NCBI GenBank assembly: GCA_032622095.1
Contig: CP136066.1
Location: forward strand, 7,713,784-7,777,783
Length of the DNA stretch: 64,000 nucleotides
Direction of reading: 5' to 3'
Source of the DNA: Siphonodentalium dalli
Taxonomy: Eukaryota > Mollusca > Scaphopoda > Gadilida > Siphonodentaliidae
The notes beneath the pieces were generated by a model. The model ran no database searches, was not told where the DNA came from, and worked only from the letters and a program-made list of their open reading frames with translations. The translations under genes and the position numbers were made by a program. The stretch's first letter is position 1. Every line of letters starts with the position of its first letter. Positions 1-64,000 of this stretch are shown here, piece by piece.

Positions 1-426
1 AGCTTTCTGGAAAGATTATCGCTATAGCTAGCTATGTTGATCAATACTACTGCCCACATGTACTGATTGTCCACAATGGTTAGCTATAGTGACTGGTCAA
101 CTAGCTAGATAGACTTACCACCCAGGTTAGCTATAGTGACTACATTTACTAGCTTACTGTGTAGAATATTATACACTTATAGCTACTTTGATCAATATTG
201 CTGCCCACATGTACTAAATAGCCATCACGACTAGCTACAATGACTAATGTAACTGGCAATATAGACATACCACCCTGATTGGCTATAGTGACTATCAATA
301 GCTGTTTATAGACTAGCCGTCATTGGTAGCTATATACATCGAGATTACTGCCTAGATAAACTGAACAACCACCATGACCAACTATTGTGTCTAATGTAAC
401 TGGCTAGAGAGACCTATCGCCCTTGA
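1..426. repeat. Degenerate ~150-bp tandem repeat, about three units
   Basis: Three diverged units are visible. The landmark GATCAATACTACTGCCCACA (near 38) recurs as GATCAATATTGCTGCCCACA (near 190) and more weakly near 338. Each is followed by blocks resembling TTAGCTATAGTGACT and a short run resembling GACTTACCACCC. The spacing is about 150 bp. No coding potential is seen. The block runs directly into the 68-bp satellite and may be the end of an array that begins left of the window. Confidence 0.6.
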
Positions 427-3400
427 TTAGCAGTTTAGCAGCATAGCACCGGTAGAATTCCGTTTGAGACTCTATTTTTTAATATGTTCATTCCTTAGCA
501 GTTTAGCAGCATAGCACCGCTAGAATTCAGTTTGAAACTTTCTTTTTTAATATTTTCACTCCTTAGCAGTTTAGCAGCATAGCACTGCTAGAATTCAGTT
601 TGAAACTCTCTTTTTTAATATTTTCATTCCTTAGCAGTTTAGCAGCATAGCACTGCTAGAATTCAGTTTGAAAATCTCTGTTTTAATATTTTCATTCCTT
701 AGCGATTTAGCAGCATAGCACTGCTAGAATTTAGTTTGAGACTCTCTTTTTTACTATTTTCATTCCTTAGCAGTTTAGCAACTTAGCACTGCTAGAATTG
801 AGTTTGAAACTCTCGTTTTTAATATTTTCATTCCTTAGCAGTTTAGCAGCATAGCACTGCTAGAATTCAGTTTGAAACTCTCTTTTTTAATATTTTCATT
901 CCTTAGCAGTGTAACAGCATAGCACTGCTAGAATTCCGTTTGAGACTCTATTTTTTAATATTTTCATTCCTTAGCAGTTTAGCAGCATAGCACCGCTAGA
1001 ATTCCATTTGAAACTCTCTTTTCCAATAATTCCATTCCTTATCAGTTTAGCAGCATATCATCGCTAGAATTCAGTTTGAGACTCTATTTTTTAATATTTT
1101 CATTCCTTAGCAGTTTAGCAGCATAGCACTGCTAGAATTGAGTTTGAAACTCTCTTTTTTAATATTTTCATTCCTTAGCAGTTAGGCAGCATAGCACTGC
1201 TATATTTGAGTTTGAAACTCTCCTTTTTAATATTTTAATTCCTTAGCAGTTTAGCCGCATAGCACTGCTAGAATTGAGTTTAAAACTCTCTTTTTTAATA
1301 TTTTCATTCCTTAGCAGTTTAGCAGCATAGCACTTCTAGAATTGAGTTTGAAACTCTCGTTTTTAATATTTTTATTCCTTAGCAGTTTAGCAGCAGAACA
1401 CTGCTAGAATTCAGGTTGAAACTCTCTTTTTTAATATTATCACTCCTTAGCAGTTTAGCAGCAGGGCACTACTAGAATTCAGTTTGAAACTCTCTTTTTT
1501 AATATTATCACTCCTTAGCAGTTTATCAGCATATAACCGCTAGAATTCAGTTTGAAACTCTCTTTTTTAATATGTTCATTCCTTAGCAGTTTAGCAGCAT
1601 ACCACCGCTAGAATTCAGTTTGAAACTCTCTTTTTTACCATTTCATTCATTAGCAGTTTAGCAGCATAGCACTGCTAGAATTGAGTTTGAAACTCTCTTT
1701 TTTAATATTTTCATTTCTTAGCAGTTTAGCAGCATAGCACTGCTAGAATTCAATTTGAAACTCTCTGTTTTAATATTTTCATTCCTTAGCAGTTTTGCAG
1801 CAGAGCACTGCTAGAATTCAGTTTGAAACTCTCTGTTTTAATATTTTCATTCCTTAGCAGTTTAGCAGCATAGCACTGCTAGAATTCAGTTTGAAAATCT
1901 CTGTTTTAATATTTTCATTCCTTAGCGATTTAGCAGCATAGCACTGCTAGAATTTAGTTTGAGATTCTCTTTTTTACTATTTTCATTCCTTAGCAGTTTA
2001 GCAACTTAGCACTGCTAGAATTGAGTTTGAAACTCTCGTTTTTAATATTTTCATTCCTTAGCAGTTTAGCAGCATAGCACTGCTAGAATTCAGTTTGAAA
2101 CTCTCTTTTTTAATATTTTCATTCCTTAGCAGTGTAGCAGCATAGCACTGCTAGAATTCCGTTTGAGACTCTATTTTTTAATATTTTCATTCCTTAGCAG
2201 TTTAGCAGCATAGCACCGCTAGAATTCCGTTTGAAACTCTCTTTTCCAATAATTCCATTCCTTATCAGTTTAGCAGCATATCATCGCTAGAATTCAGTTT
2301 GAGACTCTATTTTTTAATATTTTCATTCCTTAGCAGTTTAGCAGCATAGCACTGCTAGAATTGAGTTTGAAACTCTCTTTTTTAATATTTTCATTCCTTA
2401 GCAGTTAGGCAGCATAGCACTGCTATATTTGAGTTTGAAACTCTCCTTTTTAATATTTTCATTCCTTAGCAGTTTAGCAGCATAGCACTGCTAGAATTGA
2501 GTTTGAAACTCTCTTTTTTAATATTTTCATTCCTTAGCAGTTTAGCAGCATAGCACTTCTAGAATTGAGTTTGAAACTCTCGTTTTTAATATTTTTATTC
2601 CTTAGCAGTTTAGCAGCAGAGCACTGCTAGAATTCAGTTTTAAACTCTCTTTTTTAATATTATCACTCCTTAGCAGTTTAGCAGCAGGGCACTACTAGAA
2701 TTCAGTTTGAAACTCTCTTTTTTAATATTATCACTCCTCAGCAGTTTATCAGCATATAACCGCTAGAATTCAGTTTGAAACTCTCTTTTTTAATATGTTC
2801 ATTCGTTAGCAGTTTAGCAGCATACCACCGCTAGAATTCAGTTTGAAACTCTCTTTTTAACCATTTCATTCATTAGCAGTTTAGCAGCATAGCACTGCTA
2901 GAATTGAGTTTGAAACTCTCTTTTTTAATATTTTCATTTCTTAGCAGTTTAGCAGCATAGCACTGATAGAATTCAATTTGAAACTCTCTGTTTCAATATT
3001 TTCATTCCTTAGCAGTTTTGCAGCAGAGCACTGCTAGAATTCAGTTTGAAACTCTCTGTTTTAATATTTTCATTCCTTAGCAGTTTTGCAGCAGAGCACT
3101 GCTAGAATTCAGTTTGAAATTCTCTTTTGTAATATTTTCATTCCTTAGCAGTTTAGCACTGCTAGAATTGAGTTTGAAACTCTCCTTTTTAATATTTTCA
3201 TTCCTTAGCAGTTTAGCAACATATCACGGATATAATTCAGTTTGAAACTCTCTTTTTTAATATGTTCATTCGTTAGCAGTTTAGCAGCATAGCACCGCTA
3301 GAATTCAGTTTGAAACTCTCTTTTTTACTATTTTTATTCCTTAGCAGTTTAGCACCAGAGCACTGCTAGAATTCAGTTTGAAATTCTCTTTTGTAATATT

Positions 3401-6342
3401 TTCATTCCTTAGCGATTTAGCAGCATAGCACTGCTAGAATTGAGTTTGAAACTCTCTTTTTTAATATTTTTATTCCTTAGCAGATTAGCCGCATAGCACC
3501 GCTAGAATTGAGTTTGAAACTCTCTTTTTTAATATTTTCATTCCTTAGCAGTTTAGCAGCATAGCACTGCTAGAATTGAATTTGAAATTCTCCTAGAATT
3601 GAGCTTGAATCTCTCTTTTTTAATATTTTCATTCCTTAGCGATTTAGCAGCATAGCACTGCTAGAATTGAGTTTGAAACTCTCGTTTTTAATATTTTTAT
3701 TCCTTAGCAGTTTAGCAGCAGAACACTGCTAGAATTCAGGTTGAAACTCTCTTTTTTAATATTATCACTCCTTAGCAGTTTAGCAGCAGGGCACTACTAG
3801 AATTCAGTTTGAAACTCTCTTTTTTAATATTATCACTCCTTAGCAGTTTATCAGCATATAACCGCTAGAATTCAGTTTGAAACTCTCTTTTTTAATATGT
3901 TCATTCGTTAGCAGTTTAGCAGCATACCACCGCTAGAATTCAGTTTGAAACTCTCTTTTTTACCATTTCATTCATTAGCAGTTTAGCAGCATAGCACTGC
4001 TAGAATTGAGTTTGAAACTCTCTTTTTTAATATTTTCATTTCTTAGCAGTTTAGCAGCATAGCACTGCTAGAATTCAATTTGAAACTCTCTGTTTTAATA
4101 TTTTCATTCCTTAGCAGTTTTGCAGCAGAGCACTGCTAGAATTCAGTTTGAAACTCTCTGTTTTAATATTTTCATTCCTTAGCAGTTTAGCAGCATAGCA
4201 CTGCTAGAATTCAGTTTGAAAATCTCTGTTTTAATATTTTCATTCCTTAGCGATTTAGCAGCATAGCACTGCTAGAATTTAGTTTGAGATTCTCTTTTTT
4301 ACTATTTTCATTCCTTAGCAGTTTAGCAACTTAGCACTGCTAGAATTGAGTTTGAAACTCTCGTTTTTAATATTTTCATTCCTTAGCAGTTTAGCAGCAT
4401 AGCACTGCTAGAATTCAGTTTGAAACTCTCTTTTTTAATATTTTCATTCCTTAGCAGTGTAGCAGCATAGCACTGCTAGAATTCCGTTTGAGACTCTATT
4501 TTTTAATATTTTCATTCCTTAGCAGTTTAGCAGCATAGCACCGCTAGAATTCCGTTTGAAACTCTCTTTTCCAATAATTCCATTCCTTATCAGTTTAGCA
4601 GCATATCATCGCTAGAATTCAGTTTGAGACTCTATTTTTTAATATTTTCATTCCTTAGCAGTTTAGCAGCATAGCACTGCTAGAATTGAGTTTGAAACTC
4701 TCTTTTTTAATATTTTCATTCCTTAGCAGTTAGGCAGCATAGCACTGCTATATTTGAGTTTGAAACTCTCCTTTTTAATATTTTCATTCCTTAGCAGTTT
4801 AGCAGCATAGCACTGCTAGAATTGAGTTTGAAACTCTCTTTTTTAATATTTTCATTCCTTAGCAGTTTAGCAGCATAGCACTTCTAGAATTGAGTTTGAA
4901 ACTCTCGTTTTTAATATTTTTATTCCTTAGCAGTTTAGCAGCAGAGCACTGCTAGAATTCAGTTTTAAACTCTCTTTTTTAATATTATCACTCCTTAGCA
5001 GTTTAGCAGCAGGGCACTACTAGAATTCAGTTTGAAACTCTCTTTTTTAATATTATCACTCCTCAGCAGTTTATCAGCATATAACCGCTAGAATTCAGTT
5101 TGAAACTCTCTTTTTTAATATGTTCATTCGTTAGCAGTTTAGCAGCATACCACCGCTAGAATTCAGTTTGAAACTCTCTTTTTAACCATTTCATTCATTA
5201 GCAGTTTAGCAGCATTACACTGCTAGAATTGAGTTTGAAACTCTCTTTTTTAATATTTTCATTTCTTAGCAGTTTAGCAGCATAGCACTGATAGAATTCA
5301 ATTTGAAACTCTCTGTTTCAATATTTTCATTCCTTAGCAGTTTTGCAGCAGAGCACTGCTAGAATTCAGTTTGAAACTCTCTGTTTTAATATTTTCATTC
5401 CTTAGCAGTTTTGCAGCAGAGCACTGCTAGAATTCAGTTTGAAATTCTCTTTTGTAATATTTTCATTCCTTAGCAGTTTAGCACTGCTAGAATTGAGTTT
5501 GAAACTCTCCTTTTTAATATTTTCATTCCTTAGCAGTTTAGCAACATATCACGGATATAATTCAGTTTGAAACTCTCTTTTTTAATATGTTCATTCGTTA
5601 GCAGTTTAGCAGCATAGCACCGCTAGAATTCAGTTTGAAACTCTCTTTTTTACTATTTTTATTCCTTAGCAGTTTAGCACCAGAGCACTGCTAGAATTCA
5701 GTTTGAAATTCTCTTTTGTAATATTTTCATTCCTTAGCGATTTAGCAGCATAGCACTGCTAGAATTGAGTTTGAAACTCTCTTTTTTAATATTTTTATTC
5801 CTTAGCAGATTAGCCGCACAGCACCGCTAGAATTGAGTTTGAAACTCTCTTTTTTAATATTTTCATTCCTTAGCAGTTTAGCAGCATAGCACTGCTAGAA
5901 TTGAATTTGAAATTCTCCTAGAATTGAGCTTGAATCTCTCTTTTTTAATATTTTCATTCCTTAGCAGTTTAGCAGCATAGCACTGCTAGAATTGAGTTTG
6001 AAATTCTCTTTTTTAATATTGTTATTCCTTAGCAGTTTAGCAGCATAGCACTGCTAGAATTCAGTTTGAAACTCTCTTTTTTAATATTTTCATTCCTTAG
6101 CAGTTTAGCAGCATAGCACTGCTAGAATTGAGTTTGAAACTCTCGTTTTTAATATTTTTATTCCTTAGCAGTTTAGCAGCAGAGCACTGCTAAAATTCAG
6201 TTTGAAACTTTCTTTTTTAATATTTTCATTCCTTAGCAGTTTAGCAGCAGAGCACTGCTAGAATTCAGTTTGAAACTCTCTTTTTTAATATTTTCATTCC
6301 TTAGCAGTTGAGTAGCATAGCACTGCTAGAATTCAGTTTGAT
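427..6342. repeat. 68-bp satellite array (about 87 monomers) with higher-order structure
   Basis: The unit CCTTAGCAGTTTAGCAGCAT plus a GAATTC-containing middle and a T-rich tail recurs every 68 bp, for example at 493, 561 and 629. Some monomers are shortened, for example near 3140 and 3591. Each monomer carries two dyads: TAGCAGT/ACTGCTA with a 13-nt spacer, and AGTTT-G-AAACT. Variant monomers recur at fixed offsets. Landmarks at 701, 1021 and 1181 recur 1223 bp later, and landmarks at 1396, 1924, 2244 and 3591 recur 2325 bp later. The array is therefore built from larger duplicated blocks and not only from single monomers. There is no open frame of note and no unique spacers. Confidence 0.95.
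1330..5970. repeat. Two tandem copies of a 2325-bp higher-order repeat in the 68-bp satellite
   Basis: Rare variants lie exactly 2325 bp apart: 1396/3721 (AGAACACTGCT variant), 1924/4249 (AGCGATTTAG), 2244/4569 (TTCCAATAATTCC) and 3591/5916 (a monomer fused inside TCCTAGAATTGAGC). The copies run from about 1.33 to 3.65 kb and from about 3.65 to 5.97 kb. The first copy also overlaps an earlier 1223-bp duplication (701/1924, 1021/2244), so duplications are nested. The edges are approximate because they lie in repeated monomers. Confidence 0.85.
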
Positions 6343-7788
6343 ACGCCCTGTTGTTGATTCAATTGTACTTAGCACTTAGCCCCTCAAAATATGAGTACCA
6401 AAAAAAATTTGACAACGTTTCTTGCCATATCTACTCATATCACGGTCGTTTATATCTGAACATTTTTGGGGAGTGTTTCCCAAACCCATTTCGGTTAGTA
6501 GTCGTTTGTGGGGTACAAATCTCGTACAAGCACTTATTATATGCTACGTACATGTGATAAATAGAGAATTTCTTAATTTCTAGTTGCTACATAAGCCGAT
6601 AATTTTACAACGATTTTGTTATTGTATTGGTCGGTAATTCTTATTAAATAACTGCTATTTCGCACATATGCCTAAGTTATTACTTGCTTACCCCACTATT
6701 GGTATCCAGGGTATCTATCTACGTTACGGGAAATAAGATGTAAATTTAACTTTCCACTAAAATTTGGATACAAAATGTATACAATTTTGGTGAGTTATGT
6801 GAGGCCTAAACATGTGCAATAATCCTTTTAATTACACGCGACTTTGTTAGGTATTTAAGACTCTATACATGTATTGTGCCAGGACATAATTATATCAACT
6901 CTTTCAAGTGGTACATATGTACGCAGCCATGTAATTGTATTTCAAAGTATGTTGTTGCTATATTAGGATACATAAACTACCGAGCACACCAATCAGTGAA
7001 GTATTTGTCCATATCAGGGACACACGAACCCGGACAATGGAAAAAAGACAACTTCGCGGGAAACAATGTCCGCGTTGGGAATTTCTTCGAAAGCGGCAAA
7101 ACTATAGAGACATTTGAAGCAAGGCCGATAACAGATTTATATCAAGTATAAACACGGGACAAAATTGATTGCTGGTGTCAGAACCCGGCTAAACAACATC
7201 CGCATTGAAATACGGTCATGCTGCTCTCAGCGCCAACTCATAGTTATTCCTGAGTTGATCATAACGTCATGGATGTTTTCAAAAGTGGCCGAGCAACTCT
7301 CCGTGACCAGTTATACTAATCGATTTTACAGGTAAACTTAGTCGCGTATACTTTATGAATACCACTTTCTGGATGTCGACACTCCAGAGAGAGCAATACA
7401 CACTTAAATCTACATGCAGGCCGTGGGGTGTTCTGTCAGTTCAGGATGACGCTCAGTCTGAGTGACTCATATATTGAGTGTTTGTTTCACTGTATGGCGC
7501 TTTAATGTCCATCGAACAGCATGATGGTTAAAGGGACCCAAGGCATTTGAACACCCCGTGTACCCGGTATCACCAATTCGGGAGGTATCACCAAAACGGA
7601 CCATGCGTATTTTGATAAATGAACATATAGCTTCATCAGATGAATGTATTTATCGCCCAGATGATTGATGATATCCACTATTCAAATCAAACTCTCGTAA
7701 AACGGAATGTTCCTTCAATGTGATAGCGATCATATCTTTACCAATACATTTAATGCAAATTCCGGCTCATTTATGATGTTATCATAAA
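6343..7788. other. Non-repeat stretch, no recognised gene
   Basis: Unique-looking AT-rich DNA between the satellite and the first Helitron-like element. The longest frames are 60-91 codons (for example + 6876-7151). They have no recognisable domain, no supporting splice signals and no codon pattern that I would trust. Nothing here is called as a gene. Confidence 0.5.
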
Positions 7789-10301
7789 CCAGCAGGGTTA
7801 CCCGGCGTTGCCCTGGTTAAAGTGATGTGAAACCCTCTGAATACTGTGGATATTTGTTGGGAATAGAGGATACTCTTGCTCAAAGTGTTAGACGTATTCT
7901 CATAAATTGTATATCCAAATAGCATCACAAAACATGATTCGTACACATGGAATATAAGTAGTGGCTCACCATGTCGGATCGGAGCGATTGTCATTTTGTT
8001 TATCGTGATTAATCCATCCCACCAATAAAGAAGTATTAATTTATTTACAACTGCGTAAACGTCAGACGTTATAACATGAAACATGAACATCATAAACACA
8101 ATAGTTCGCACAAATAAAAGACAACAATTTTATTTTACATAGAGATGTATCAATCAATCAATCGTGTGGGTTAGACTAAGATTTTGAGGACACCTGGTTA
8201 TCATATCTTCATGAAGATACAGATGGTTTAAAGAAATGACCAGGTGCGCCTCTGTTCGTGGTGCTATATAATGGCTAATTATTATCAGTTTAAAACAAAA
8301 GTTGCTATGAATGAATAGCAGCTACATGTGTCCAACACAGAGCGATATCTTTGAGTTGTTTATGTTAGGCGATGAGTCTGTTCTAACAAATGAAAGAAAT
8401 CCTCTGTATCGGGTAGATAAAACCTTGTCAGATATCAGTATTTCTCAGAAGAAACTACATTTGACTGCACACTTTGACCAATATTGTTGAACAGGCCTTC
8501 TATACATTTTCAAATATCTGGACAAATTGTGACTTTTTTGTGAAAACTATATTGAATGGGGCAGACTCAGCAGTGTTATAATATAAACATGAGCCATTCT
8601 AATATGCAATCATTTGATGGTTCAAGGTCCCTCAGTTTGCAAGAATATATGAATCTCTTAAACAGAATGATAAATATTCTTCTAATGCTTTTTTCTATGT
8701 ATCTGTGTTGCTAGCTCATTATATGAATATCCTGATTCCCATCCCCATATAAATATGACATTTGAGAATATATAATTGTTCAAGTGACTTTATTCGGTCA
8801 TCATTTGACGATATTGTGAACTTTGAACGCCACAAAAACACCTTAGAGCGATATGTAGATGGCCTGGAAGTGACTATATATAACGGTGGACAAAGGCGAA
8901 TAGAACAATTTTGTGAATGCTAGTGCATCTCCTCTTGCTATTCATGAGTCAAACGACACAAAATGTGATTTAATTCATCGTAGCATTAGAGAAGAACGTG
9001 CATAAATTACTGCTAAATATATTTGTATCAGCTTTGGTTCAACCCCCTCCTCATGCATGACTTGAACGGCGTCACCTATGACATATTTAAACCACGTTCG
9101 TTAGACTCATGCATGCATGGTATCAGGGAGATGATAACATATAAGTTTGGTGGTAATCGGTAACTAAACCAATTATTATCATAGTTCTTACCCCACCCCA
9201 TCTCTCACCCAAAACGGCACCAATTTGGCGTTTTTAAGTCACACGCTTATATTCCTCGTATCATGGAGAGGAATAATATATCAATTTTGTGGAAATCTGT
9301 GCTAAAAATAGTTTTTAAATCAATTTTTGGTGCCCCCAGTGCACCCTGTCTCGAACGGCGCCATACATTGGAGGTGATTTTGTATAAGGTTGGTGGAAAT
9401 CGGCGACAAAACTATTTCATAATTGTTTTGCTGCCCTCCCCTTTTTCTACCGCTGACACCAACAGCATTACTTTTTAAATTTTAACCCGCAACATTATCT
9501 TCCTCGTAAAAAGTTACCCCTGTTAGACCGCCTTGTTGCCATCTTGATTGTACCATGTGAAGTTATATTTAAAACGCATATAGATATATAGATATATATA
9601 TATATATATATATGTATGTATATATATATATATATATATAGAGCACAACATTTGGCTTTTTAACACGCACGATTTTATTCCTCGTGTCATTTGAGAAGAA
9701 AGTGTATGAATTTTATCATGATAATTGGCAATAAGCATATTTTTTATCAGTTTTGGTGACCCTCCCGTCCCTATTTCGGACTCGAGCGGTGCCGCTTTTG
9801 ACATTATTAAGCCACACACGTAAACTCACCATGGAGATGAATATATATATAATTGGTGAACATTGGCGAGTTTTCAAATTCGTATCAAATTTAGGGCCCC
9901 CATATCTCGCACCCAAATGGCACCAATTTGCCGTATTTAAACAACACGATTAGATTCCTCCTATCACAGAGAAGAATATGTATCAATCTGGTTGTAATCG
10001 CGCAACGCATATTGTTTATCAATATGTGTGTCTCTCTCACTCTATGTGCACCCCTGACTCGAATTGTCCCACTTTTGACATTTTTAAATCACACAATTAG
10101 ACTCCCGACATCATGGAGATGATTATTCATAAGTTTGGTGCTACTCGGCGACTAAACAATTTATTATCAATTTTAATGACCACCCCACCCACCTAAAAAG
10201 ATACCCATGTTAGACCCCTTTGGTGCCATCTAGATGGTCCCCTGTGAATTTATATAGAACATAGACAGACAGACATAGATTCGCAAATATAGATATAGAT
10301 A
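7789..10301 (-). mobile_element. Family-2 non-autonomous Helitron-like element, diverged copy
   Basis: The left end (the 3' end on the minus strand) reads CCAGCAGGGTTACCCGGCG, a mutated form of the CTAG-terminated end seen at 32276 and 36102. The right end (5' on minus) contains TATCTATATCTATATTTGCG and TCTGTCTG repeats, as in the copies that start at 30485 and 33303. The order matches the complete copy at 33303-36102: the 3' module (7789 to about 8890), then the 5' module of degenerate ~150-bp units with CACCAAACTTAT and GGAGGGGCACC blocks. No Rep or helicase frame is seen. The copy is clearly older than those near 30-36 kb. Confidence 0.7.
9583..9640. repeat. (AT)n microsatellite inside the family-2 element
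   Basis: An uninterrupted AT dinucleotide tract broken by ATGTATG, within the diverged family-2 element. Short Ile/Tyr-rich frames across it are artefacts of the repeat. Confidence 0.9.
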
Positions 10302-11950
10302 ATAGACTTCGATAAACATGTTGTCACCAAATTTAAAGTATCGGTTGTTATATAAATTCCTCCTGGCGAAAATAAACTGTTGCGGATGTTAATGTTATTT
10401 TCATCTTGGTTCCCATAATGGATTTATCGTTCAGAACTCAGGCGACAATTTCACAATAGTGTTCGAACATTCTGACTCCGAAGAGAAAGTGTTCCACATT
10501 ACAGGAAGTTTGTGTGTTGAAATATCACCGGCACTCATATAAAAAGGTTAAAACAAATCTATGGTTTGTAGAATATTCTCAATGTTACAGGGGGGGTCGA
10601 AACATAATTACAGGATACAAGGACAGGGTGGATGGGTGTCCCCGACCCCGGGTGCAGATTTTTTCTGATATCATGCAATTTTTTTTCCAAAATCATTTCT
10701 AAGACAAATTACAGCTTCAAATTGAATTGAAACAATCAGATTCATATAGTAGTGCATGCTATATATAGCCTTATACAAGTGAAGGGGGCTCTATGTTTAA
10801 TTTTTTTGTCCACAATTTCTCCCTTTAACATTTGAAACCATGGGTTGGGTCTGGTTTTGGTCGAGGAAAAAATTGCAATGAAAAAAAACATCCGTTCTCA
10901 TCTTTTCTCATAGTTTATCGTGGCTTTTTTAACTTATTATACATAGAGGATACCTGCGTGTTTTGAGTGAATACCGGAAGTGTCTCATGAGTGGTCACAG
11001 TGAGATACTGGAATCATCATGAGTGGCATTTTAAGCCACTCGAGTTTTAGGCCACGAGTGATCATTCCAGTAATTCCGGTATTCACTCAAAACACGAAGG
11101 TTTATCTTTTTATTATATGCGCTATTTACTAAAATAGATCGAGGAATTAATTCAAAATCGAACTGATTCCGATTCACGTCGGCAATACAATTTCTGCACA
11201 ACAAACAGAGAGACCACGTGGTTCAATAAAATACTGTCGATAACTCAGAATACACATGCTTCAAATGTGCGTAATATATCAGATAACTTTATTTCAAATA
11301 TACCAACTTACTTGCTTGTGTACTATTGTGGCATTGCATTTTTGTCACTTATTGACACAAAATCGTTAATTGAAGGCTTTTAAATTCTGAGGTGGGACAA
11401 ATTGTATAGTATCAATCTCAGAGCATCTAATTTTCAAATTTTCCGGGGGAGGCCTCCTGACCACCTCCCGTACTCTCCCCCTCGGGCCTTCGGGAGATGC
11501 ATTCGGCATCTCCTGCTGGGATACTACTCGCATCGACATTTTGTAGGAGAGCTACTTGCCACTTGCCTAGAATTATTTTAAGGGGAGCTCCTCGTTGCTC
11601 ACCTGTGATTTCCCACATGGAGAGGACTGGAACTGTGTTTATTTAATCAAATTGATGGTGTATTTACTTTACACATGCACATATTTTAACCGATTGATAA
11701 TAGGAGACACAACTATCCTGTTAAAGTGGGTATTTTACCTTTATAACCATAAATATTTGTGTTTTTAAAGGTTTTGTCACTGGTTTTGTTGGCATATTTT
11801 TCAGACTTGTGCTTTGTTTATTTTTGTGGGTGTACTTGATCAGCGTTCTGTCAGTTCCGGTCCAGACACAATGAGATACCGTTACCCTGCCAACAACACA
11901 TTATTTAGTAGAATTTTCAATATTTTCATCTATTTTGGGGGTGGGTGTCC
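10302..11950. other. Intergenic stretch with small foldbacks, no gene recognised
   Basis: No frame longer than 63 codons and no recognisable product. It contains the foldback at 10957-11096. It also has a short GC-rich hairpin (GGAGATGC, 5-nt loop, GCATCTCC) at 11493-11513 in a locally GC-rich patch, 11440-11600, which may be a remnant of another element. Confidence 0.5.
10957..11096. repeat. Small inverted repeat (MITE-like foldback)
   Basis: A perfect 23-bp arm at 10957-10979 (core GTTTTGAGTGAATACCGG) is the reverse complement of 11074-11096. A second, imperfect pair is nested inside (TACTGGAAT near 11005 and ATTCCAGTA near 11066), so most of the 140 bp can fold. No target duplication was identified, so calling it a transposon is inference. 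Confidence 0.75.
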
Positions 11951-12076
11951 CAGACCTGGGTGAACAAAAGTTACGCTCTGCAGGCACTTTTGTATTCTAT
12001 GGATTCTGGTCACCAGGCAATCCTGAGAAATAGGTTCATCATATTTTGTGAATAAGTGTGGATATAGGTGGGATGC

Positions 12077-13887
12077 CTAGGAGTAATTTAATTGCTGTTG
12101 AAGAAGTCGTCTTGGGTAGGTTCTGTATCTGACGCCAAATTTTGTTTGAAAGCTGTCAGGTTTATTGTAATGTGTTGTAGCGAGTTCCATTGCCTCCAAA
12201 CCGTATACCAAACGTGGCACTACATATGTTTTCCATAGCTCAGCCTTGACTGTATGGGTGACGCCAGTTCTTCCATACAGTCCTGATCCCATTAGTGAAT
12301 AAGCAGTGCGGCGTCCAAGTGCAACCTTTCCGTCGATGTCTGGCGTGCGCTTCGGGTCTCTCAGGATTCCGAGGTGTTTAGTCTGAAGAGGCTGAGGAAT
12401 TTCTTGACCAAAGATGAGGAGGTTTTCTGTGAGTTTTGCATTATAGACCAGGAAGTTACTCTTAGAGGCGTTGATTTTATATATGTTTTGGTTGAGAAAT
12501 CCTCTACTGTCGAGAGTTGATGCTGAGCTTCAATCGAAGAGTGGGACATTAGTGCAATGTCATCAGCACATGTTGTGTGTGGAACTTTTATGTTTCCGGT
12601 CATCGTGCCATTAAACCTGGATTCAAGATTTAGAAGGAGTTGGTTGTTGTATCTTTTGTAGTGTGCAGTGGAGAGGATGCCTCGATTTATGTTGAACGGG
12701 TCGGAGAGTTGATTTCGCCATCTGACTCTGGATGTCATATGTGTGTATAGGTTACGTAGTAAGATCCAATCTGATCCATCGATTCCATCGAGTTACAGTC
12801 TTCTGATAAGTATGTTGTGGTCGACGACATCGAAGGCTTTCTGTGCATCAAGTGTGATTATTATCAGCGGTTTCTTTTCGATTTGAGCTTCATTGATGCA
12901 TTTTGTGACTATCCGGGCTGAGTTTAGACAGGAGGTACCTTTTGTAAAACCAGATTGTAGGGGTGAATGATCGGTTGAGATGATTTGGTTGTGTCTTGTG
13001 TTGAAGATATGCTCGAGGATCTTGAGGATGAGTGTGATGACTGTGATGCCTCTGTAGTTTGTGGGAAGATGTGGGTCTCCTTTTTATGTAGACAGGGGTT
13101 AGGATGCCTTCTTTCAGCATTGCTGGGATTTCTCTTCTCTGAATAAACATGTTGAAGAATTGCGCAAGGTAGCTGAATATTTCTGGTGGTGAGCTCTTCA
13201 TATGTTCACTCGCGAGTCCAAATATATACTGTGCCTTATTTGGGTTGAGATTTCGGACGGCTTCGTAGATTTCAGTTGTAGTGATGGTGTATTTGTTATT
13301 CCCTGCTTAACACAATCAGTTGTTATCCTGGGGAGTTCACCGTCCACCATTTCCTTGTGAATAGAGTTGAAGGTTGTGTCTTGTTGTGGGGTTGCAAGCT
13401 GAGTAAAGTATTTATTCCAGCCGCTAAGGATTTCTTCAGTTGTAGAGCATACATTTTCATCAATTACAAGCTCAGTTATTTGTTCAGACTTTGTGGATAT
13501 CTGCTGTTTGACTAGCTGGAAAACGGTTTTTGGTTCATTCTTTGCTTCCATAATAGCAGTTAGTTTCTTCCCGTGTAGTTGGACGAGCTTCCGTCGCTGG
13601 ACTTTCCTAAGTGATTTCTTTGCTTGCTTCATTTTCAGACGGGCACTGTTTTCTGGATCTGCGGGTCTTCCTGCTTGTTTCCACTGGTAAAAAGGAGCTT
13701 TGCTAATCTTCATAGCGACCGTTACACCAGGGTTCCATATCTTCTTGGGGTGTGAGGACATCTTCTTTGGCGGGGGCATACTTGATTTTGCAGCATTTTT
13801 TAGGACATCAGTGCGGTGTAAAACAGCTTGTTGTGCTTGAAATTCATTTGCATTTGGCGGGAGTTCCATGTGTAGGTTATCTTGCAA
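12077..13887 (-). pseudogene. LINE ORF2, linker and reverse transcriptase, broken
   Basis: The linker at 13887-13198 is rich in Lys and Arg (core WNPGVTVAMKISKAPFYQW). Reverse transcriptase blocks follow: LKEGILTPVY near 13110, LQSGFTKGTSCLNSARIV near 12960-12900, LDAQKAFDVVDHNI near 12860-12800 (catalytic Asp), and CADDIALM near 12570, a C-for-Y form of the YADD box. After the catalytic box come KHLGILRDPKRTPDIDGKVA near 12380-12310 and the region LMGSGLYGRTG to 12077, typical of the ORF2 thumb and C-terminus. A stop follows ILIRRL, and frameshifts occur near 13200 and 12750. Confidence 0.9.
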
Positions 13888-13959
13888 TAGGATATGATAT
13901 CTCCTTGTCTAGCTTGCTCCAGTCACATATTTGTGTGTGTGATGATGTATCAAGGGAGA

Positions 13960-14799
13960 TCTCTGTCAAGGATATATTGATGACGGCTGTAACATGAACG
14001 TGTTCAGAAGTATTGTTTGATTCCATATCATAGACATGTGTCGATAATATGAGTTGGAGAGCTTGTTTTGTGCCGAATAGATAGTCAATGACTGCTGTTT
14101 ATTTACCATTGACATGGAAGAAGGTTGGTTGTGAAGACTGTAAAGTTGACAGGCTGTATTCTGTACAGAAGTAATCCAGTTTGGTGTCATGTTCATTCCC
14201 TGGACGAAGTAGCAAGGAGCCATTCATGTCGCCACACAGGAAGATGGCATGAGTTGATCGAATTTTTTTTAATTATTTCTTCTGCTTCAATCAGCGTGGC
14301 TAAGTAATTAGCTGTAGAGTGGCCGCCTCTGTCAGGTAGGTAACCGCAGATAATACAAATCGGTGGGAGATGTGGCAACCTCCAAAACAACAGGTATTGT
14401 GCCTCCATCTGGATGTTTACGTATCTTGACATTGAGCGTTTTATTGTAGAGGATAGCAATTCCTCCATATCCACGTGGTACTTGCGTAGGAGGTAAAGGA
14501 TCTTCTGAGCCTACTGCTTTAGCATGGGCGGCGTGAGTTTTTGAGATTGTGGTAAGTATTTCAAGTTGAAAGTCGAACAGCCAGTAGTGTCCGTGTATGC
14601 ACATGAAGTCGACGGTATTCAGAATGTGTTGTAGATATGTGAGGTTGCTCTGTACATTCTTGATATTGAATGTCCCTATGACAATCTTCTCCGGCCTATG
14701 TTGGTTGATGCACGGCCGTGCTTTAAAAAAGACTGCAAGTTGGCTGAGGTTGGGGTTCCGTGTCGTCATACATGGGCTTTCTCGGACTATGGTGTTCAT
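13960..14799 (-). pseudogene. LINE ORF2, endonuclease (APE) part, broken
   Basis: From a plausible ATG at 14799 the frame reads into IVIGTFNIKNVQSNL, the first APE motif (the GTFNI-type strand with its catalytic Asn). A diverged HWLF motif (HGHYWLFDF) and a GYGGIAILYN block follow. After frameshifts come GYLPDRGG and, in a third frame near 14225, CGDMNGS, the GDMN metal and DNA-binding motif. At least two frameshifts separate these blocks. In the family this domain nicks target DNA to prime reverse transcription. It cannot be made intact here. Confidence 0.85.
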
Positions 14800-16700
14800 C
14801 TGAGAATAAGGTGACGTCTTTGTGTACGGGTTCTACCGGTTCTGTAGAGAGTTCATTGCGAGTGACGAGCTCCGGGGTGGAATTACTCTTGTTTTCCTGC
14901 GATATGAATTTGACTCTTCTCTGTGGGGTGCTTTCTGGGTGCGGTTTACAGGTACAAGTAGGGTCTCTTTGTTCTGTCCTCTTTGGGCGACTTCTAAGAC
15001 GGGTGGGTGTCTTTGCCAATACTTCGTTGGTGGCTTTTTTTCAAAATGATTTCTCGGATTGTTTGCTGAATCAACACCTGGGTTCTTGTGGTATTTAGAT
15101 TGGAAATCATGTGGTGTCTGTTAAGGGTGTGCATGTGTGAATACCTGTGGCTGTTGTGTATGATGGTACTGAGTAGGATGCCGTTGATGTGGGTGAGCAG
15201 GCGGGGGTACATCTGCCAGAAGTGTGGAGGTTGATGATCGTACTGAGGTTGATTGAAGACGTATGCTGGTTGATGTGGAGGAATCCATGGCTTCGTGGTC
15301 ATCCTTGGGAGGTGTGGATGTGGCATTATGCCATGTTCTTTTGGGAAGAGATCTCGTACTTGGTGTCTAAGGACGAAGATAGCGTCGCCTGTATCAGCGT
15401 CACCATTGGGAGAGTATACATTCTGGTGGTTTTGTGTTTTTGTGTTTGATTTTGGAGAGTTCTCCGGGATATTGCAGTTTACTTGCATCCGGAGTATGCG
15501 ATTTGAGTTTTCTACCTCTGTCAGGCGCGCCTCAAGTTTAGTGATGATCACATTTGCCATATTCAGTTTTGCCATTAGTTCACTGGGTGGGGGTGCAATT
15601 TTGTTTTTTGGTCCTGTCCTTTTTTTGGTTTTCGGTGGCGGAAGTTTCATCTTCTGTACTGGGCTAGTGCTGCAGGGCGATTCTGTGGGTTCCGGCATCT
15701 GCTGTTGGATAGGAGTACTATTTGTTCTGTTCGTATCCATTGGCGATGGGATGATCAATCTAGGAGAAGAGGAATGGTGCTCTGGAGAACCAAATTCAAC
15801 ACAGGAGACATCGTTTTTTGGGAGAGAATCTACCGATGCACCTGGTAAGCTGTGTGCAGATTGGTGTGAGATGATGAAACTTGTGTGGGTCTGATACAGA
15901 GTTAGTTGTCGGCATGCAAGGCAGCTATACTTCGGTGTACCTTCATAGAATTCAGTTAATTCTTCATCTAGGAATTCACAGCTGTTGTGATACCATTGGA
16001 TACATATGTCGCATGTAATCCTTTTTCCTGTTCCTCGACTTGCAAGTTACAGTGTGTACAAGTTTCAAGGGTGGGGTGGGCGGGAGCTTCGTCATCTGTT
16101 TTGTCTGTGATGGCTTGTAGTGGGTCGACATACATGGAGGTGCAGTTTTCTGGGTGGTCAATGCTTTTCTTAACACATCTATCTAGCAGGGCTGAAAAAC
16201 ACCTGTCGATTGTTGACATTCCTGGTTTCTGTTTGATATTATTTATAAGTTCTGGTATTATGTCATCTTGGAAGATTGGAGTAGCTCTGCCATTTACCAG
16301 GAGTGAGCATTGGGGATGATACATGTTTATGGTGAATTTAAGAAGCTTTCCCGGTTGGCCTGTGGCTAGTCTACTCTGGCAAGTGATGACTGCTTCTGGT
16401 TTATTGTCGTTCATGTCAATTGGAACGATGTTATACTTGACTAGTAATTGAGGAGTGCCGAAGATATATATAATTTATTCCTTGAGTAAATGATAGCAGC
16501 CAGCACTGCACTCTATTTTCAGTTGGGTTCCTTTGTCTCTTGGAATTATGTTGATAAAAGGTTTATTACAGGCCTTTTGCAGTTTATGGACAGTTTTATG
16601 ATGGTTCAGTTCATAGTCTTTCTTAATTATAGATGCTGGGATGTGTGGGTTGTCGTTGTAGACAATTTGTTAATGGTCTGAGTTATTTCTGGATTGGTTG
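14723..16700 (-). pseudogene. LINE ORF1: PHD finger plus coiled coil, broken
   Basis: Coding similarity begins upstream of the ATG at 16414, with in-frame stops, so the true start is lost. The block NMYHPQCSLLVNG lies near 16320. A PHD-type finger follows at about 16080-15900: CTHC, then after a +1 shift CDICIQWYHNSCEFL, then YSCLAC, giving the C4HC3 ligands. A Lys/Pro-rich stretch and a likely coiled coil (ANVIITKLEARLTEVENS) lie near 15590-15500. A His/Pro-rich region follows, and the C-terminal tail ends at 14723. The ORF1 tail overlaps the ORF2 start by about 75 bp. At least two frameshifts and several stops are present. PHD fingers in ORF1 are known from CR1-group LINEs and are thought to help bind nucleic acid or chromatin; that role here is by analogy. 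Confidence 0.8.
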
Positions 16701-16799
16701 AGGAGTGAGGTCACCATGGAGGGTCCGTGGATTACATTGTCCCGAGGAGTTTGCCGTGGGCTCAATGTGTGATTAGATATCATTTTCCTCAATCAATCC

Positions 16800-17945
16800 G
16801 CCCAACAATGCGATATATGTGTAGCAAGGAGTGACGCACTGCGATGTATGGGTAGCAAGGAGTTACACGACGTGATATATGGGTAGCAAAGAGTGACACG
16901 GCACGAAGTATGGGTAGCAAGGAGTGACACGACGTGGTGTGTGGGTAGCAAGGAGTGACACGACGTGATATATGGGTAGCAAGGAGTGACACGGCGCGAT
17001 TTATGGCTAACAATGAGTGACACGGCGCGATTTATGGCTAACAAGGAGTGACACGACGCGATGTATGGGTAGCAAGGAGTGACACGACGCGATGTATGGG
17101 TAGCAAAGTGTGACACGTCGCGATCTATGGGTACCAAGAAGTGACACGACGCGATATATGGGAAGCAAAGTGTGACACGACGCGAGTTATGGCTAACAAG
17201 GAGTGACACGACGCGATGTATGGGTAGCAAGGAGTGACACGGCGCGATGTGTGGGTAGCAAGGAGTGACACGACGCGAGATATGGGTAGCAAGGAGTGAT
17301 ACGGCGCGATTTATGGCTTACAATGAGTGACACGGCGCTATTTATGGCTAACAAGGAGTGACACGACGCGATGTATGGGTAGCAAGGAGTGACACGACGT
17401 GATATATGGGTAGCAATCTGTGACACAGCGCGATTTATGGCTAACAAGGAGTGACACTATGCGATGTATGGGTATCAAGGATTGACACGACGTGGCGTGT
17501 TGGTAGCAAGGAGTGACACGGCGCGTTGCATGCGTAGCAAGGAGTGACACGACGTGACATATGTGTAGCAATGCGTGACACGGCCCGATTTATGGCTAAC
17601 AATGAGTGAAACGGCGCGATTTATGGCTAACAAGGCGTGACACGACGTGGTGTGTGGTTAGCAAGGAGCGACACGACGCGATCTACGGGAAGCAAAGAGT
17701 GACACGACCCGATATATGGGTACCAAGGAGTGACACGACGATATATATGGGTAGCAAGGAGATACGACGCGATGTATTGGTAGCAAGGAGTGACACGACG
17801 CGATGTATGTGTAGCAAGGAGTGACACTACGCGATGTATGGGTAGCGAGGAGTGATACGACGCGATGTATGGGTAGCAAAGAGTGACACGCGCGATCTAT
17901 GGTTACCAAGGAGTGACACGACGCGATATATGTGAAGCAAAGAGT
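16800..17945. repeat. 31-bp satellite array (about 37 copies)
   Basis: The unit GTATGGGTAGCAAGGAGTGA plus CACGACGCGAT is 31 bp. Variation is mostly at the CpG-rich ACGACGCGAT block and at GGGTAGCAAGG, with a GGCTAACAAGG subtype. Because 31 is not a multiple of 3, all three frames read through different phases and give spurious frames of 66-145 codons on both strands. These are not genes. The array separates the LINE 5' end from the exon at 17977. Confidence 0.95.
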
Positions 17946-17976
17946 GTTTCCTAGCGATTTGGGGAGTGGTCAGCAG

Positions 17977-18125
17977 GACGTATCCATATGAGAGATTCCT
18001 TTTTATAAGACACGAGAAATATTATATCCAGAACCACATATCTGAATCACTTGCGCAGTTTAACCCTTCCATGACTGGAGCTTCAACGATATTGCTGAGT
18101 TTATTCGCCATCATGGTACCACTAG
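17977..18125 (+). CDS. Candidate internal exon of an unrecognised gene
   Basis: The acceptor GTCAGCAG is followed by an open frame starting TYPYERFLFIRHEKYYIQ and ending in a hydrophobic stretch, ILLSLFAIMVPL. The donor is CTAG/GTAAGACC at 18126. The exon is 49 codons plus split codons. The donor leaves one base, and the exon at 18431 starts with the two bases that complete that codon, so splicing would keep the frame. I do not recognise the family. The upstream side is the 31-bp satellite, so earlier exons are distant or lost, and the locus may be a pseudogene. Confidence 0.45.
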
Positions 18126-18212
18126 GTAAGACCGTGAGCTGATAACACAATGTAAAGAATATATTCACCGCTGGTTACATGATCCTATTATTAACATATT
18201 CAACCTGTCAAT

Positions 18213-18340
18213 GACTTATCCATTTGAGAGATTCATTTTTATAAGAGACAACGAGAAGTATCATATCCTGAAGTTTAACACTTCCATGACTGGAGCTTCA
18301 TCGATATTGCTGAGTTTATTCGCCATCATTGTACCACTAG
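18213..18340 (+). pseudogene. Tandem duplicate of the preceding exon, acceptor lost
   Basis: The sequence repeats 17977-18125 plus its downstream intron start 215 bp later; GTAAGACCGTGAGCTG follows both. It reads YPFERFIFIRDNEKYH and ILLSLFAIIVPL. It lacks about 21 bases found in the middle of the first copy. At the acceptor position the first copy has GTCAGCAGGAC while this one has GTCAATGAC, and no AG lies in the usual place. It is therefore probably not used as a separate exon, though its donor is intact. Confidence 0.5.
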
Positions 18341-18430
18341 GTAAGACCGTGAGCTGATAACACAATGTATAGACTATATCCACAGCTGGTTAAATGATCC
18401 TATTATTATATGTATTGACCTCCTTTACAG

Positions 18431-18549
18431 AAGAGCTTACAAAAGATCCTCTATTCAATAATACCATTTTTTGTGTGGAAAACTTCAATATGCAAGAAGT
18501 CATTGGCTTATTTGAAGAAATCTGTAACCGAACAAGGGCACGCTCCCAC
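18431..18549 (+). CDS. Candidate last exon of the same gene, interrupted by a MULE before its stop
   Basis: The acceptor CTCCTTTACAG is followed by EELTKDPLFNNTIFCVENFN and, after MQEVIGLFEE, the end ICNRTRARSH. The phase matches the donors at 18126 and 18341. Removing the MULE and one target duplication puts TAA directly after the His codon, so the ancestral protein probably ended RARSH. With the element in place the frame runs on about 50 residues into the terminal repeat (RTLALTDPGSYGP-like) and stops at 18702. The product is unknown. Confidence 0.5.
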
Positions 18550-18556
18550 GGTATGC

Positions 18557-18665
18557 GGCTTATACGGACCCTGGCTCTTACGGACCCTGGCTCTTACGGA
18601 CCCTGGCTTTTACGGACCACCGGCTCTTACGGACCCTGGCTTATACGGACCCCGGCTTATACGGA
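18557..18665. repeat. 16-bp minisatellite in the left MULE terminal repeat
   Basis: About seven units of the type CTGGCTCTTACGGACC, with TATACGG and TTTTACGG variants. The same unit occurs inverted in the right terminal repeat. In frame it encodes a LTDPGSYGPW-like repeat, which is incidental. Confidence 0.9.
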
Positions 18666-18880
18666 CCCTCAATTTTATTGTTTATGTTTTATGTTTATTT
18701 AAATAAATTTAAATTATGATTGTCTTTTCACACATATATCTGTATTAATTGAGATTTTCGGTAATTTTTTTGGTGATTTTCAAACTTTATGAATTTTACT
18801 TATATTTATGAATTTAATATATAATTATGTATATATCTGTATTAATTGAGAATTTCGGTGATGTTCTGACTTGAAAAAAA

Positions 18881-19118
18881 GCATTTATTGAATCGTGTTA
18901 ATTAATCTCTTCGCCGTTGTATAAACACGCGTGTGTGATCCCTTTATGTCGTTGTATAAACAGACACGCGGTGATAAATGGTCAGTGAATGGTGACAGGG
19001 CATTTATTGAATCGTGTTAATTAATCTCTTCGCCGTTGTATAAACACGCGTGTGTGATCCCTTTATGTCATTGTATAAACAGACATGGGATGATGAATGG
19101 TCAGTGATTGGTGATCAG
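18881..19118. repeat. 119-bp tandem duplication inside the MULE
   Basis: GCATTTATTGAATCGTGTTA begins at 18881 and again at 19000, and the following 119 bases are nearly identical (ACACGCGTGTGTGATCCC in both). It lies upstream of the zinc-finger exon and may belong to the promoter region of the parent transposon. Confidence 0.85.
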
Positions 19119-19221
19119 GATGAATCCACTGAGTTTGATTTGTTATGAAAACATGTTAGTAAAAACACAACTGGTATATATTTTATTCAACTGATTTATT
19201 GTTGACTGGCATAATTCCACA

Positions 19222-19327
19222 ATGTCTAACTGTGCTTCATGTGGAGATACTATTCGGCATCGTCAGGAGGTTATTGGCTGCATTGAACCTGAATGTTCCC
19301 GTTTGACGCATCGGGTTTGTGACACAG
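19222..19327 (+). pseudogene. MULE protein, N-terminal zinc-finger exon
   Basis: The ATG at 19222 opens MSNCASCGDTI, then RHRQEVIGC, and the finger ends CSRLTHRVCDTG. This gives a C-x2-C ... C ... C ... H-x2-C pattern. The exon ends at a near-perfect donor, ACAG/GTGAGT. The pattern matches, from memory, the small zinc finger that opens many animal proteins with a MULE transposase domain (CxxCG ... RQ ... C ... C ... HR.C.TG). The core transposase that should follow is deleted. A database search would be needed to confirm the family. Confidence 0.6.
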
Positions 19328-19348
19328 GTGAGTTATACAACAATTATC

Positions 19349-19606
19349 TGGCACAATCGACTCAACCATCCGGCGAAAAAGGGAAATCTACCATTCTACG
19401 TACTAGTCACCCTACTCAACGAAGAGGCAGCTGATACACCAACCAACATCAGGATGGTTTCCGAAGGGAAGATGCGTAGACGACAGGAGAGGAAAACGAG
19501 GGAGACGACCGGAAAGTTAATGACATTGTGGAGAGACTACTCGTCGATGAGGATAAGTGCCAGCAAAATACTAAAAGAAGCCGCCAAGCTGTACGCCCCA
19601 GTTTAA
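19349..19606 (+). pseudogene. MULE protein, C-terminal fragment
   Basis: The frame opens WHNRLNHPAKKGNLPFYVLV, then TLLNEEA, and later LMTLWRDYSSMRISASKIL, ending in LYAPV and TAA. The WHNRLN ... FY.LV.LL..EA ... LW..Y order resembles the C-terminal end of animal MULE-domain proteins. It sits only about 20 bp after the zinc-finger donor and in a different frame, so a deletion joined intron 1 to the last coding part. No catalytic residues remain. Confidence 0.6.
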
Positions 19607-19752
19607 ATAATGTTTGTCTGATGTAACTTTGTTCGATTTTGTTTATCATCATATTTTTGTTTTCTCTGTATGTATGTTGTCATAATTTAAATTTATTTAA
19701 ATAAACATAAAACATAACAAATAAAATTGTGTATTTTAATTGAGATCAGTAT

Positions 19753-19868
19753 GAGCCAAGGTCCGTATAAGCCGGGGGTCCGTATGATCCAGGGTCCGTA
19801 TGAGCCGGAGGTCCGTATGAGCCAGGGTCCGTATGAGCCAGGGTCCGTAAGAGCCAGGGTCCGTATCA
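19753..19868. repeat. 16-bp minisatellite in the right MULE terminal repeat
   Basis: About seven inverted units of the type GGTCCGTATGAGCCAG, the reverse complement of the left-end unit, with GTAAGAG and GTATAAG variants. It is part of the right terminal inverted repeat. Confidence 0.9.
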
Positions 19869-19907
19869 GCCGGCATTCGCTCCCACTAAGTGTTGATTGC
19901 ACGCTAG

Positions 19908-20006
19908 CTAGTTATTTAGTTCGTTAGTTAGTTATCTAGTTCGTTAGTTATTTAGTTAGTTAGTTATTTAGTTTGTTACTAAGTTAGTTATTAAGTTAGT
20001 TAGTCC
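19908..20006. repeat. (TTAG)n-type microsatellite
   Basis: Imperfect tetranucleotide repeat (GTTAGTTATTTAGTTCGTTA and similar) just outside the MULE. Confidence 0.9.
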
Positions 20007-21111
20007 GGGGTTTAATGGTGTTTCGGCCACGATGCCACATCTCGACAAGTTGATTGCAAGTCGATTAGGGCGAAGAACAGTGGGACAGAAAAGGATACAC
20101 ACAAATAATACATACCGTAAATGAAAACTGGAAGCGAGACAGAGATATTGTAAGAGTTTAAAAAGAATATTAGAGATCAGAGGGCGTGAGGTGCAATTAT
20201 ATATACGAACCGTTGTATTGTCAATTTGAATAGTTTGCTGTATTCGGAGTAGTAAATTATGTTATCTTCACATGAAGCTTCAAGAAAATATCAGGTACAA
20301 ATGTGTCCCGATATTTTATTGCAGCACAGATTACACTAGTGAGAACGCGGCGGTATAGATGGTGGTGGTAGAGCTCAATCAGGCTAGTATTAGTCGTGCT
20401 GGTACATTGGTCCAAGTGAATTGCTTCCGGCAACAATCTATCGTCCATGTCGGTAATTCGTAGCATCGCTCTTTGGTGGAGTGAAACATGCCACCCATGT
20501 CTCAACTTTTATGCACTCATAAATACATTCCAACAGAGAGCCAACGAGAAAGTGTTTACGTTATTTGAAATCAGGTACATGCCTATGTTATTAATTAATG
20601 TTTTATCTCACGTGACTTTCTCGCTTTCTGACTGGCTGCACACTGCAATACTATTTTACGATACTATTATGTTTAGAAACATACTCATTTCCCACAATCG
20701 GATTGCCGCCTGCAGACAAGACACATCTGAAACTATATACATTGCACGATACTTGTTGCAAATCGATATACCATTATACTTATTGGTGAATTTGAACGAT
20801 CTTACAGATGCCTAGAACGGTATTTGTAACTTCCTTTTCCGTTTTAATTGAAAATGAACAAGTTCACTTCTCAATTTCGCCGAATTATCTTTGTTAATCA
20901 CGTATATAAGGAAGAAAATGGACGAATCATGACGGGATGCTGTTAAATGTATCTAATGACATATCTATGCTCCCCTGCCATTGTCAAAAGATTGCCGTGT
21001 TATTGTAAAATCTGAAACTGATTTCCAAAATTCACGGTAAATAAAAATGTTACAATATAATTTGCAGAAATTGTGTAAGAATTGACACAAATATTCGTAT
21101 AATATAATAAA
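20007..21111. other. Unique-looking stretch, no gene recognised
   Basis: The longest frames are 122 codons (+ 20447-20815) and 82 codons (- 20257-20505). Neither shows a recognisable domain or convincing splice signals. I see no repeat structure. Confidence 0.4.
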
Positions 21112-21904
21112 CTAGCAGGTTAGCCCGCCACTGGCGGCAATCGTCAGAAACATGACAATTTTAAATTTTTTAAATTAATTTTTTTAATTAATTAATTGTT
21201 TTGTTTTTCAATGAGTTAATGATGAGCCCGACGTTGTCCGGGCTATTCAAAAATCAAATTTCAATTCGATAGCTCCACCCGTTTCCAAGATCTGGTCTGC
21301 GCATGCGCGAAGCTGGCGTCGCACGGGCTGGGCGACCCGACAAAATTCGTATCCGGGGCAAGATACATTCACATACCAAATTTTAAGTCGATAGCTCCAC
21401 CCGTTTCCGAGATCTCGTCTGCCGGGATTTCTGAGGAACATTATGCCTATATCACACTTTATATCCACACTAACTACCCCCCTAAGCCCTGACCTAAGTG
21501 TCATACATACTATAACAATGATGCTGAACACTTTGAGGCAATTATATTGCTGAAATGTTGTAAGAGTACTATGGCATCCAATAAATCTCCCCGCATAGGA
21601 AACCACTCAAAATCCCGTATATCTCTCTACAGATACTAATAACGTTGAATGGTAAACAAACGCTCTTTATAGCGATGCGTCAAAAACAAACGCTCATTAA
21701 ATTATCACTTGATCAACCACCGCAGTGCCGTTTTTTGTGACTGAGATTGGAGAACGGGTGCTCTGAGCTTCTCAAAAACGCCGCGACGACGATTCCCGTT
21801 GGATTTTACCTTTAGATAGGAAGTTTGGTCCTGATCGGTCAACCCGTTTTCGATTCTATGAAGTACACATATATATACGGAAGTCTCAAAATATATAGTA
21901 TAGA
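21112..21904 (-). mobile_element. Family-1 Helitron, tandem copy A
   Basis: On the minus strand it starts TCTATACTATATATTTTGAG and ends with a GC-rich hairpin (CCGCC-AGT-GGCGG), a 9-nt tail and CTAG followed by T. These are canonical Helitron ends (5' TC, 3' hairpin plus CTRR, insertion before T). The inside holds two ~119-bp core units (TCGATAGCTCCACCCGTTTC, GCGCATGCGC). No Rep or helicase is present, so it is non-autonomous. This is the outermost 3' end of the array. Confidence 0.85.
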
Positions 21905-22631
21905 CTAGCAGGTTAGCCCGCCACCGGCGGCTTGTCCGAAACATGACATTTTGTTTAATATTTTTTTTTAATTTTTAGCTCCACGCGTTTCAATAAGAAA
22001 AAAATTGTACCCGGTAGCTCCACCCGTTTCCGAGATCTGGTCTGCGCATGCGCGAAGCTGGCGTCGCACGGACTCGGCGACCCGATAAAATTTGTACCCG
22101 GCGCAAGATACATTCACATAGCAAATTTCAAGTCAATAGCTCCACCCGTTTCCGAGATCTCGTCTGCGCATGCGCTGCACGGGCGTCGCACGGGACTCGG
22201 CGACCCGATAAAATTTGTACCCGGCGCAAGATACATTCACATAGCAAATTTCAAGTCGATAGCTCCACCCGTTTCCGAGATCTCGTCTGTGCATGCGCTG
22301 CGCGGGCGACGCACGGGCTCGCCAATACGACAGCGACCACCGCCTGGTCAAACTACACACACGTACCAAGTTTCGTCCCGATCGGTCGAGAATCGTAGAT
22401 TTGTATGAAGTACAACACACACACAAACATAAATATATAAGAGAGATATGTAAATTAGATAGATTGTATCAAAATATATTGGAGATATATGTAAATGATC
22501 TACACACCATTACTGGTGTTTGTCAAGGTTTAGTGGGGTATATCAATACTCATTCACGATCATATCATTGAGGTTCGGAGGGTGTGGGCTATCTCTCGAA
22601 TACACGGAGTTCTCAAAATATATAGTATAGA
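21905..22631 (-). mobile_element. Family-1 Helitron, tandem copy B
   Basis: Same ends as copy A; its CTAG directly abuts the TC of copy A. It has three ~119-bp core units, near 22016, 22134 and 22255. The 5' end is separated from copy C by a 9-bp AAGAAG-type insertion (22632-22640), the only array junction that is not exact. Confidence 0.85.
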
Positions 22632-22640
22632 AGAAGAAGA

Positions 22641-23625
22641 CTAGCAGGTTAGCCCGCCACCGGCGGCGTTTGTCCGAAACATGACATTTTAATATTAATT
22701 TAATGTTTTTTAAATGTAATATATTTTTTTTCTGAATTTTTTTCCGAAACATAAGAGAAACATGACATTTTTTTAATTATTTTGTTTTTATTTAGATTTT
22801 TTAAAAATTTTAATATTAATTTAATGTTTTTTAAATTTAATTTATGTATTTTTAATATTTAATTCTTTTTTATAATTTAATTTTTTTTTTTATTGTTAAT
22901 TTTTTTTTTTTTCTGGCGGAAAAAATCCGATGAATCCACCTTCCTAGGAACGACTTTCAATGAGATAATTCATGGTTCCCGTCCTAAACATTTCGAGAGA
23001 TAACGTTTTGTTGAATAATCCCGTCGTGAAATCTCTCTGCATAATATTTCGAGCTATTTCGAGCGGGTCAATGAAATCCCCCTTTCTAGGAACGACTTTC
23101 AATGAGTTAATTCATGGTACCCGTCCTAAACATTTCGAGCGATAACGTTTTGTTGAATCCCGTAACGTTTTGTTGAATTGTAAACATGTCTCCCGTTCCT
23201 AGGAACGACAGGCCCTCTCTCTGCATAATATTTCGAGCTATTTCGAGCGATAACGTTTTGTTGGATAACATTGAATTGTAAACATGTCCCCCGTTCTCAG
23301 ACTCCCGTTATACAGATAAGTAGACTTATGCCTCTGGGATCTGAATAGATAGCGAAAACACGCTCTTTATATAAACACTGCTGGAAACGAACGCTCTTTA
23401 TATATCAACGCTATTAACTCCGAAGTGCCGATTGCGGTGATTTGGGATTGGAGAAACGGTGCTCTGAGCTTCTCCAAATCGCGACCAAGGCCGTGTCGGT
23501 GGGATTTTACACTTAAATACGAAGTTTGAGCTCAATCTGAACACGCGTTTTGGATTCCACGAAGTACACATATACACACACACACATATATATATATATA
23601 CGGAAGTCTCAAATTATATAGTAGA
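22641..23625 (-). mobile_element. Family-1 Helitron, tandem copy C
   Basis: CTAG end at 22641 with hairpin CCGCC-ACC-GGCGG (plus strand); 5' end at 23625. The inside is T-rich, then has two ~170-bp direct repeats around CCTTCCTAGGAACGAC (near 22940 and 23083). It lacks the 119-bp core, so it belongs to a different internal subtype from A and B. Confidence 0.8.
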
Positions 23626-24461
23626 CTAGCAGGTTAGCCCGCCACTGGCGGCATTTGTCTCATGGCTTTGTTTCAGAAACATGACATTTTTTTAATTTAA
23701 CCAAATTTCAAGTCGATAGTTCCACCCGTCTGGTCTGCGCATGCGCGAAGCTTGCGTCGCACGGGCTCGGCGACCCGATAAAATTCGTACCCGGGGCAAG
23801 ATACATTCACATACCAAATTTCAAGTCGATAGCTCCACCGGTTTCCGAGATCTCGTCTGCGCATGCGCGAAGCTGGCGTCGCACGGACTCGGCGACCCGA
23901 TAAAATTTGTATCCGGCGCAATATACATTCACATAGCAACTTTCAAGTCGATAGCTCCACCCGTTTGCGAGATAACGCATTCTTTGTTTTTCAATGAGTT
24001 AATTCATGGTACCCGTCCTCCCCGTCCTAAACTTCAGAGCGGACAGTCAATTAATCCCATCGTGAAATCCCTCTGCATAATATTTCGAACTCTTAGATCA
24101 ATTCTGCCTTTTTAGTCGCATTTCGTCCGCATCCGTATTTCGGACGCATGGGGTCAGTCGTTTAGCCACGTCCATTGGAATCCGCATCGGACGCATGGGG
24201 TATCGTTTAGCCACGTCCATTGCAATAAAGAGCGTTAATTGTTAAAACCTCCGTATAAGGTATAGATAAAGAGCGTTATTGCCTTTGCGGTGATTTGGGA
24301 GTGGATAAAGGGTGCTCAGAGCTTCTCGAAAACACGACTACGCCGGTGTCGGTGAGATTTTACACTTACATACGAAATTTGATCTCAATCTGTACACGCG
24401 TTTTGGATTCTATGAAGTACACACATACATATATACGAAGTCTCAAAATATATAGTATAGA
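23626..24461 (-). mobile_element. Family-1 Helitron, tandem copy D
   Basis: The CTAG at 23626 abuts copy C exactly; the 5' end TCTATACTATATATTTTGAG is at 24461. It carries the 119-bp core units (near 23705 and 23825) and also part of the subtype-C sequence (TTCAATGAGTTAATTCATGG). It may therefore be a recombinant between the two subtypes. Confidence 0.8.
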
Positions 24462-25859
24462 CTAGCAGGTTAGCCCGCCACTGGCGGCATTCGTCCCATG
24501 GCTTTGTTCGAAAAAGCAATTGCAACAGGTTCCGATACACTTGTGCTGCATTTGTTTAATTATATGTTTAGTTATTTTTGTTTTTTATTTTTTAATATGA
24601 ATTTAAAGTTTTTTAAATTTAATATATATTTTTTTCTGAATTGTTTTTTTATTTTTAAATTTTTTAAATTTTAAATTGTTTTAATTAAATTTTTTGTTTC
24701 TGGCGGAAAAATTTACCCGTAGAAATCCCCCCTTCCTAGGAACGACAGACAACGCTCGAGCGATAACATTGCATTGAATTGAAAACAAACGCTTCCCGTC
24801 GTGAAATGTCTCTACATAATATTTCGAGCGACAGGCTACAGACTCCCGTCATACAGATAAGTAGATAGCGAAACGAAATTTACCCGTAGAAATCCCCCCC
24901 TTCCTAGGAACGACAGACAACGCTCGAGCGATAACATTGCATTGAATTGAAAACAAACGCTTCCCGTCGTGAAATGTCTCTGCATAATATTTCGAGCGAC
25001 AGGCTACAAACTCCCGTCATACAGATAAGTAGATAGCGAAAACGACGCTCTTTATAGTCATTCACGGTTTGGAGCAACACGCATTTTTTAATGAGTTAAT
25101 TATGTCTTTTTAATCAAGAGGGTATGCCAACGATGTCGTTGTTGTTGGCATTCAGGGCTTGGTGGCCACCCGAAAATTCTTGCCCGAAGATTCTCACATT
25201 GCCGTAAAGAGAAAATTAGCATTAGTAATTTGAACTAATTATTTTCTTGCCAACAATGTCGTTGTTGTTGGTTTTTACGGCTTGGGAGTGACACCCCGCC
25301 TTTACGAGATGGTCAAAGGAGAAGGCAGTGGAAGTCCCGTCAGATTCAGGGACGTATCGCACTGACTCGTAAATTTACTAAATTTTAGCAGCCATATAGC
25401 TGCGTCAGTTAGCACGAATCGAGGGGTGTAAGTTTAGAGCTTGTTTATATGAATGTACTGAAAATAGACTAAGATTTTTCAGCCGTAACAAGAAATGTAT
25501 ATATGAGAAAATGTAAATTCTATATTTTGCGAGGTATTAGCAAGTTTTGGCTCAACGGGTTTAGCAGTTTGAAGTGAATATGGATATAAAAATATACATA
25601 TACAGATATAAAACAATGTAGAGTTACTCCTCTTGGATCGCAAGCGAATATCAATTAACCACGACGTGCCGAATGCGGTGATTTGGAATTGGAGAAACGG
25701 TGCTCTGAGCTTCTTCAAAACGCGACCACGGCCGTGTCGGTGGGATTTTACACTTACATACGAAATTTGAGCTCAATCTGTACACGCGTTTTGGATTCCA
25801 TGAAGTACACACACACATATATATATATATATACGGAAGTCTCAAAATATATATATAGA
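24462..25859 (-). mobile_element. Family-1 Helitron, tandem copy E
   Basis: Exact junctions at both ends. The inside has a 167-bp direct repeat (ATTTACCCGTAGAAATCCCC at 24711 and 24878). A further insertion-like block near 25120-25290 carries a duplicated near-palindrome around GCCAACGATGTCGTTGTTG. It is longer than the other simple copies (1398 bp). Confidence 0.8.
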
Positions 25860-26361
25860 CTAGCAGGTTAGCGCGCCACCGGCGGCGTTTGTCCGAAACA
25901 TGACATTTTTTTAATTATTTTGTTTTTATTTATATATTTTTAAAAATTTTAATATTATGTTGTTTTTTTTTAATATTAATTTAATGTTTTTTAATATATT
26001 TATTTAATTATTAATTTAATTTAATTCTTTTTTTATAATTTAATTGTTTAACGACAGACAACGCATTCTTTGTTTTTCAATGAGTTAATTCATGGTACCC
26101 GTCCTAAACTTCCCCGTTATTTAACCTGCCCGTGGCCATTGAGATGAAATCCCCCCTTCCTAGGAACGACAGACAACGCATTCTTTGTTTTTCCTTTTTT
26201 TTTTAACCTGCCCGTACCCGTCCTAATGTCATGAAATCTCTCTGCATAATATTTCGAGCGATAACATTGCATTGCATTGAAAACAAACGCTTCCCGTCGT
26301 TAAATCTCTCTGCGATAACATTGCATTGAATTGAAAACAAACGCTTCCCATCGTGAAATCT

Positions 26362-29300
26362 TAGGCCATGGGCCGAACCCCAAAAAGTGCTCTAGAAAAT
26401 GAGTTTTTTGTAACAGATAGGCAACTACAATGTTTTTATTTTTTAATGTGTAGATAACCATCAACTTCCAAAATGGCTAATGTTCAGACCTAGAAAGTTG
26501 CACATTGTTTCAGAAATGAGGGTTTTGTGGCACATTTTTCAGTAATTTCTCTATAACATTTTGATATTTTCCTATGTAAATAATTTCATGCGTTAAAGTG
26601 TAATTTTCATGCCCAATGCGACCACTAATTAATAGAGATTCGATACCATCAATAAAACACCCATCGATTGAGAATTCGAGCATTATGACGACATTTAAAA
26701 ATAAAAATATTCAACATTCCATAAAACTAGAGTTATCATTCTTGAACAATGATTGAGTATAGAGTTACGTTCCTTGATTCTGAAGTAAGTATCGACCGAA
26801 AAACGGCCAAAAACTCGACACAAAAACTGATATTTGGAGATTGTGGACCAAAGTGACTTCAGAGTTAATATTTTTATGCCATATATAAATAAATTTCATG
26901 TTCAACAGACTTCATTATAGTGCGGAATATTTGAAAATCGTCACAAATTTCCAAAATATAATACTTCATCTGTTGGTAGCTGCTTGACACACGACTCACT
27001 GAAAATAATACATATATATCACATGAGTTGTTGGCGTGATCTGCTGCACTCCGGCCTCTAATTAAATTGGCCGCCGATAGCTAAAATCTCAAACGAATGT
27101 TACATTCAGATTTATGGGCCAATTCCAGACGGTAATCATCAGTTTTATTACAGCTATAATGACAAGATTGATGTACATAATTTTGAAAGACACATCCATT
27201 CAGAGGCGGACTGGGCCAAAAAACCGGCCCGGGAAATTAATATAATACCGGCCCATCTGCCGAAGGAATTGCCAAAGCGCAGAGCGCCGAGTGGGGGAGG
27301 GTCTCTGTTTGGGGGTGACCACCTTGGGAAATTCCACTACACCCCCCTTGAATCAGCCCGGAATCAGACCAAATACATGTTTTTGCATAATTCCATATGC
27401 ACCTCAGTGATCTGGCCTAATATCCTATATATTCATAAACCATGGTTCTATATATTCCCGGTATGAGACCATTCAGATAGTTTTACCTGAAAAATTGCAT
27501 TAATTCTAACTCTAGACAAATGCACATGGCTACGGACAAGAGAACATGACACACCGGATGTCCATGATTGTTCGGCCCGGGGTGAGAAAATTTTGAAAAC
27601 TATACAAGAAAATCGCCAATCCTAGCATCTAGGCTGGCCTCAACTGAAGCGTTCCTATTGTGTTGGAATTTCAATTGGGGGAGTGTCCGGGAGGGGTGCC
27701 TGAGAATGTTTTTGGATTTACAGCTGGGAGTTATACCGTTAAAATGTCGAGATTAACGGGGTCTTTACGTACGCCTCTGCATCCATTGCACATCGCCCGC
27801 AAACACCGGCATTACACCAGATGGGCTGATATATACTTATCTTGTACAAAATTGTGTTGTTATGCATTAAAAAATCACTTCGACTCCCCGTGTACATTTT
27901 AAATAATATATACAGGGGGTCGGAAAAAAATGCGGGACACAACGTACCGGGGGTGGGGGGGGGGGGGGTACCTAGGCGTCAAAACTTTACACGTAAAAAA
28001 AATTCTTATTCACTTAGGGGGGTTGTCGGAAAAAATTTGCATGTAATTTTTTTCCAGATATGTATTTTCAGACTCACAACTTCAATTTTCTCTCATTTTA
28101 TAGAATATGGATTAACCTTAATATATACATGAGTAGTTCAATCCACCTAAAACAATTTTGGATAACCATTGTCTTGGTTTACATGTGATATTGACCCCAT
28201 TAACCCTCTTAATAATGCCGACTATGTCAGTGTCTACCAGTCGAATGCAGAATTCTACCCTGCGATCGCTTATCTGGCAAATTTTTACTGCAGAACTATC
28301 CCATGTATTAAACTATTTCTCCTCAAATGGTATCAGAAAACAGTTATATGCTGGTATCTCACTCATCTCATTTGCATCTTTTTCAAAGTCGAGGTAATGA
28401 CTAGTTGTCATTTTTTTAAAGTGCATACAAAGCGTTGCGATAACCAATATACATGTTTGTACATGTCACGACATCACGAGGTACAAATCAGCGTTCTACT
28501 GGTAGACAATGACCAGTTTAGTCATAATAATCTAAACTAAGTTACCAAGCACCTTCTCGTGAATTGTATGCTCCGGTGTTTTTTTCTGTTTCCGGTCAAA
28601 CCGAGTTGTTGTCCGGCTGGGGTAGAAAACAGTTTTTTCCACCCTGTGTCTGCAGTTTTTGTCCGGCCCCCCCTCTGATATATAGAGTTAATAGTGCAGT
28701 GGAGCGCGTCACAAGCTCAGAGGTATAAATTATGCAAGTACATATACAAATAGGCCTATAGACGACTTCATACATGTCAGACTGTTGTAGAGAACTATAA
28801 TTTATATCTGAATATAAAACGCAACTTAATGTGGCTTTAATGCCGACTAACCATTTATATAGGAACGAGTGTTGTTGAATTTAAAGAGACACCCAGAGAT
28901 CTAGACTATATATGTAGTATAATAAGTTTTACATTTCTGATTTAATGACCAGTTCGATGCACTGGCAATTTAAGAATATTTGAACGCAAATGTATATTTT
29001 GAGACGATTTTTTTCTCTTGCAAAACACCAATATGTATAGAGCTATGTATTTTACTGGGATATTGCTTAAATACCATGTGATTAGCTGAGGGGAATTATG
29101 ACATGTGTGCTGATACGAATTTTTATTAATGCGAATTAAATTCTCGGAACAGTATTTTGACAAGCGTGAGTCAAAATGCGATTCCGTGAATCCAACGAGC
29201 CTTGATAAACGTTCACTGAGCACTTTTCACAGGCCGTCAACAAAAACCTCACACAGAACATTTATCGGGTAGGTTTCTCACTAGATCAATTCCGATGAAA

Positions 29301-30076
29301 AACCGCCACTGAATTCTATAAATCAACCAAATGAATAATATGTTGATATACAGACATGAATTACCACTTTGTGTGGGAGAAAATGTCAAACATTGATAAA
29401 CGATACAATCAGTCCGGTATTTCGTTTCTAAAATGTTTCGTTTCCTATTCCGGAAAATAAAAAAACATTGAACAGTGTTCCTCTTGTAAATGTAAAAAAA
29501 TAAGAAATTGTCCTTATTTCGTGGGTATAAATCATACTGGTAAACATATCTAATAAACTATGTAACCCCCGGGACATGATTGTTATCAAAATATGGGATG
29601 ATTTTATTTATTATTGGGTGTAGAATCACCTCCGATGGTAGTAAATCTGATTTTGGTCACACGCCAGCAAACGCTCGGCAATTTGTGCTTCAGGTACATC
29701 GAGTTTTAACCATTGATCGGTGCATGATTTGATCTTATCTCTGCTGGTTTCCGAAGCATTTGTTAATTTAGTGTCACATACATCTTCTAGGTGTATAATT
29801 CCGCGTCCATAATATTCATTGCAATGTAACAAAATATAGATGACAACACTACGGACAACGTCAAAATTACGAATCGGACGCGGAACGAAACTCGGCGATA
29901 TAATAGACTGAGAACCAAATTTAAATCACCACTGGAGACAAAATGTGCAACTTTCCAGGTCTGAACATTTTTAATTCTTATAAAATAGAAGGCAATGAAC
30001 ATATATTCATGAAAAATCCTTAGTTGTCGAACCGTTTCAAACCAATGACAGCTCTCAGCCTTCGGCCCATGGCCTA
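26362..30076. mobile_element. 3.7-kb TIR element of unknown superfamily, inserted in Helitron copy F
   Basis: Perfect 16-bp terminal inverted repeats, TAGGCCATGGGCCGAA (26362-26377) and its reverse complement (30061-30076). The flanks are AAATCT on the left and TCTCCCTGC on the right. Sister Helitron copies carry the unbroken site AAATCTCTCTGC, which implies a 3-bp TCT duplication. No transposase was recognised. A 68-codon minus-strand frame at 29626-29832 is Cys-containing and unrecognised. A 3-bp duplication would fit PIF/Harbinger or CACTA-like elements, but the TIR does not decide it. It carries a smaller nested element at 27913-28677. Confidence 0.65.
27913..28677. mobile_element. Possible hAT-like non-autonomous element nested in the TIR element
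   Basis: The left end CAGGGGGTCGGAAAA and the inverted right end CAGAGGGGGGGCCGGACAAA match with small gaps. CAG-G-rich ends are common in hAT elements. ATATATA flanks both ends, but in AT-rich sequence this could be chance and it is one base short of the usual 8. A G homopolymer run lies at about 27954-27968. No coding region was recognised. Confidence 0.4.
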
Positions 30077-32275
30077 TCTCCCTGCATAATATTTCGAGTC
30101 TGCCGTACCCGTCCTAATGTCATAATATTTCGAGCGATACCATTGCATTGAATTGAAAACAAACGCTTTCCGTCGTGAAATCTCTCTGCATAATATTTCG
30201 AGCGACTCCCGTCATACAGATAAGTAGATAGCGAAAACGACGCTCTTTATATAGACACTGCGGAAAACGAACGCGCTTTATATATCAACGCTTTTAATCC
30301 CGAAGTGCCGATTGCGGTGATTTTGATGATTGGGAAGGGAGAAACGGTGCTCTGAGCTTCTCCAAAACGTGACCACGGCGGTGTCCGTGGGATTTTACAC
30401 TTATATACGAAATTTGAGCTCGATGGGTGCAGTCGTTTTCGATTCTATAAAGTAGACACATATATATATATATATATATATATATCTATATCTATATTTG
30501 CGAATGTCTGTCTGTCTGTCTGTCTGCCTGTCTGTGTTCTATAGAAATTCACAGGGGACCATCTATATGATGCCAAAGGGGTCTACTAGGAGTAGCTTTT
30601 TTACGAGAAAGATAATGGTCGGGGTTAGAATTTTCTAAAGTGACGCCGTTGTTGTCAGGGGCAGAAAAGGGGGAGGGGCAGAAACAAAATTTGTCGCCGA
30701 TTGCCACCAAACTTATATATAATCATCCCCATAATATGAGGAATCTAATGGCGTGGTTTAAATATGGTAACAGTCGCGCCGTTCGCGTCAGGGCTGCCCG
30801 GAAAGGGGGGGGGGGCAGATTTTGTTCTGCCGCCGATTGCCACGAAACATACATATAATCATCCCCATGATATGAATAATCAAACGGTGTGGTTTAGATA
30901 TGTCAAACGTGGCGTCGTTTGAGTCAGGGATGAACGGAAGGGGAGAGGGGCACCAAAATTGATAAAACTAATTTTAGCGCCGATTTCCACCAAATTGATA
31001 TATATTCTTCTTCATGATACAAGGAATCTAATTGTGCGATTTAACAACGCCAAATTGTTGTTTTTGGATGAGAGATTGGTAGGGGGTGGGCACTAAATTT
31101 GATAATAAATCGCCGATTGCCATCACACTTATACAAAATCATCCCCATGGTATGAGGAGTCTAATGGTGTGGCTTTTATCTCTCAAATGTGGCCTCATTC
31201 GAGTCAGGGTTGCATTGAAAGGGACAGGGGCACCACCAAAATTGATGCACAATTTAGCGCCAATTTTCACCAAATTGATACACGTTCTTATCCATGATAC
31301 GATGAATCTAATCGTGATTTAAAGACGCCATAGTGGTGCTGTTTGGGTGAGAGATGGAGAAGGGAGGGATTGGCACCAAATTTGATAAAAAAAATTGTTT
31401 AGTCGCCGATTATCACCAAACTTATAAACAATCATCTCCATGATATCAGGAGTGTAATCGTGTGGTTTAATGATGTCCCAACTGGGGCCATTCGAGTCAG
31501 TGGTGTATATAGATGAGAGGGACACACAAAATTATATCTATATGTTTAGTGCCGATTTCCACCAGATTGATACATAATCTTATCGTGTGGTTTAAATACA
31601 CCAAATTGGTACCCTATGGGTGAGAGATATGGGGACCTTAAATTTGATACGAATTTGTATACGCGCCAATTTTCACCAATTTCATATATATGCATCTCTA
31701 ATCTCTAATGAGTCTTAGTGTGTGCAGCTTGAGTCCGAAAAAGGGACGGGAGGGTAACCAAAACTGATACAAAATATTTTTAGTACCAATTACCATCAAA
31801 TTCAGACACGTTCTTCTCAAATGATACAAGAAATAAAATCGTGTTGTCTGTCTGTCTTTTTGTCTGTCTGTGTGCGTTCTATATATAACTTCACGCGGTA
31901 CAATCGAGATGGCACCAAGGTGTTCTAAGAGGGGTAACTTTTTACAAGGAAGATAATGGTGCGGGTTAAAATTTTCTAAAATGACGCTGTTGGTGGGAGG
32001 GGAAATTTAAAAAATATTGTGAAATAGTTTTGTCGCTGATTTCCACCAAACGAATACATAATCACCTTCGCAATATGGCGTTGTTCGAGTCAGCGTTGCA
32101 TCAACAATTGATTTAATAAACCAAATTCCACCAAATTCATACAGGTTTTTCTCTAATGATATACCATGAATTAAATCACATTTGGTGTCGTTTGCGTCAC
32201 GTATGGCGAGCGGTTATGCACTATCATTGATAAGATTGCTATTCGCCGATATCCACATATAAGTTACTAGCAGGG

Positions 32276-33302
32276 TTACCCGGCGTTGCCCAGGTTAATG
32301 TATGCTGTGGATATTTGTTGGGAATAGAGAATGCTCTTGCTTAAAGTGTTATACGTTTTCTCATAAATTATATATTCAAATAGCATCACAAAACATAATT
32401 ATTACAGTCATGGAATATAAGTAGTGGCTCACCTTGTCAATTGTCATTCTGTTTATCGCGATTAATCCGTTCCACCAATAATGAAGTATTTATTTATTTA
32501 CAACTGCGTATACATTAGACGTTATAATATGATACATGGACATCATAAACACATTAGTTCGATAACAGATGATAATTGGGTTTTACATATTGAGATGTAT
32601 CAATCAATCTAGTGGGTTGGACTAAGATCTCGAGGACACCTGCTTATCATATCTCCATGAAGATACAGCTGTTTCAAAGAAATTTCCAGGTGCTTCTCTG
32701 TTAATGGTGCTATATATTGGCTAAATATTCTTAGTTTAAACGAAATGTTGCTGTGCAGATATATAATCTACATGTGCCAGGCACAGAGCGAGATTTTGAG
32801 TTGTTTATGTCGGTCGATGAGTCTGTTCTAAAACCCTTGTCAGATGTCAGTATTGGTAGGATCCTGAAAAGTATGTGCTACTAACTGCATTTTCTTGTAT
32901 ATCAGAAGAAACTATATTTGACTGCACACTGTGACCACTATTTTTGAACAGGCCTTCCATATCTCTTGACAAATTGTAACTTTTTGTGGAAACTGTATTG
33001 AATGGAACAGACTAAATTTTGTTATTATATATATGCAATCCTCTGACGGTTCGTGGTCTCTCAGTTTGCACGAATATATGTATCTCTTCAATAGAATGAT
33101 AAATATACGTTTAATGTTTCTTCTAGTTATATCTTTTTGCTAGCTCATTGTGTGAATGCCTTGATTGCCATTCCCATATAAATATGACTGTTAAGAAGAT
33201 ATAATTGTTCAAGTGACTTATGTGGGTCACCATATGTCGGGATTGTGAAATGTGAACGCCCAACTACTTAAAATGATATGGAGATGGCCTGGTGACTGTA
33301 TA
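32276..33302 (-). repeat. Inverted copy (B') of the 3' module of the family-2 Helitron
   Basis: It starts ACTAGCAGGGTTACCC and ends GGCCTGGTGACTGTATA; 35071-36102 is the same sequence reversed. The single copy at 7789-10301 and the unit at 33303-36102 both show the uninverted order, so this unit is the changed one. See the finding on its breakpoints. Confidence 0.85.
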
Positions 33303-36102
33303 TCTATATCTATATTTGCGAATGTCTGTCTGTCTGTCTGTCTGTGTTCTATAGAAATTCACAGGGGACCATCTATATGATGCCAAAGGGGTACACTAGG
33401 AGTAGCTTTTACGAGAAAGATAATGGTCGGGGTTAGAATTTTCTAAAGTGACGCCGTTGTTGTCAGGGGGCAGAAAAGGGGAGGGGCAGAAACAAAATAT
33501 GTCGCCGATTGCCACCAAACTTATATATAATCATCCCCATAATATGAGGAATCTAATGGCGTGGTTTAAATATGGCAAAAGTCGCGCCGTTCGCGTCAGG
33601 GGTGCCCGGAAGGGGGGGGGCAGATTGTTTTTCTGTCGCCGATTGCCACGAAACATACATATAATCATCCCCATGATATGATTAATCCAACGGTGTGGTT
33701 TAGATATGTCAAAAGTGGCGTCGTTTGAGTCAGGGATGAACGGAAGGGGAGAGGGGCACCAAAATTGATAACACGAATTTTAGCGCCGATTTCCACCAAA
33801 TTGATATATATTCTTCTTCATGATACAAGGAATCTAATTGTGCGATTTAACAACGCCAAATTGTTGTTTTTGGATGAGAGATTGGGAGGGGGTGGGCACT
33901 ATATTTGATAATAAGTCGCCGATTGCCATCACACTTATACAAAATCATCCCCATGGTATGAGGAGTCTAATGGTGTGGCTTTTATCTGTCAAATGTGGCC
34001 TCATTCGAGTCAGGGTTGCATTGAAAGGGACAGGGGCACCAAAATTGATGCACAATTTTTTTAGCGCCAATTTCCACCAAATTGATACACGTTCTTATCC
34101 ATGGTACGATGAATCTAATCGTGATTTAAAGACGCCATAGTGGTGCTGTTTGGGTGAGAGATGGAGAGGGGAGGGATTGGCACCAAATTTGATAAAAAAA
34201 ATTGTTTAGTTGCCGATTATCACCAAACTTATAAACAACCATCTCCATAATAGCAGGAGTGTAATCGTGTGGTTTAAGGATGTCACAACTGGGGCCATTC
34301 GAGTCATTGGTGTATATAGATGAGAGAGACACAAACAATTATATATATATGTTTAGTGCCGATTTCCACCAGATTGATACATAATCTTATCGTGTGGTTT
34401 AGATACACCAAATTGGTACCCTATGGGTGAGAGATATGGGGACCTTAAATTTGATACGAATTTGTATACTCGCCAATTTTCACCAATTTCATATATATGC
34501 ATCTCTAATCTCTAATGAGTCTTGTGTGTGCAGCTTGAGTCCGAAAAAGGGACGGGAGGGTAACCAAAACTGATACAAAATATTGTTAGTACCAATTACC
34601 ATCAAATTCAGACACGTTCTTCTCAAATGATACAAGAAATAAAATCGTGTTGTCTGTCTGTCTTTTTGTCTGTCTGTGTGCGTTCTATATATAACTTCAC
34701 GCGGTACAATCGAGATGGCACCAAGGCGTTCTAAGAGGGGTAACTTTTTACAAGGAAGATAATGGTGCGGGTTAAAATTTTCTAAAATGACGCTGTTGGT
34801 GGTTGGGGAAATTTAAAAAATATTGTGAAATAGTTTTGTCGCTGATTTCCACCAAACGAATACATAATCACCTCGCAATATGGCGTTGTTCGAGTCAGCG
34901 TTGCATCAACAATTGATTTAATAAACCAAATTCCACCAAATTCATACACGTTTTTCTCTAATGATATACCATGAATTAAATCACATGTGGTGTCGTTTGC
35001 GTCACGTATGGCGAGCGGATATGCACTATCATTGATAAGATTGCTATTCGCCGATATCCACATATAAGTTATATACAGTCACCAGGCCATCTCCATTTTA
35101 AGTAGTTGGGCGTTCACATTTCACAATCCCGACATATGGTGACCCACATAAGTCACTTGAACAATTATATCTTCTTAACAGTCATATTTATATGGGAATG
35201 GCAATCAAGGCATTCACACAATGAGCTAGCAAAAAGAGATAAATAGAAGAAGCATTAAACGTATATTTATCATTCTATTGAAGAGATACATATATTCGTG
35301 CAAACTGAGAGACCTCGAACCGTCAGAGGATTGCATATATATAATAACAAAATTTAGTCTGTTCCATTCAATACAGTTTCCACAAAAAGTTACAATTTGT
35401 CGAGAGATATGGAAGGCCTGTTCAAAAATAGTGGTCACAGTGTGCAGTCAAATATAGTTTCTTCTGATATACAAGAAAATGCAGTTAGTAGCACAAGACT
35501 TTTCAGGATCCTACCAATACTGACATCTGACAAGGGTTTTAGAACAGACTCATCGACCGACATAAACAACTCAAAATCTCGCTCTGTGCCTGCCACATGT
35601 AGCTGATATATTTGCACAACAACATTTCGTTTAAACTAAGAATATTTAGCCAATATATAGCACCATTAACAGAGGAGCACCTGAAATTTCTTTGAAACAT
35701 CTGTATCTTCATGGAGATATGATAAGCAGGTGTCCTCGAGATCTTAGTCCAACCCACTAGATTGATTGATACATCTCAATATGTAAAACCCAATTATCAT
35801 ATTTTATCGAACTAATGTGTTTATGATGTTCATGTATCATATTATAACGTCTAATGTATACGCAGTTGTAAATAAATAAATACTTCATTATTGGTGGAAC
35901 GGATTAATCGCGATAAACAGAATGACAATTGACAAGGTGAGCCACTACTTATATTCCATGACTGTAATAATTATGTTTTGTGATGCTATTTGAATATACA
36001 ATTTATGAGAAAACGTATAACACTTTAAGCAAGAGCATTCTCTATTCCCAACAAATATCCACAGCATACATTAACTTGGGCAACGCCGGGTAACCCTGCT
36101 AG
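33303..36102 (+). mobile_element. Complete family-2 Helitron-like unit
   Basis: 2.8 kb from TCTATATCTATATTTGCG to the 3' CTAG. The 3' end has GGC-AAC-GCC before GGGTAACCCTGCTAG, a weak hairpin at the usual place. The first 1.77 kb is a run of degenerate ~150-bp units, each with CACCAAA, AATCATC, GAGTCTAATGG-like and GAGTCAGGG blocks. The last 1.03 kb is unique to the family. Small frames in it are not conserved in the diverged copy at 7789-10301, so no gene is called. Confidence 0.75.
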
Positions 36103-36141
36103 TATATATATATACGGAAGTCTCAAAATATATAGTATAGA

Positions 36142-36913
36142 CTAGCAGGTTAGCCCGCCACCGGCGGCGTTTGTCCGAAACATGACATTTTTAAAATTAT
36201 TTCGTTGGTTACAAACATGACATTTTTAAAACTATTTTGTTTTTATTTATTTATTTATTTATTTTTTTTTAATATTAATTTAATGTTTTTTAAATTGAAT
36301 ATATTTTTTTTCTGAATTTTTAAAAACTTTTTTATTTTAAATTGTTTTAATTAATTTTTTTGTTTCTGGCGGAAAAAATTACCCGATAAAATCCCCCCTT
36401 CCTAGGAACGACAGACAACGCATTCTTTGTTTTTTTCTTTTTAACCTGCCCGTACCCGTCCTAATGTCGTGAAATATCTCTGCATAATATTTCCAGCGAT
36501 AACATTGCATTGAATTGAAAACAAACATTTCCCGTCGTGAAAATCTCTCTCCGATAACATTGCATTGAATTGAAAACAAACGCTTCCCGTCGGGAAATCT
36601 CTCTGCATAATATTTCGAGTCTGTCGTACCCGTCCTAATGTCGTGAAATCTCTCTGCATAATATTTCGACAGATAACATTGCATTGAATTGAAAAAAACG
36701 ACGCTCTTTATATAGACACGGCGGAAACGAACGCTCTTTATATATCAACGCTATTAACCCCGAAGTGCCGATTGCGGTGATTTTGATGATTGGGAAGGGA
36801 GAAACGGTGCTCTGAGGTTCTCCAAAACGCGACCACGGTGGTGTCCGTGGGATTTTACACTTATATACGAAATTTGAGCTCGATCCATCAACGTGTTTTC
36901 GATTCTATGAAGT

Positions 36914-36950
<37 letters not shown>

Positions 36951-36975
36951 GAAGTCTCAAAATATATAGTATAGA
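36142..36975 (-). mobile_element. Family-1 Helitron, tandem copy G
   Basis: CTAG at 36142 with hairpin CCGCC-ACC-GGCGG; the 5' end at 36975 follows a (TA)n tract. The inside has several direct repeats around GCATAATATTTCGAG and AACATTGCATTGAATTG. Confidence 0.8.
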
Positions 36976-38499
36976 TAGCAGTTTATCCCGCCACCGGCGG
37001 CGTTTGTCCGAAACATGACATTTTTTTAATTTTTGTTTTTTTATTTATTTATATATATTTTTTTTTAATATTATGGTTTTTTTTAGTTTTTAATATTAAT
37101 TTAATGTTTTTTAATATATTTATTTAATTATTAATTTTATTTAATCTTTTTTTTATAATTTAATTGTTTAACGACAGACAACGCATTCTTTGTTTTTCAA
37201 TGAGTTAATTCATGGTACCCGTTCTAAACTTCCCCGTTATTTAATCTGTCCGTGGCCATTGAGATGAAATCCCCCCTTCCTAGGAACGACAGACAACGCA
37301 TTCTTTGTTTTCCTTCTTTTTTTAACCTGCCCGTACCCGTCCTAATGTCATGAAATCTCTCTGCATAATATTTCGAGCGATAACATTGCATTGCATTGAA
37401 AACAAACGCTTCCCGTCGTTAAATCTCTCTGCGATAACATTGCATTGAATTGAAAACAAACACTTCCCGTCGTGAAATCTCTCGGCATATTATTTCGAGT
37501 CTGCCGTACCCGTCCTAATGTCATAATATTTCGAGCGATAACATTGCATTGAATTGAAAACAAACGCTTTCCGTCGTGAAATCTCTCTGCATAATATTTC
37601 GAGCGACTCCCGTCATACAGATAAGTAGATAGCGAAAACGACGCTCTTTATATAGACACTGCGGAAAACGAACGCTCTTTATATATCAACGCTATTAACA
37701 CCGAAGTGCCGATTGCGGTAATTTTGATGATTGGGAATGGAGAAACGGTGCTCTGAGCTTCTCCAAAACGTGACCACGGCGGTGTCCGTGGGATTTTACA
37801 CTTATATACGAAATTTGAGCTCGATGGGTGCAGTCGTTTTCGATTCTATAAAGTACACACACATATAGAATTATTGGACGTTTTGTAATAGCTTTTAACA
37901 GTGCTGCGTGGACCAGTCTCAAATTTTCCTTGTTATAGGAGTACATCATCAAAACGCTATATGAATATAACATTCATGTAGTGGTGTTATTTTTATTGAG
38001 GGTTACAGCGCTGCGACCGAATAGTTTGAATGTGCGTTTCTTAAGTAAAATAGATACTTGGCAGACTGACAATACCCTTCTCCGGACATCTATGTTAATC
38101 CTTCCAACTCTAACTGAATTACTTTGGAATGGTTTATTATTCACCGGGAGGGGTTATCATGACAAATAAGCAGACAACACATAATACAAATGCAGAAGGG
38201 GTCCTATTTGATGGAGGGAAATGTTCAGGTAATGAGTTCAACAAGGTTTTTGAACTAATTATCTGAACATTTCCTAAGGGATAATACTCGTCAGTGAGCA
38301 TTTAATAAAGAAAGAGTTAAATCCTCTAAAAACTCCCATGGTAAAACATACATCCGTACAGGATTCCACGTGGTTATGGTGGCTTGAATGGTGTGGTTGG
38401 TGTCACAGTGTCAGCATTGTTAGTGCGTTTCTGGTATTATGAACAAAACTGTTATAAATTGATTATCTATCTATCTATACTATATATTTTGAGACTTCC

Positions 38500-38549
<50 letters not shown>

Positions 38550-38575
38550 GGAAGTCTCAAAATATATAGTATAGA
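36976..38575 (-). mobile_element. Family-1 Helitron, tandem copy H, 5' part rearranged
   Basis: The 3' end is slightly mutated (TAGCAGTTTATCCCGCCACC; the C of CTAG is lost). The body runs to 37866, where the CA/TA tract is broken by the inverted duplication described at 37867-40200. The 5' terminus TCTATACTATATATTTTGAG is found at 38575 on the far side of the (TA)24 tract. This is the outermost 5' copy of the array. Confidence 0.7.
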
Positions 38576-40200
38576 TAGATAGATAATGAATACCAAAATA
38601 GTGTTTCTCGAGGAGGAATAGTCCACGAACCGCATGCGAGTGGACTATTCCTCCTCTCGGAAAACTATTTTCTCATAGTCAACTCCAAGCCATACATTAT
38701 ATAATACTACATGCATATATGGGGTGGCAAAAGTGATTATGGTTTTTCGGAAAATCGGATTATGCCACCCCAATTGAGACCCTATGTGAAGTTTTCTAGA
38801 ATTTTGCATTTGGTTGGTTCGTGTGACTGTGTTGTTTATCATTAACGTTACTTTACTAATCATACATGGGGTGGCAACACCCCCGTCGACGAAGGTTAAT
38901 TTGTTCACCAGTTTGGAAATAATAAACACAATCAAGGCATATGCGGTATGAGGTGCGACATTCGACCCGGGGGAGGGGTGCAAATTGAGTTAAGCGTTCT
39001 TGGCAGTTTGGTTCAAGGGGTGAAGTTAGAAATTACACATGGACATCCTCAGTCAATGGAAGCCCTCTATGGATACGTCACAATCCACATCCATCTAATG
39101 CTTCAGCGGTTCTGACAACCGTCTAAAACGGAAATACGAAGTCAATTGTTGAAACAGACGATACTAATGGTAGATCGAGCACGTGAACGGTTACGGTCGT
39201 ATCACTGGATACCAATGACCACCAATCAAGGTAAACATATATCAACAACAGTTACGGCCTCCGTCGCATATTTTCCTGTAGTATGTTTCCATTGGTCAAG
39301 CAACTAATATTGTCTTACCCGTCATGCGAACGTGCCATAATTGTCGCTCGAAGCCGTCGTGGACGTCTGAAACGCCGTTCGATTGCGGCATAAGGGGAGT
39401 AACTCAAAACCGTGAGTGGATTGACACAATCGTTATGGGTTACAACGGAGTTGTCTTCCATAGTCTCAGTTCAAACGTTTTAAAGTATATTGTTTTGAGT
39501 GTAACGCTCAGATACTGAAATTTATTGAAATCGAAAAGACTGACACTTGGGGTAAATTTATAGGCAATCACTTCAATAACACCGTGCATTGAATCTGCAT
39601 TTATAACAGTTTGTTCATAATACCAGAAACGCACTAACAATGCTGACACTGTGACACCAACCACACCATTCAAGCCACCATAACCACGTGGAATCCTGTA
39701 CGGATGTATGTTTTACCATGGGAGTTTTTAGAGGATTTAACTCTTTCTTTATTAAATGCTCACTGACGAGTATTATCCCTTAGGAAATGTTCAGACAATT
39801 AGTTCAAAAACCTTGTTGAACTCATTACCTGAACATTTCCCTCCAACAAATAGGACCCCTTCTGCATTTGTATTATGTGTCGTCTGCTTATTTGTCATGA
39901 TAACCCTTCCCGGTGAATAATAAACCATTCCAAATTAATTCAGTTAGAGTTGGAAGGATTAATAAAGATATCCGGAGAAGGGTATGGTCAGTCTGCCAAG
40001 TATCTATTTTATTTAAGAAACGCACATTCAAACTATTCGGTCGCAGCGCTGTATCCCTCAATAAAACTAACACCACTACATGAATGTTATATTCATATAG
40101 CGTTTTGATGATGTACTCCTATAACAAGGCAAATTTGAGACTGGTCCACGCAGCACTGTTAAAAGCTATTACAAAACGTCCAATAATTCTGCCGACCAAT
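37867..40200. repeat. Large inverted duplication centred in a (TA)24 tract
   Basis: 37867-38459 is the inverse of 39599-40200 (about 96% over a 310-bp stretch compared by eye). 38462-38587 is itself a perfect 126-bp palindrome: 39-bp arms around (TA)24, built from two head-to-head Helitron 5' ends. The whole is a long palindrome with its axis near 38524. About 1.01 kb (38588-39598) is present only on the right side. Frames at + 37981-38169 and - 39888-40076 are the same sequence in the two arms and are not supported as genes. Confidence 0.85.
38610..38656. repeat. Perfect 17-bp hairpin
   Basis: GAGGAGGAATAGTCCAC, 13-nt loop, then its reverse complement. The flanks (AATAGTGTTTCTC and CGGAAAACTATT) extend the pairing imperfectly. 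It lies just inside the 1.01-kb segment that interrupts the right arm of the palindrome. Its function is unknown. Confidence 0.8.
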
Positions 40201-41238
40201 CTTAGTGATAATATGTCAACAATTGGTGACGTTGTGTTCGTGTTACGGTCTGTTTCATTGATATATGTGACGGGTGACCTACATGTTATTGGCAGCTGAC
40301 CAATCGTCGAACAGAATATAATGATGATTCGAACCGTATCTCTACCATTGCGACCTCTGTCCTCTGGCTTATCGAACAGTAAAGATGACTAAACACATAA
40401 CTTAACATGCAAATGCATTTATTTTATCATATTGTCATGTTGTCATTGCACTTAATAAGTGTATGTATGTAGGGTGTGTAGTTATTATGTTTTCATCACA
40501 CATTAGAATATTATGTTGGGTGTTTTTGCTGACTTATCAGTTCTTTTTCGCCTCACTTTAATTAGAATATGTGAGACACTGGACTATTATCGTGTATGTT
40601 TAAGGATATTGTTCACAAACTTGTCTTCAACAGGCGACTCATAAAATTAGTCATTTATCACATAATTAGCCCCTAAACCCGGCCTCATATTTTAGTAAAG
40701 CACACGTGTATTGTCGGCACACGCTGTGATTTGAGAGCTTAGCGCAATGGTATCGATCAGAGTTAATATTATGTTAATTATAATATAGTTATGATATTTA
40801 ATTTGACAGTGGTGGGTTGTTTAGAGTTGGCACTGATATAAACATAGATGATAAGGGTGGTTGAACAATGTTGTCAACATGAAAAGACACATTTAAAATT
40901 GAACAATATTTGTTCTTGAAAGTGGCTTTACTTCCACTTTGGTTGTGATAAGGAAATCAATATTAATGTTGTTTAACCCTCGCCGTTTCGAGATCATTTT
41001 CCTTGCTAAAATGTGATTATGTGATAAAATTGATATCAAATTCGTCGCAATTCTATACGATATGTATTAACCTCGTCCTCGGCTCGAATCGAATTTAGAG
41101 CACGCAGTAAATACATTTCGTATATAATTGCGACTAATTAGAGATCCTCTTTATAGCTGCAAGTGTTAAATTGTTAACTTGGAATATAACCCACATATTT
41201 TATCCTTCTACATTAGACAACAGTCAGTTGGGTTCTCT
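40201..41238. other. No recognised feature
   Basis: AT-rich, without clear repeats or coding frames. It lies directly downstream of the stop codon of the lectin/PAN gene, so its right-hand part may hold that gene's 3' untranslated region; I did not identify a decisive polyadenylation site. Confidence 0.4.
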
Positions 41239-41486
41239 TCACAGTGGTTGAAGCTTTATCAGTCGATATGTTCTCCCTGTGGTTGTCGCACTGAGCTGGG
41301 CGCCGGTTGTGAGGCCATACTTGTAGCATCTGTTTGACATGACCATGCATCCGATGCATTTGGCGTCCCTCATGCAGATTGCTGTGCAGTCATCTTCCAA
41401 GAATATGTTTGCAATCGTCTCCAAGTATCTCAGATCAGCTCGGGTTTGAACAGCTGAAAATGCCTCCTCGGCGAGCAAGAGGTATT
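41239..41486 (-). CDS. Last exon of a C-type lectin / PAN-domain protein
   Basis: The acceptor TTTATTTATTTCAG lies directly above 41486. The exon encodes YLLLAEEAFSAVQTRADLRY, then a Cys-rich PAN/Apple-like core: DDCTAICMRDAKCIGCMVMS and NRCYKYG, that is C-x3-C-x6-C-x2-C-x6-C. It ends RLIKLQPL and a stop at 41239. The exon starts with two bases that complete the codon left open by the donor of the lectin exon at 44484, so the two join in frame. PAN domains bind proteins or sugars in secreted and surface proteins. CTLD plus PAN combinations are common in molluscs, which makes a secreted or surface recognition protein likely; this is inference. Confidence 0.7.
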
Positions 41487-41689
41487 CTGAAATAAATAAA
41501 TCCACATTTTATAAACTACTTTGGGAGTGGGTTTGAGAATGCTAATGAATTTACGTGCAATTTATTACATTGTGTAGGATGATTGGGTGTAATGATTGTG
41601 TCACAACACGCGGCGTCACATTATAACAATGTGATGGTGCAGCATTACGGATCATGTGCCAGTGCATTATCATATATATGGGAGTCTAA

Positions 41690-41905
41690 TTGACGAGTAG
41701 TTATCCCACAAAAACAGAAATGTTCACATAATAATTTCCATAAATGACCACAGGTCGTTTGTTGAACTTACTGTCTGAACATTCCCGCCAATAAATAGGA
41801 CGCCTTCTGAACTTGAACTATCTGTCCTTTGCTTAATGTTTATGAAAACTACTCCGAAATGAATAACGAATCATTCCAATATATACATTTATAACTGAGT
41901 TGGAG
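41690..41905. repeat. Diverged copy of the repeat found in the 37867-40200 palindrome arms
   Basis: It shares, with many changes, the blocks TTATCCC, AATGTTCA, TGAACATT, AATAGGACNCCTTCTG and the TTATGNNAACNCTTCC region with 39770-39940, in the same orientation. This shows that the arm sequence belongs to a dispersed family and is not unique to the palindrome. Confidence 0.6.
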
Positions 41906-42621
41906 AATCAAACATTACTATCAATTACGTGAACGTCACATAATAATAAAACTCAAGCCATACTACCTTTTGTATGTAATAAGCCATTATGCCAAAGGAG
42001 ATGTTGGTCTAAATATTCAAGGCAGAGTGGACGAACAACACATCGGCAGCGTGTTTGTACAGGCGGAACACAGACCAGAATAAGGAGTACACTGGTAACC
42101 AAAATGAGATCCTTCGGTTATACGTGGTCAACAACGAAGTTTAGGACAGTACAACGGCCGAATATTTTGTTATTAGGTTAATATTTAAAAACGTGATAAA
42201 ACTATAAGGAAAGCATACACACACTATCAATAATAGTTGAGTATATTTGGTACGGCATGCCATCATTATCACGATGTATCAACATGTTTTAAAATTTATA
42301 GTTAAGTGTCATATGATGGTCGTATATGGTGAACCGGGTTACCTACTTCACGCAGTAATGTGGTTATCGTAATATATACATAACTGTTGTTAAATGCTCA
42401 GATCGAGAATCAAAGCATGAGTTGGTGAAAACAAACACGGATAACAAATGACACGTCCCATTGCATTTCCCCACATTCTGGAGGTGAACACAGCATCTGT
42501 TACACGAAAATGTATATAAAGATATGTTCAAGTCTTCGTACTCTCCCATACCCATGTTACAATGAGGATCTACCTCAATAAATTTAATGTGTATAATTGA
42601 ATACTGGTGTGCGTCAATATG

Positions 42622-43674
42622 CATAATGTATATATGGATAGGGTGATATAGTATAATGTATATATGGATAGGGTGATATAGTATAATGTATATATGGATA
42701 GGGTGATATAGTATAATGTATATATGGATAGGGTGATATAGTATAATGTATATATGGATAGGGTGATATAGTATAATGTATATATGGATAGGGTGATATA
42801 GTATAATGTATATATGGATAGGGTGATATAGTATTATGTATATATGAATAGGGTGATATAGTATTATGTATATATGGATAGGGTGATATAGTATTATGTA
42901 TATATGGGTAGGGTGATATAGTATTATGTATATATGTATAGGGTGATATAGTATAATGTATATATGGATAGGGTGATATATTATAATGTATATATGGATA
43001 GGGTGATATAGTATAATGTATATATGGATAGGGTGATATAGTATAATGTATATATGGATAGGATGATATAGTATAATGTATATATGGATAGGGTGATATA
43101 GTATTATGTATATATGGATAGAGTGATATAGTATAATGTATATATGGATAGGGTGATATAGTATAATGTATATATGGATAGGGTGATATAATATAATGTA
43201 TATATGGATAGGGTGATATAGTATAATGTATATATGGATAGGGTGATATAGTATGATGTATATATGGATATGGTGATATAGTATAATGTATATATGGATA
43301 GGGTGATACAGAATAATGTATATATGGATAGGGTGATATAGTATAATGTATATATGGATAGGGTGATATAGTATAATGTATATATGGATAGGGTGATATA
43401 GTATAATGTATATATGGATAGGGTGATATAGTATAATGTATATATGGATAGGGTGATACAGTATAATGTATATATGGATAGGGAGATATAGTATAATGTA
43501 TATATGGATAGGGTGATATAGTATAATGTATATATGGATAGGGTGATACAGTATGATGTATATATGGATAGGGTGATATAGTATGATGTATATATGGATA
43601 GGGTGATACAGTATAATGTATATATGGATAGGGTGATATAGTATAATGTATATATGGATAGGGTGATATAGTAT
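42622..43674. repeat. 30-bp minisatellite, about 35 copies
   Basis: The unit ATAATGTATATATGGATAGG plus GTGATATAGT repeats every 30 bp with few substitutions (mainly TATTATG for TATAATG, and GATACA for GATATA). As 30 is a multiple of 3, the minus strand stays open and gives a 443-codon frame of IILYHPIHIY repeats. That frame lies in the intron of a minus-strand gene and is not called as a protein. Confidence 0.95.
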
Positions 43675-43782
43675 CTTGTAATTAGTCATACACATAACGA
43701 ATACAATTAAACAGTATATATCATTTAACCTTATATGTGTACATGGACGATATGATGAAGTCCATGCAAACTAACAATGGCT

Positions 43783-44290
43783 GCGGACACACGTACCACA
43801 GTAGCGATGGCATAGTATGTGTGACAATTAATTATGGTAGAGTTTGGTGACAATTGGTCAACATAATTGATATGTCATAGGGAGTCGTGTCGCGCGCCGC
43901 ATATTCACACAGTGAGTCGACTGACCAATTAACCCATCGAGTTTCACCAAGGTTGATCTCTACTCATTACGTTTAGCCACATTGTATTCTCTACAATACA
44001 TAAAATTGCACGACCGATCGTCCAGAATTGTCTAGTGTGTTAGCATTAAAAATATAACATTGCGTGTTGAGTAACGATCAACAGCGACAAGACATTCGGT
44101 TTGATAAATCATTGAGATGTCGATCTCGACGCTGATAGAGCTTGGAAAAGACTCATTGTGTGAATGTGCGGCGGGCGACATGTCTCGCTATGGTACAGGA
44201 ATATGACGACCAATTGTCACCAAAATTGCACCATAATTAATTGTCACACCTACTATGCCATCGCTACTGTGATACGTGTGTCCGCAGCCA
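43783..44290. repeat. Foldback element in the intron (arms about 138 bp)
   Basis: GGCTGCGGACACACGTACCA near 43783 is mirrored by the inverse ending near 44290. The similarity continues through GACAATTAATTATGGT to the region CGCCGCATATTCACACA near 43895-43915, mirrored at 44155-44180. The arms are roughly 85-90% alike and the loop is about 235 bp. No target duplication was established. Confidence 0.7.
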
Positions 44291-44483
44291 ATCTCCTATA
44301 TATTTTATTTACCGCGACAATTATTACGTTATATTGTATTGGGTTATATAAGATAACTCTAAGACCTAATTGCAAATTAAAAAAAAAAAATTGCCTGCAT
44401 GTTAAGCTCAACATTCAAATAGGATTTTATTTTTACTAATTTCATGTCAAATCGAACAGAGCATCTTTAACGTATTTACGTAC

Positions 44484-44705
44484 TTGCGGATTTCCAACAG
44501 ATGGCCTGGTGTTGCATCGAACAATCCTCCGTCTCCCACATCCCTCCGTGTGTCATTGTCACGCAATCATCGCTTCCGGGTGATGTGGCCCAATACGTCC
44601 ATGTGGCTGGTGACCCACTCTCCAGCTGCCATGGTCCGTTCAATCTATGAACCCCCATCCAGATGCTGCTGTTTTCTGCGATTTTCCTGTATAAAAGTAT
44701 CGATG
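44484..44705 (-). CDS. C-type lectin domain exon (second half of CTLD)
   Basis: The exon lies between the acceptor GTGTTCACAG and the donor GCAA/GTACGT. It encodes SILLYRKIAENSSIWMGVHR, then NGPWQLESGSPATWTYWA, and ends DDCVTMTHGGMWETEDCSMQ and HQAICWKSA. The WMG, the WTYW block and the last two conserved Cys of the fold (DDC and ICW, plus the EDC partner) are all present. The usual sugar-binding motifs are absent: SPGSDD stands where EPN or QPD would be, and WETED in place of WND. Calcium-dependent sugar binding is thus doubtful. The first half of the domain should lie upstream, beyond the satellite. An alternative acceptor, TTTATACAG, would start the exon at 44686. Confidence 0.8.
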
Positions 44706-45090
44706 CTGTGAACACTAGTTGAAAATATGATTGTTAAAATGTGAGAAATTTAAATTATATTCGCCACACAACACGCAATAATGATTTCGCTATTTAAAAC
44801 AAATACATACTATGTGTGTCCACGAATCTACGCTCTGCGCACATAGAACATTTGATTCCCCGGGAAACCAGAACTGGTTGCCAGGTTTGTACCGGTAGGA
44901 GAACCAAAACCAAGAACCCAACATACATGTACATGTCTGGTTCTTCACGAGGAACCAATAGAGGAACCAACCATTCATGAACAAATCCAGAATGACATGC
45001 CGTTGAACTCGGCACGACACGAACTTAATGTTGGTCGCAAATGCTCCACAATTTAATTTAGCCAGAACCGTTACACTGACCATTGATCAG
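44706..45090. other. Upstream flank of the lectin exon, no further exon supported
   Basis: Minus-strand frames of 73 and 97 codons (44790-45083) contain internal GGTTCTTGG/GGTTCCTC-type repeats. I cannot match them to the N-terminal half of a CTLD (no loop with the expected Cys, and no W..A...C pattern). Confidence 0.4.
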
Positions 45091-48000
45091 CAATGCCACT
45101 GTAACTTTCGATAAGTGATATCTTGTCATTGCCACTCTGACTATCAATAATATTAAGATAACCATGCTTTCGATACGTGATATATTGTCATTGACACTCT
45201 GACTAACAGTAATATTAACATAACCATGCTTTCGTTAAGTGATATCTTGTCATTGCCACTCTGACTATCAGTAATATTAACATAACCATGCTTTCGATAA
45301 GTGATATCTTGTCAATGCCACTCTGACTAACAGTAATATTAACATAACCATGCTTTCGATAAGTGATATCTTGTCACTGACACTCTGACTATCAGTAATA
45401 TTAACATAACCATGGTTTCGATAGTGATATATTGTCATTGCCACTCTGACTAACAGTAATATTAACATAACCATGGTTTCGATAAGTGATATATTGTCAT
45501 TGCCACTCTGACTAACAGTAATATTAACATAACCATGCTTTCGATAAGTGATATCTTGTCAATGCCACTCTGACTATCAGTAATAATAACATAACCATGG
45601 TTTTGATTTTATGATATCTTGTCAATGCCACTCTGACTAACAGTAATATTAACATAACCATGCTTTCGATAAGTGATATCTTGTCAATGCCACTCTGACT
45701 ATCAGTAATGTTAACATAACCATGCTTTCGATAAGTGATATATTGTCAATGCCACTCTGAATAACAGTAATATTAACATAACCATGCTTTCGATAAGTGG
45801 TATCTTGTCAATGCCACTCTGACTAACAGTAATATTAACATAACCATGCTTTCGATAAGTGATATCTTGTCTATGCCACTCTGACTATCAGTAATATTAA
45901 CATAACCATGGTTTCGATAGTGATATATTGTCATTGCCACTCTGACTATCAATAATATTAAGATAACCATGCTTTCGATACGTGATATATTGTCATTGAC
46001 ACTCTGACTAACAGTAATATTAACATAACCATGCTTTCGTTAAGTGATATCTTGTCATTGCCACTCTGACTATCAGTAATATTAACATAACCATGCTTTC
46101 GATAAGTGATATCTTGTCAATGCCACTCTGACTAACAGTAATATTAACATAACCATGCTTTCGATAAGTGATATCTTGTCACTGACACTCTGACTATCAG
46201 TAATATTAACATAACCATGGTTTCGATAGTGATATATTGTCATTGCCACTCTGACTAACAGTAATATTAACATAACCATGGTTTCGATAAGTGATATATT
46301 GTCATTGCCACTCTGACTAACAGTAATATTAACATAACCATGCTTTCGATAAGTGATATCTTGTCAATGCCACTCTGACTATCAGTAATAATAACATAAC
46401 CATGGTTTTGATTTTATGATATCTTGTCAATGCCACTCTGACTAACAGTAATATTAACATAACCATGCTTTCGATAAGTGATATCTTGTCAATGCCACTC
46501 TGACTATCAGTAATGTTAACATAACCATGCTTTCGATAAGTGATATATTGTCAATGCCACTCTGAATAACAGTAATATTAACATAACCATGCTTTCGATA
46601 AGTGGTATCTTGTCAATGCCACTCTGACTAACAGTAATATTAACATAACCATGCTTTCGATAAGTGATATCTTGTCTATGCCACTCTGACTATCAGTAAT
46701 ATTAACATAACCATGCTTTCGATAAGTGATATATTGTCAATGCCACTCTGACTATCAGTAATATTAACATAACCATGCTTTCGATAAGTGATATCTTGTC
46801 AATGCCACTCTAACTATCAGTAATATTAACATAACCATGCCTTTGATAAGTGATATATTGTCAATGCCACTCTGACTAACAGTAATATTTACATAACCGT
46901 GATATCGATAAGTCATATATTGTCAATGCCACTCTGACTATCAGTAATGTTAACATAACCATGCTTTCGATAAGTGATATCTTGTAAATGCCACTCTGAC
47001 TATCAGTAATATTAACATAACCATGCTTTCGATAAGTGATATATTGTCAATGCCACTCTGACTAACAGTAATATTAACATAACCGTGATATCGATAAGTG
47101 ATATATTGTCAATGCCACTCTGACTATCAGTAATATTAACATAACCGTGATATCGATAAGTGATATATTGTCAATGCCACTCTGACTATCAGTAATATTA
47201 ACATAACCGTGATATCGATAAGTGATATATTGTCAATGCCACTCTGACTATCAGTAATATTAACATAACCATGCTTTCGATAAGTGATATATTGTCATTG
47301 CCACTCTGACTAACAGTAATATTAACATAACCATGCTTTCGATAAGTGATATCTTGTCAATGCCACTCTGACTATCAGTAATATTAACATAACCATGCTT
47401 TCGATAAGTGATATCTTGTCATTGCCACTCTGACTAACAGTAATATTAACATAACCGTGATATCGATAAGTGATATCTTGTCACTGCCACTCTGACTATC
47501 AGTAATATTAACATAACCATGCTTTCGATAAGTGATATATTGACAATGCCACTCTGACTATCAGTAATATTAACATAACCATGCTTTCGATAAGTGATAT
47601 ATTGTCATTGCCACTCTGATTATCAGTAATATTAACATAACCATGGTATCGATAAGTGATATCTTGTCATTGCCACTCTGACTAACAGTAATATTAACAT
47701 AACCATGCTTTTGATAGTAATATCTTGTCATTGCCACTCTGACTATCAGTAATATTAACATAACCATGGTTACGATAAGTGATATATTGTCATTGTCACT
47801 CTGACTATCAGTAATATTAACATAACCATGGTTACGATAAGTGATATCTTGTCATTGTCACTCTGACTATCAGTAATATTAACATAAACATGGTTACGAT
47901 AAGTGATATCTTGTCATTGCCACTCTGACTATCAGTAATATTAACATAACCATGGTTACGATAAGTGCTATCTTGTCATTGCCACTCTGACTATCAGTAA

Positions 48001-51000
48001 TATTAATATAACCATGGTTACGATAAGTGATATCTTGTCATTGCCACTCTGACTATCAGTAATATTAACATAACCATGGTTACAATAAGTGACATCTTGT
48101 CGTTGTCACTCTGACTATCAGTAATATTAACATAACCATGGTTACGATAAGTGATATCTTGTCATTGTCACTCTGACTAACAGTAATATTAACATAACCA
48201 TGCTTTCGATAAGTGATATCTTGTCAATGCCACTCTGACTAACAGTAATATTAACATAACCATGCTTTCGATAAGTGATATCTTATCACTGCCACTCTGA
48301 CTATCAGTAATATTAACATAACCATGCTTTCGATAAGTTATATATTGTCAATGCCACTCTGACTAACAGTAATATTAACATAACCATGGTTTCGATAAGT
48401 GATCTATTGTCAATGCCACTCTGACTAACAGTAATATTAACATAACCATGGTTTCGATAGTGATATCTTGTCAATGCCACTCTGACTATCAGTAATATTA
48501 ACATAACCATGGTTACGATAAGTGATATCTTGTCAATGCCACTCTGAATATCAGTAAAATTAACATAACCATGCTTTCGATAAGTGATATATTGTCATTG
48601 CCACTCTGACTAACAGTAATATTAACATAACCATGCTTTCGATAAGTGATATCTTGTCAATGCCACTCTGACTATCAGTAATATTAACATAACCATGCTT
48701 TCGATAAGTGATATCTTGTCATTGCCACTCTGACTATCAGTAATATTAACATAACCGTGCTTTCGATAAGTGATATATTGTCATTGCCACTCTGATTATC
48801 AGTAATATTAACATAACCATGGTTACGATAAGTGATATATTGTCATTGCCACTCTGACTATCAGTAATATTAACATAACCGTGCTTTCGATAAGTGATAT
48901 ATTGTCATTGCAACTCTGATTATCAGTATTATTAACACAACCATGGTTACGATAAGTTATATATTGTCATTGCCACTCTGACTATCAGTAATATTAACAT
49001 AACCATGCTTTCGATAAGTGATATATTGTCATTGCCACTCTGACTAACAATAATATTAACATAACCATGCTTTCGATAAGTGATATATTGTCAATGCCAC
49101 TCTGACTAACAGTAATATTAACATAACCATGGTTACGATAAGTGATATATTGTCATTGCCACTCTGACTATCAGTAATATTAACATAACCATTGTTACGA
49201 TAAGTGATATCTTGTCATTGTCACTCTGACTATCAGTAATATTAACATAACCGTGGTTTCGATAAGTGATATATTGTCATTGCCACTCTGATTATCAGTA
49301 ATATTAACATAACCATGCTTTCGATATGTGATATAGTGTCAATGCCACTGTAACTATCAGTAATATTAACATAACCACGCTTTCGATAAGTGATATATTG
49401 TCATTGCCACTCTGACTAACAGTAATATTAACATAACCATGGTTTCGAGAAGTGATATCTTGTCAATGCCACTCTGACTATCAGTAATATTAACATAACC
49501 ATGGTTTCGATAAGTGATATCTTGTCAATGCCACTCTGACTATCAGTAATATTAACATAACCATGCTTTCGATAAGTGATATATTGTCATTGCCACTCTG
49601 ACTATCAGTAATATTAACATAACCGTGCTTTCGATAAGTGATATCTTGTCATTGCCACTCTGACTATCAGTAATATTAACATAACCATGCTTTCGATAAG
49701 TGATATATTGTCATTGCCACTCTGACTAACAGTAATATTAACATAACCATGCTCTCGATAAGTGATATATTGTCATTGCCACTCTGATTATCAGTAATAT
49801 TAACATAACCATGCTTTCGTTAAGTGATATCTTGTCATTGCCACTCTGACTATCAGTAATATTAACATAACCATGCTTTCGATAAGTGATATCTTGTCAA
49901 TGCCACTCTGACTAACAGTAATATTAACATAACCATGCTTTCGATAAGTGATATCTTGTCACTGACACTCTGACTATCAGTAATATTAACATAACCATGG
50001 TTTTGATAGTGATATATTGTCATTGCCACTCTGACTAACAGTAATATTAACATAACCATGGTTTCGATAAGTGATATATTGTCATTGCCACTCTGACTAA
50101 CAGTAATATTAACATAACCATGCTTTCGATAAGTGATATCTTGTCAATGCCACTCTGACTATCAGTAATAATAACATAACCATGGTTTCGATATTATGAT
50201 ATCTTGTCAATGCCACTCTGACTAACAGTAATATTAACATAACCATGCTTTCGATAAGTGATATCTTGTCAATGCCACTCTGACTATCAGTAATGTTAAC
50301 ATAACCATGCTTTCGATAAGTGATATATTGTCAATGCCACTCTGAATAACAGTAATATTAACATAACCATGCTTTCGATAAGTGATATCTTGTCAATGCC
50401 ACTCTGACTATCAGTAATATTAACATAACCATGCATTTGATAAGTGATATATTGTCAATGCCACTCTGACTAACAGTAATATTAACATAACCGTGATATC
50501 GATAAGTGATATATTGTCAATGCCACTCTGACTATCAGTAATATTAACATAACCATGCTTTCGATAAGTGATATCTTGTAAATGCCACTCTGACTATCAG
50601 TAATATTAACATAACCATGCTTTTGATAAGTGATATATTGTCAATGCCACTCTGACTAACAGTAATATTAACATAACCGTGATATCGATAAGTGATATAT
50701 TGTCAATGCCACTCTGACTATCAGTAATAATAACATGACCATGCTTTCGATAAGTGATATATTGACAATGCCACTCTGACTATCAGTAATATTAACATGA
50801 CCATGCTTTCCATAAGTGATATATTGTCAATGCCACTCTGACTATCAGTAATATTAACATAACCGTGATATCGATAAGTGATATATTGTCAATGCCACTC
50901 TGACTATCAGTAATATTAACATAACCATGCTTTCGATAAGTGATATATTGTCATTGCCACTCTGACTAACAGTAATATTAACATAACCATGCTTTCGATA

Positions 51001-54000
51001 AGTGATATCTTGTCACTGCCACTCTGACTATCAGTAATATTAACATAACCATGCTTTCGATAAGTGATATCTTGTCATTGCCACTCTGACTAACAGTAAT
51101 ATTAACATAACCGTGATATCGATAAGTGATATCTTGTCACTGCCACTCTGACTATCAGTAATATTAACATAACCATGCTTTCGATAAGTGATATCTTGTA
51201 AATGCCACTCTGACTATCAGTAATATTAACATAACCATGCTTTTGATAAGTGATATATTGTCAATGCCACTCTGACTAACAGTAATATTAACATAACCGT
51301 GATATCGATAAGTGATATATTGTCAATGCCACTCTGACTATCAGTAATAATAACATGACCATGCTTTCGATAAGTGATATATTGACAATGCCACTCTGAC
51401 TATCAGTAATATTAACATAACCATGCTTTCGATAAGTGATATATTGTCATTGCCACTCTGATTATCAGTAATATTAACATAACCATGGTTACGATAAGTG
51501 ATATATTGTCATTGCCACTCTGATTATCAGTAATATTAACATAACCATGCTTTCGATAAGTGATATATTGTCATTGCCACTCTGATTATCAGTAATATTA
51601 ACATAACCATGGTTACGATAAGTGATATATTGTCATTGCCACTCTGACTATCAGTAATGTTAACATAACCATGGTTTCGATAAGTGATCTATTGTCAATG
51701 CCACTCTGACTAACAGTAATATTAACATAACCATGGTTTCGATAGTGATATCTTGTCAATGCCACTCTGACTATCAGTAATATTAACATAACCATGGTTA
51801 CGATAAGTGATATCTTGTCAATGCCACTCTGAATATCAGTAAAATTAACATAACCATGCTTTCGATAAGTGATATATTGTCATTGCCACTCTGACTAACA
51901 GTAATATTAACATAACCATGCTTTCGATAAGTGATATCTTGTCAATGCCACTCTGACTATCAGTAATATTAACATAACCATGCTTTCGATAAGTGATATC
52001 TTGTCATTGCCACTCTGACTATCAGTAATATTAACATAACCGTGCTTTCGATAAGTGATATATTGTCATTGCCACTCTGATTATCAGTAATATTAACATA
52101 ACCATGGTTACGATAAGTGATATATTGTCATTGCCACTCTGACTATCAGTAATATTAACATAACCGTGCTTTCGATAAGTAATATATTGTCATTGCAACT
52201 CTGATTATCAGTATTATTAACACAACCATGGTTACGATAAGTTATATATTGTCATTGCCACTCTGACTATCAGTAATATTAACATAACCATGCTTTCGAT
52301 AAGTGATATATTGTCATTGCCACTCTGACTAACAATAATATTAACATAACCATGCTTTCGATAAGTGATATATTGTCAATGCCACTCTGACTAACAGTAA
52401 TATTAACATAACCATGGTTACGATAAGTGATATATTGTCATTGCCACTCTGACTATCAGTAATATTAACATAACCATTGTTACGATAAGTGATATCTTGT
52501 CATTGTCACTCTGACTATCAGTAATATTAACATAACCGTGGTTTCGATAAGTGATATATTGTCATTGCCACTCTGATTATCAGTAATATTAACATAACCA
52601 TGCTTTCGATATGTGATATAGTGTCAATGCCACTGTAACTATCAGTAATATTAACATAACCACGCTTTCGATAAGTGATATATTGTCATTGCCACTCTGA
52701 CTAACAGTAATATTAACATAACCATGGTTTCGAGAAGTGATATCTTGTCAATGCCACTCTGACTATCAGTAATATTAACATAACCATGGTTTCGATAAGT
52801 GATATCTTGTCAATGCCACTCTGACTATCAGTAATATTAACATAACCATGCTTTCGATAAGTGATATATTGTCATTGCCACTCTGACTATCAGTAATATT
52901 AACATAACCGTGCTTTCGATAAGTGATATCTTGTCATTGCCACTCTGACTATCAGTAATATTAACATAACCATGCTTTCGATAAGTGATATATTGTCATT
53001 GCCACTCTGACTAACAGTAATATTAACATAACCATGCTCTCGATAAGTGATATATTGTCATTGCCACTCTGATTATCAGTAATATTAACATAACCATGCT
53101 TTCGTTAAGTGATATCTTGTCATTGCCACTCTGACTATCAGTAATATTAACATAACCATGCTTTCGATAAGTGATATCTTGTCATTGCCACTCTGACTAT
53201 CAATAATATTAAGATAACCATGCTTTCGATACGTGATATATTGTCATTGACACTCTGACTAACAGTAATATTAACATAACCATGCTTTCGTTAAGTGATA
53301 TCTTGTCATTGCCACTCTGACTATCAGTAATATTAACATAACCATGCTTTCGATAAGTGATATCTTGTCAATGCCACTCTGACTAACAGTAATATTAACA
53401 TAACCATGCTTTCGATAAGTGATATCTTGTCACTGACACTCTGACTATCAGTAATATTAACATAACCATGGTTTCGATAGTGATATATTGTCATTGCCAC
53501 TCTGACTAACAGTAATATTAACATAACCATGGTTTCGATAAGTGATATATTGTCATTGCCACTCTGACTAACAGTAATATTAACATAACCATGCTTTCGA
53601 TAAGTGATATCTTGTCAATGCCACTCTGACTATCAGTAATAATAACATAACCATGGTTTTGATTTTATGATATCTTGTCAATGCCACTCTGACTAACAGT
53701 AATATTAACATAACCATGCTTTCGATAAGTGATATCTTGTCAATGCCACTCTGACTATCAGTAATGTTAACATAACCATGCTTTCGATAAGTGATATATT
53801 GTCAATGCCACTCTGAATAACAGTAATATTAACATAACCATGCTTTCGATAAGTGGTATCTTGTCAATGCCACTCTGACTAACAGTAATATTAACATAAC
53901 CATGCTTTCGATAAGTGATATCTTGTCTATGCCACTCTGACTATCAGTAATATTAACATAACCATGCTTTCGATAAGTGATATATTGTCAATGCCACTCT

Positions 54001-57000
54001 GACTATCAGTAATATTAACATAACCATGCTTTCGATAAGTGATATCTTGTCAATGCCACTCTAACTATCAGTAATATTAACATAACCATGCCTTTGATAA
54101 GTGATATATTGTCAATGCCACTCTGACTAACAGTAATATTTACATAACCGTGATATCGATAAGTCATATATTGTCAATGCCACTCTGACTATCAGTAATG
54201 TTAACATAACCATGCTTTCGATAAGTGATATCTTGTAAATGCCACTCTGACTATCAGTAATATTAACATAACCATGCTTTCGATAAGTGATATATTGTCA
54301 ATGCCACTCTGACTAACAGTAATATTAACATAACCGTGATATCGATAAGTGATATATTGTCAATGCCACTCTGACTATCAGTAATATTAACATAACCGTG
54401 ATATCGATAAGTGATATATTGTCAATGCCACTCTGACTATCAGTAATATTAACATAACCGTGATATCGATAAGTGATATATTGTCAATGCCACTCTGACT
54501 ATCAGTAATATTAACATAACCATGCTTTCGATAAGTGATATATTGTCATTGCCACTCTGACTAACAGTAATATTAACATAACCATGCTTTCGATAAGTGA
54601 TATCTTGTCAATGCCACTCTGACTATCAGTAATATTAACATAACCATGCTTTCGATAAGTGATATCTTGTCATTGCCACTCTGACTAACAGTAATATTAA
54701 CATAACCGTGATATCGATAAGTGATATCTTGTCACTGCCACTCTGACTATCAGTAATATTAACATAACCATGCTTTCGATAAGTGATATATTGACAATGC
54801 CACTCTGACTATCAGTAATATTAACATAACCATGCTTTCGATAAGTGATATATTGTCATTGCCACTCTGATTATCAGTAATATTAACATAACCATGGTAT
54901 CGATAAGTGATATCTTGTCATTGCCACTCTGACTAACAGTAATATTAACATAACCATGCTTTTGATAGTAATATCTTGTCATTGCCACTCTGACTATCAG
55001 TAATATTAACATAACCATGGTTACGATAAGTGATATATTGTCATTGTCACTCTGACTATCAGTAATATTAACATAACCATGGTTACGATAAGTGATATCT
55101 TGTCATTGTCACTCTGACTATCAGTAATATTAACATAAACATGGTTACGATAAGTGATATCTTGTCATTGCCACTCTGACTATCAGTAATATTAACATAA
55201 CCATGGTTACGATAAGTGCTATCTTGTCATTGCCACTCTGACTATCAGTAATATTAATATAACCATGGTTACGATAAGTGATATCTTGTCATTGCCACTC
55301 TGACTATCAGTAATATTAACATAACCATGGTTACAATAAGTGACATCTTGTCGTTGTCACTCTGACTATCAGTAATATTAACATAACCATGGTTACGATA
55401 AGTGATATCTTGTCATTGTCACTCTGACTAACAGTAATATTAACATAACCATGCTTTCGATAAGTGATATCTTGTCAATGCCACTCTGACTAACAGTAAT
55501 ATTAACATAACCATGCTTTCGATAAGTGATATCTTATCACTGCCACTCTGACTATCAGTAATATTAACATAACCATGCTTTCGATAAGTTATATATTGTC
55601 AATGCCACTCTGACTAACAGTAATATTAACATAACCATGGTTTCGATAAGTGATCTATTGTCAATGCCACTCTGACTAACAGTAATATTAACATAACCAT
55701 GGTTTCGATAGTGATATCTTGTCAATGCCACTCTGACTATCAGTAATATTAACATAACCATGGTTACGATAAGTGATATCTTGTCAATGCCACTCTGAAT
55801 ATCAGTAAAATTAACATAACCATGCTTTCGATAAGTGATATATTGTCATTGCCACTCTGACTAACAGTAATATTAACATAACCATGCTTTCGATAAGTGA
55901 TATCTTGTCAATGCCACTCTGACTATCAGTAATATTAACATAACCATGCTTTCGATAAGTGATATCTTGTCATTGCCACTCTGACTATCAGTAATATTAA
56001 CATAACCGTGCTTTCGATAAGTGATATATTGTCATTGCCACTCTGATTATCAGTAATATTAACATAACCATGGTTACGATAAGTGATATATTGTCATTGC
56101 CACTCTGACTATCAGTAATATTAACATAACCGTGCTTTCGATAAGTGATATATTGTCATTGCAACTCTGATTATCAGTATTATTAACACAACCATGGTTA
56201 CGATAAGTTATATATTGTCATTGCCACTCTGACTATCAGTAATATTAACATAACCATGCTTTCGATAAGTGATATATTGTCATTGCCACTCTGACTAACA
56301 ATAATATTAACATAACCATGCTTTCGATAAGTGATATATTGTCAATGCCACTCTGACTAACAGTAATATTAACATAACCATGGTTACGATAAGTGATATA
56401 TTGTCATTGCCACTCTGACTATCAGTAATATTAACATAACCATTGTTACGATAAGTGATATCTTGTCATTGTCACTCTGACTATCAGTAATATTAACATA
56501 ACCGTGGTTTCGATAAGTGATATATTGTCATTGCCACTCTGATTATCAGTAATATTAACATAACCATGCTTTCGATATGTGATATAGTGTCAATGCCACT
56601 GTAACTATCAGTAATATTAACATAACCACGCTTTCGATAAGTGATATATTGTCATTGCCACTCTGACTAACAGTAATATTAACATAACCATGGTTTCGAG
56701 AAGTGATATCTTGTCAATGCCACTCTGACTATCAGTAATATTAACATAACCATGGTTTCGATAAGTGATATCTTGTCAATGCCACTCTGACTATCAGTAA
56801 TATTAACATAACCATGCTTTCGATAAGTGATATATTGTCATTGCCACTCTGACTATCAGTAATATTAACATAACCGTGCTTTCGATAAGTGATATCTTGT
56901 CATTGCCACTCTGACTATCAGTAATATTAACATAACCATGCTTTCGATAAGTGATATATTGTCATTGCCACTCTGACTAACAGTAATATTAACATAACCA

Positions 57001-60000
57001 TGCTCTCGATAAGTGATATATTGTCATTGCCACTCTGATTATCAGTAATATTAACATAACCATGCTTTCGTTAAGTGATATCTTGTCATTGCCACTCTGA
57101 CTATCAGTAATATTAACATAACCATGCTTTCGATAAGTGATATCTTGTCAATGCCACTCTGACTAACAGTAATATTAACATAACCATGCTTTCGATAAGT
57201 GATATCTTGTCACTGACACTCTGACTATCAGTAATATTAACATAACCATGGTTTTGATAGTGATATATTGTCATTGCCACTCTGACTAACAGTAATATTA
57301 ACATAACCATGGTTTCGATAAGTGATATATTGTCATTGCCACTCTGACTAACAGTAATATTAACATAACCATGCTTTCGATAAGTGATATCTTGTCAATG
57401 CCACTCTGACTATCAGTAATAATAACATAACCATGGTTTCGATATTATGATATCTTGTCAATGCCACTCTGACTAACAGTAATATTAACATAACCATGCT
57501 TTCGATAAGTGATATCTTGTCAATGCCACTCTGACTATCAGTAATGTTAACATAACCATGCTTTCGATAAGTGATATATTGTCAATGCCACTCTGAATAA
57601 CAGTAATATTAACATAACCATGCTTTCGATAAGTGATATCTTGTCAATGCCACTCTGACTATCAGTAATATTAACATAACCATGCATTTGATAAGTGATA
57701 TATTGTCAATGCCACTCTGACTAACAGTAATATTAACATAACCGTGATATCGATAAGTGATATATTGTCAATGCCACTCTGACTATCAGTAATATTAACA
57801 TAACCATGCTTTCGATAAGTGATATCTTGTAAATGCCACTCTGACTATCAGTAATATTAACATAACCATGCTTTTGATAAGTGATATATTGTCAATGCCA
57901 CTCTGACTAACAGTAATATTAACATAACCGTGATATCGATAAGTGATATATTGTCAATGCCACTCTGACTATCAGTAATAATAACATGACCATGCTTTCG
58001 ATAAGTGATATATTGACAATGCCACTCTGACTATCAGTAATATTAACATGACCATGCTTTCCATAAGTGATATATTGTCAATGCCACTCTGACTATCAGT
58101 AATATTAACATAACCGTGATATCGATAAGTGATATATTGTCAATGCCACTCTGACTATCAGTAATATTAACATAACCATGCTTTCGATAAGTGATATATT
58201 GTCATTGCCACTCTGACTAACAGTAATATTAACATAACCATGCTTTCGATAAGTGATATCTTGTCACTGCCACTCTGACTATCAGTAATATTAACATAAC
58301 CATGCTTTCGATAAGTGATATCTTGTCATTGCCACTCTGACTAACAGTAATATTAACATAACCGTGATATCGATAAGTGATATCTTGTCACTGCCACTCT
58401 GACTATCAGTAATATTAACATAACCATGCTTTCGATAAGTGATATCTTGTAAATGCCACTCTGACTATCAGTAATATTAACATAACCATGCTTTTGATAA
58501 GTGATATATTGTCAATACCACTCTGACTAACAGTAATATTAACATAACCGTGATATCGATAAGTGATATATTGTCAATGCCACTCTGACTATCAGTAATA
58601 ATAACATGACCATGCTTTCGATAAGTGATATATTGACAATGCCACTCTGACTATCAGTAATATTAACATAACCATGCTTTCGATAAGTGATATATTGTCA
58701 TTGCCACTCTGATTATCAGTAATATTAACATAACCATGGTTACGATAAGTGATATATTGTCATTGCCACTCTGATTATCAGTAATATTAACATAACCATG
58801 CTTTCGATAAGTGATATATTGTCATTGCCACTCTGATTATCAGTAATATTAACATAACCATGGTTACGATAAGTGATATATTGTCATTGCCACTCTGACT
58901 ATCAGTAATGTTAACATAACCATGGTTTCGATAAGTGATCTATTGTCAATGCCACTCTGACTAACAGTAATATTAACATAACCATGGTTTCGATAGTGAT
59001 ATCTTGTCAATGCCACTCTGACTATCAGTAATATTAACATAACCATGGTTACGATAAGTGATATCTTGTCAATGCCACTCTGAATATCAGTAAAATTAAC
59101 ATAACCATGCTTTCGATAAGTGATATATTGTCATTGCCACTCTGACTAACAGTAATATTAACATAACCATGCTTTCGATAAGTGATATCTTGTCAATGCC
59201 ACTCTGACTATCAGTAATATTAACATAACCATGCTTTCGATAAGTGATATCTTGTCATTGCCACTCTGACTATCAGTAATATTAACATAACCGTGCTTTC
59301 GATAAGTGATATATTGTCATTGCCACTCTGATTATCAGTAATATTAACATAACCATGGTTACGATAAGTGATATATTGTCATTGCCACTCTGACTATCAG
59401 TAATATTAACATAACCGTGCTTTCGATAAGTAATATATTGTCATTGCAACTCTGATTATCAGTATTATTAACACAACCATGGTTACGATAAGTTATATAT
59501 TGTCATTGCCACTCTGACTATCAGTAATATTAACATAACCATGCTTTCGATAAGTGATATATTGTCATTGCCACTCTGACTAACAATAATATTAACATAA
59601 CCATGCTTTCGATAAGTGATATATTGTCAATGCCACTCTGACTAACAGTAATATTAACATAACCATGGTTACGATAAGTGATATATTGTCATTGCCACTC
59701 TGACTATCAGTAATATTAACATAACCATTGTTACGATAAGTGATATCTTGTCATTGTCACTCTGACTATCAGTAATATTAACATAACCGTGGTTTCGATA
59801 AGTGATATATTGTCATTGCCACTCTGATTATCAGTAATATTAACATAACCATGCTTTCGATATGTGATATAGTGTCAATGCCACTGTAACTATCAGTAAT
59901 ATTAACATAACCACGCTTTCGATAAGTGATATATTGTCATTGCCACTCTGACTAACAGTAATATTAACATAACCATGGTTTCGAGAAGTGATATCTTGTC

Positions 60001-62203
60001 AATGCCACTCTGACTATCAGTAATATTAACATAACCATGGTTTCGATAAGTGATATCTTGTCAATGCCACTCTGACTATCAGTAATATTAACATAACCAT
60101 GCTTTCGATAAGTGATATATTGTCATTGCCACTCTGACTATCAGTAATATTAACATAACCGTGCTTTCGATAAGTGATATCTTGTCATTGCCACTCTGAC
60201 TATCAGTAATATTAACATAACCATGCTTTCGATAAGTGATATATTGTCATTGCCACTCTGACTAACAGTAATATTAACATAACCATGCTCTCGATAAGTG
60301 ATATATTGTCATTGCCACTCTGATTATCAGTAATATTAACATAACCATGCTTTCGTTAAGTGATATCTTGTCATTGCCACTCTGACTATCAGTAATATTA
60401 ACATAACCATGCTTTCGATAAGTGATATCTTGTCAATGCCACTCTGACTAACAGTAATATTAACATAACCATGCTTTCGATAAGTGATATCTTGTCACTG
60501 ACACTCTGACTATCAGTAATATTAACATAACCATGGTTTTGATAGTGATATATTGTCATTGCCACTCTGACTAACAGTAATATTAACATAACCATGGTTT
60601 CGATAAGTGATATATTGTCATTGCCACTCTGACTAACAGTAATATTAACATAACCATGCTTTCGATAAGTGATATCTTGTCAATGCCACTCTGACTATCA
60701 GTAATAATAACATAACCATGGTTTCGATATTATGATATCTTGTCAATGCCACTCTGACTAACAGTAATATTAACATAACCATGCTTTCGATAAGTGATAT
60801 CTTGTCAATGCCACTCTGACTATCAGTAATGTTAACATAACCATGCTTTCGATAAGTGATATATTGTCAATGCCACTCTGAATAACAGTAATATTAACAT
60901 AACCATGCTTTCGATAAGTGATATCTTGTCAATGCCACTCTGACTATCAGTAATATTAACATAACCATGCATTTGATAAGTGATATATTGTCAATGCCAC
61001 TCTGACTAACAGTAATATTAACATAACCGTGATATCGATAAGTGATATATTGTCAATGCCACTCTGACTATCAGTAATATTAACATAACCATGCTTTCGA
61101 TAAGTGATATCTTGTAAATGCCACTCTGACTATCAGTAATATTAACATAACCATGCTTTTGATAAGTGATATATTGTCAATGCCACTCTGACTAACAGTA
61201 ATATTAACATAACCGTGATATCGATAAGTGATATATTGTCAATGCCACTCTGACTATCAGTAATATTAACATAACCGTGATATCGATAAGTGATATATTG
61301 TCAATGCCACTCTGACTATCAGTAATAATAACATGACCATGCTTTCGATAAGTGATATATTGACAATGCCACTCTGACTATCAGTAATATTAACATGACC
61401 ATGCTTTCGATAAGTGATATATTGTCAATGCCACTCTGACTATCAGTAATATTAACATAACCGTGATATCGATAAGTGATATATTGTCAATGCCACTCTG
61501 ACTATCAGTAATATTAACATAACCATGCTTTCGATAAGTGATATATTGTCATTGCCACTCTGACTAACAGTAATATTAACATAACCATGCTTTCGATAAG
61601 TGATATCTTGTCACTGCCACTCTGACTATCAGTAATATTAACATAACCATGCTTTCGATAAGTGATATCTTGTCATTGCCACTCTGACTAACAGTAATAT
61701 TAACATAACCGTGATATCGATAAGTGATATCTTGTCACTGCCACTCTGACTATCAGTAATATTAACATAACCATGCTTTCGATAAGTGATATATTGACAA
61801 TGCCACTCTGACTATCAGTAATATTAACATAACCATGCTTTCGATAAGTGATATATTGTCATTGCCACTCTGATTATCAGTAATATTAACATAACCATGG
61901 TTACGATAAGTGATATATTGTCATTGCCACTCTGATTATCAGTAATATTAACATAACCATGCTTTCGATAAGTGATATATTGTCATTGCCACTCTGATTA
62001 TCAGTAATATTAACATAACCATGGTTACGATAAGTGATATATTGTCATTGCCACTCTGACTATCAGTAATGTTAACATAACCATGCTTTCGATAAGTGAT
62101 ATCTTGTCGTTGCCAATCTGACTAACAGTAATATTAACATAACCATGCTTTCGATAGTAATATCTTGTCATTGCCACTCTGACTATCAGTAATATTAACA
62201 TAA
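45091..62203. repeat. 62-bp satellite array, about 276 monomers, with nested higher-order repeats
   Basis: The unit GATATCTTGTCAATGCCACT, then CTGACTATCAGTAATATTAA and CATAACCATGCTTTCGATAAGT, is 62 bp, with a few 61- and 64-bp variants. Monomer types differ at CTATC/CTAAC, ATGCTTTCG/ATGGTTACG/GTGATATCG and CAATGCC/CATTGCC/CACTGAC. Blocks of variants recur at offsets of 805 bp (45146 to 45951), 3285 bp (for example 48510 to 51795) and 7251 bp (45951 to 53202, 47767 to 55018). Repeated 60-65-codon minus-strand frames are products of the repeat. The array lies upstream of the lectin exon and may be intronic. Confidence 0.95.
45951..60410. repeat. Two tandem copies of a 7251-bp higher-order repeat
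   Basis: The marker AATAATATTAAGATAACC occurs at 45951 and 53202. Every distinctive variant checked between them recurs 7251 bp later (46279/53530, 47767/55018, 48510/55761, 50059/57310, 51795/59046). The unit is 117 monomers less 3 bp. The copies look almost identical; one clear private change is CAATACC near 58516 against CAATGCC near 51265. Similarity at this offset stops near 60410. Confidence 0.9.
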
Positions 62204-62784
62204 CTGTTTGAACTTCTGTTTTGCATTGCTTTATATAGCTTCCAATTTTGAAGCTATGTTAGGTAATGTAAGCAGACCAATAGTTTTGGTCTAAATAGAC
62301 TAGTGCTATGTATTTGTGTAAAAATGGTAAACATTAATCAGTAATACACCTTTATATTGATTGTATTTTGCCTAATCAGTGCTAAATACGGATAACTGTT
62401 TGAACTTATGTTTTGCATTGCTTTATATAGCTTCAAACTTTGAAGCTATGTAAAGTAGTGTAAGACAGACCAATATTTTTTGGAATAAACAGACTATAGT
62501 GCTGTATATTTGTCTAAAAATGGTAAACATTAATCTGTAATACACGTTTATATTGATTGTATTTTGCCTAATCAGTGCTAAATACTGGTAACTGTTTGAA
62601 CTTCTGTTTTACATTACTTTACATAGCTTCAAACTTTGAGGCTATATAAAGTAATGAAAAACAGACCAATATATTTGGAATATATAGACTCAATTCCACA
62701 CAGTTTTCAAACATTCACTTGATATATACATTCTTTTATGTTTGCTTATGCTTTCTCAATATGTGTTTAAGTAAATTTAATAAT
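62201..62784. repeat. Three ~194-bp tandem repeats with a long hairpin, at the satellite border
   Basis: TAACTGTTTGAACTT begins at 62201, 62393 and 62589 (spacing 192 and 196). Each unit carries an imperfect palindrome around ATAGCTTCAAACTTTGAAGC. In the third unit the arms extend to about 22 bp each side (62612-62656, CATTACTTTACATAGCTTC and its near-inverse). The first TAAC is shared with the last 62-bp monomer, so the border is a junction inside repeat sequence. Confidence 0.85.
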
Positions 62785-64000
62785 TGGTAATTTATATTGC
62801 ATATATCTAAATCATTGTTGGAAACAGTATAAGTGGTGCCATTTTATGAGTCTCTACAACACATTTATGTCGAATGTATTATTCAGAATGTACATACTAA
62901 AAGTACTAAAATTGTACACACGTACCACATATCTCTAATTGATTGGTGGTACATAATTGTTTGAAAATGTTAAACATTCAATATGTGGGACAAAGTAGAC
63001 TTTTTGTTTGAACCACACACAGTTCAAATTTCAACTTGATAAGTACATCAGAAAATGGCCATGAACTCCTCACAAATTATTTCAAATTAAATCAATAAAT
63101 AATTATCACATCCCTGCTTAAATACGTATCTAGTAACAAAGATCACATCTAGTTTAACCAAGCGCTAAAGTCAACTGGTATGTTACAAACTTTGAATCAC
63201 TATCTGAATAAATATCATAAAGCGAACGGAATTGTTATACTGCGAACAGCGTCGAAAATTATGAAGAAAACTCACCATACACATTATTAATCCAACCTTC
63301 CAACTCTCAATTTTGTGCATGTACATTTATATCTTGCTTTCCACGAGCGTACAATTCTCAATCGTTCCCCTTCCCGAAATACTATAACCCGGCAGTTGAC
63401 CCACTGACCAGAACACTAACAAGAGAGATTGATACGATCGTGTTCCCGGCGTTCACAACAGGCCGAATTATTCAAAGCAATAAACGAGACAATTCATAGA
63501 CCGTCGCTGTGCCCGCACAGTTCATGTCCCGATCGACGCTCGATTTGTATCGGTCAACGGTAATCCGCTAATAATTCCGCACAATATTCACGAGTTTGAG
63601 CTAGATGTATATCGCGTACATGTAACATGCCAACGCTCTTTGATGCAGTCATTTGGCACATTCAAATACACACATTACATGAACCTAAATCAAATATGTG
63701 TCTCTGTAGCTTGGATGAATTGCTAAAGGCATACACTCCAAATTTGTACATTAGTTATAGATTTATGCAGACTTTTGTAATTTCCATTATAAAATGGATA
63801 ACTTTACATACTTAATGTTATTTTCTCTCTTTTTTTGGTCTAAATCTCACACATCTTATCTGAAACATTCATGTAAACATATATGCTTCACTACCCGTCG
63901 GTCAAAGTTCTTGAGCAGCCTACATCATCTATGTTTTCCTGTTAGCCTATCATGCGCCTTACTGACTTTCTGTACAACTAGTCATGGGAGTTAGCGTGGC
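62785..64000. other. Unique-looking end of window, no gene recognised
   Basis: AT-rich, with only short frames (62 and 66 codons on plus). No recognisable domain and no first-half CTLD exon on the minus strand. Missing lectin exons, if they exist, lie further right. Confidence 0.4.

What the first reader, a model, noticed from the sequence alone, without database searches (positions are those of the whole stretch)
21112..38575. Eight non-autonomous Helitrons in head-to-tail tandem with base-exact junctions
Six of the seven junctions checked read CTAG directly followed by TC on the minus strand (21904, 23625, 24461, 25859, 36141, and 36975 with a lost C). One has a 9-bp insert (22632-22640). 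The termini are canonical Helitron ends. The copies differ inside (119-bp core in A, B and D; another core in C and E-H), so the array did not arise by simple amplification of one unit. Repeated insertion at the T after a CTAG end, or rolling-circle concatemers, would explain it. Tandem Helitrons are known elsewhere, but a mixed-subtype array of this size is worth documenting.
Basis: partly seen in the sequence, partly recalled or inferred. Interest (0 to 1): 0.75.

Follow-up and report, generated by a model that had tools for sequence, protein, structure and literature searches.

The report
Genome-wide head-to-tail chains of Helitrons
Eight jumping-gene copies joined end to end turn out to be one of a great many such chains in this genome, most likely built by new copies landing exactly at the edge of old ones.

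Summary
The array is real. Eight minus-strand non-autonomous Helitrons lie head to tail; the seven junctions are CTAG|TC or explained variants (one lost G; one tip lengthened by TCT repeats). Two copies are split by later insertions.

In the 2.23-Gb source genome, 6,611 of 10,907 exact 3' ends run straight into TCT, and 1,232 exact 43-nt junctions exist. In samples from one chromosome, 25 of 40 3' ends and 29 of 40 5' ends abut another Helitron; random insertion predicts about 0.3 abutments.

Six of eight copies are closer to copies elsewhere than to array neighbours. Three Helitron families mix in the chains; the I-to-II junction alone occurs 541 times. RepHel-bearing members sit in arrays as units.

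So the arrays grew mainly by successive insertion at resident boundaries, with some local amplification. The A/B/D core is family II sequence, consistent with end bypass. Tandem or adjacent Helitrons are known from bats, silkworm, maize and plant centromeres; mixed-family arrays as the usual state are, as far as I found, a new variant.

The parts
21112..21904 (-). Copy A, 3'-most unit; family II-like core with a dead internal 3' hairpin (GCCCGGACAACGTCGGGC without GGCTAG); followed by host T
   Evidence: 94-95% full-length relatives elsewhere
21905..22640 (-).
   Evidence: nearest sampled relative 0.963 outside the array
22641..23625 (-). Copy C; 5' tip TCTACTATATAATTTGAG
   Evidence: 94% full-length relative at C3:131613728
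23626..24461 (-). Copy D; family II-derived core
   Evidence: nearest sampled relative 0.947 outside the array
24462..25859 (-). Copy E
   Evidence: nine further places 94-96% identical from position 1, 3 or 7 to 1398
25860..26361 (-). Copy F, 3' piece
26362..30075 (.). Later insertion in copy F: 3.7-kb element with ends TAGGCCATGGGCCGAA and a 3-bp target duplication TCT
   Evidence: read from sequence
30076..30484 (-). Copy F, 5' body piece
30485..33302 (+). Later insertion in copy F: Helitron of another family (X'); its last 1 kb (about 32268-33302) is inverted
33303..36103 (+). Later insertion in copy F: full-length Helitron X, TCTATATCTATATTTGCG ... GGGCAACGCCGGGTAACCCTGCTAG, inserted at A^T; related copy at 7784-10301
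36104..36141 (-). Copy F, 5' tip
36142..36975 (-). Copy G
   Evidence: 92% relative over 1-832 of 834 at C5:4598164
36976..37867 (-). Copy H, body and 3' end (CTGCTA, G lost)
37868..38500 (.). Insertion in copy H; inverted copy at 39599-40190 (97.6%)
38501..38575 (-). Copy H, 5' tip, inside a 134-bp palindrome 38458-38591; preceded by (TCTA)n, A at -1

Best explanation
The region is an array of canonical Helitrons (rolling-circle DNA transposons) that grew by successive insertion of separate copies exactly at the boundary of a resident copy. A RepHel transposase supplied by RepHel-bearing kin brings a new TC...CTAG copy to a resident end. The likeliest landing place is the A^T formed by the host A and the first T of the resident element, which always leaves CTAG|TC. 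Secondarily, a transposase that misses one 3' end (bypass) carries neighbouring array sequence out, which explains why the cores are mixed; and local duplication multiplies some stretches. Shown: the junctions, their excess over chance, mixed families, nearest relatives outside the array, RepHel-bearing elements within arrays, dead internal 3' ends. Inferred: attraction to resident ends, the 5' side as the landing side, the order of events, and which RepHel mobilises which copies.
For: Genome-wide counts: 10,907 exact 3' ends; 6,611 followed by TCT; 1,232 exact 43-nt junctions and 4,087 exact 5' ends; reversed-pattern controls 0 in each. Chance expectation about 0.3. First-listed 40 3' ends on C1: 18 followed by family I, 5 by family II, 2 by family III, 15 by host or other sequence; next base T in 40 of 40; the 17 that continue with TCT all run into a Helitron 5' end. 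First-listed 40 5' ends on C1: 24 preceded by family I (22 by script, 2 by eye), 3 by II, 2 by III, 11 by host; of those 11 the base before the tip (before any TCTA repeats) is A in 10 and G in 1, by eye. Mixed-family junction I|II 541 times. Nearest relatives outside the array for A, B, C, D, E, G. Of 79 abutting pairs in the sample, 57 share under 60%. Open 1,614-aa family II RepHel element between family I units. RepHel element with family I ends inside an array. Dead internal 3' ends in copy A and in the latter element.
Against: Neighbours are more alike than random pairs: 8 of 79 abutting pairs at least 95% alike versus 1.3% of 5,096 between-array pairs, and under-60% pairs are 72% against 91%. 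40 of 98 copies have their nearest sampled relative in their own array. Some arrays are plainly amplified (three identical 1,125-bp copies at C1:5.78 Mb; higher-order repeats at C1:49.03 Mb, and C1:176.76 Mb). F and H are nearest to each other (0.942; best full-length outside match 87%). Mixed junctions could be fewer events if blocks move together. Not every abutting tip is perfect: of 25 abutting 3' ends, 17 continue TCT, 1 TCC and 7 lack the TC tip. In the C1 sample only 17 of 40 continue with TCT, against 61% genome-wide. My test of growth direction gave 27 pairs against 18 and decides nothing.
Confidence: 0.75

Rival explanations
1. Rolling-circle concatemers: the transposase runs past its own terminator several times and inserts a multimer.
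For: Gives exact CTAG|TC junctions; precise head-to-tail circles are reported for Helraiser (passages of PMC4778049 and PMC5876387). Identical or nearly identical neighbours exist (C1:5.78 Mb 1.000, C1:10.6 Mb 0.997).
Against: A multimer is made of one element; here 57 of 79 abutting pairs share under 60%, three families are joined, and 6 of 8 window copies have nearer relatives elsewhere.
Confidence: 0.08
2. Unequal crossing-over or segmental duplication of a chance founder array, as in satellite DNA.
For: Higher-order repeats at C1:49.03 Mb and nine units spaced 3.0-3.7 kb at C1:176.76 Mb.
Against: Most sampled junctions join unlike copies; the subtypes of A, C and E are dispersed over several chromosomes; a founder junction would itself need an explanation, since chance predicts about 0.3 in the genome.
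Confidence: 0.1
3. Blocks of several Helitrons move as one composite element, from the first TC to the last CTAG, so one rare abutment is copied many times.
For: Dead internal 3' ends suggest bypass; 10 ordered subtype pairs occur more than once, 5 of them in more than one array.
Against: Sampled arrays differ widely in order; 541 I|II junctions would need very frequent block movement. The 541 were not extended and clustered here.
Confidence: 0.15

Closest known systems
Tandem Helitrons in the bat Myotis lucifugus and in Bombyx mori (as cited in PMC4067079, passages read; bat case also in PMC2267711)
   Same: Head-to-tail copies; PMC4067079 also says distantly related Helitrons sit directly next to one another in bat and maize, and attributes arrays to a bypassed termination signal
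   Different: Described as clusters or several cases; here 61% of 10,907 exact 3' ends run into TCT and three families interlink
Two adjacent maize Helitrons, AF466202 (PMC2267711, passages read)
   Same: Exact CTAG|TC, unlike contents, argued as consecutive insertion, with the same A^T versus G^T reasoning
   Different: One pair; here long chains with RepHel-bearing members inside
Maize helA insertion near or inside other Helitrons, with damaged inner 3' ends (one passage of PMC3288121)
   Same: A stated preference for the neighbourhood of other Helitrons, and pseudo 3' ends with damaged CTAG
   Different: Near or inside, not base-exact at the boundary in the passage read
[quoted passage not shown]
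   Same: New elements made from pieces of several Helitrons, as the A/B/D core here
   Different: No array origin stated in the passage seen
Rolling-circle amplified centromeric Helitrons of plants (Xiong, Dooner and Du 2016; seen only as cited in PMC5148889)
   Same: Multiple tandem truncated Helitrons
   Different: Paper not read; by its title the explanation is amplification, here most sampled neighbours differ
Helraiser (PMC4778049, PMC5876387, passages read)
   Same: Precise head-to-tail junction in circles; 3' end bypass picks up downstream DNA
   Different: Experimental single element; no array growth shown in the passages read

Membership tests
Helitron (canonical) | 5' end TC, 3' end CTAG preceded by a short GC-rich hairpin | tested here: met
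   CCGCC-[AG]GT-GGCGG hairpin, 9 nt, CTAG; copy F has one changed base in the 18-mer and H three, with the G of CTAG lost
Helitron (canonical) | Insertion between A and T, no target duplication | tested here: met
   A before 10 of 11 host-flanked 5' ends (by eye), G before 1; T after 40 of 40 3' ends. Empty sites were not compared, so absence of duplication is not tested
Helitron (canonical) | Related autonomous element with HUH/Y2 Rep and PIF1-type helicase | tested here: met
   family II element L078: PF14214 and PF05970, GLPHSH and KYVCKY (that these are the catalytic motifs is recalled); family I element L123+L124: PF14214 and PF05970 in one 1,080-aa frame, with a stop between it and the N-terminal part
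Helentron / Helitron2 | T-T target and endonuclease domain | tested here: not met
   A before 10 of 11 host-flanked 5' ends; no endonuclease domain at E 0.001 in the Pfam scans of L078 and L124
Tandem Helitron arrays as in bat and maize | Base-exact CTAG|TC between complete copies | tested here: met
   two of the seven window junctions carry a small variant
Satellite DNA | Homogenised repeat unit | tested here: not met
   57 of 79 abutting pairs share under 60%; a minority of arrays do look homogenised

The most novel reading that the evidence does not exclude
Helitron transposases in this genome actively choose resident Helitron ends, of their own and of kin families, as targets. The arrays are then growing docking sites where terminator bypass shuffles cores between families, a eukaryotic cassette array made of transposons.
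Probability: 0.35. Interest if true: 0.8.

Novelty: new variant of a known kind. Interest (0 to 1): 0.6.

Why it matters
Whether tandem Helitrons come from rolling-circle multimers or from insertion beside a resident has been argued from single cases (PMC2267711). Here more than a thousand exact junctions, three distinguishable families and low divergence (terminal branches of 0 to 0.028 in the sampled clusters) in one assembly make the question countable. If ends attract insertions, that is a target rule for Helitrons beyond A^T, and array read-through becomes a route by which new Helitron cores are assembled.

Tried and rejected
Concatemer of one unit: rejected as main cause (unlike neighbours, mixed families). 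Chance abutment: about 0.3 expected. A two-copy block duplication H-G to F-E, suggested by a 735-bp match at 90% across the junction: dropped, since E and G 5' ends are no closer to each other (82.5%) than E is to C or F (82.5, 83.2%) and E has 96% relatives elsewhere. Growth direction from terminal branch lengths: 27 against 18 pairs, not independent, inconclusive (copies with branches of 0.004 or less were dropped before counting, as were clusters under 5 members). RepHel elements checked for family I 3' ends: of the 5 distal flanks fetched (L123) carries it, 2 carry another end (GGGTAACCCTGCTAG), 2 show no hairpin end in the stretch. The four flank pairs showed other ends, and the L029 RepHel looks truncated. 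Sample limits: the 40+40 end samples are the first places listed, all on C1 and partly from the same arrays; the array comparison used 20 stretches of C1 taken from the junction list, one adjoining stretch (L029), 7 copy-A relatives and the window; copies of 2.6 kb or more, or without a recognised 5' motif, were dropped there. In that sample C and G had their nearest relative within the window array; the whole-genome searches found closer ones elsewhere, so the 40 of 98 is an upper figure. Whole-genome DNA searches score only the best 40 candidates; the RepHel search scored 150 of 457. Literature: searches of the held library; I found tandem and adjacent Helitrons in print but no report of mixed-family arrays as the majority state; most subscription papers are not held. 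Passages of PMC2575219 and PMC4683698 held nothing on tandem or abutting copies.
Full report
What was claimed and what is there. All eight 3' ends and eight 5' tips are there, with zero matches to the 3' motif in 100 shuffles. Five of the seven junctions are plain CTAG|TC. The other two are variants that can be explained: the 9 bases at 22632-22640 are TCTTCTTCT, and tips lengthened by TCT or TCTA repeats recur in other arrays; at 36975/36976 the G of CTAG is missing. The array sits at a normal Helitron target, A before copy H (inside a TCTA run) and T after copy A.

Later damage. Copy F was cut twice. Inside its TA run lie two Helitrons of another family on the plus strand (30485-33302, whose last 1 kb is inverted, and 33303-36103); a further copy lies at 7784-10301. 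Its core holds a 3.7-kb element with inverted ends and a TCT duplication (26362-30075). Copy H is cut by a 600-bp element near a 134-bp palindrome. So the 17.5-kb span contains about 7.5 kb of array.

The genome. The window lies in an unnamed 2.23-Gb genome of nine contigs. The exact 18-nt 3' end occurs 10,907 times, and 6,611 of these continue with TCT. The exact 25-nt 5' end occurs 4,087 times and the exact 43-nt junction 1,232 times. Control patterns read backwards gave 0 each time. Random insertion of this many copies at A^T sites would give about 0.3 abutting pairs. I then read what lies beyond the first 40 listed 3' ends and the first 40 listed 5' ends, all on C1. Downstream of 3' ends: family I in 18, family II in 5, family III in 2, host or other in 15; the next base is T in 40 of 40. 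Of the 25 abutting ones, 17 continue TCT, 1 TCC, and 7 start with a tip that lacks TC (mostly TACTATATAT, as if one TCTA fewer). Upstream of 5' ends: family I in 24 (22 by script, of which 6 through extra TCTA repeats; 2 by eye), family II in 3, family III in 2, host in 11; the host base before the tip is A in 10 and G in 1, read by eye past TCTA repeats. These samples are neighbouring places and not fully independent.

Insertion rather than multiplication. Of the eight window copies, six have their nearest known relative elsewhere: A 95%, C 94%, E 96% and G 92% over the full or nearly full length, B and D 0.963 and 0.947 of the longer length. F and H are nearest to each other (0.942); the best full-length match of H elsewhere is 87%. 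Of 105 sampled copies, 98 could be compared both ways: 40 have their nearest sampled relative in their own array and 58 in another; C and G are among the 40, and the whole-genome searches moved them out, so 40 is an upper figure. Of 79 abutting pairs, 57 share less than 60%, 7 share 60-80%, 7 share 80-95% and 8 share 95% or more; among 5,096 pairs from different arrays, 91% share less than 60% and 1.3% share 95% or more. So neighbours are mostly unlike, but near-identical neighbours are about eight times more common than among random pairs. Local amplification is real but secondary; clear cases are C1:5.78 Mb (three identical 1,125-bp units), C1:49.03 Mb (repeating order of subtypes) and C1:176.76 Mb (nine units spaced 3.0-3.7 kb).

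Mixed families. Family II begins TCTCATATATATTTTGAAGACC and ends GCCCGGACAACGTCGGGC(T/A)CATCGGCTAG. Family III begins TCTATTATATATTTTGGAAGATC (or GAAAGATC) and ends GCCCGGACGAAGTCGGGTCACCTTCTAG (the family names are mine). One chain in L020 reads I|II|III and then host T. The exact I|II junction occurs 541 times, and a II|II junction with the RepHel-type end 42 times, 27 of them in one stretch of C8. Another RepHel family, at C3:17.6 Mb, shows CTAG|TC at two successive ends.

Transposase source. The Helitron_like_N model lists 151 matches, with 150 of 457 candidates scored. At C1:13738700-13748300 a family II element with an open frame of 1,614 aa carries STPR repeats, Helitron_like_N and PIF1 and GLPHSH and KYVCKY motifs. 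A family I 3' end lies just before it, through an 11-nt TCTATCTTCTA run, and a family I copy starts directly after its 3' CTAG. At C4:165021100-165030281 an element ends in the family I 3' end and begins with a family I 5' end (two candidate starts, positions 20 and 1395 of the minus-strand stretch). It carries Helitron_like_N and PIF1 in a 1,080-aa frame, with a 373-aa STPR frame in front, separated by one stop. A family III 3' end lies directly before position 20, and another family I copy directly after its 3' end; both of those junctions read CTAG|TACTATATATT, without the TC. Whether either protein moves the window copies is inferred from shared ends only.

Mixed cores. The family II element of L020 matches B over 325 bp at 87%, D over 193 bp at 89% and A over 167 bp at 91%, and gives no match at E 1e-5 or better to C or E-H. 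Copy A keeps a family II 3' hairpin whose GGCTAG is gone, and the C4 element keeps a family I 3' end damaged to GGCTAACCAGCTCA just before the last one. This is what end bypass in an array would leave; bypass is documented for Helraiser (passages of PMC4778049), and damaged inner 3' ends in maize (one passage of PMC3288121).

Where new copies land. The canonical A^T target at a resident is its 5' edge, host A then TC; a copy placed there leaves CTAG|TC by itself. The other edge would need G^T. This argument is in PMC2267711 (passages). With A before 10 of 11 host-flanked 5' ends, the 5' edge is favoured, but my dating test is inconclusive. The excess over chance implies that ends attract insertions, perhaps because the transposase nicks resident ends; that is inference.

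Known or new. Passages read report tandem arrays in bat and silkworm and adjacent unlike Helitrons in bat and maize (PMC4067079; PMC2267711), a preference of maize Helitrons to insert near or inside others (PMC3288121), one triple in a fungus and tandem centromeric Helitrons in plants (PMC5148889), and cite tandem arrays in plants and bats (PMC5876387). An abstract passage reports silkworm Helitrons made from combinations of others (PMC3789558). The kind is therefore known. What I did not find in searches is a genome where mixed-family chains are the usual state.

Noticed in passing
45105-62204: About 276 copies of a 62-bp tandem repeat fill 17 kb of the window.
   Followed up: no
427-6341: 68-bp tandem repeat, about 87 copies in two adjoining calls.
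   Followed up: no
42623-43674 and 16810-17946: 30-bp repeat (35 copies, 96% matches) and 31-bp repeat (37 copies).
   Followed up: no
30485-36103: Two tandem plus-strand Helitrons of another family; the first has its last 1 kb inverted with the breakpoint at the terminal CTAG.
   Followed up: partly
38458-38591: 134-bp palindrome made of the Helitron 5' tip, its TCTA flank and a TA run.
   Followed up: partly
12077-16474: Broken minus-strand reading frames, one with a PHD-finger match below Pfam's cut-off; looks like a decayed non-LTR retrotransposon (impression only).
   Followed up: no
L078 and L124: RepHel frames carry N-terminal STPR repeats (PF21107).
   Followed up: no
G000 C8:44075064-44559051: 27 of the 42 exact family II junctions with the RepHel-type end lie within 0.5 Mb, all on the plus strand: a satellite-like stretch (counted by eye).
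   Followed up: no
G000 C1:114638548 and L033: A family III-type 3' end lies about 3.7 kb after the Helitron_like_N start of a RepHel frame of 1,697 aa, so family III may have its own RepHel.
   Followed up: no
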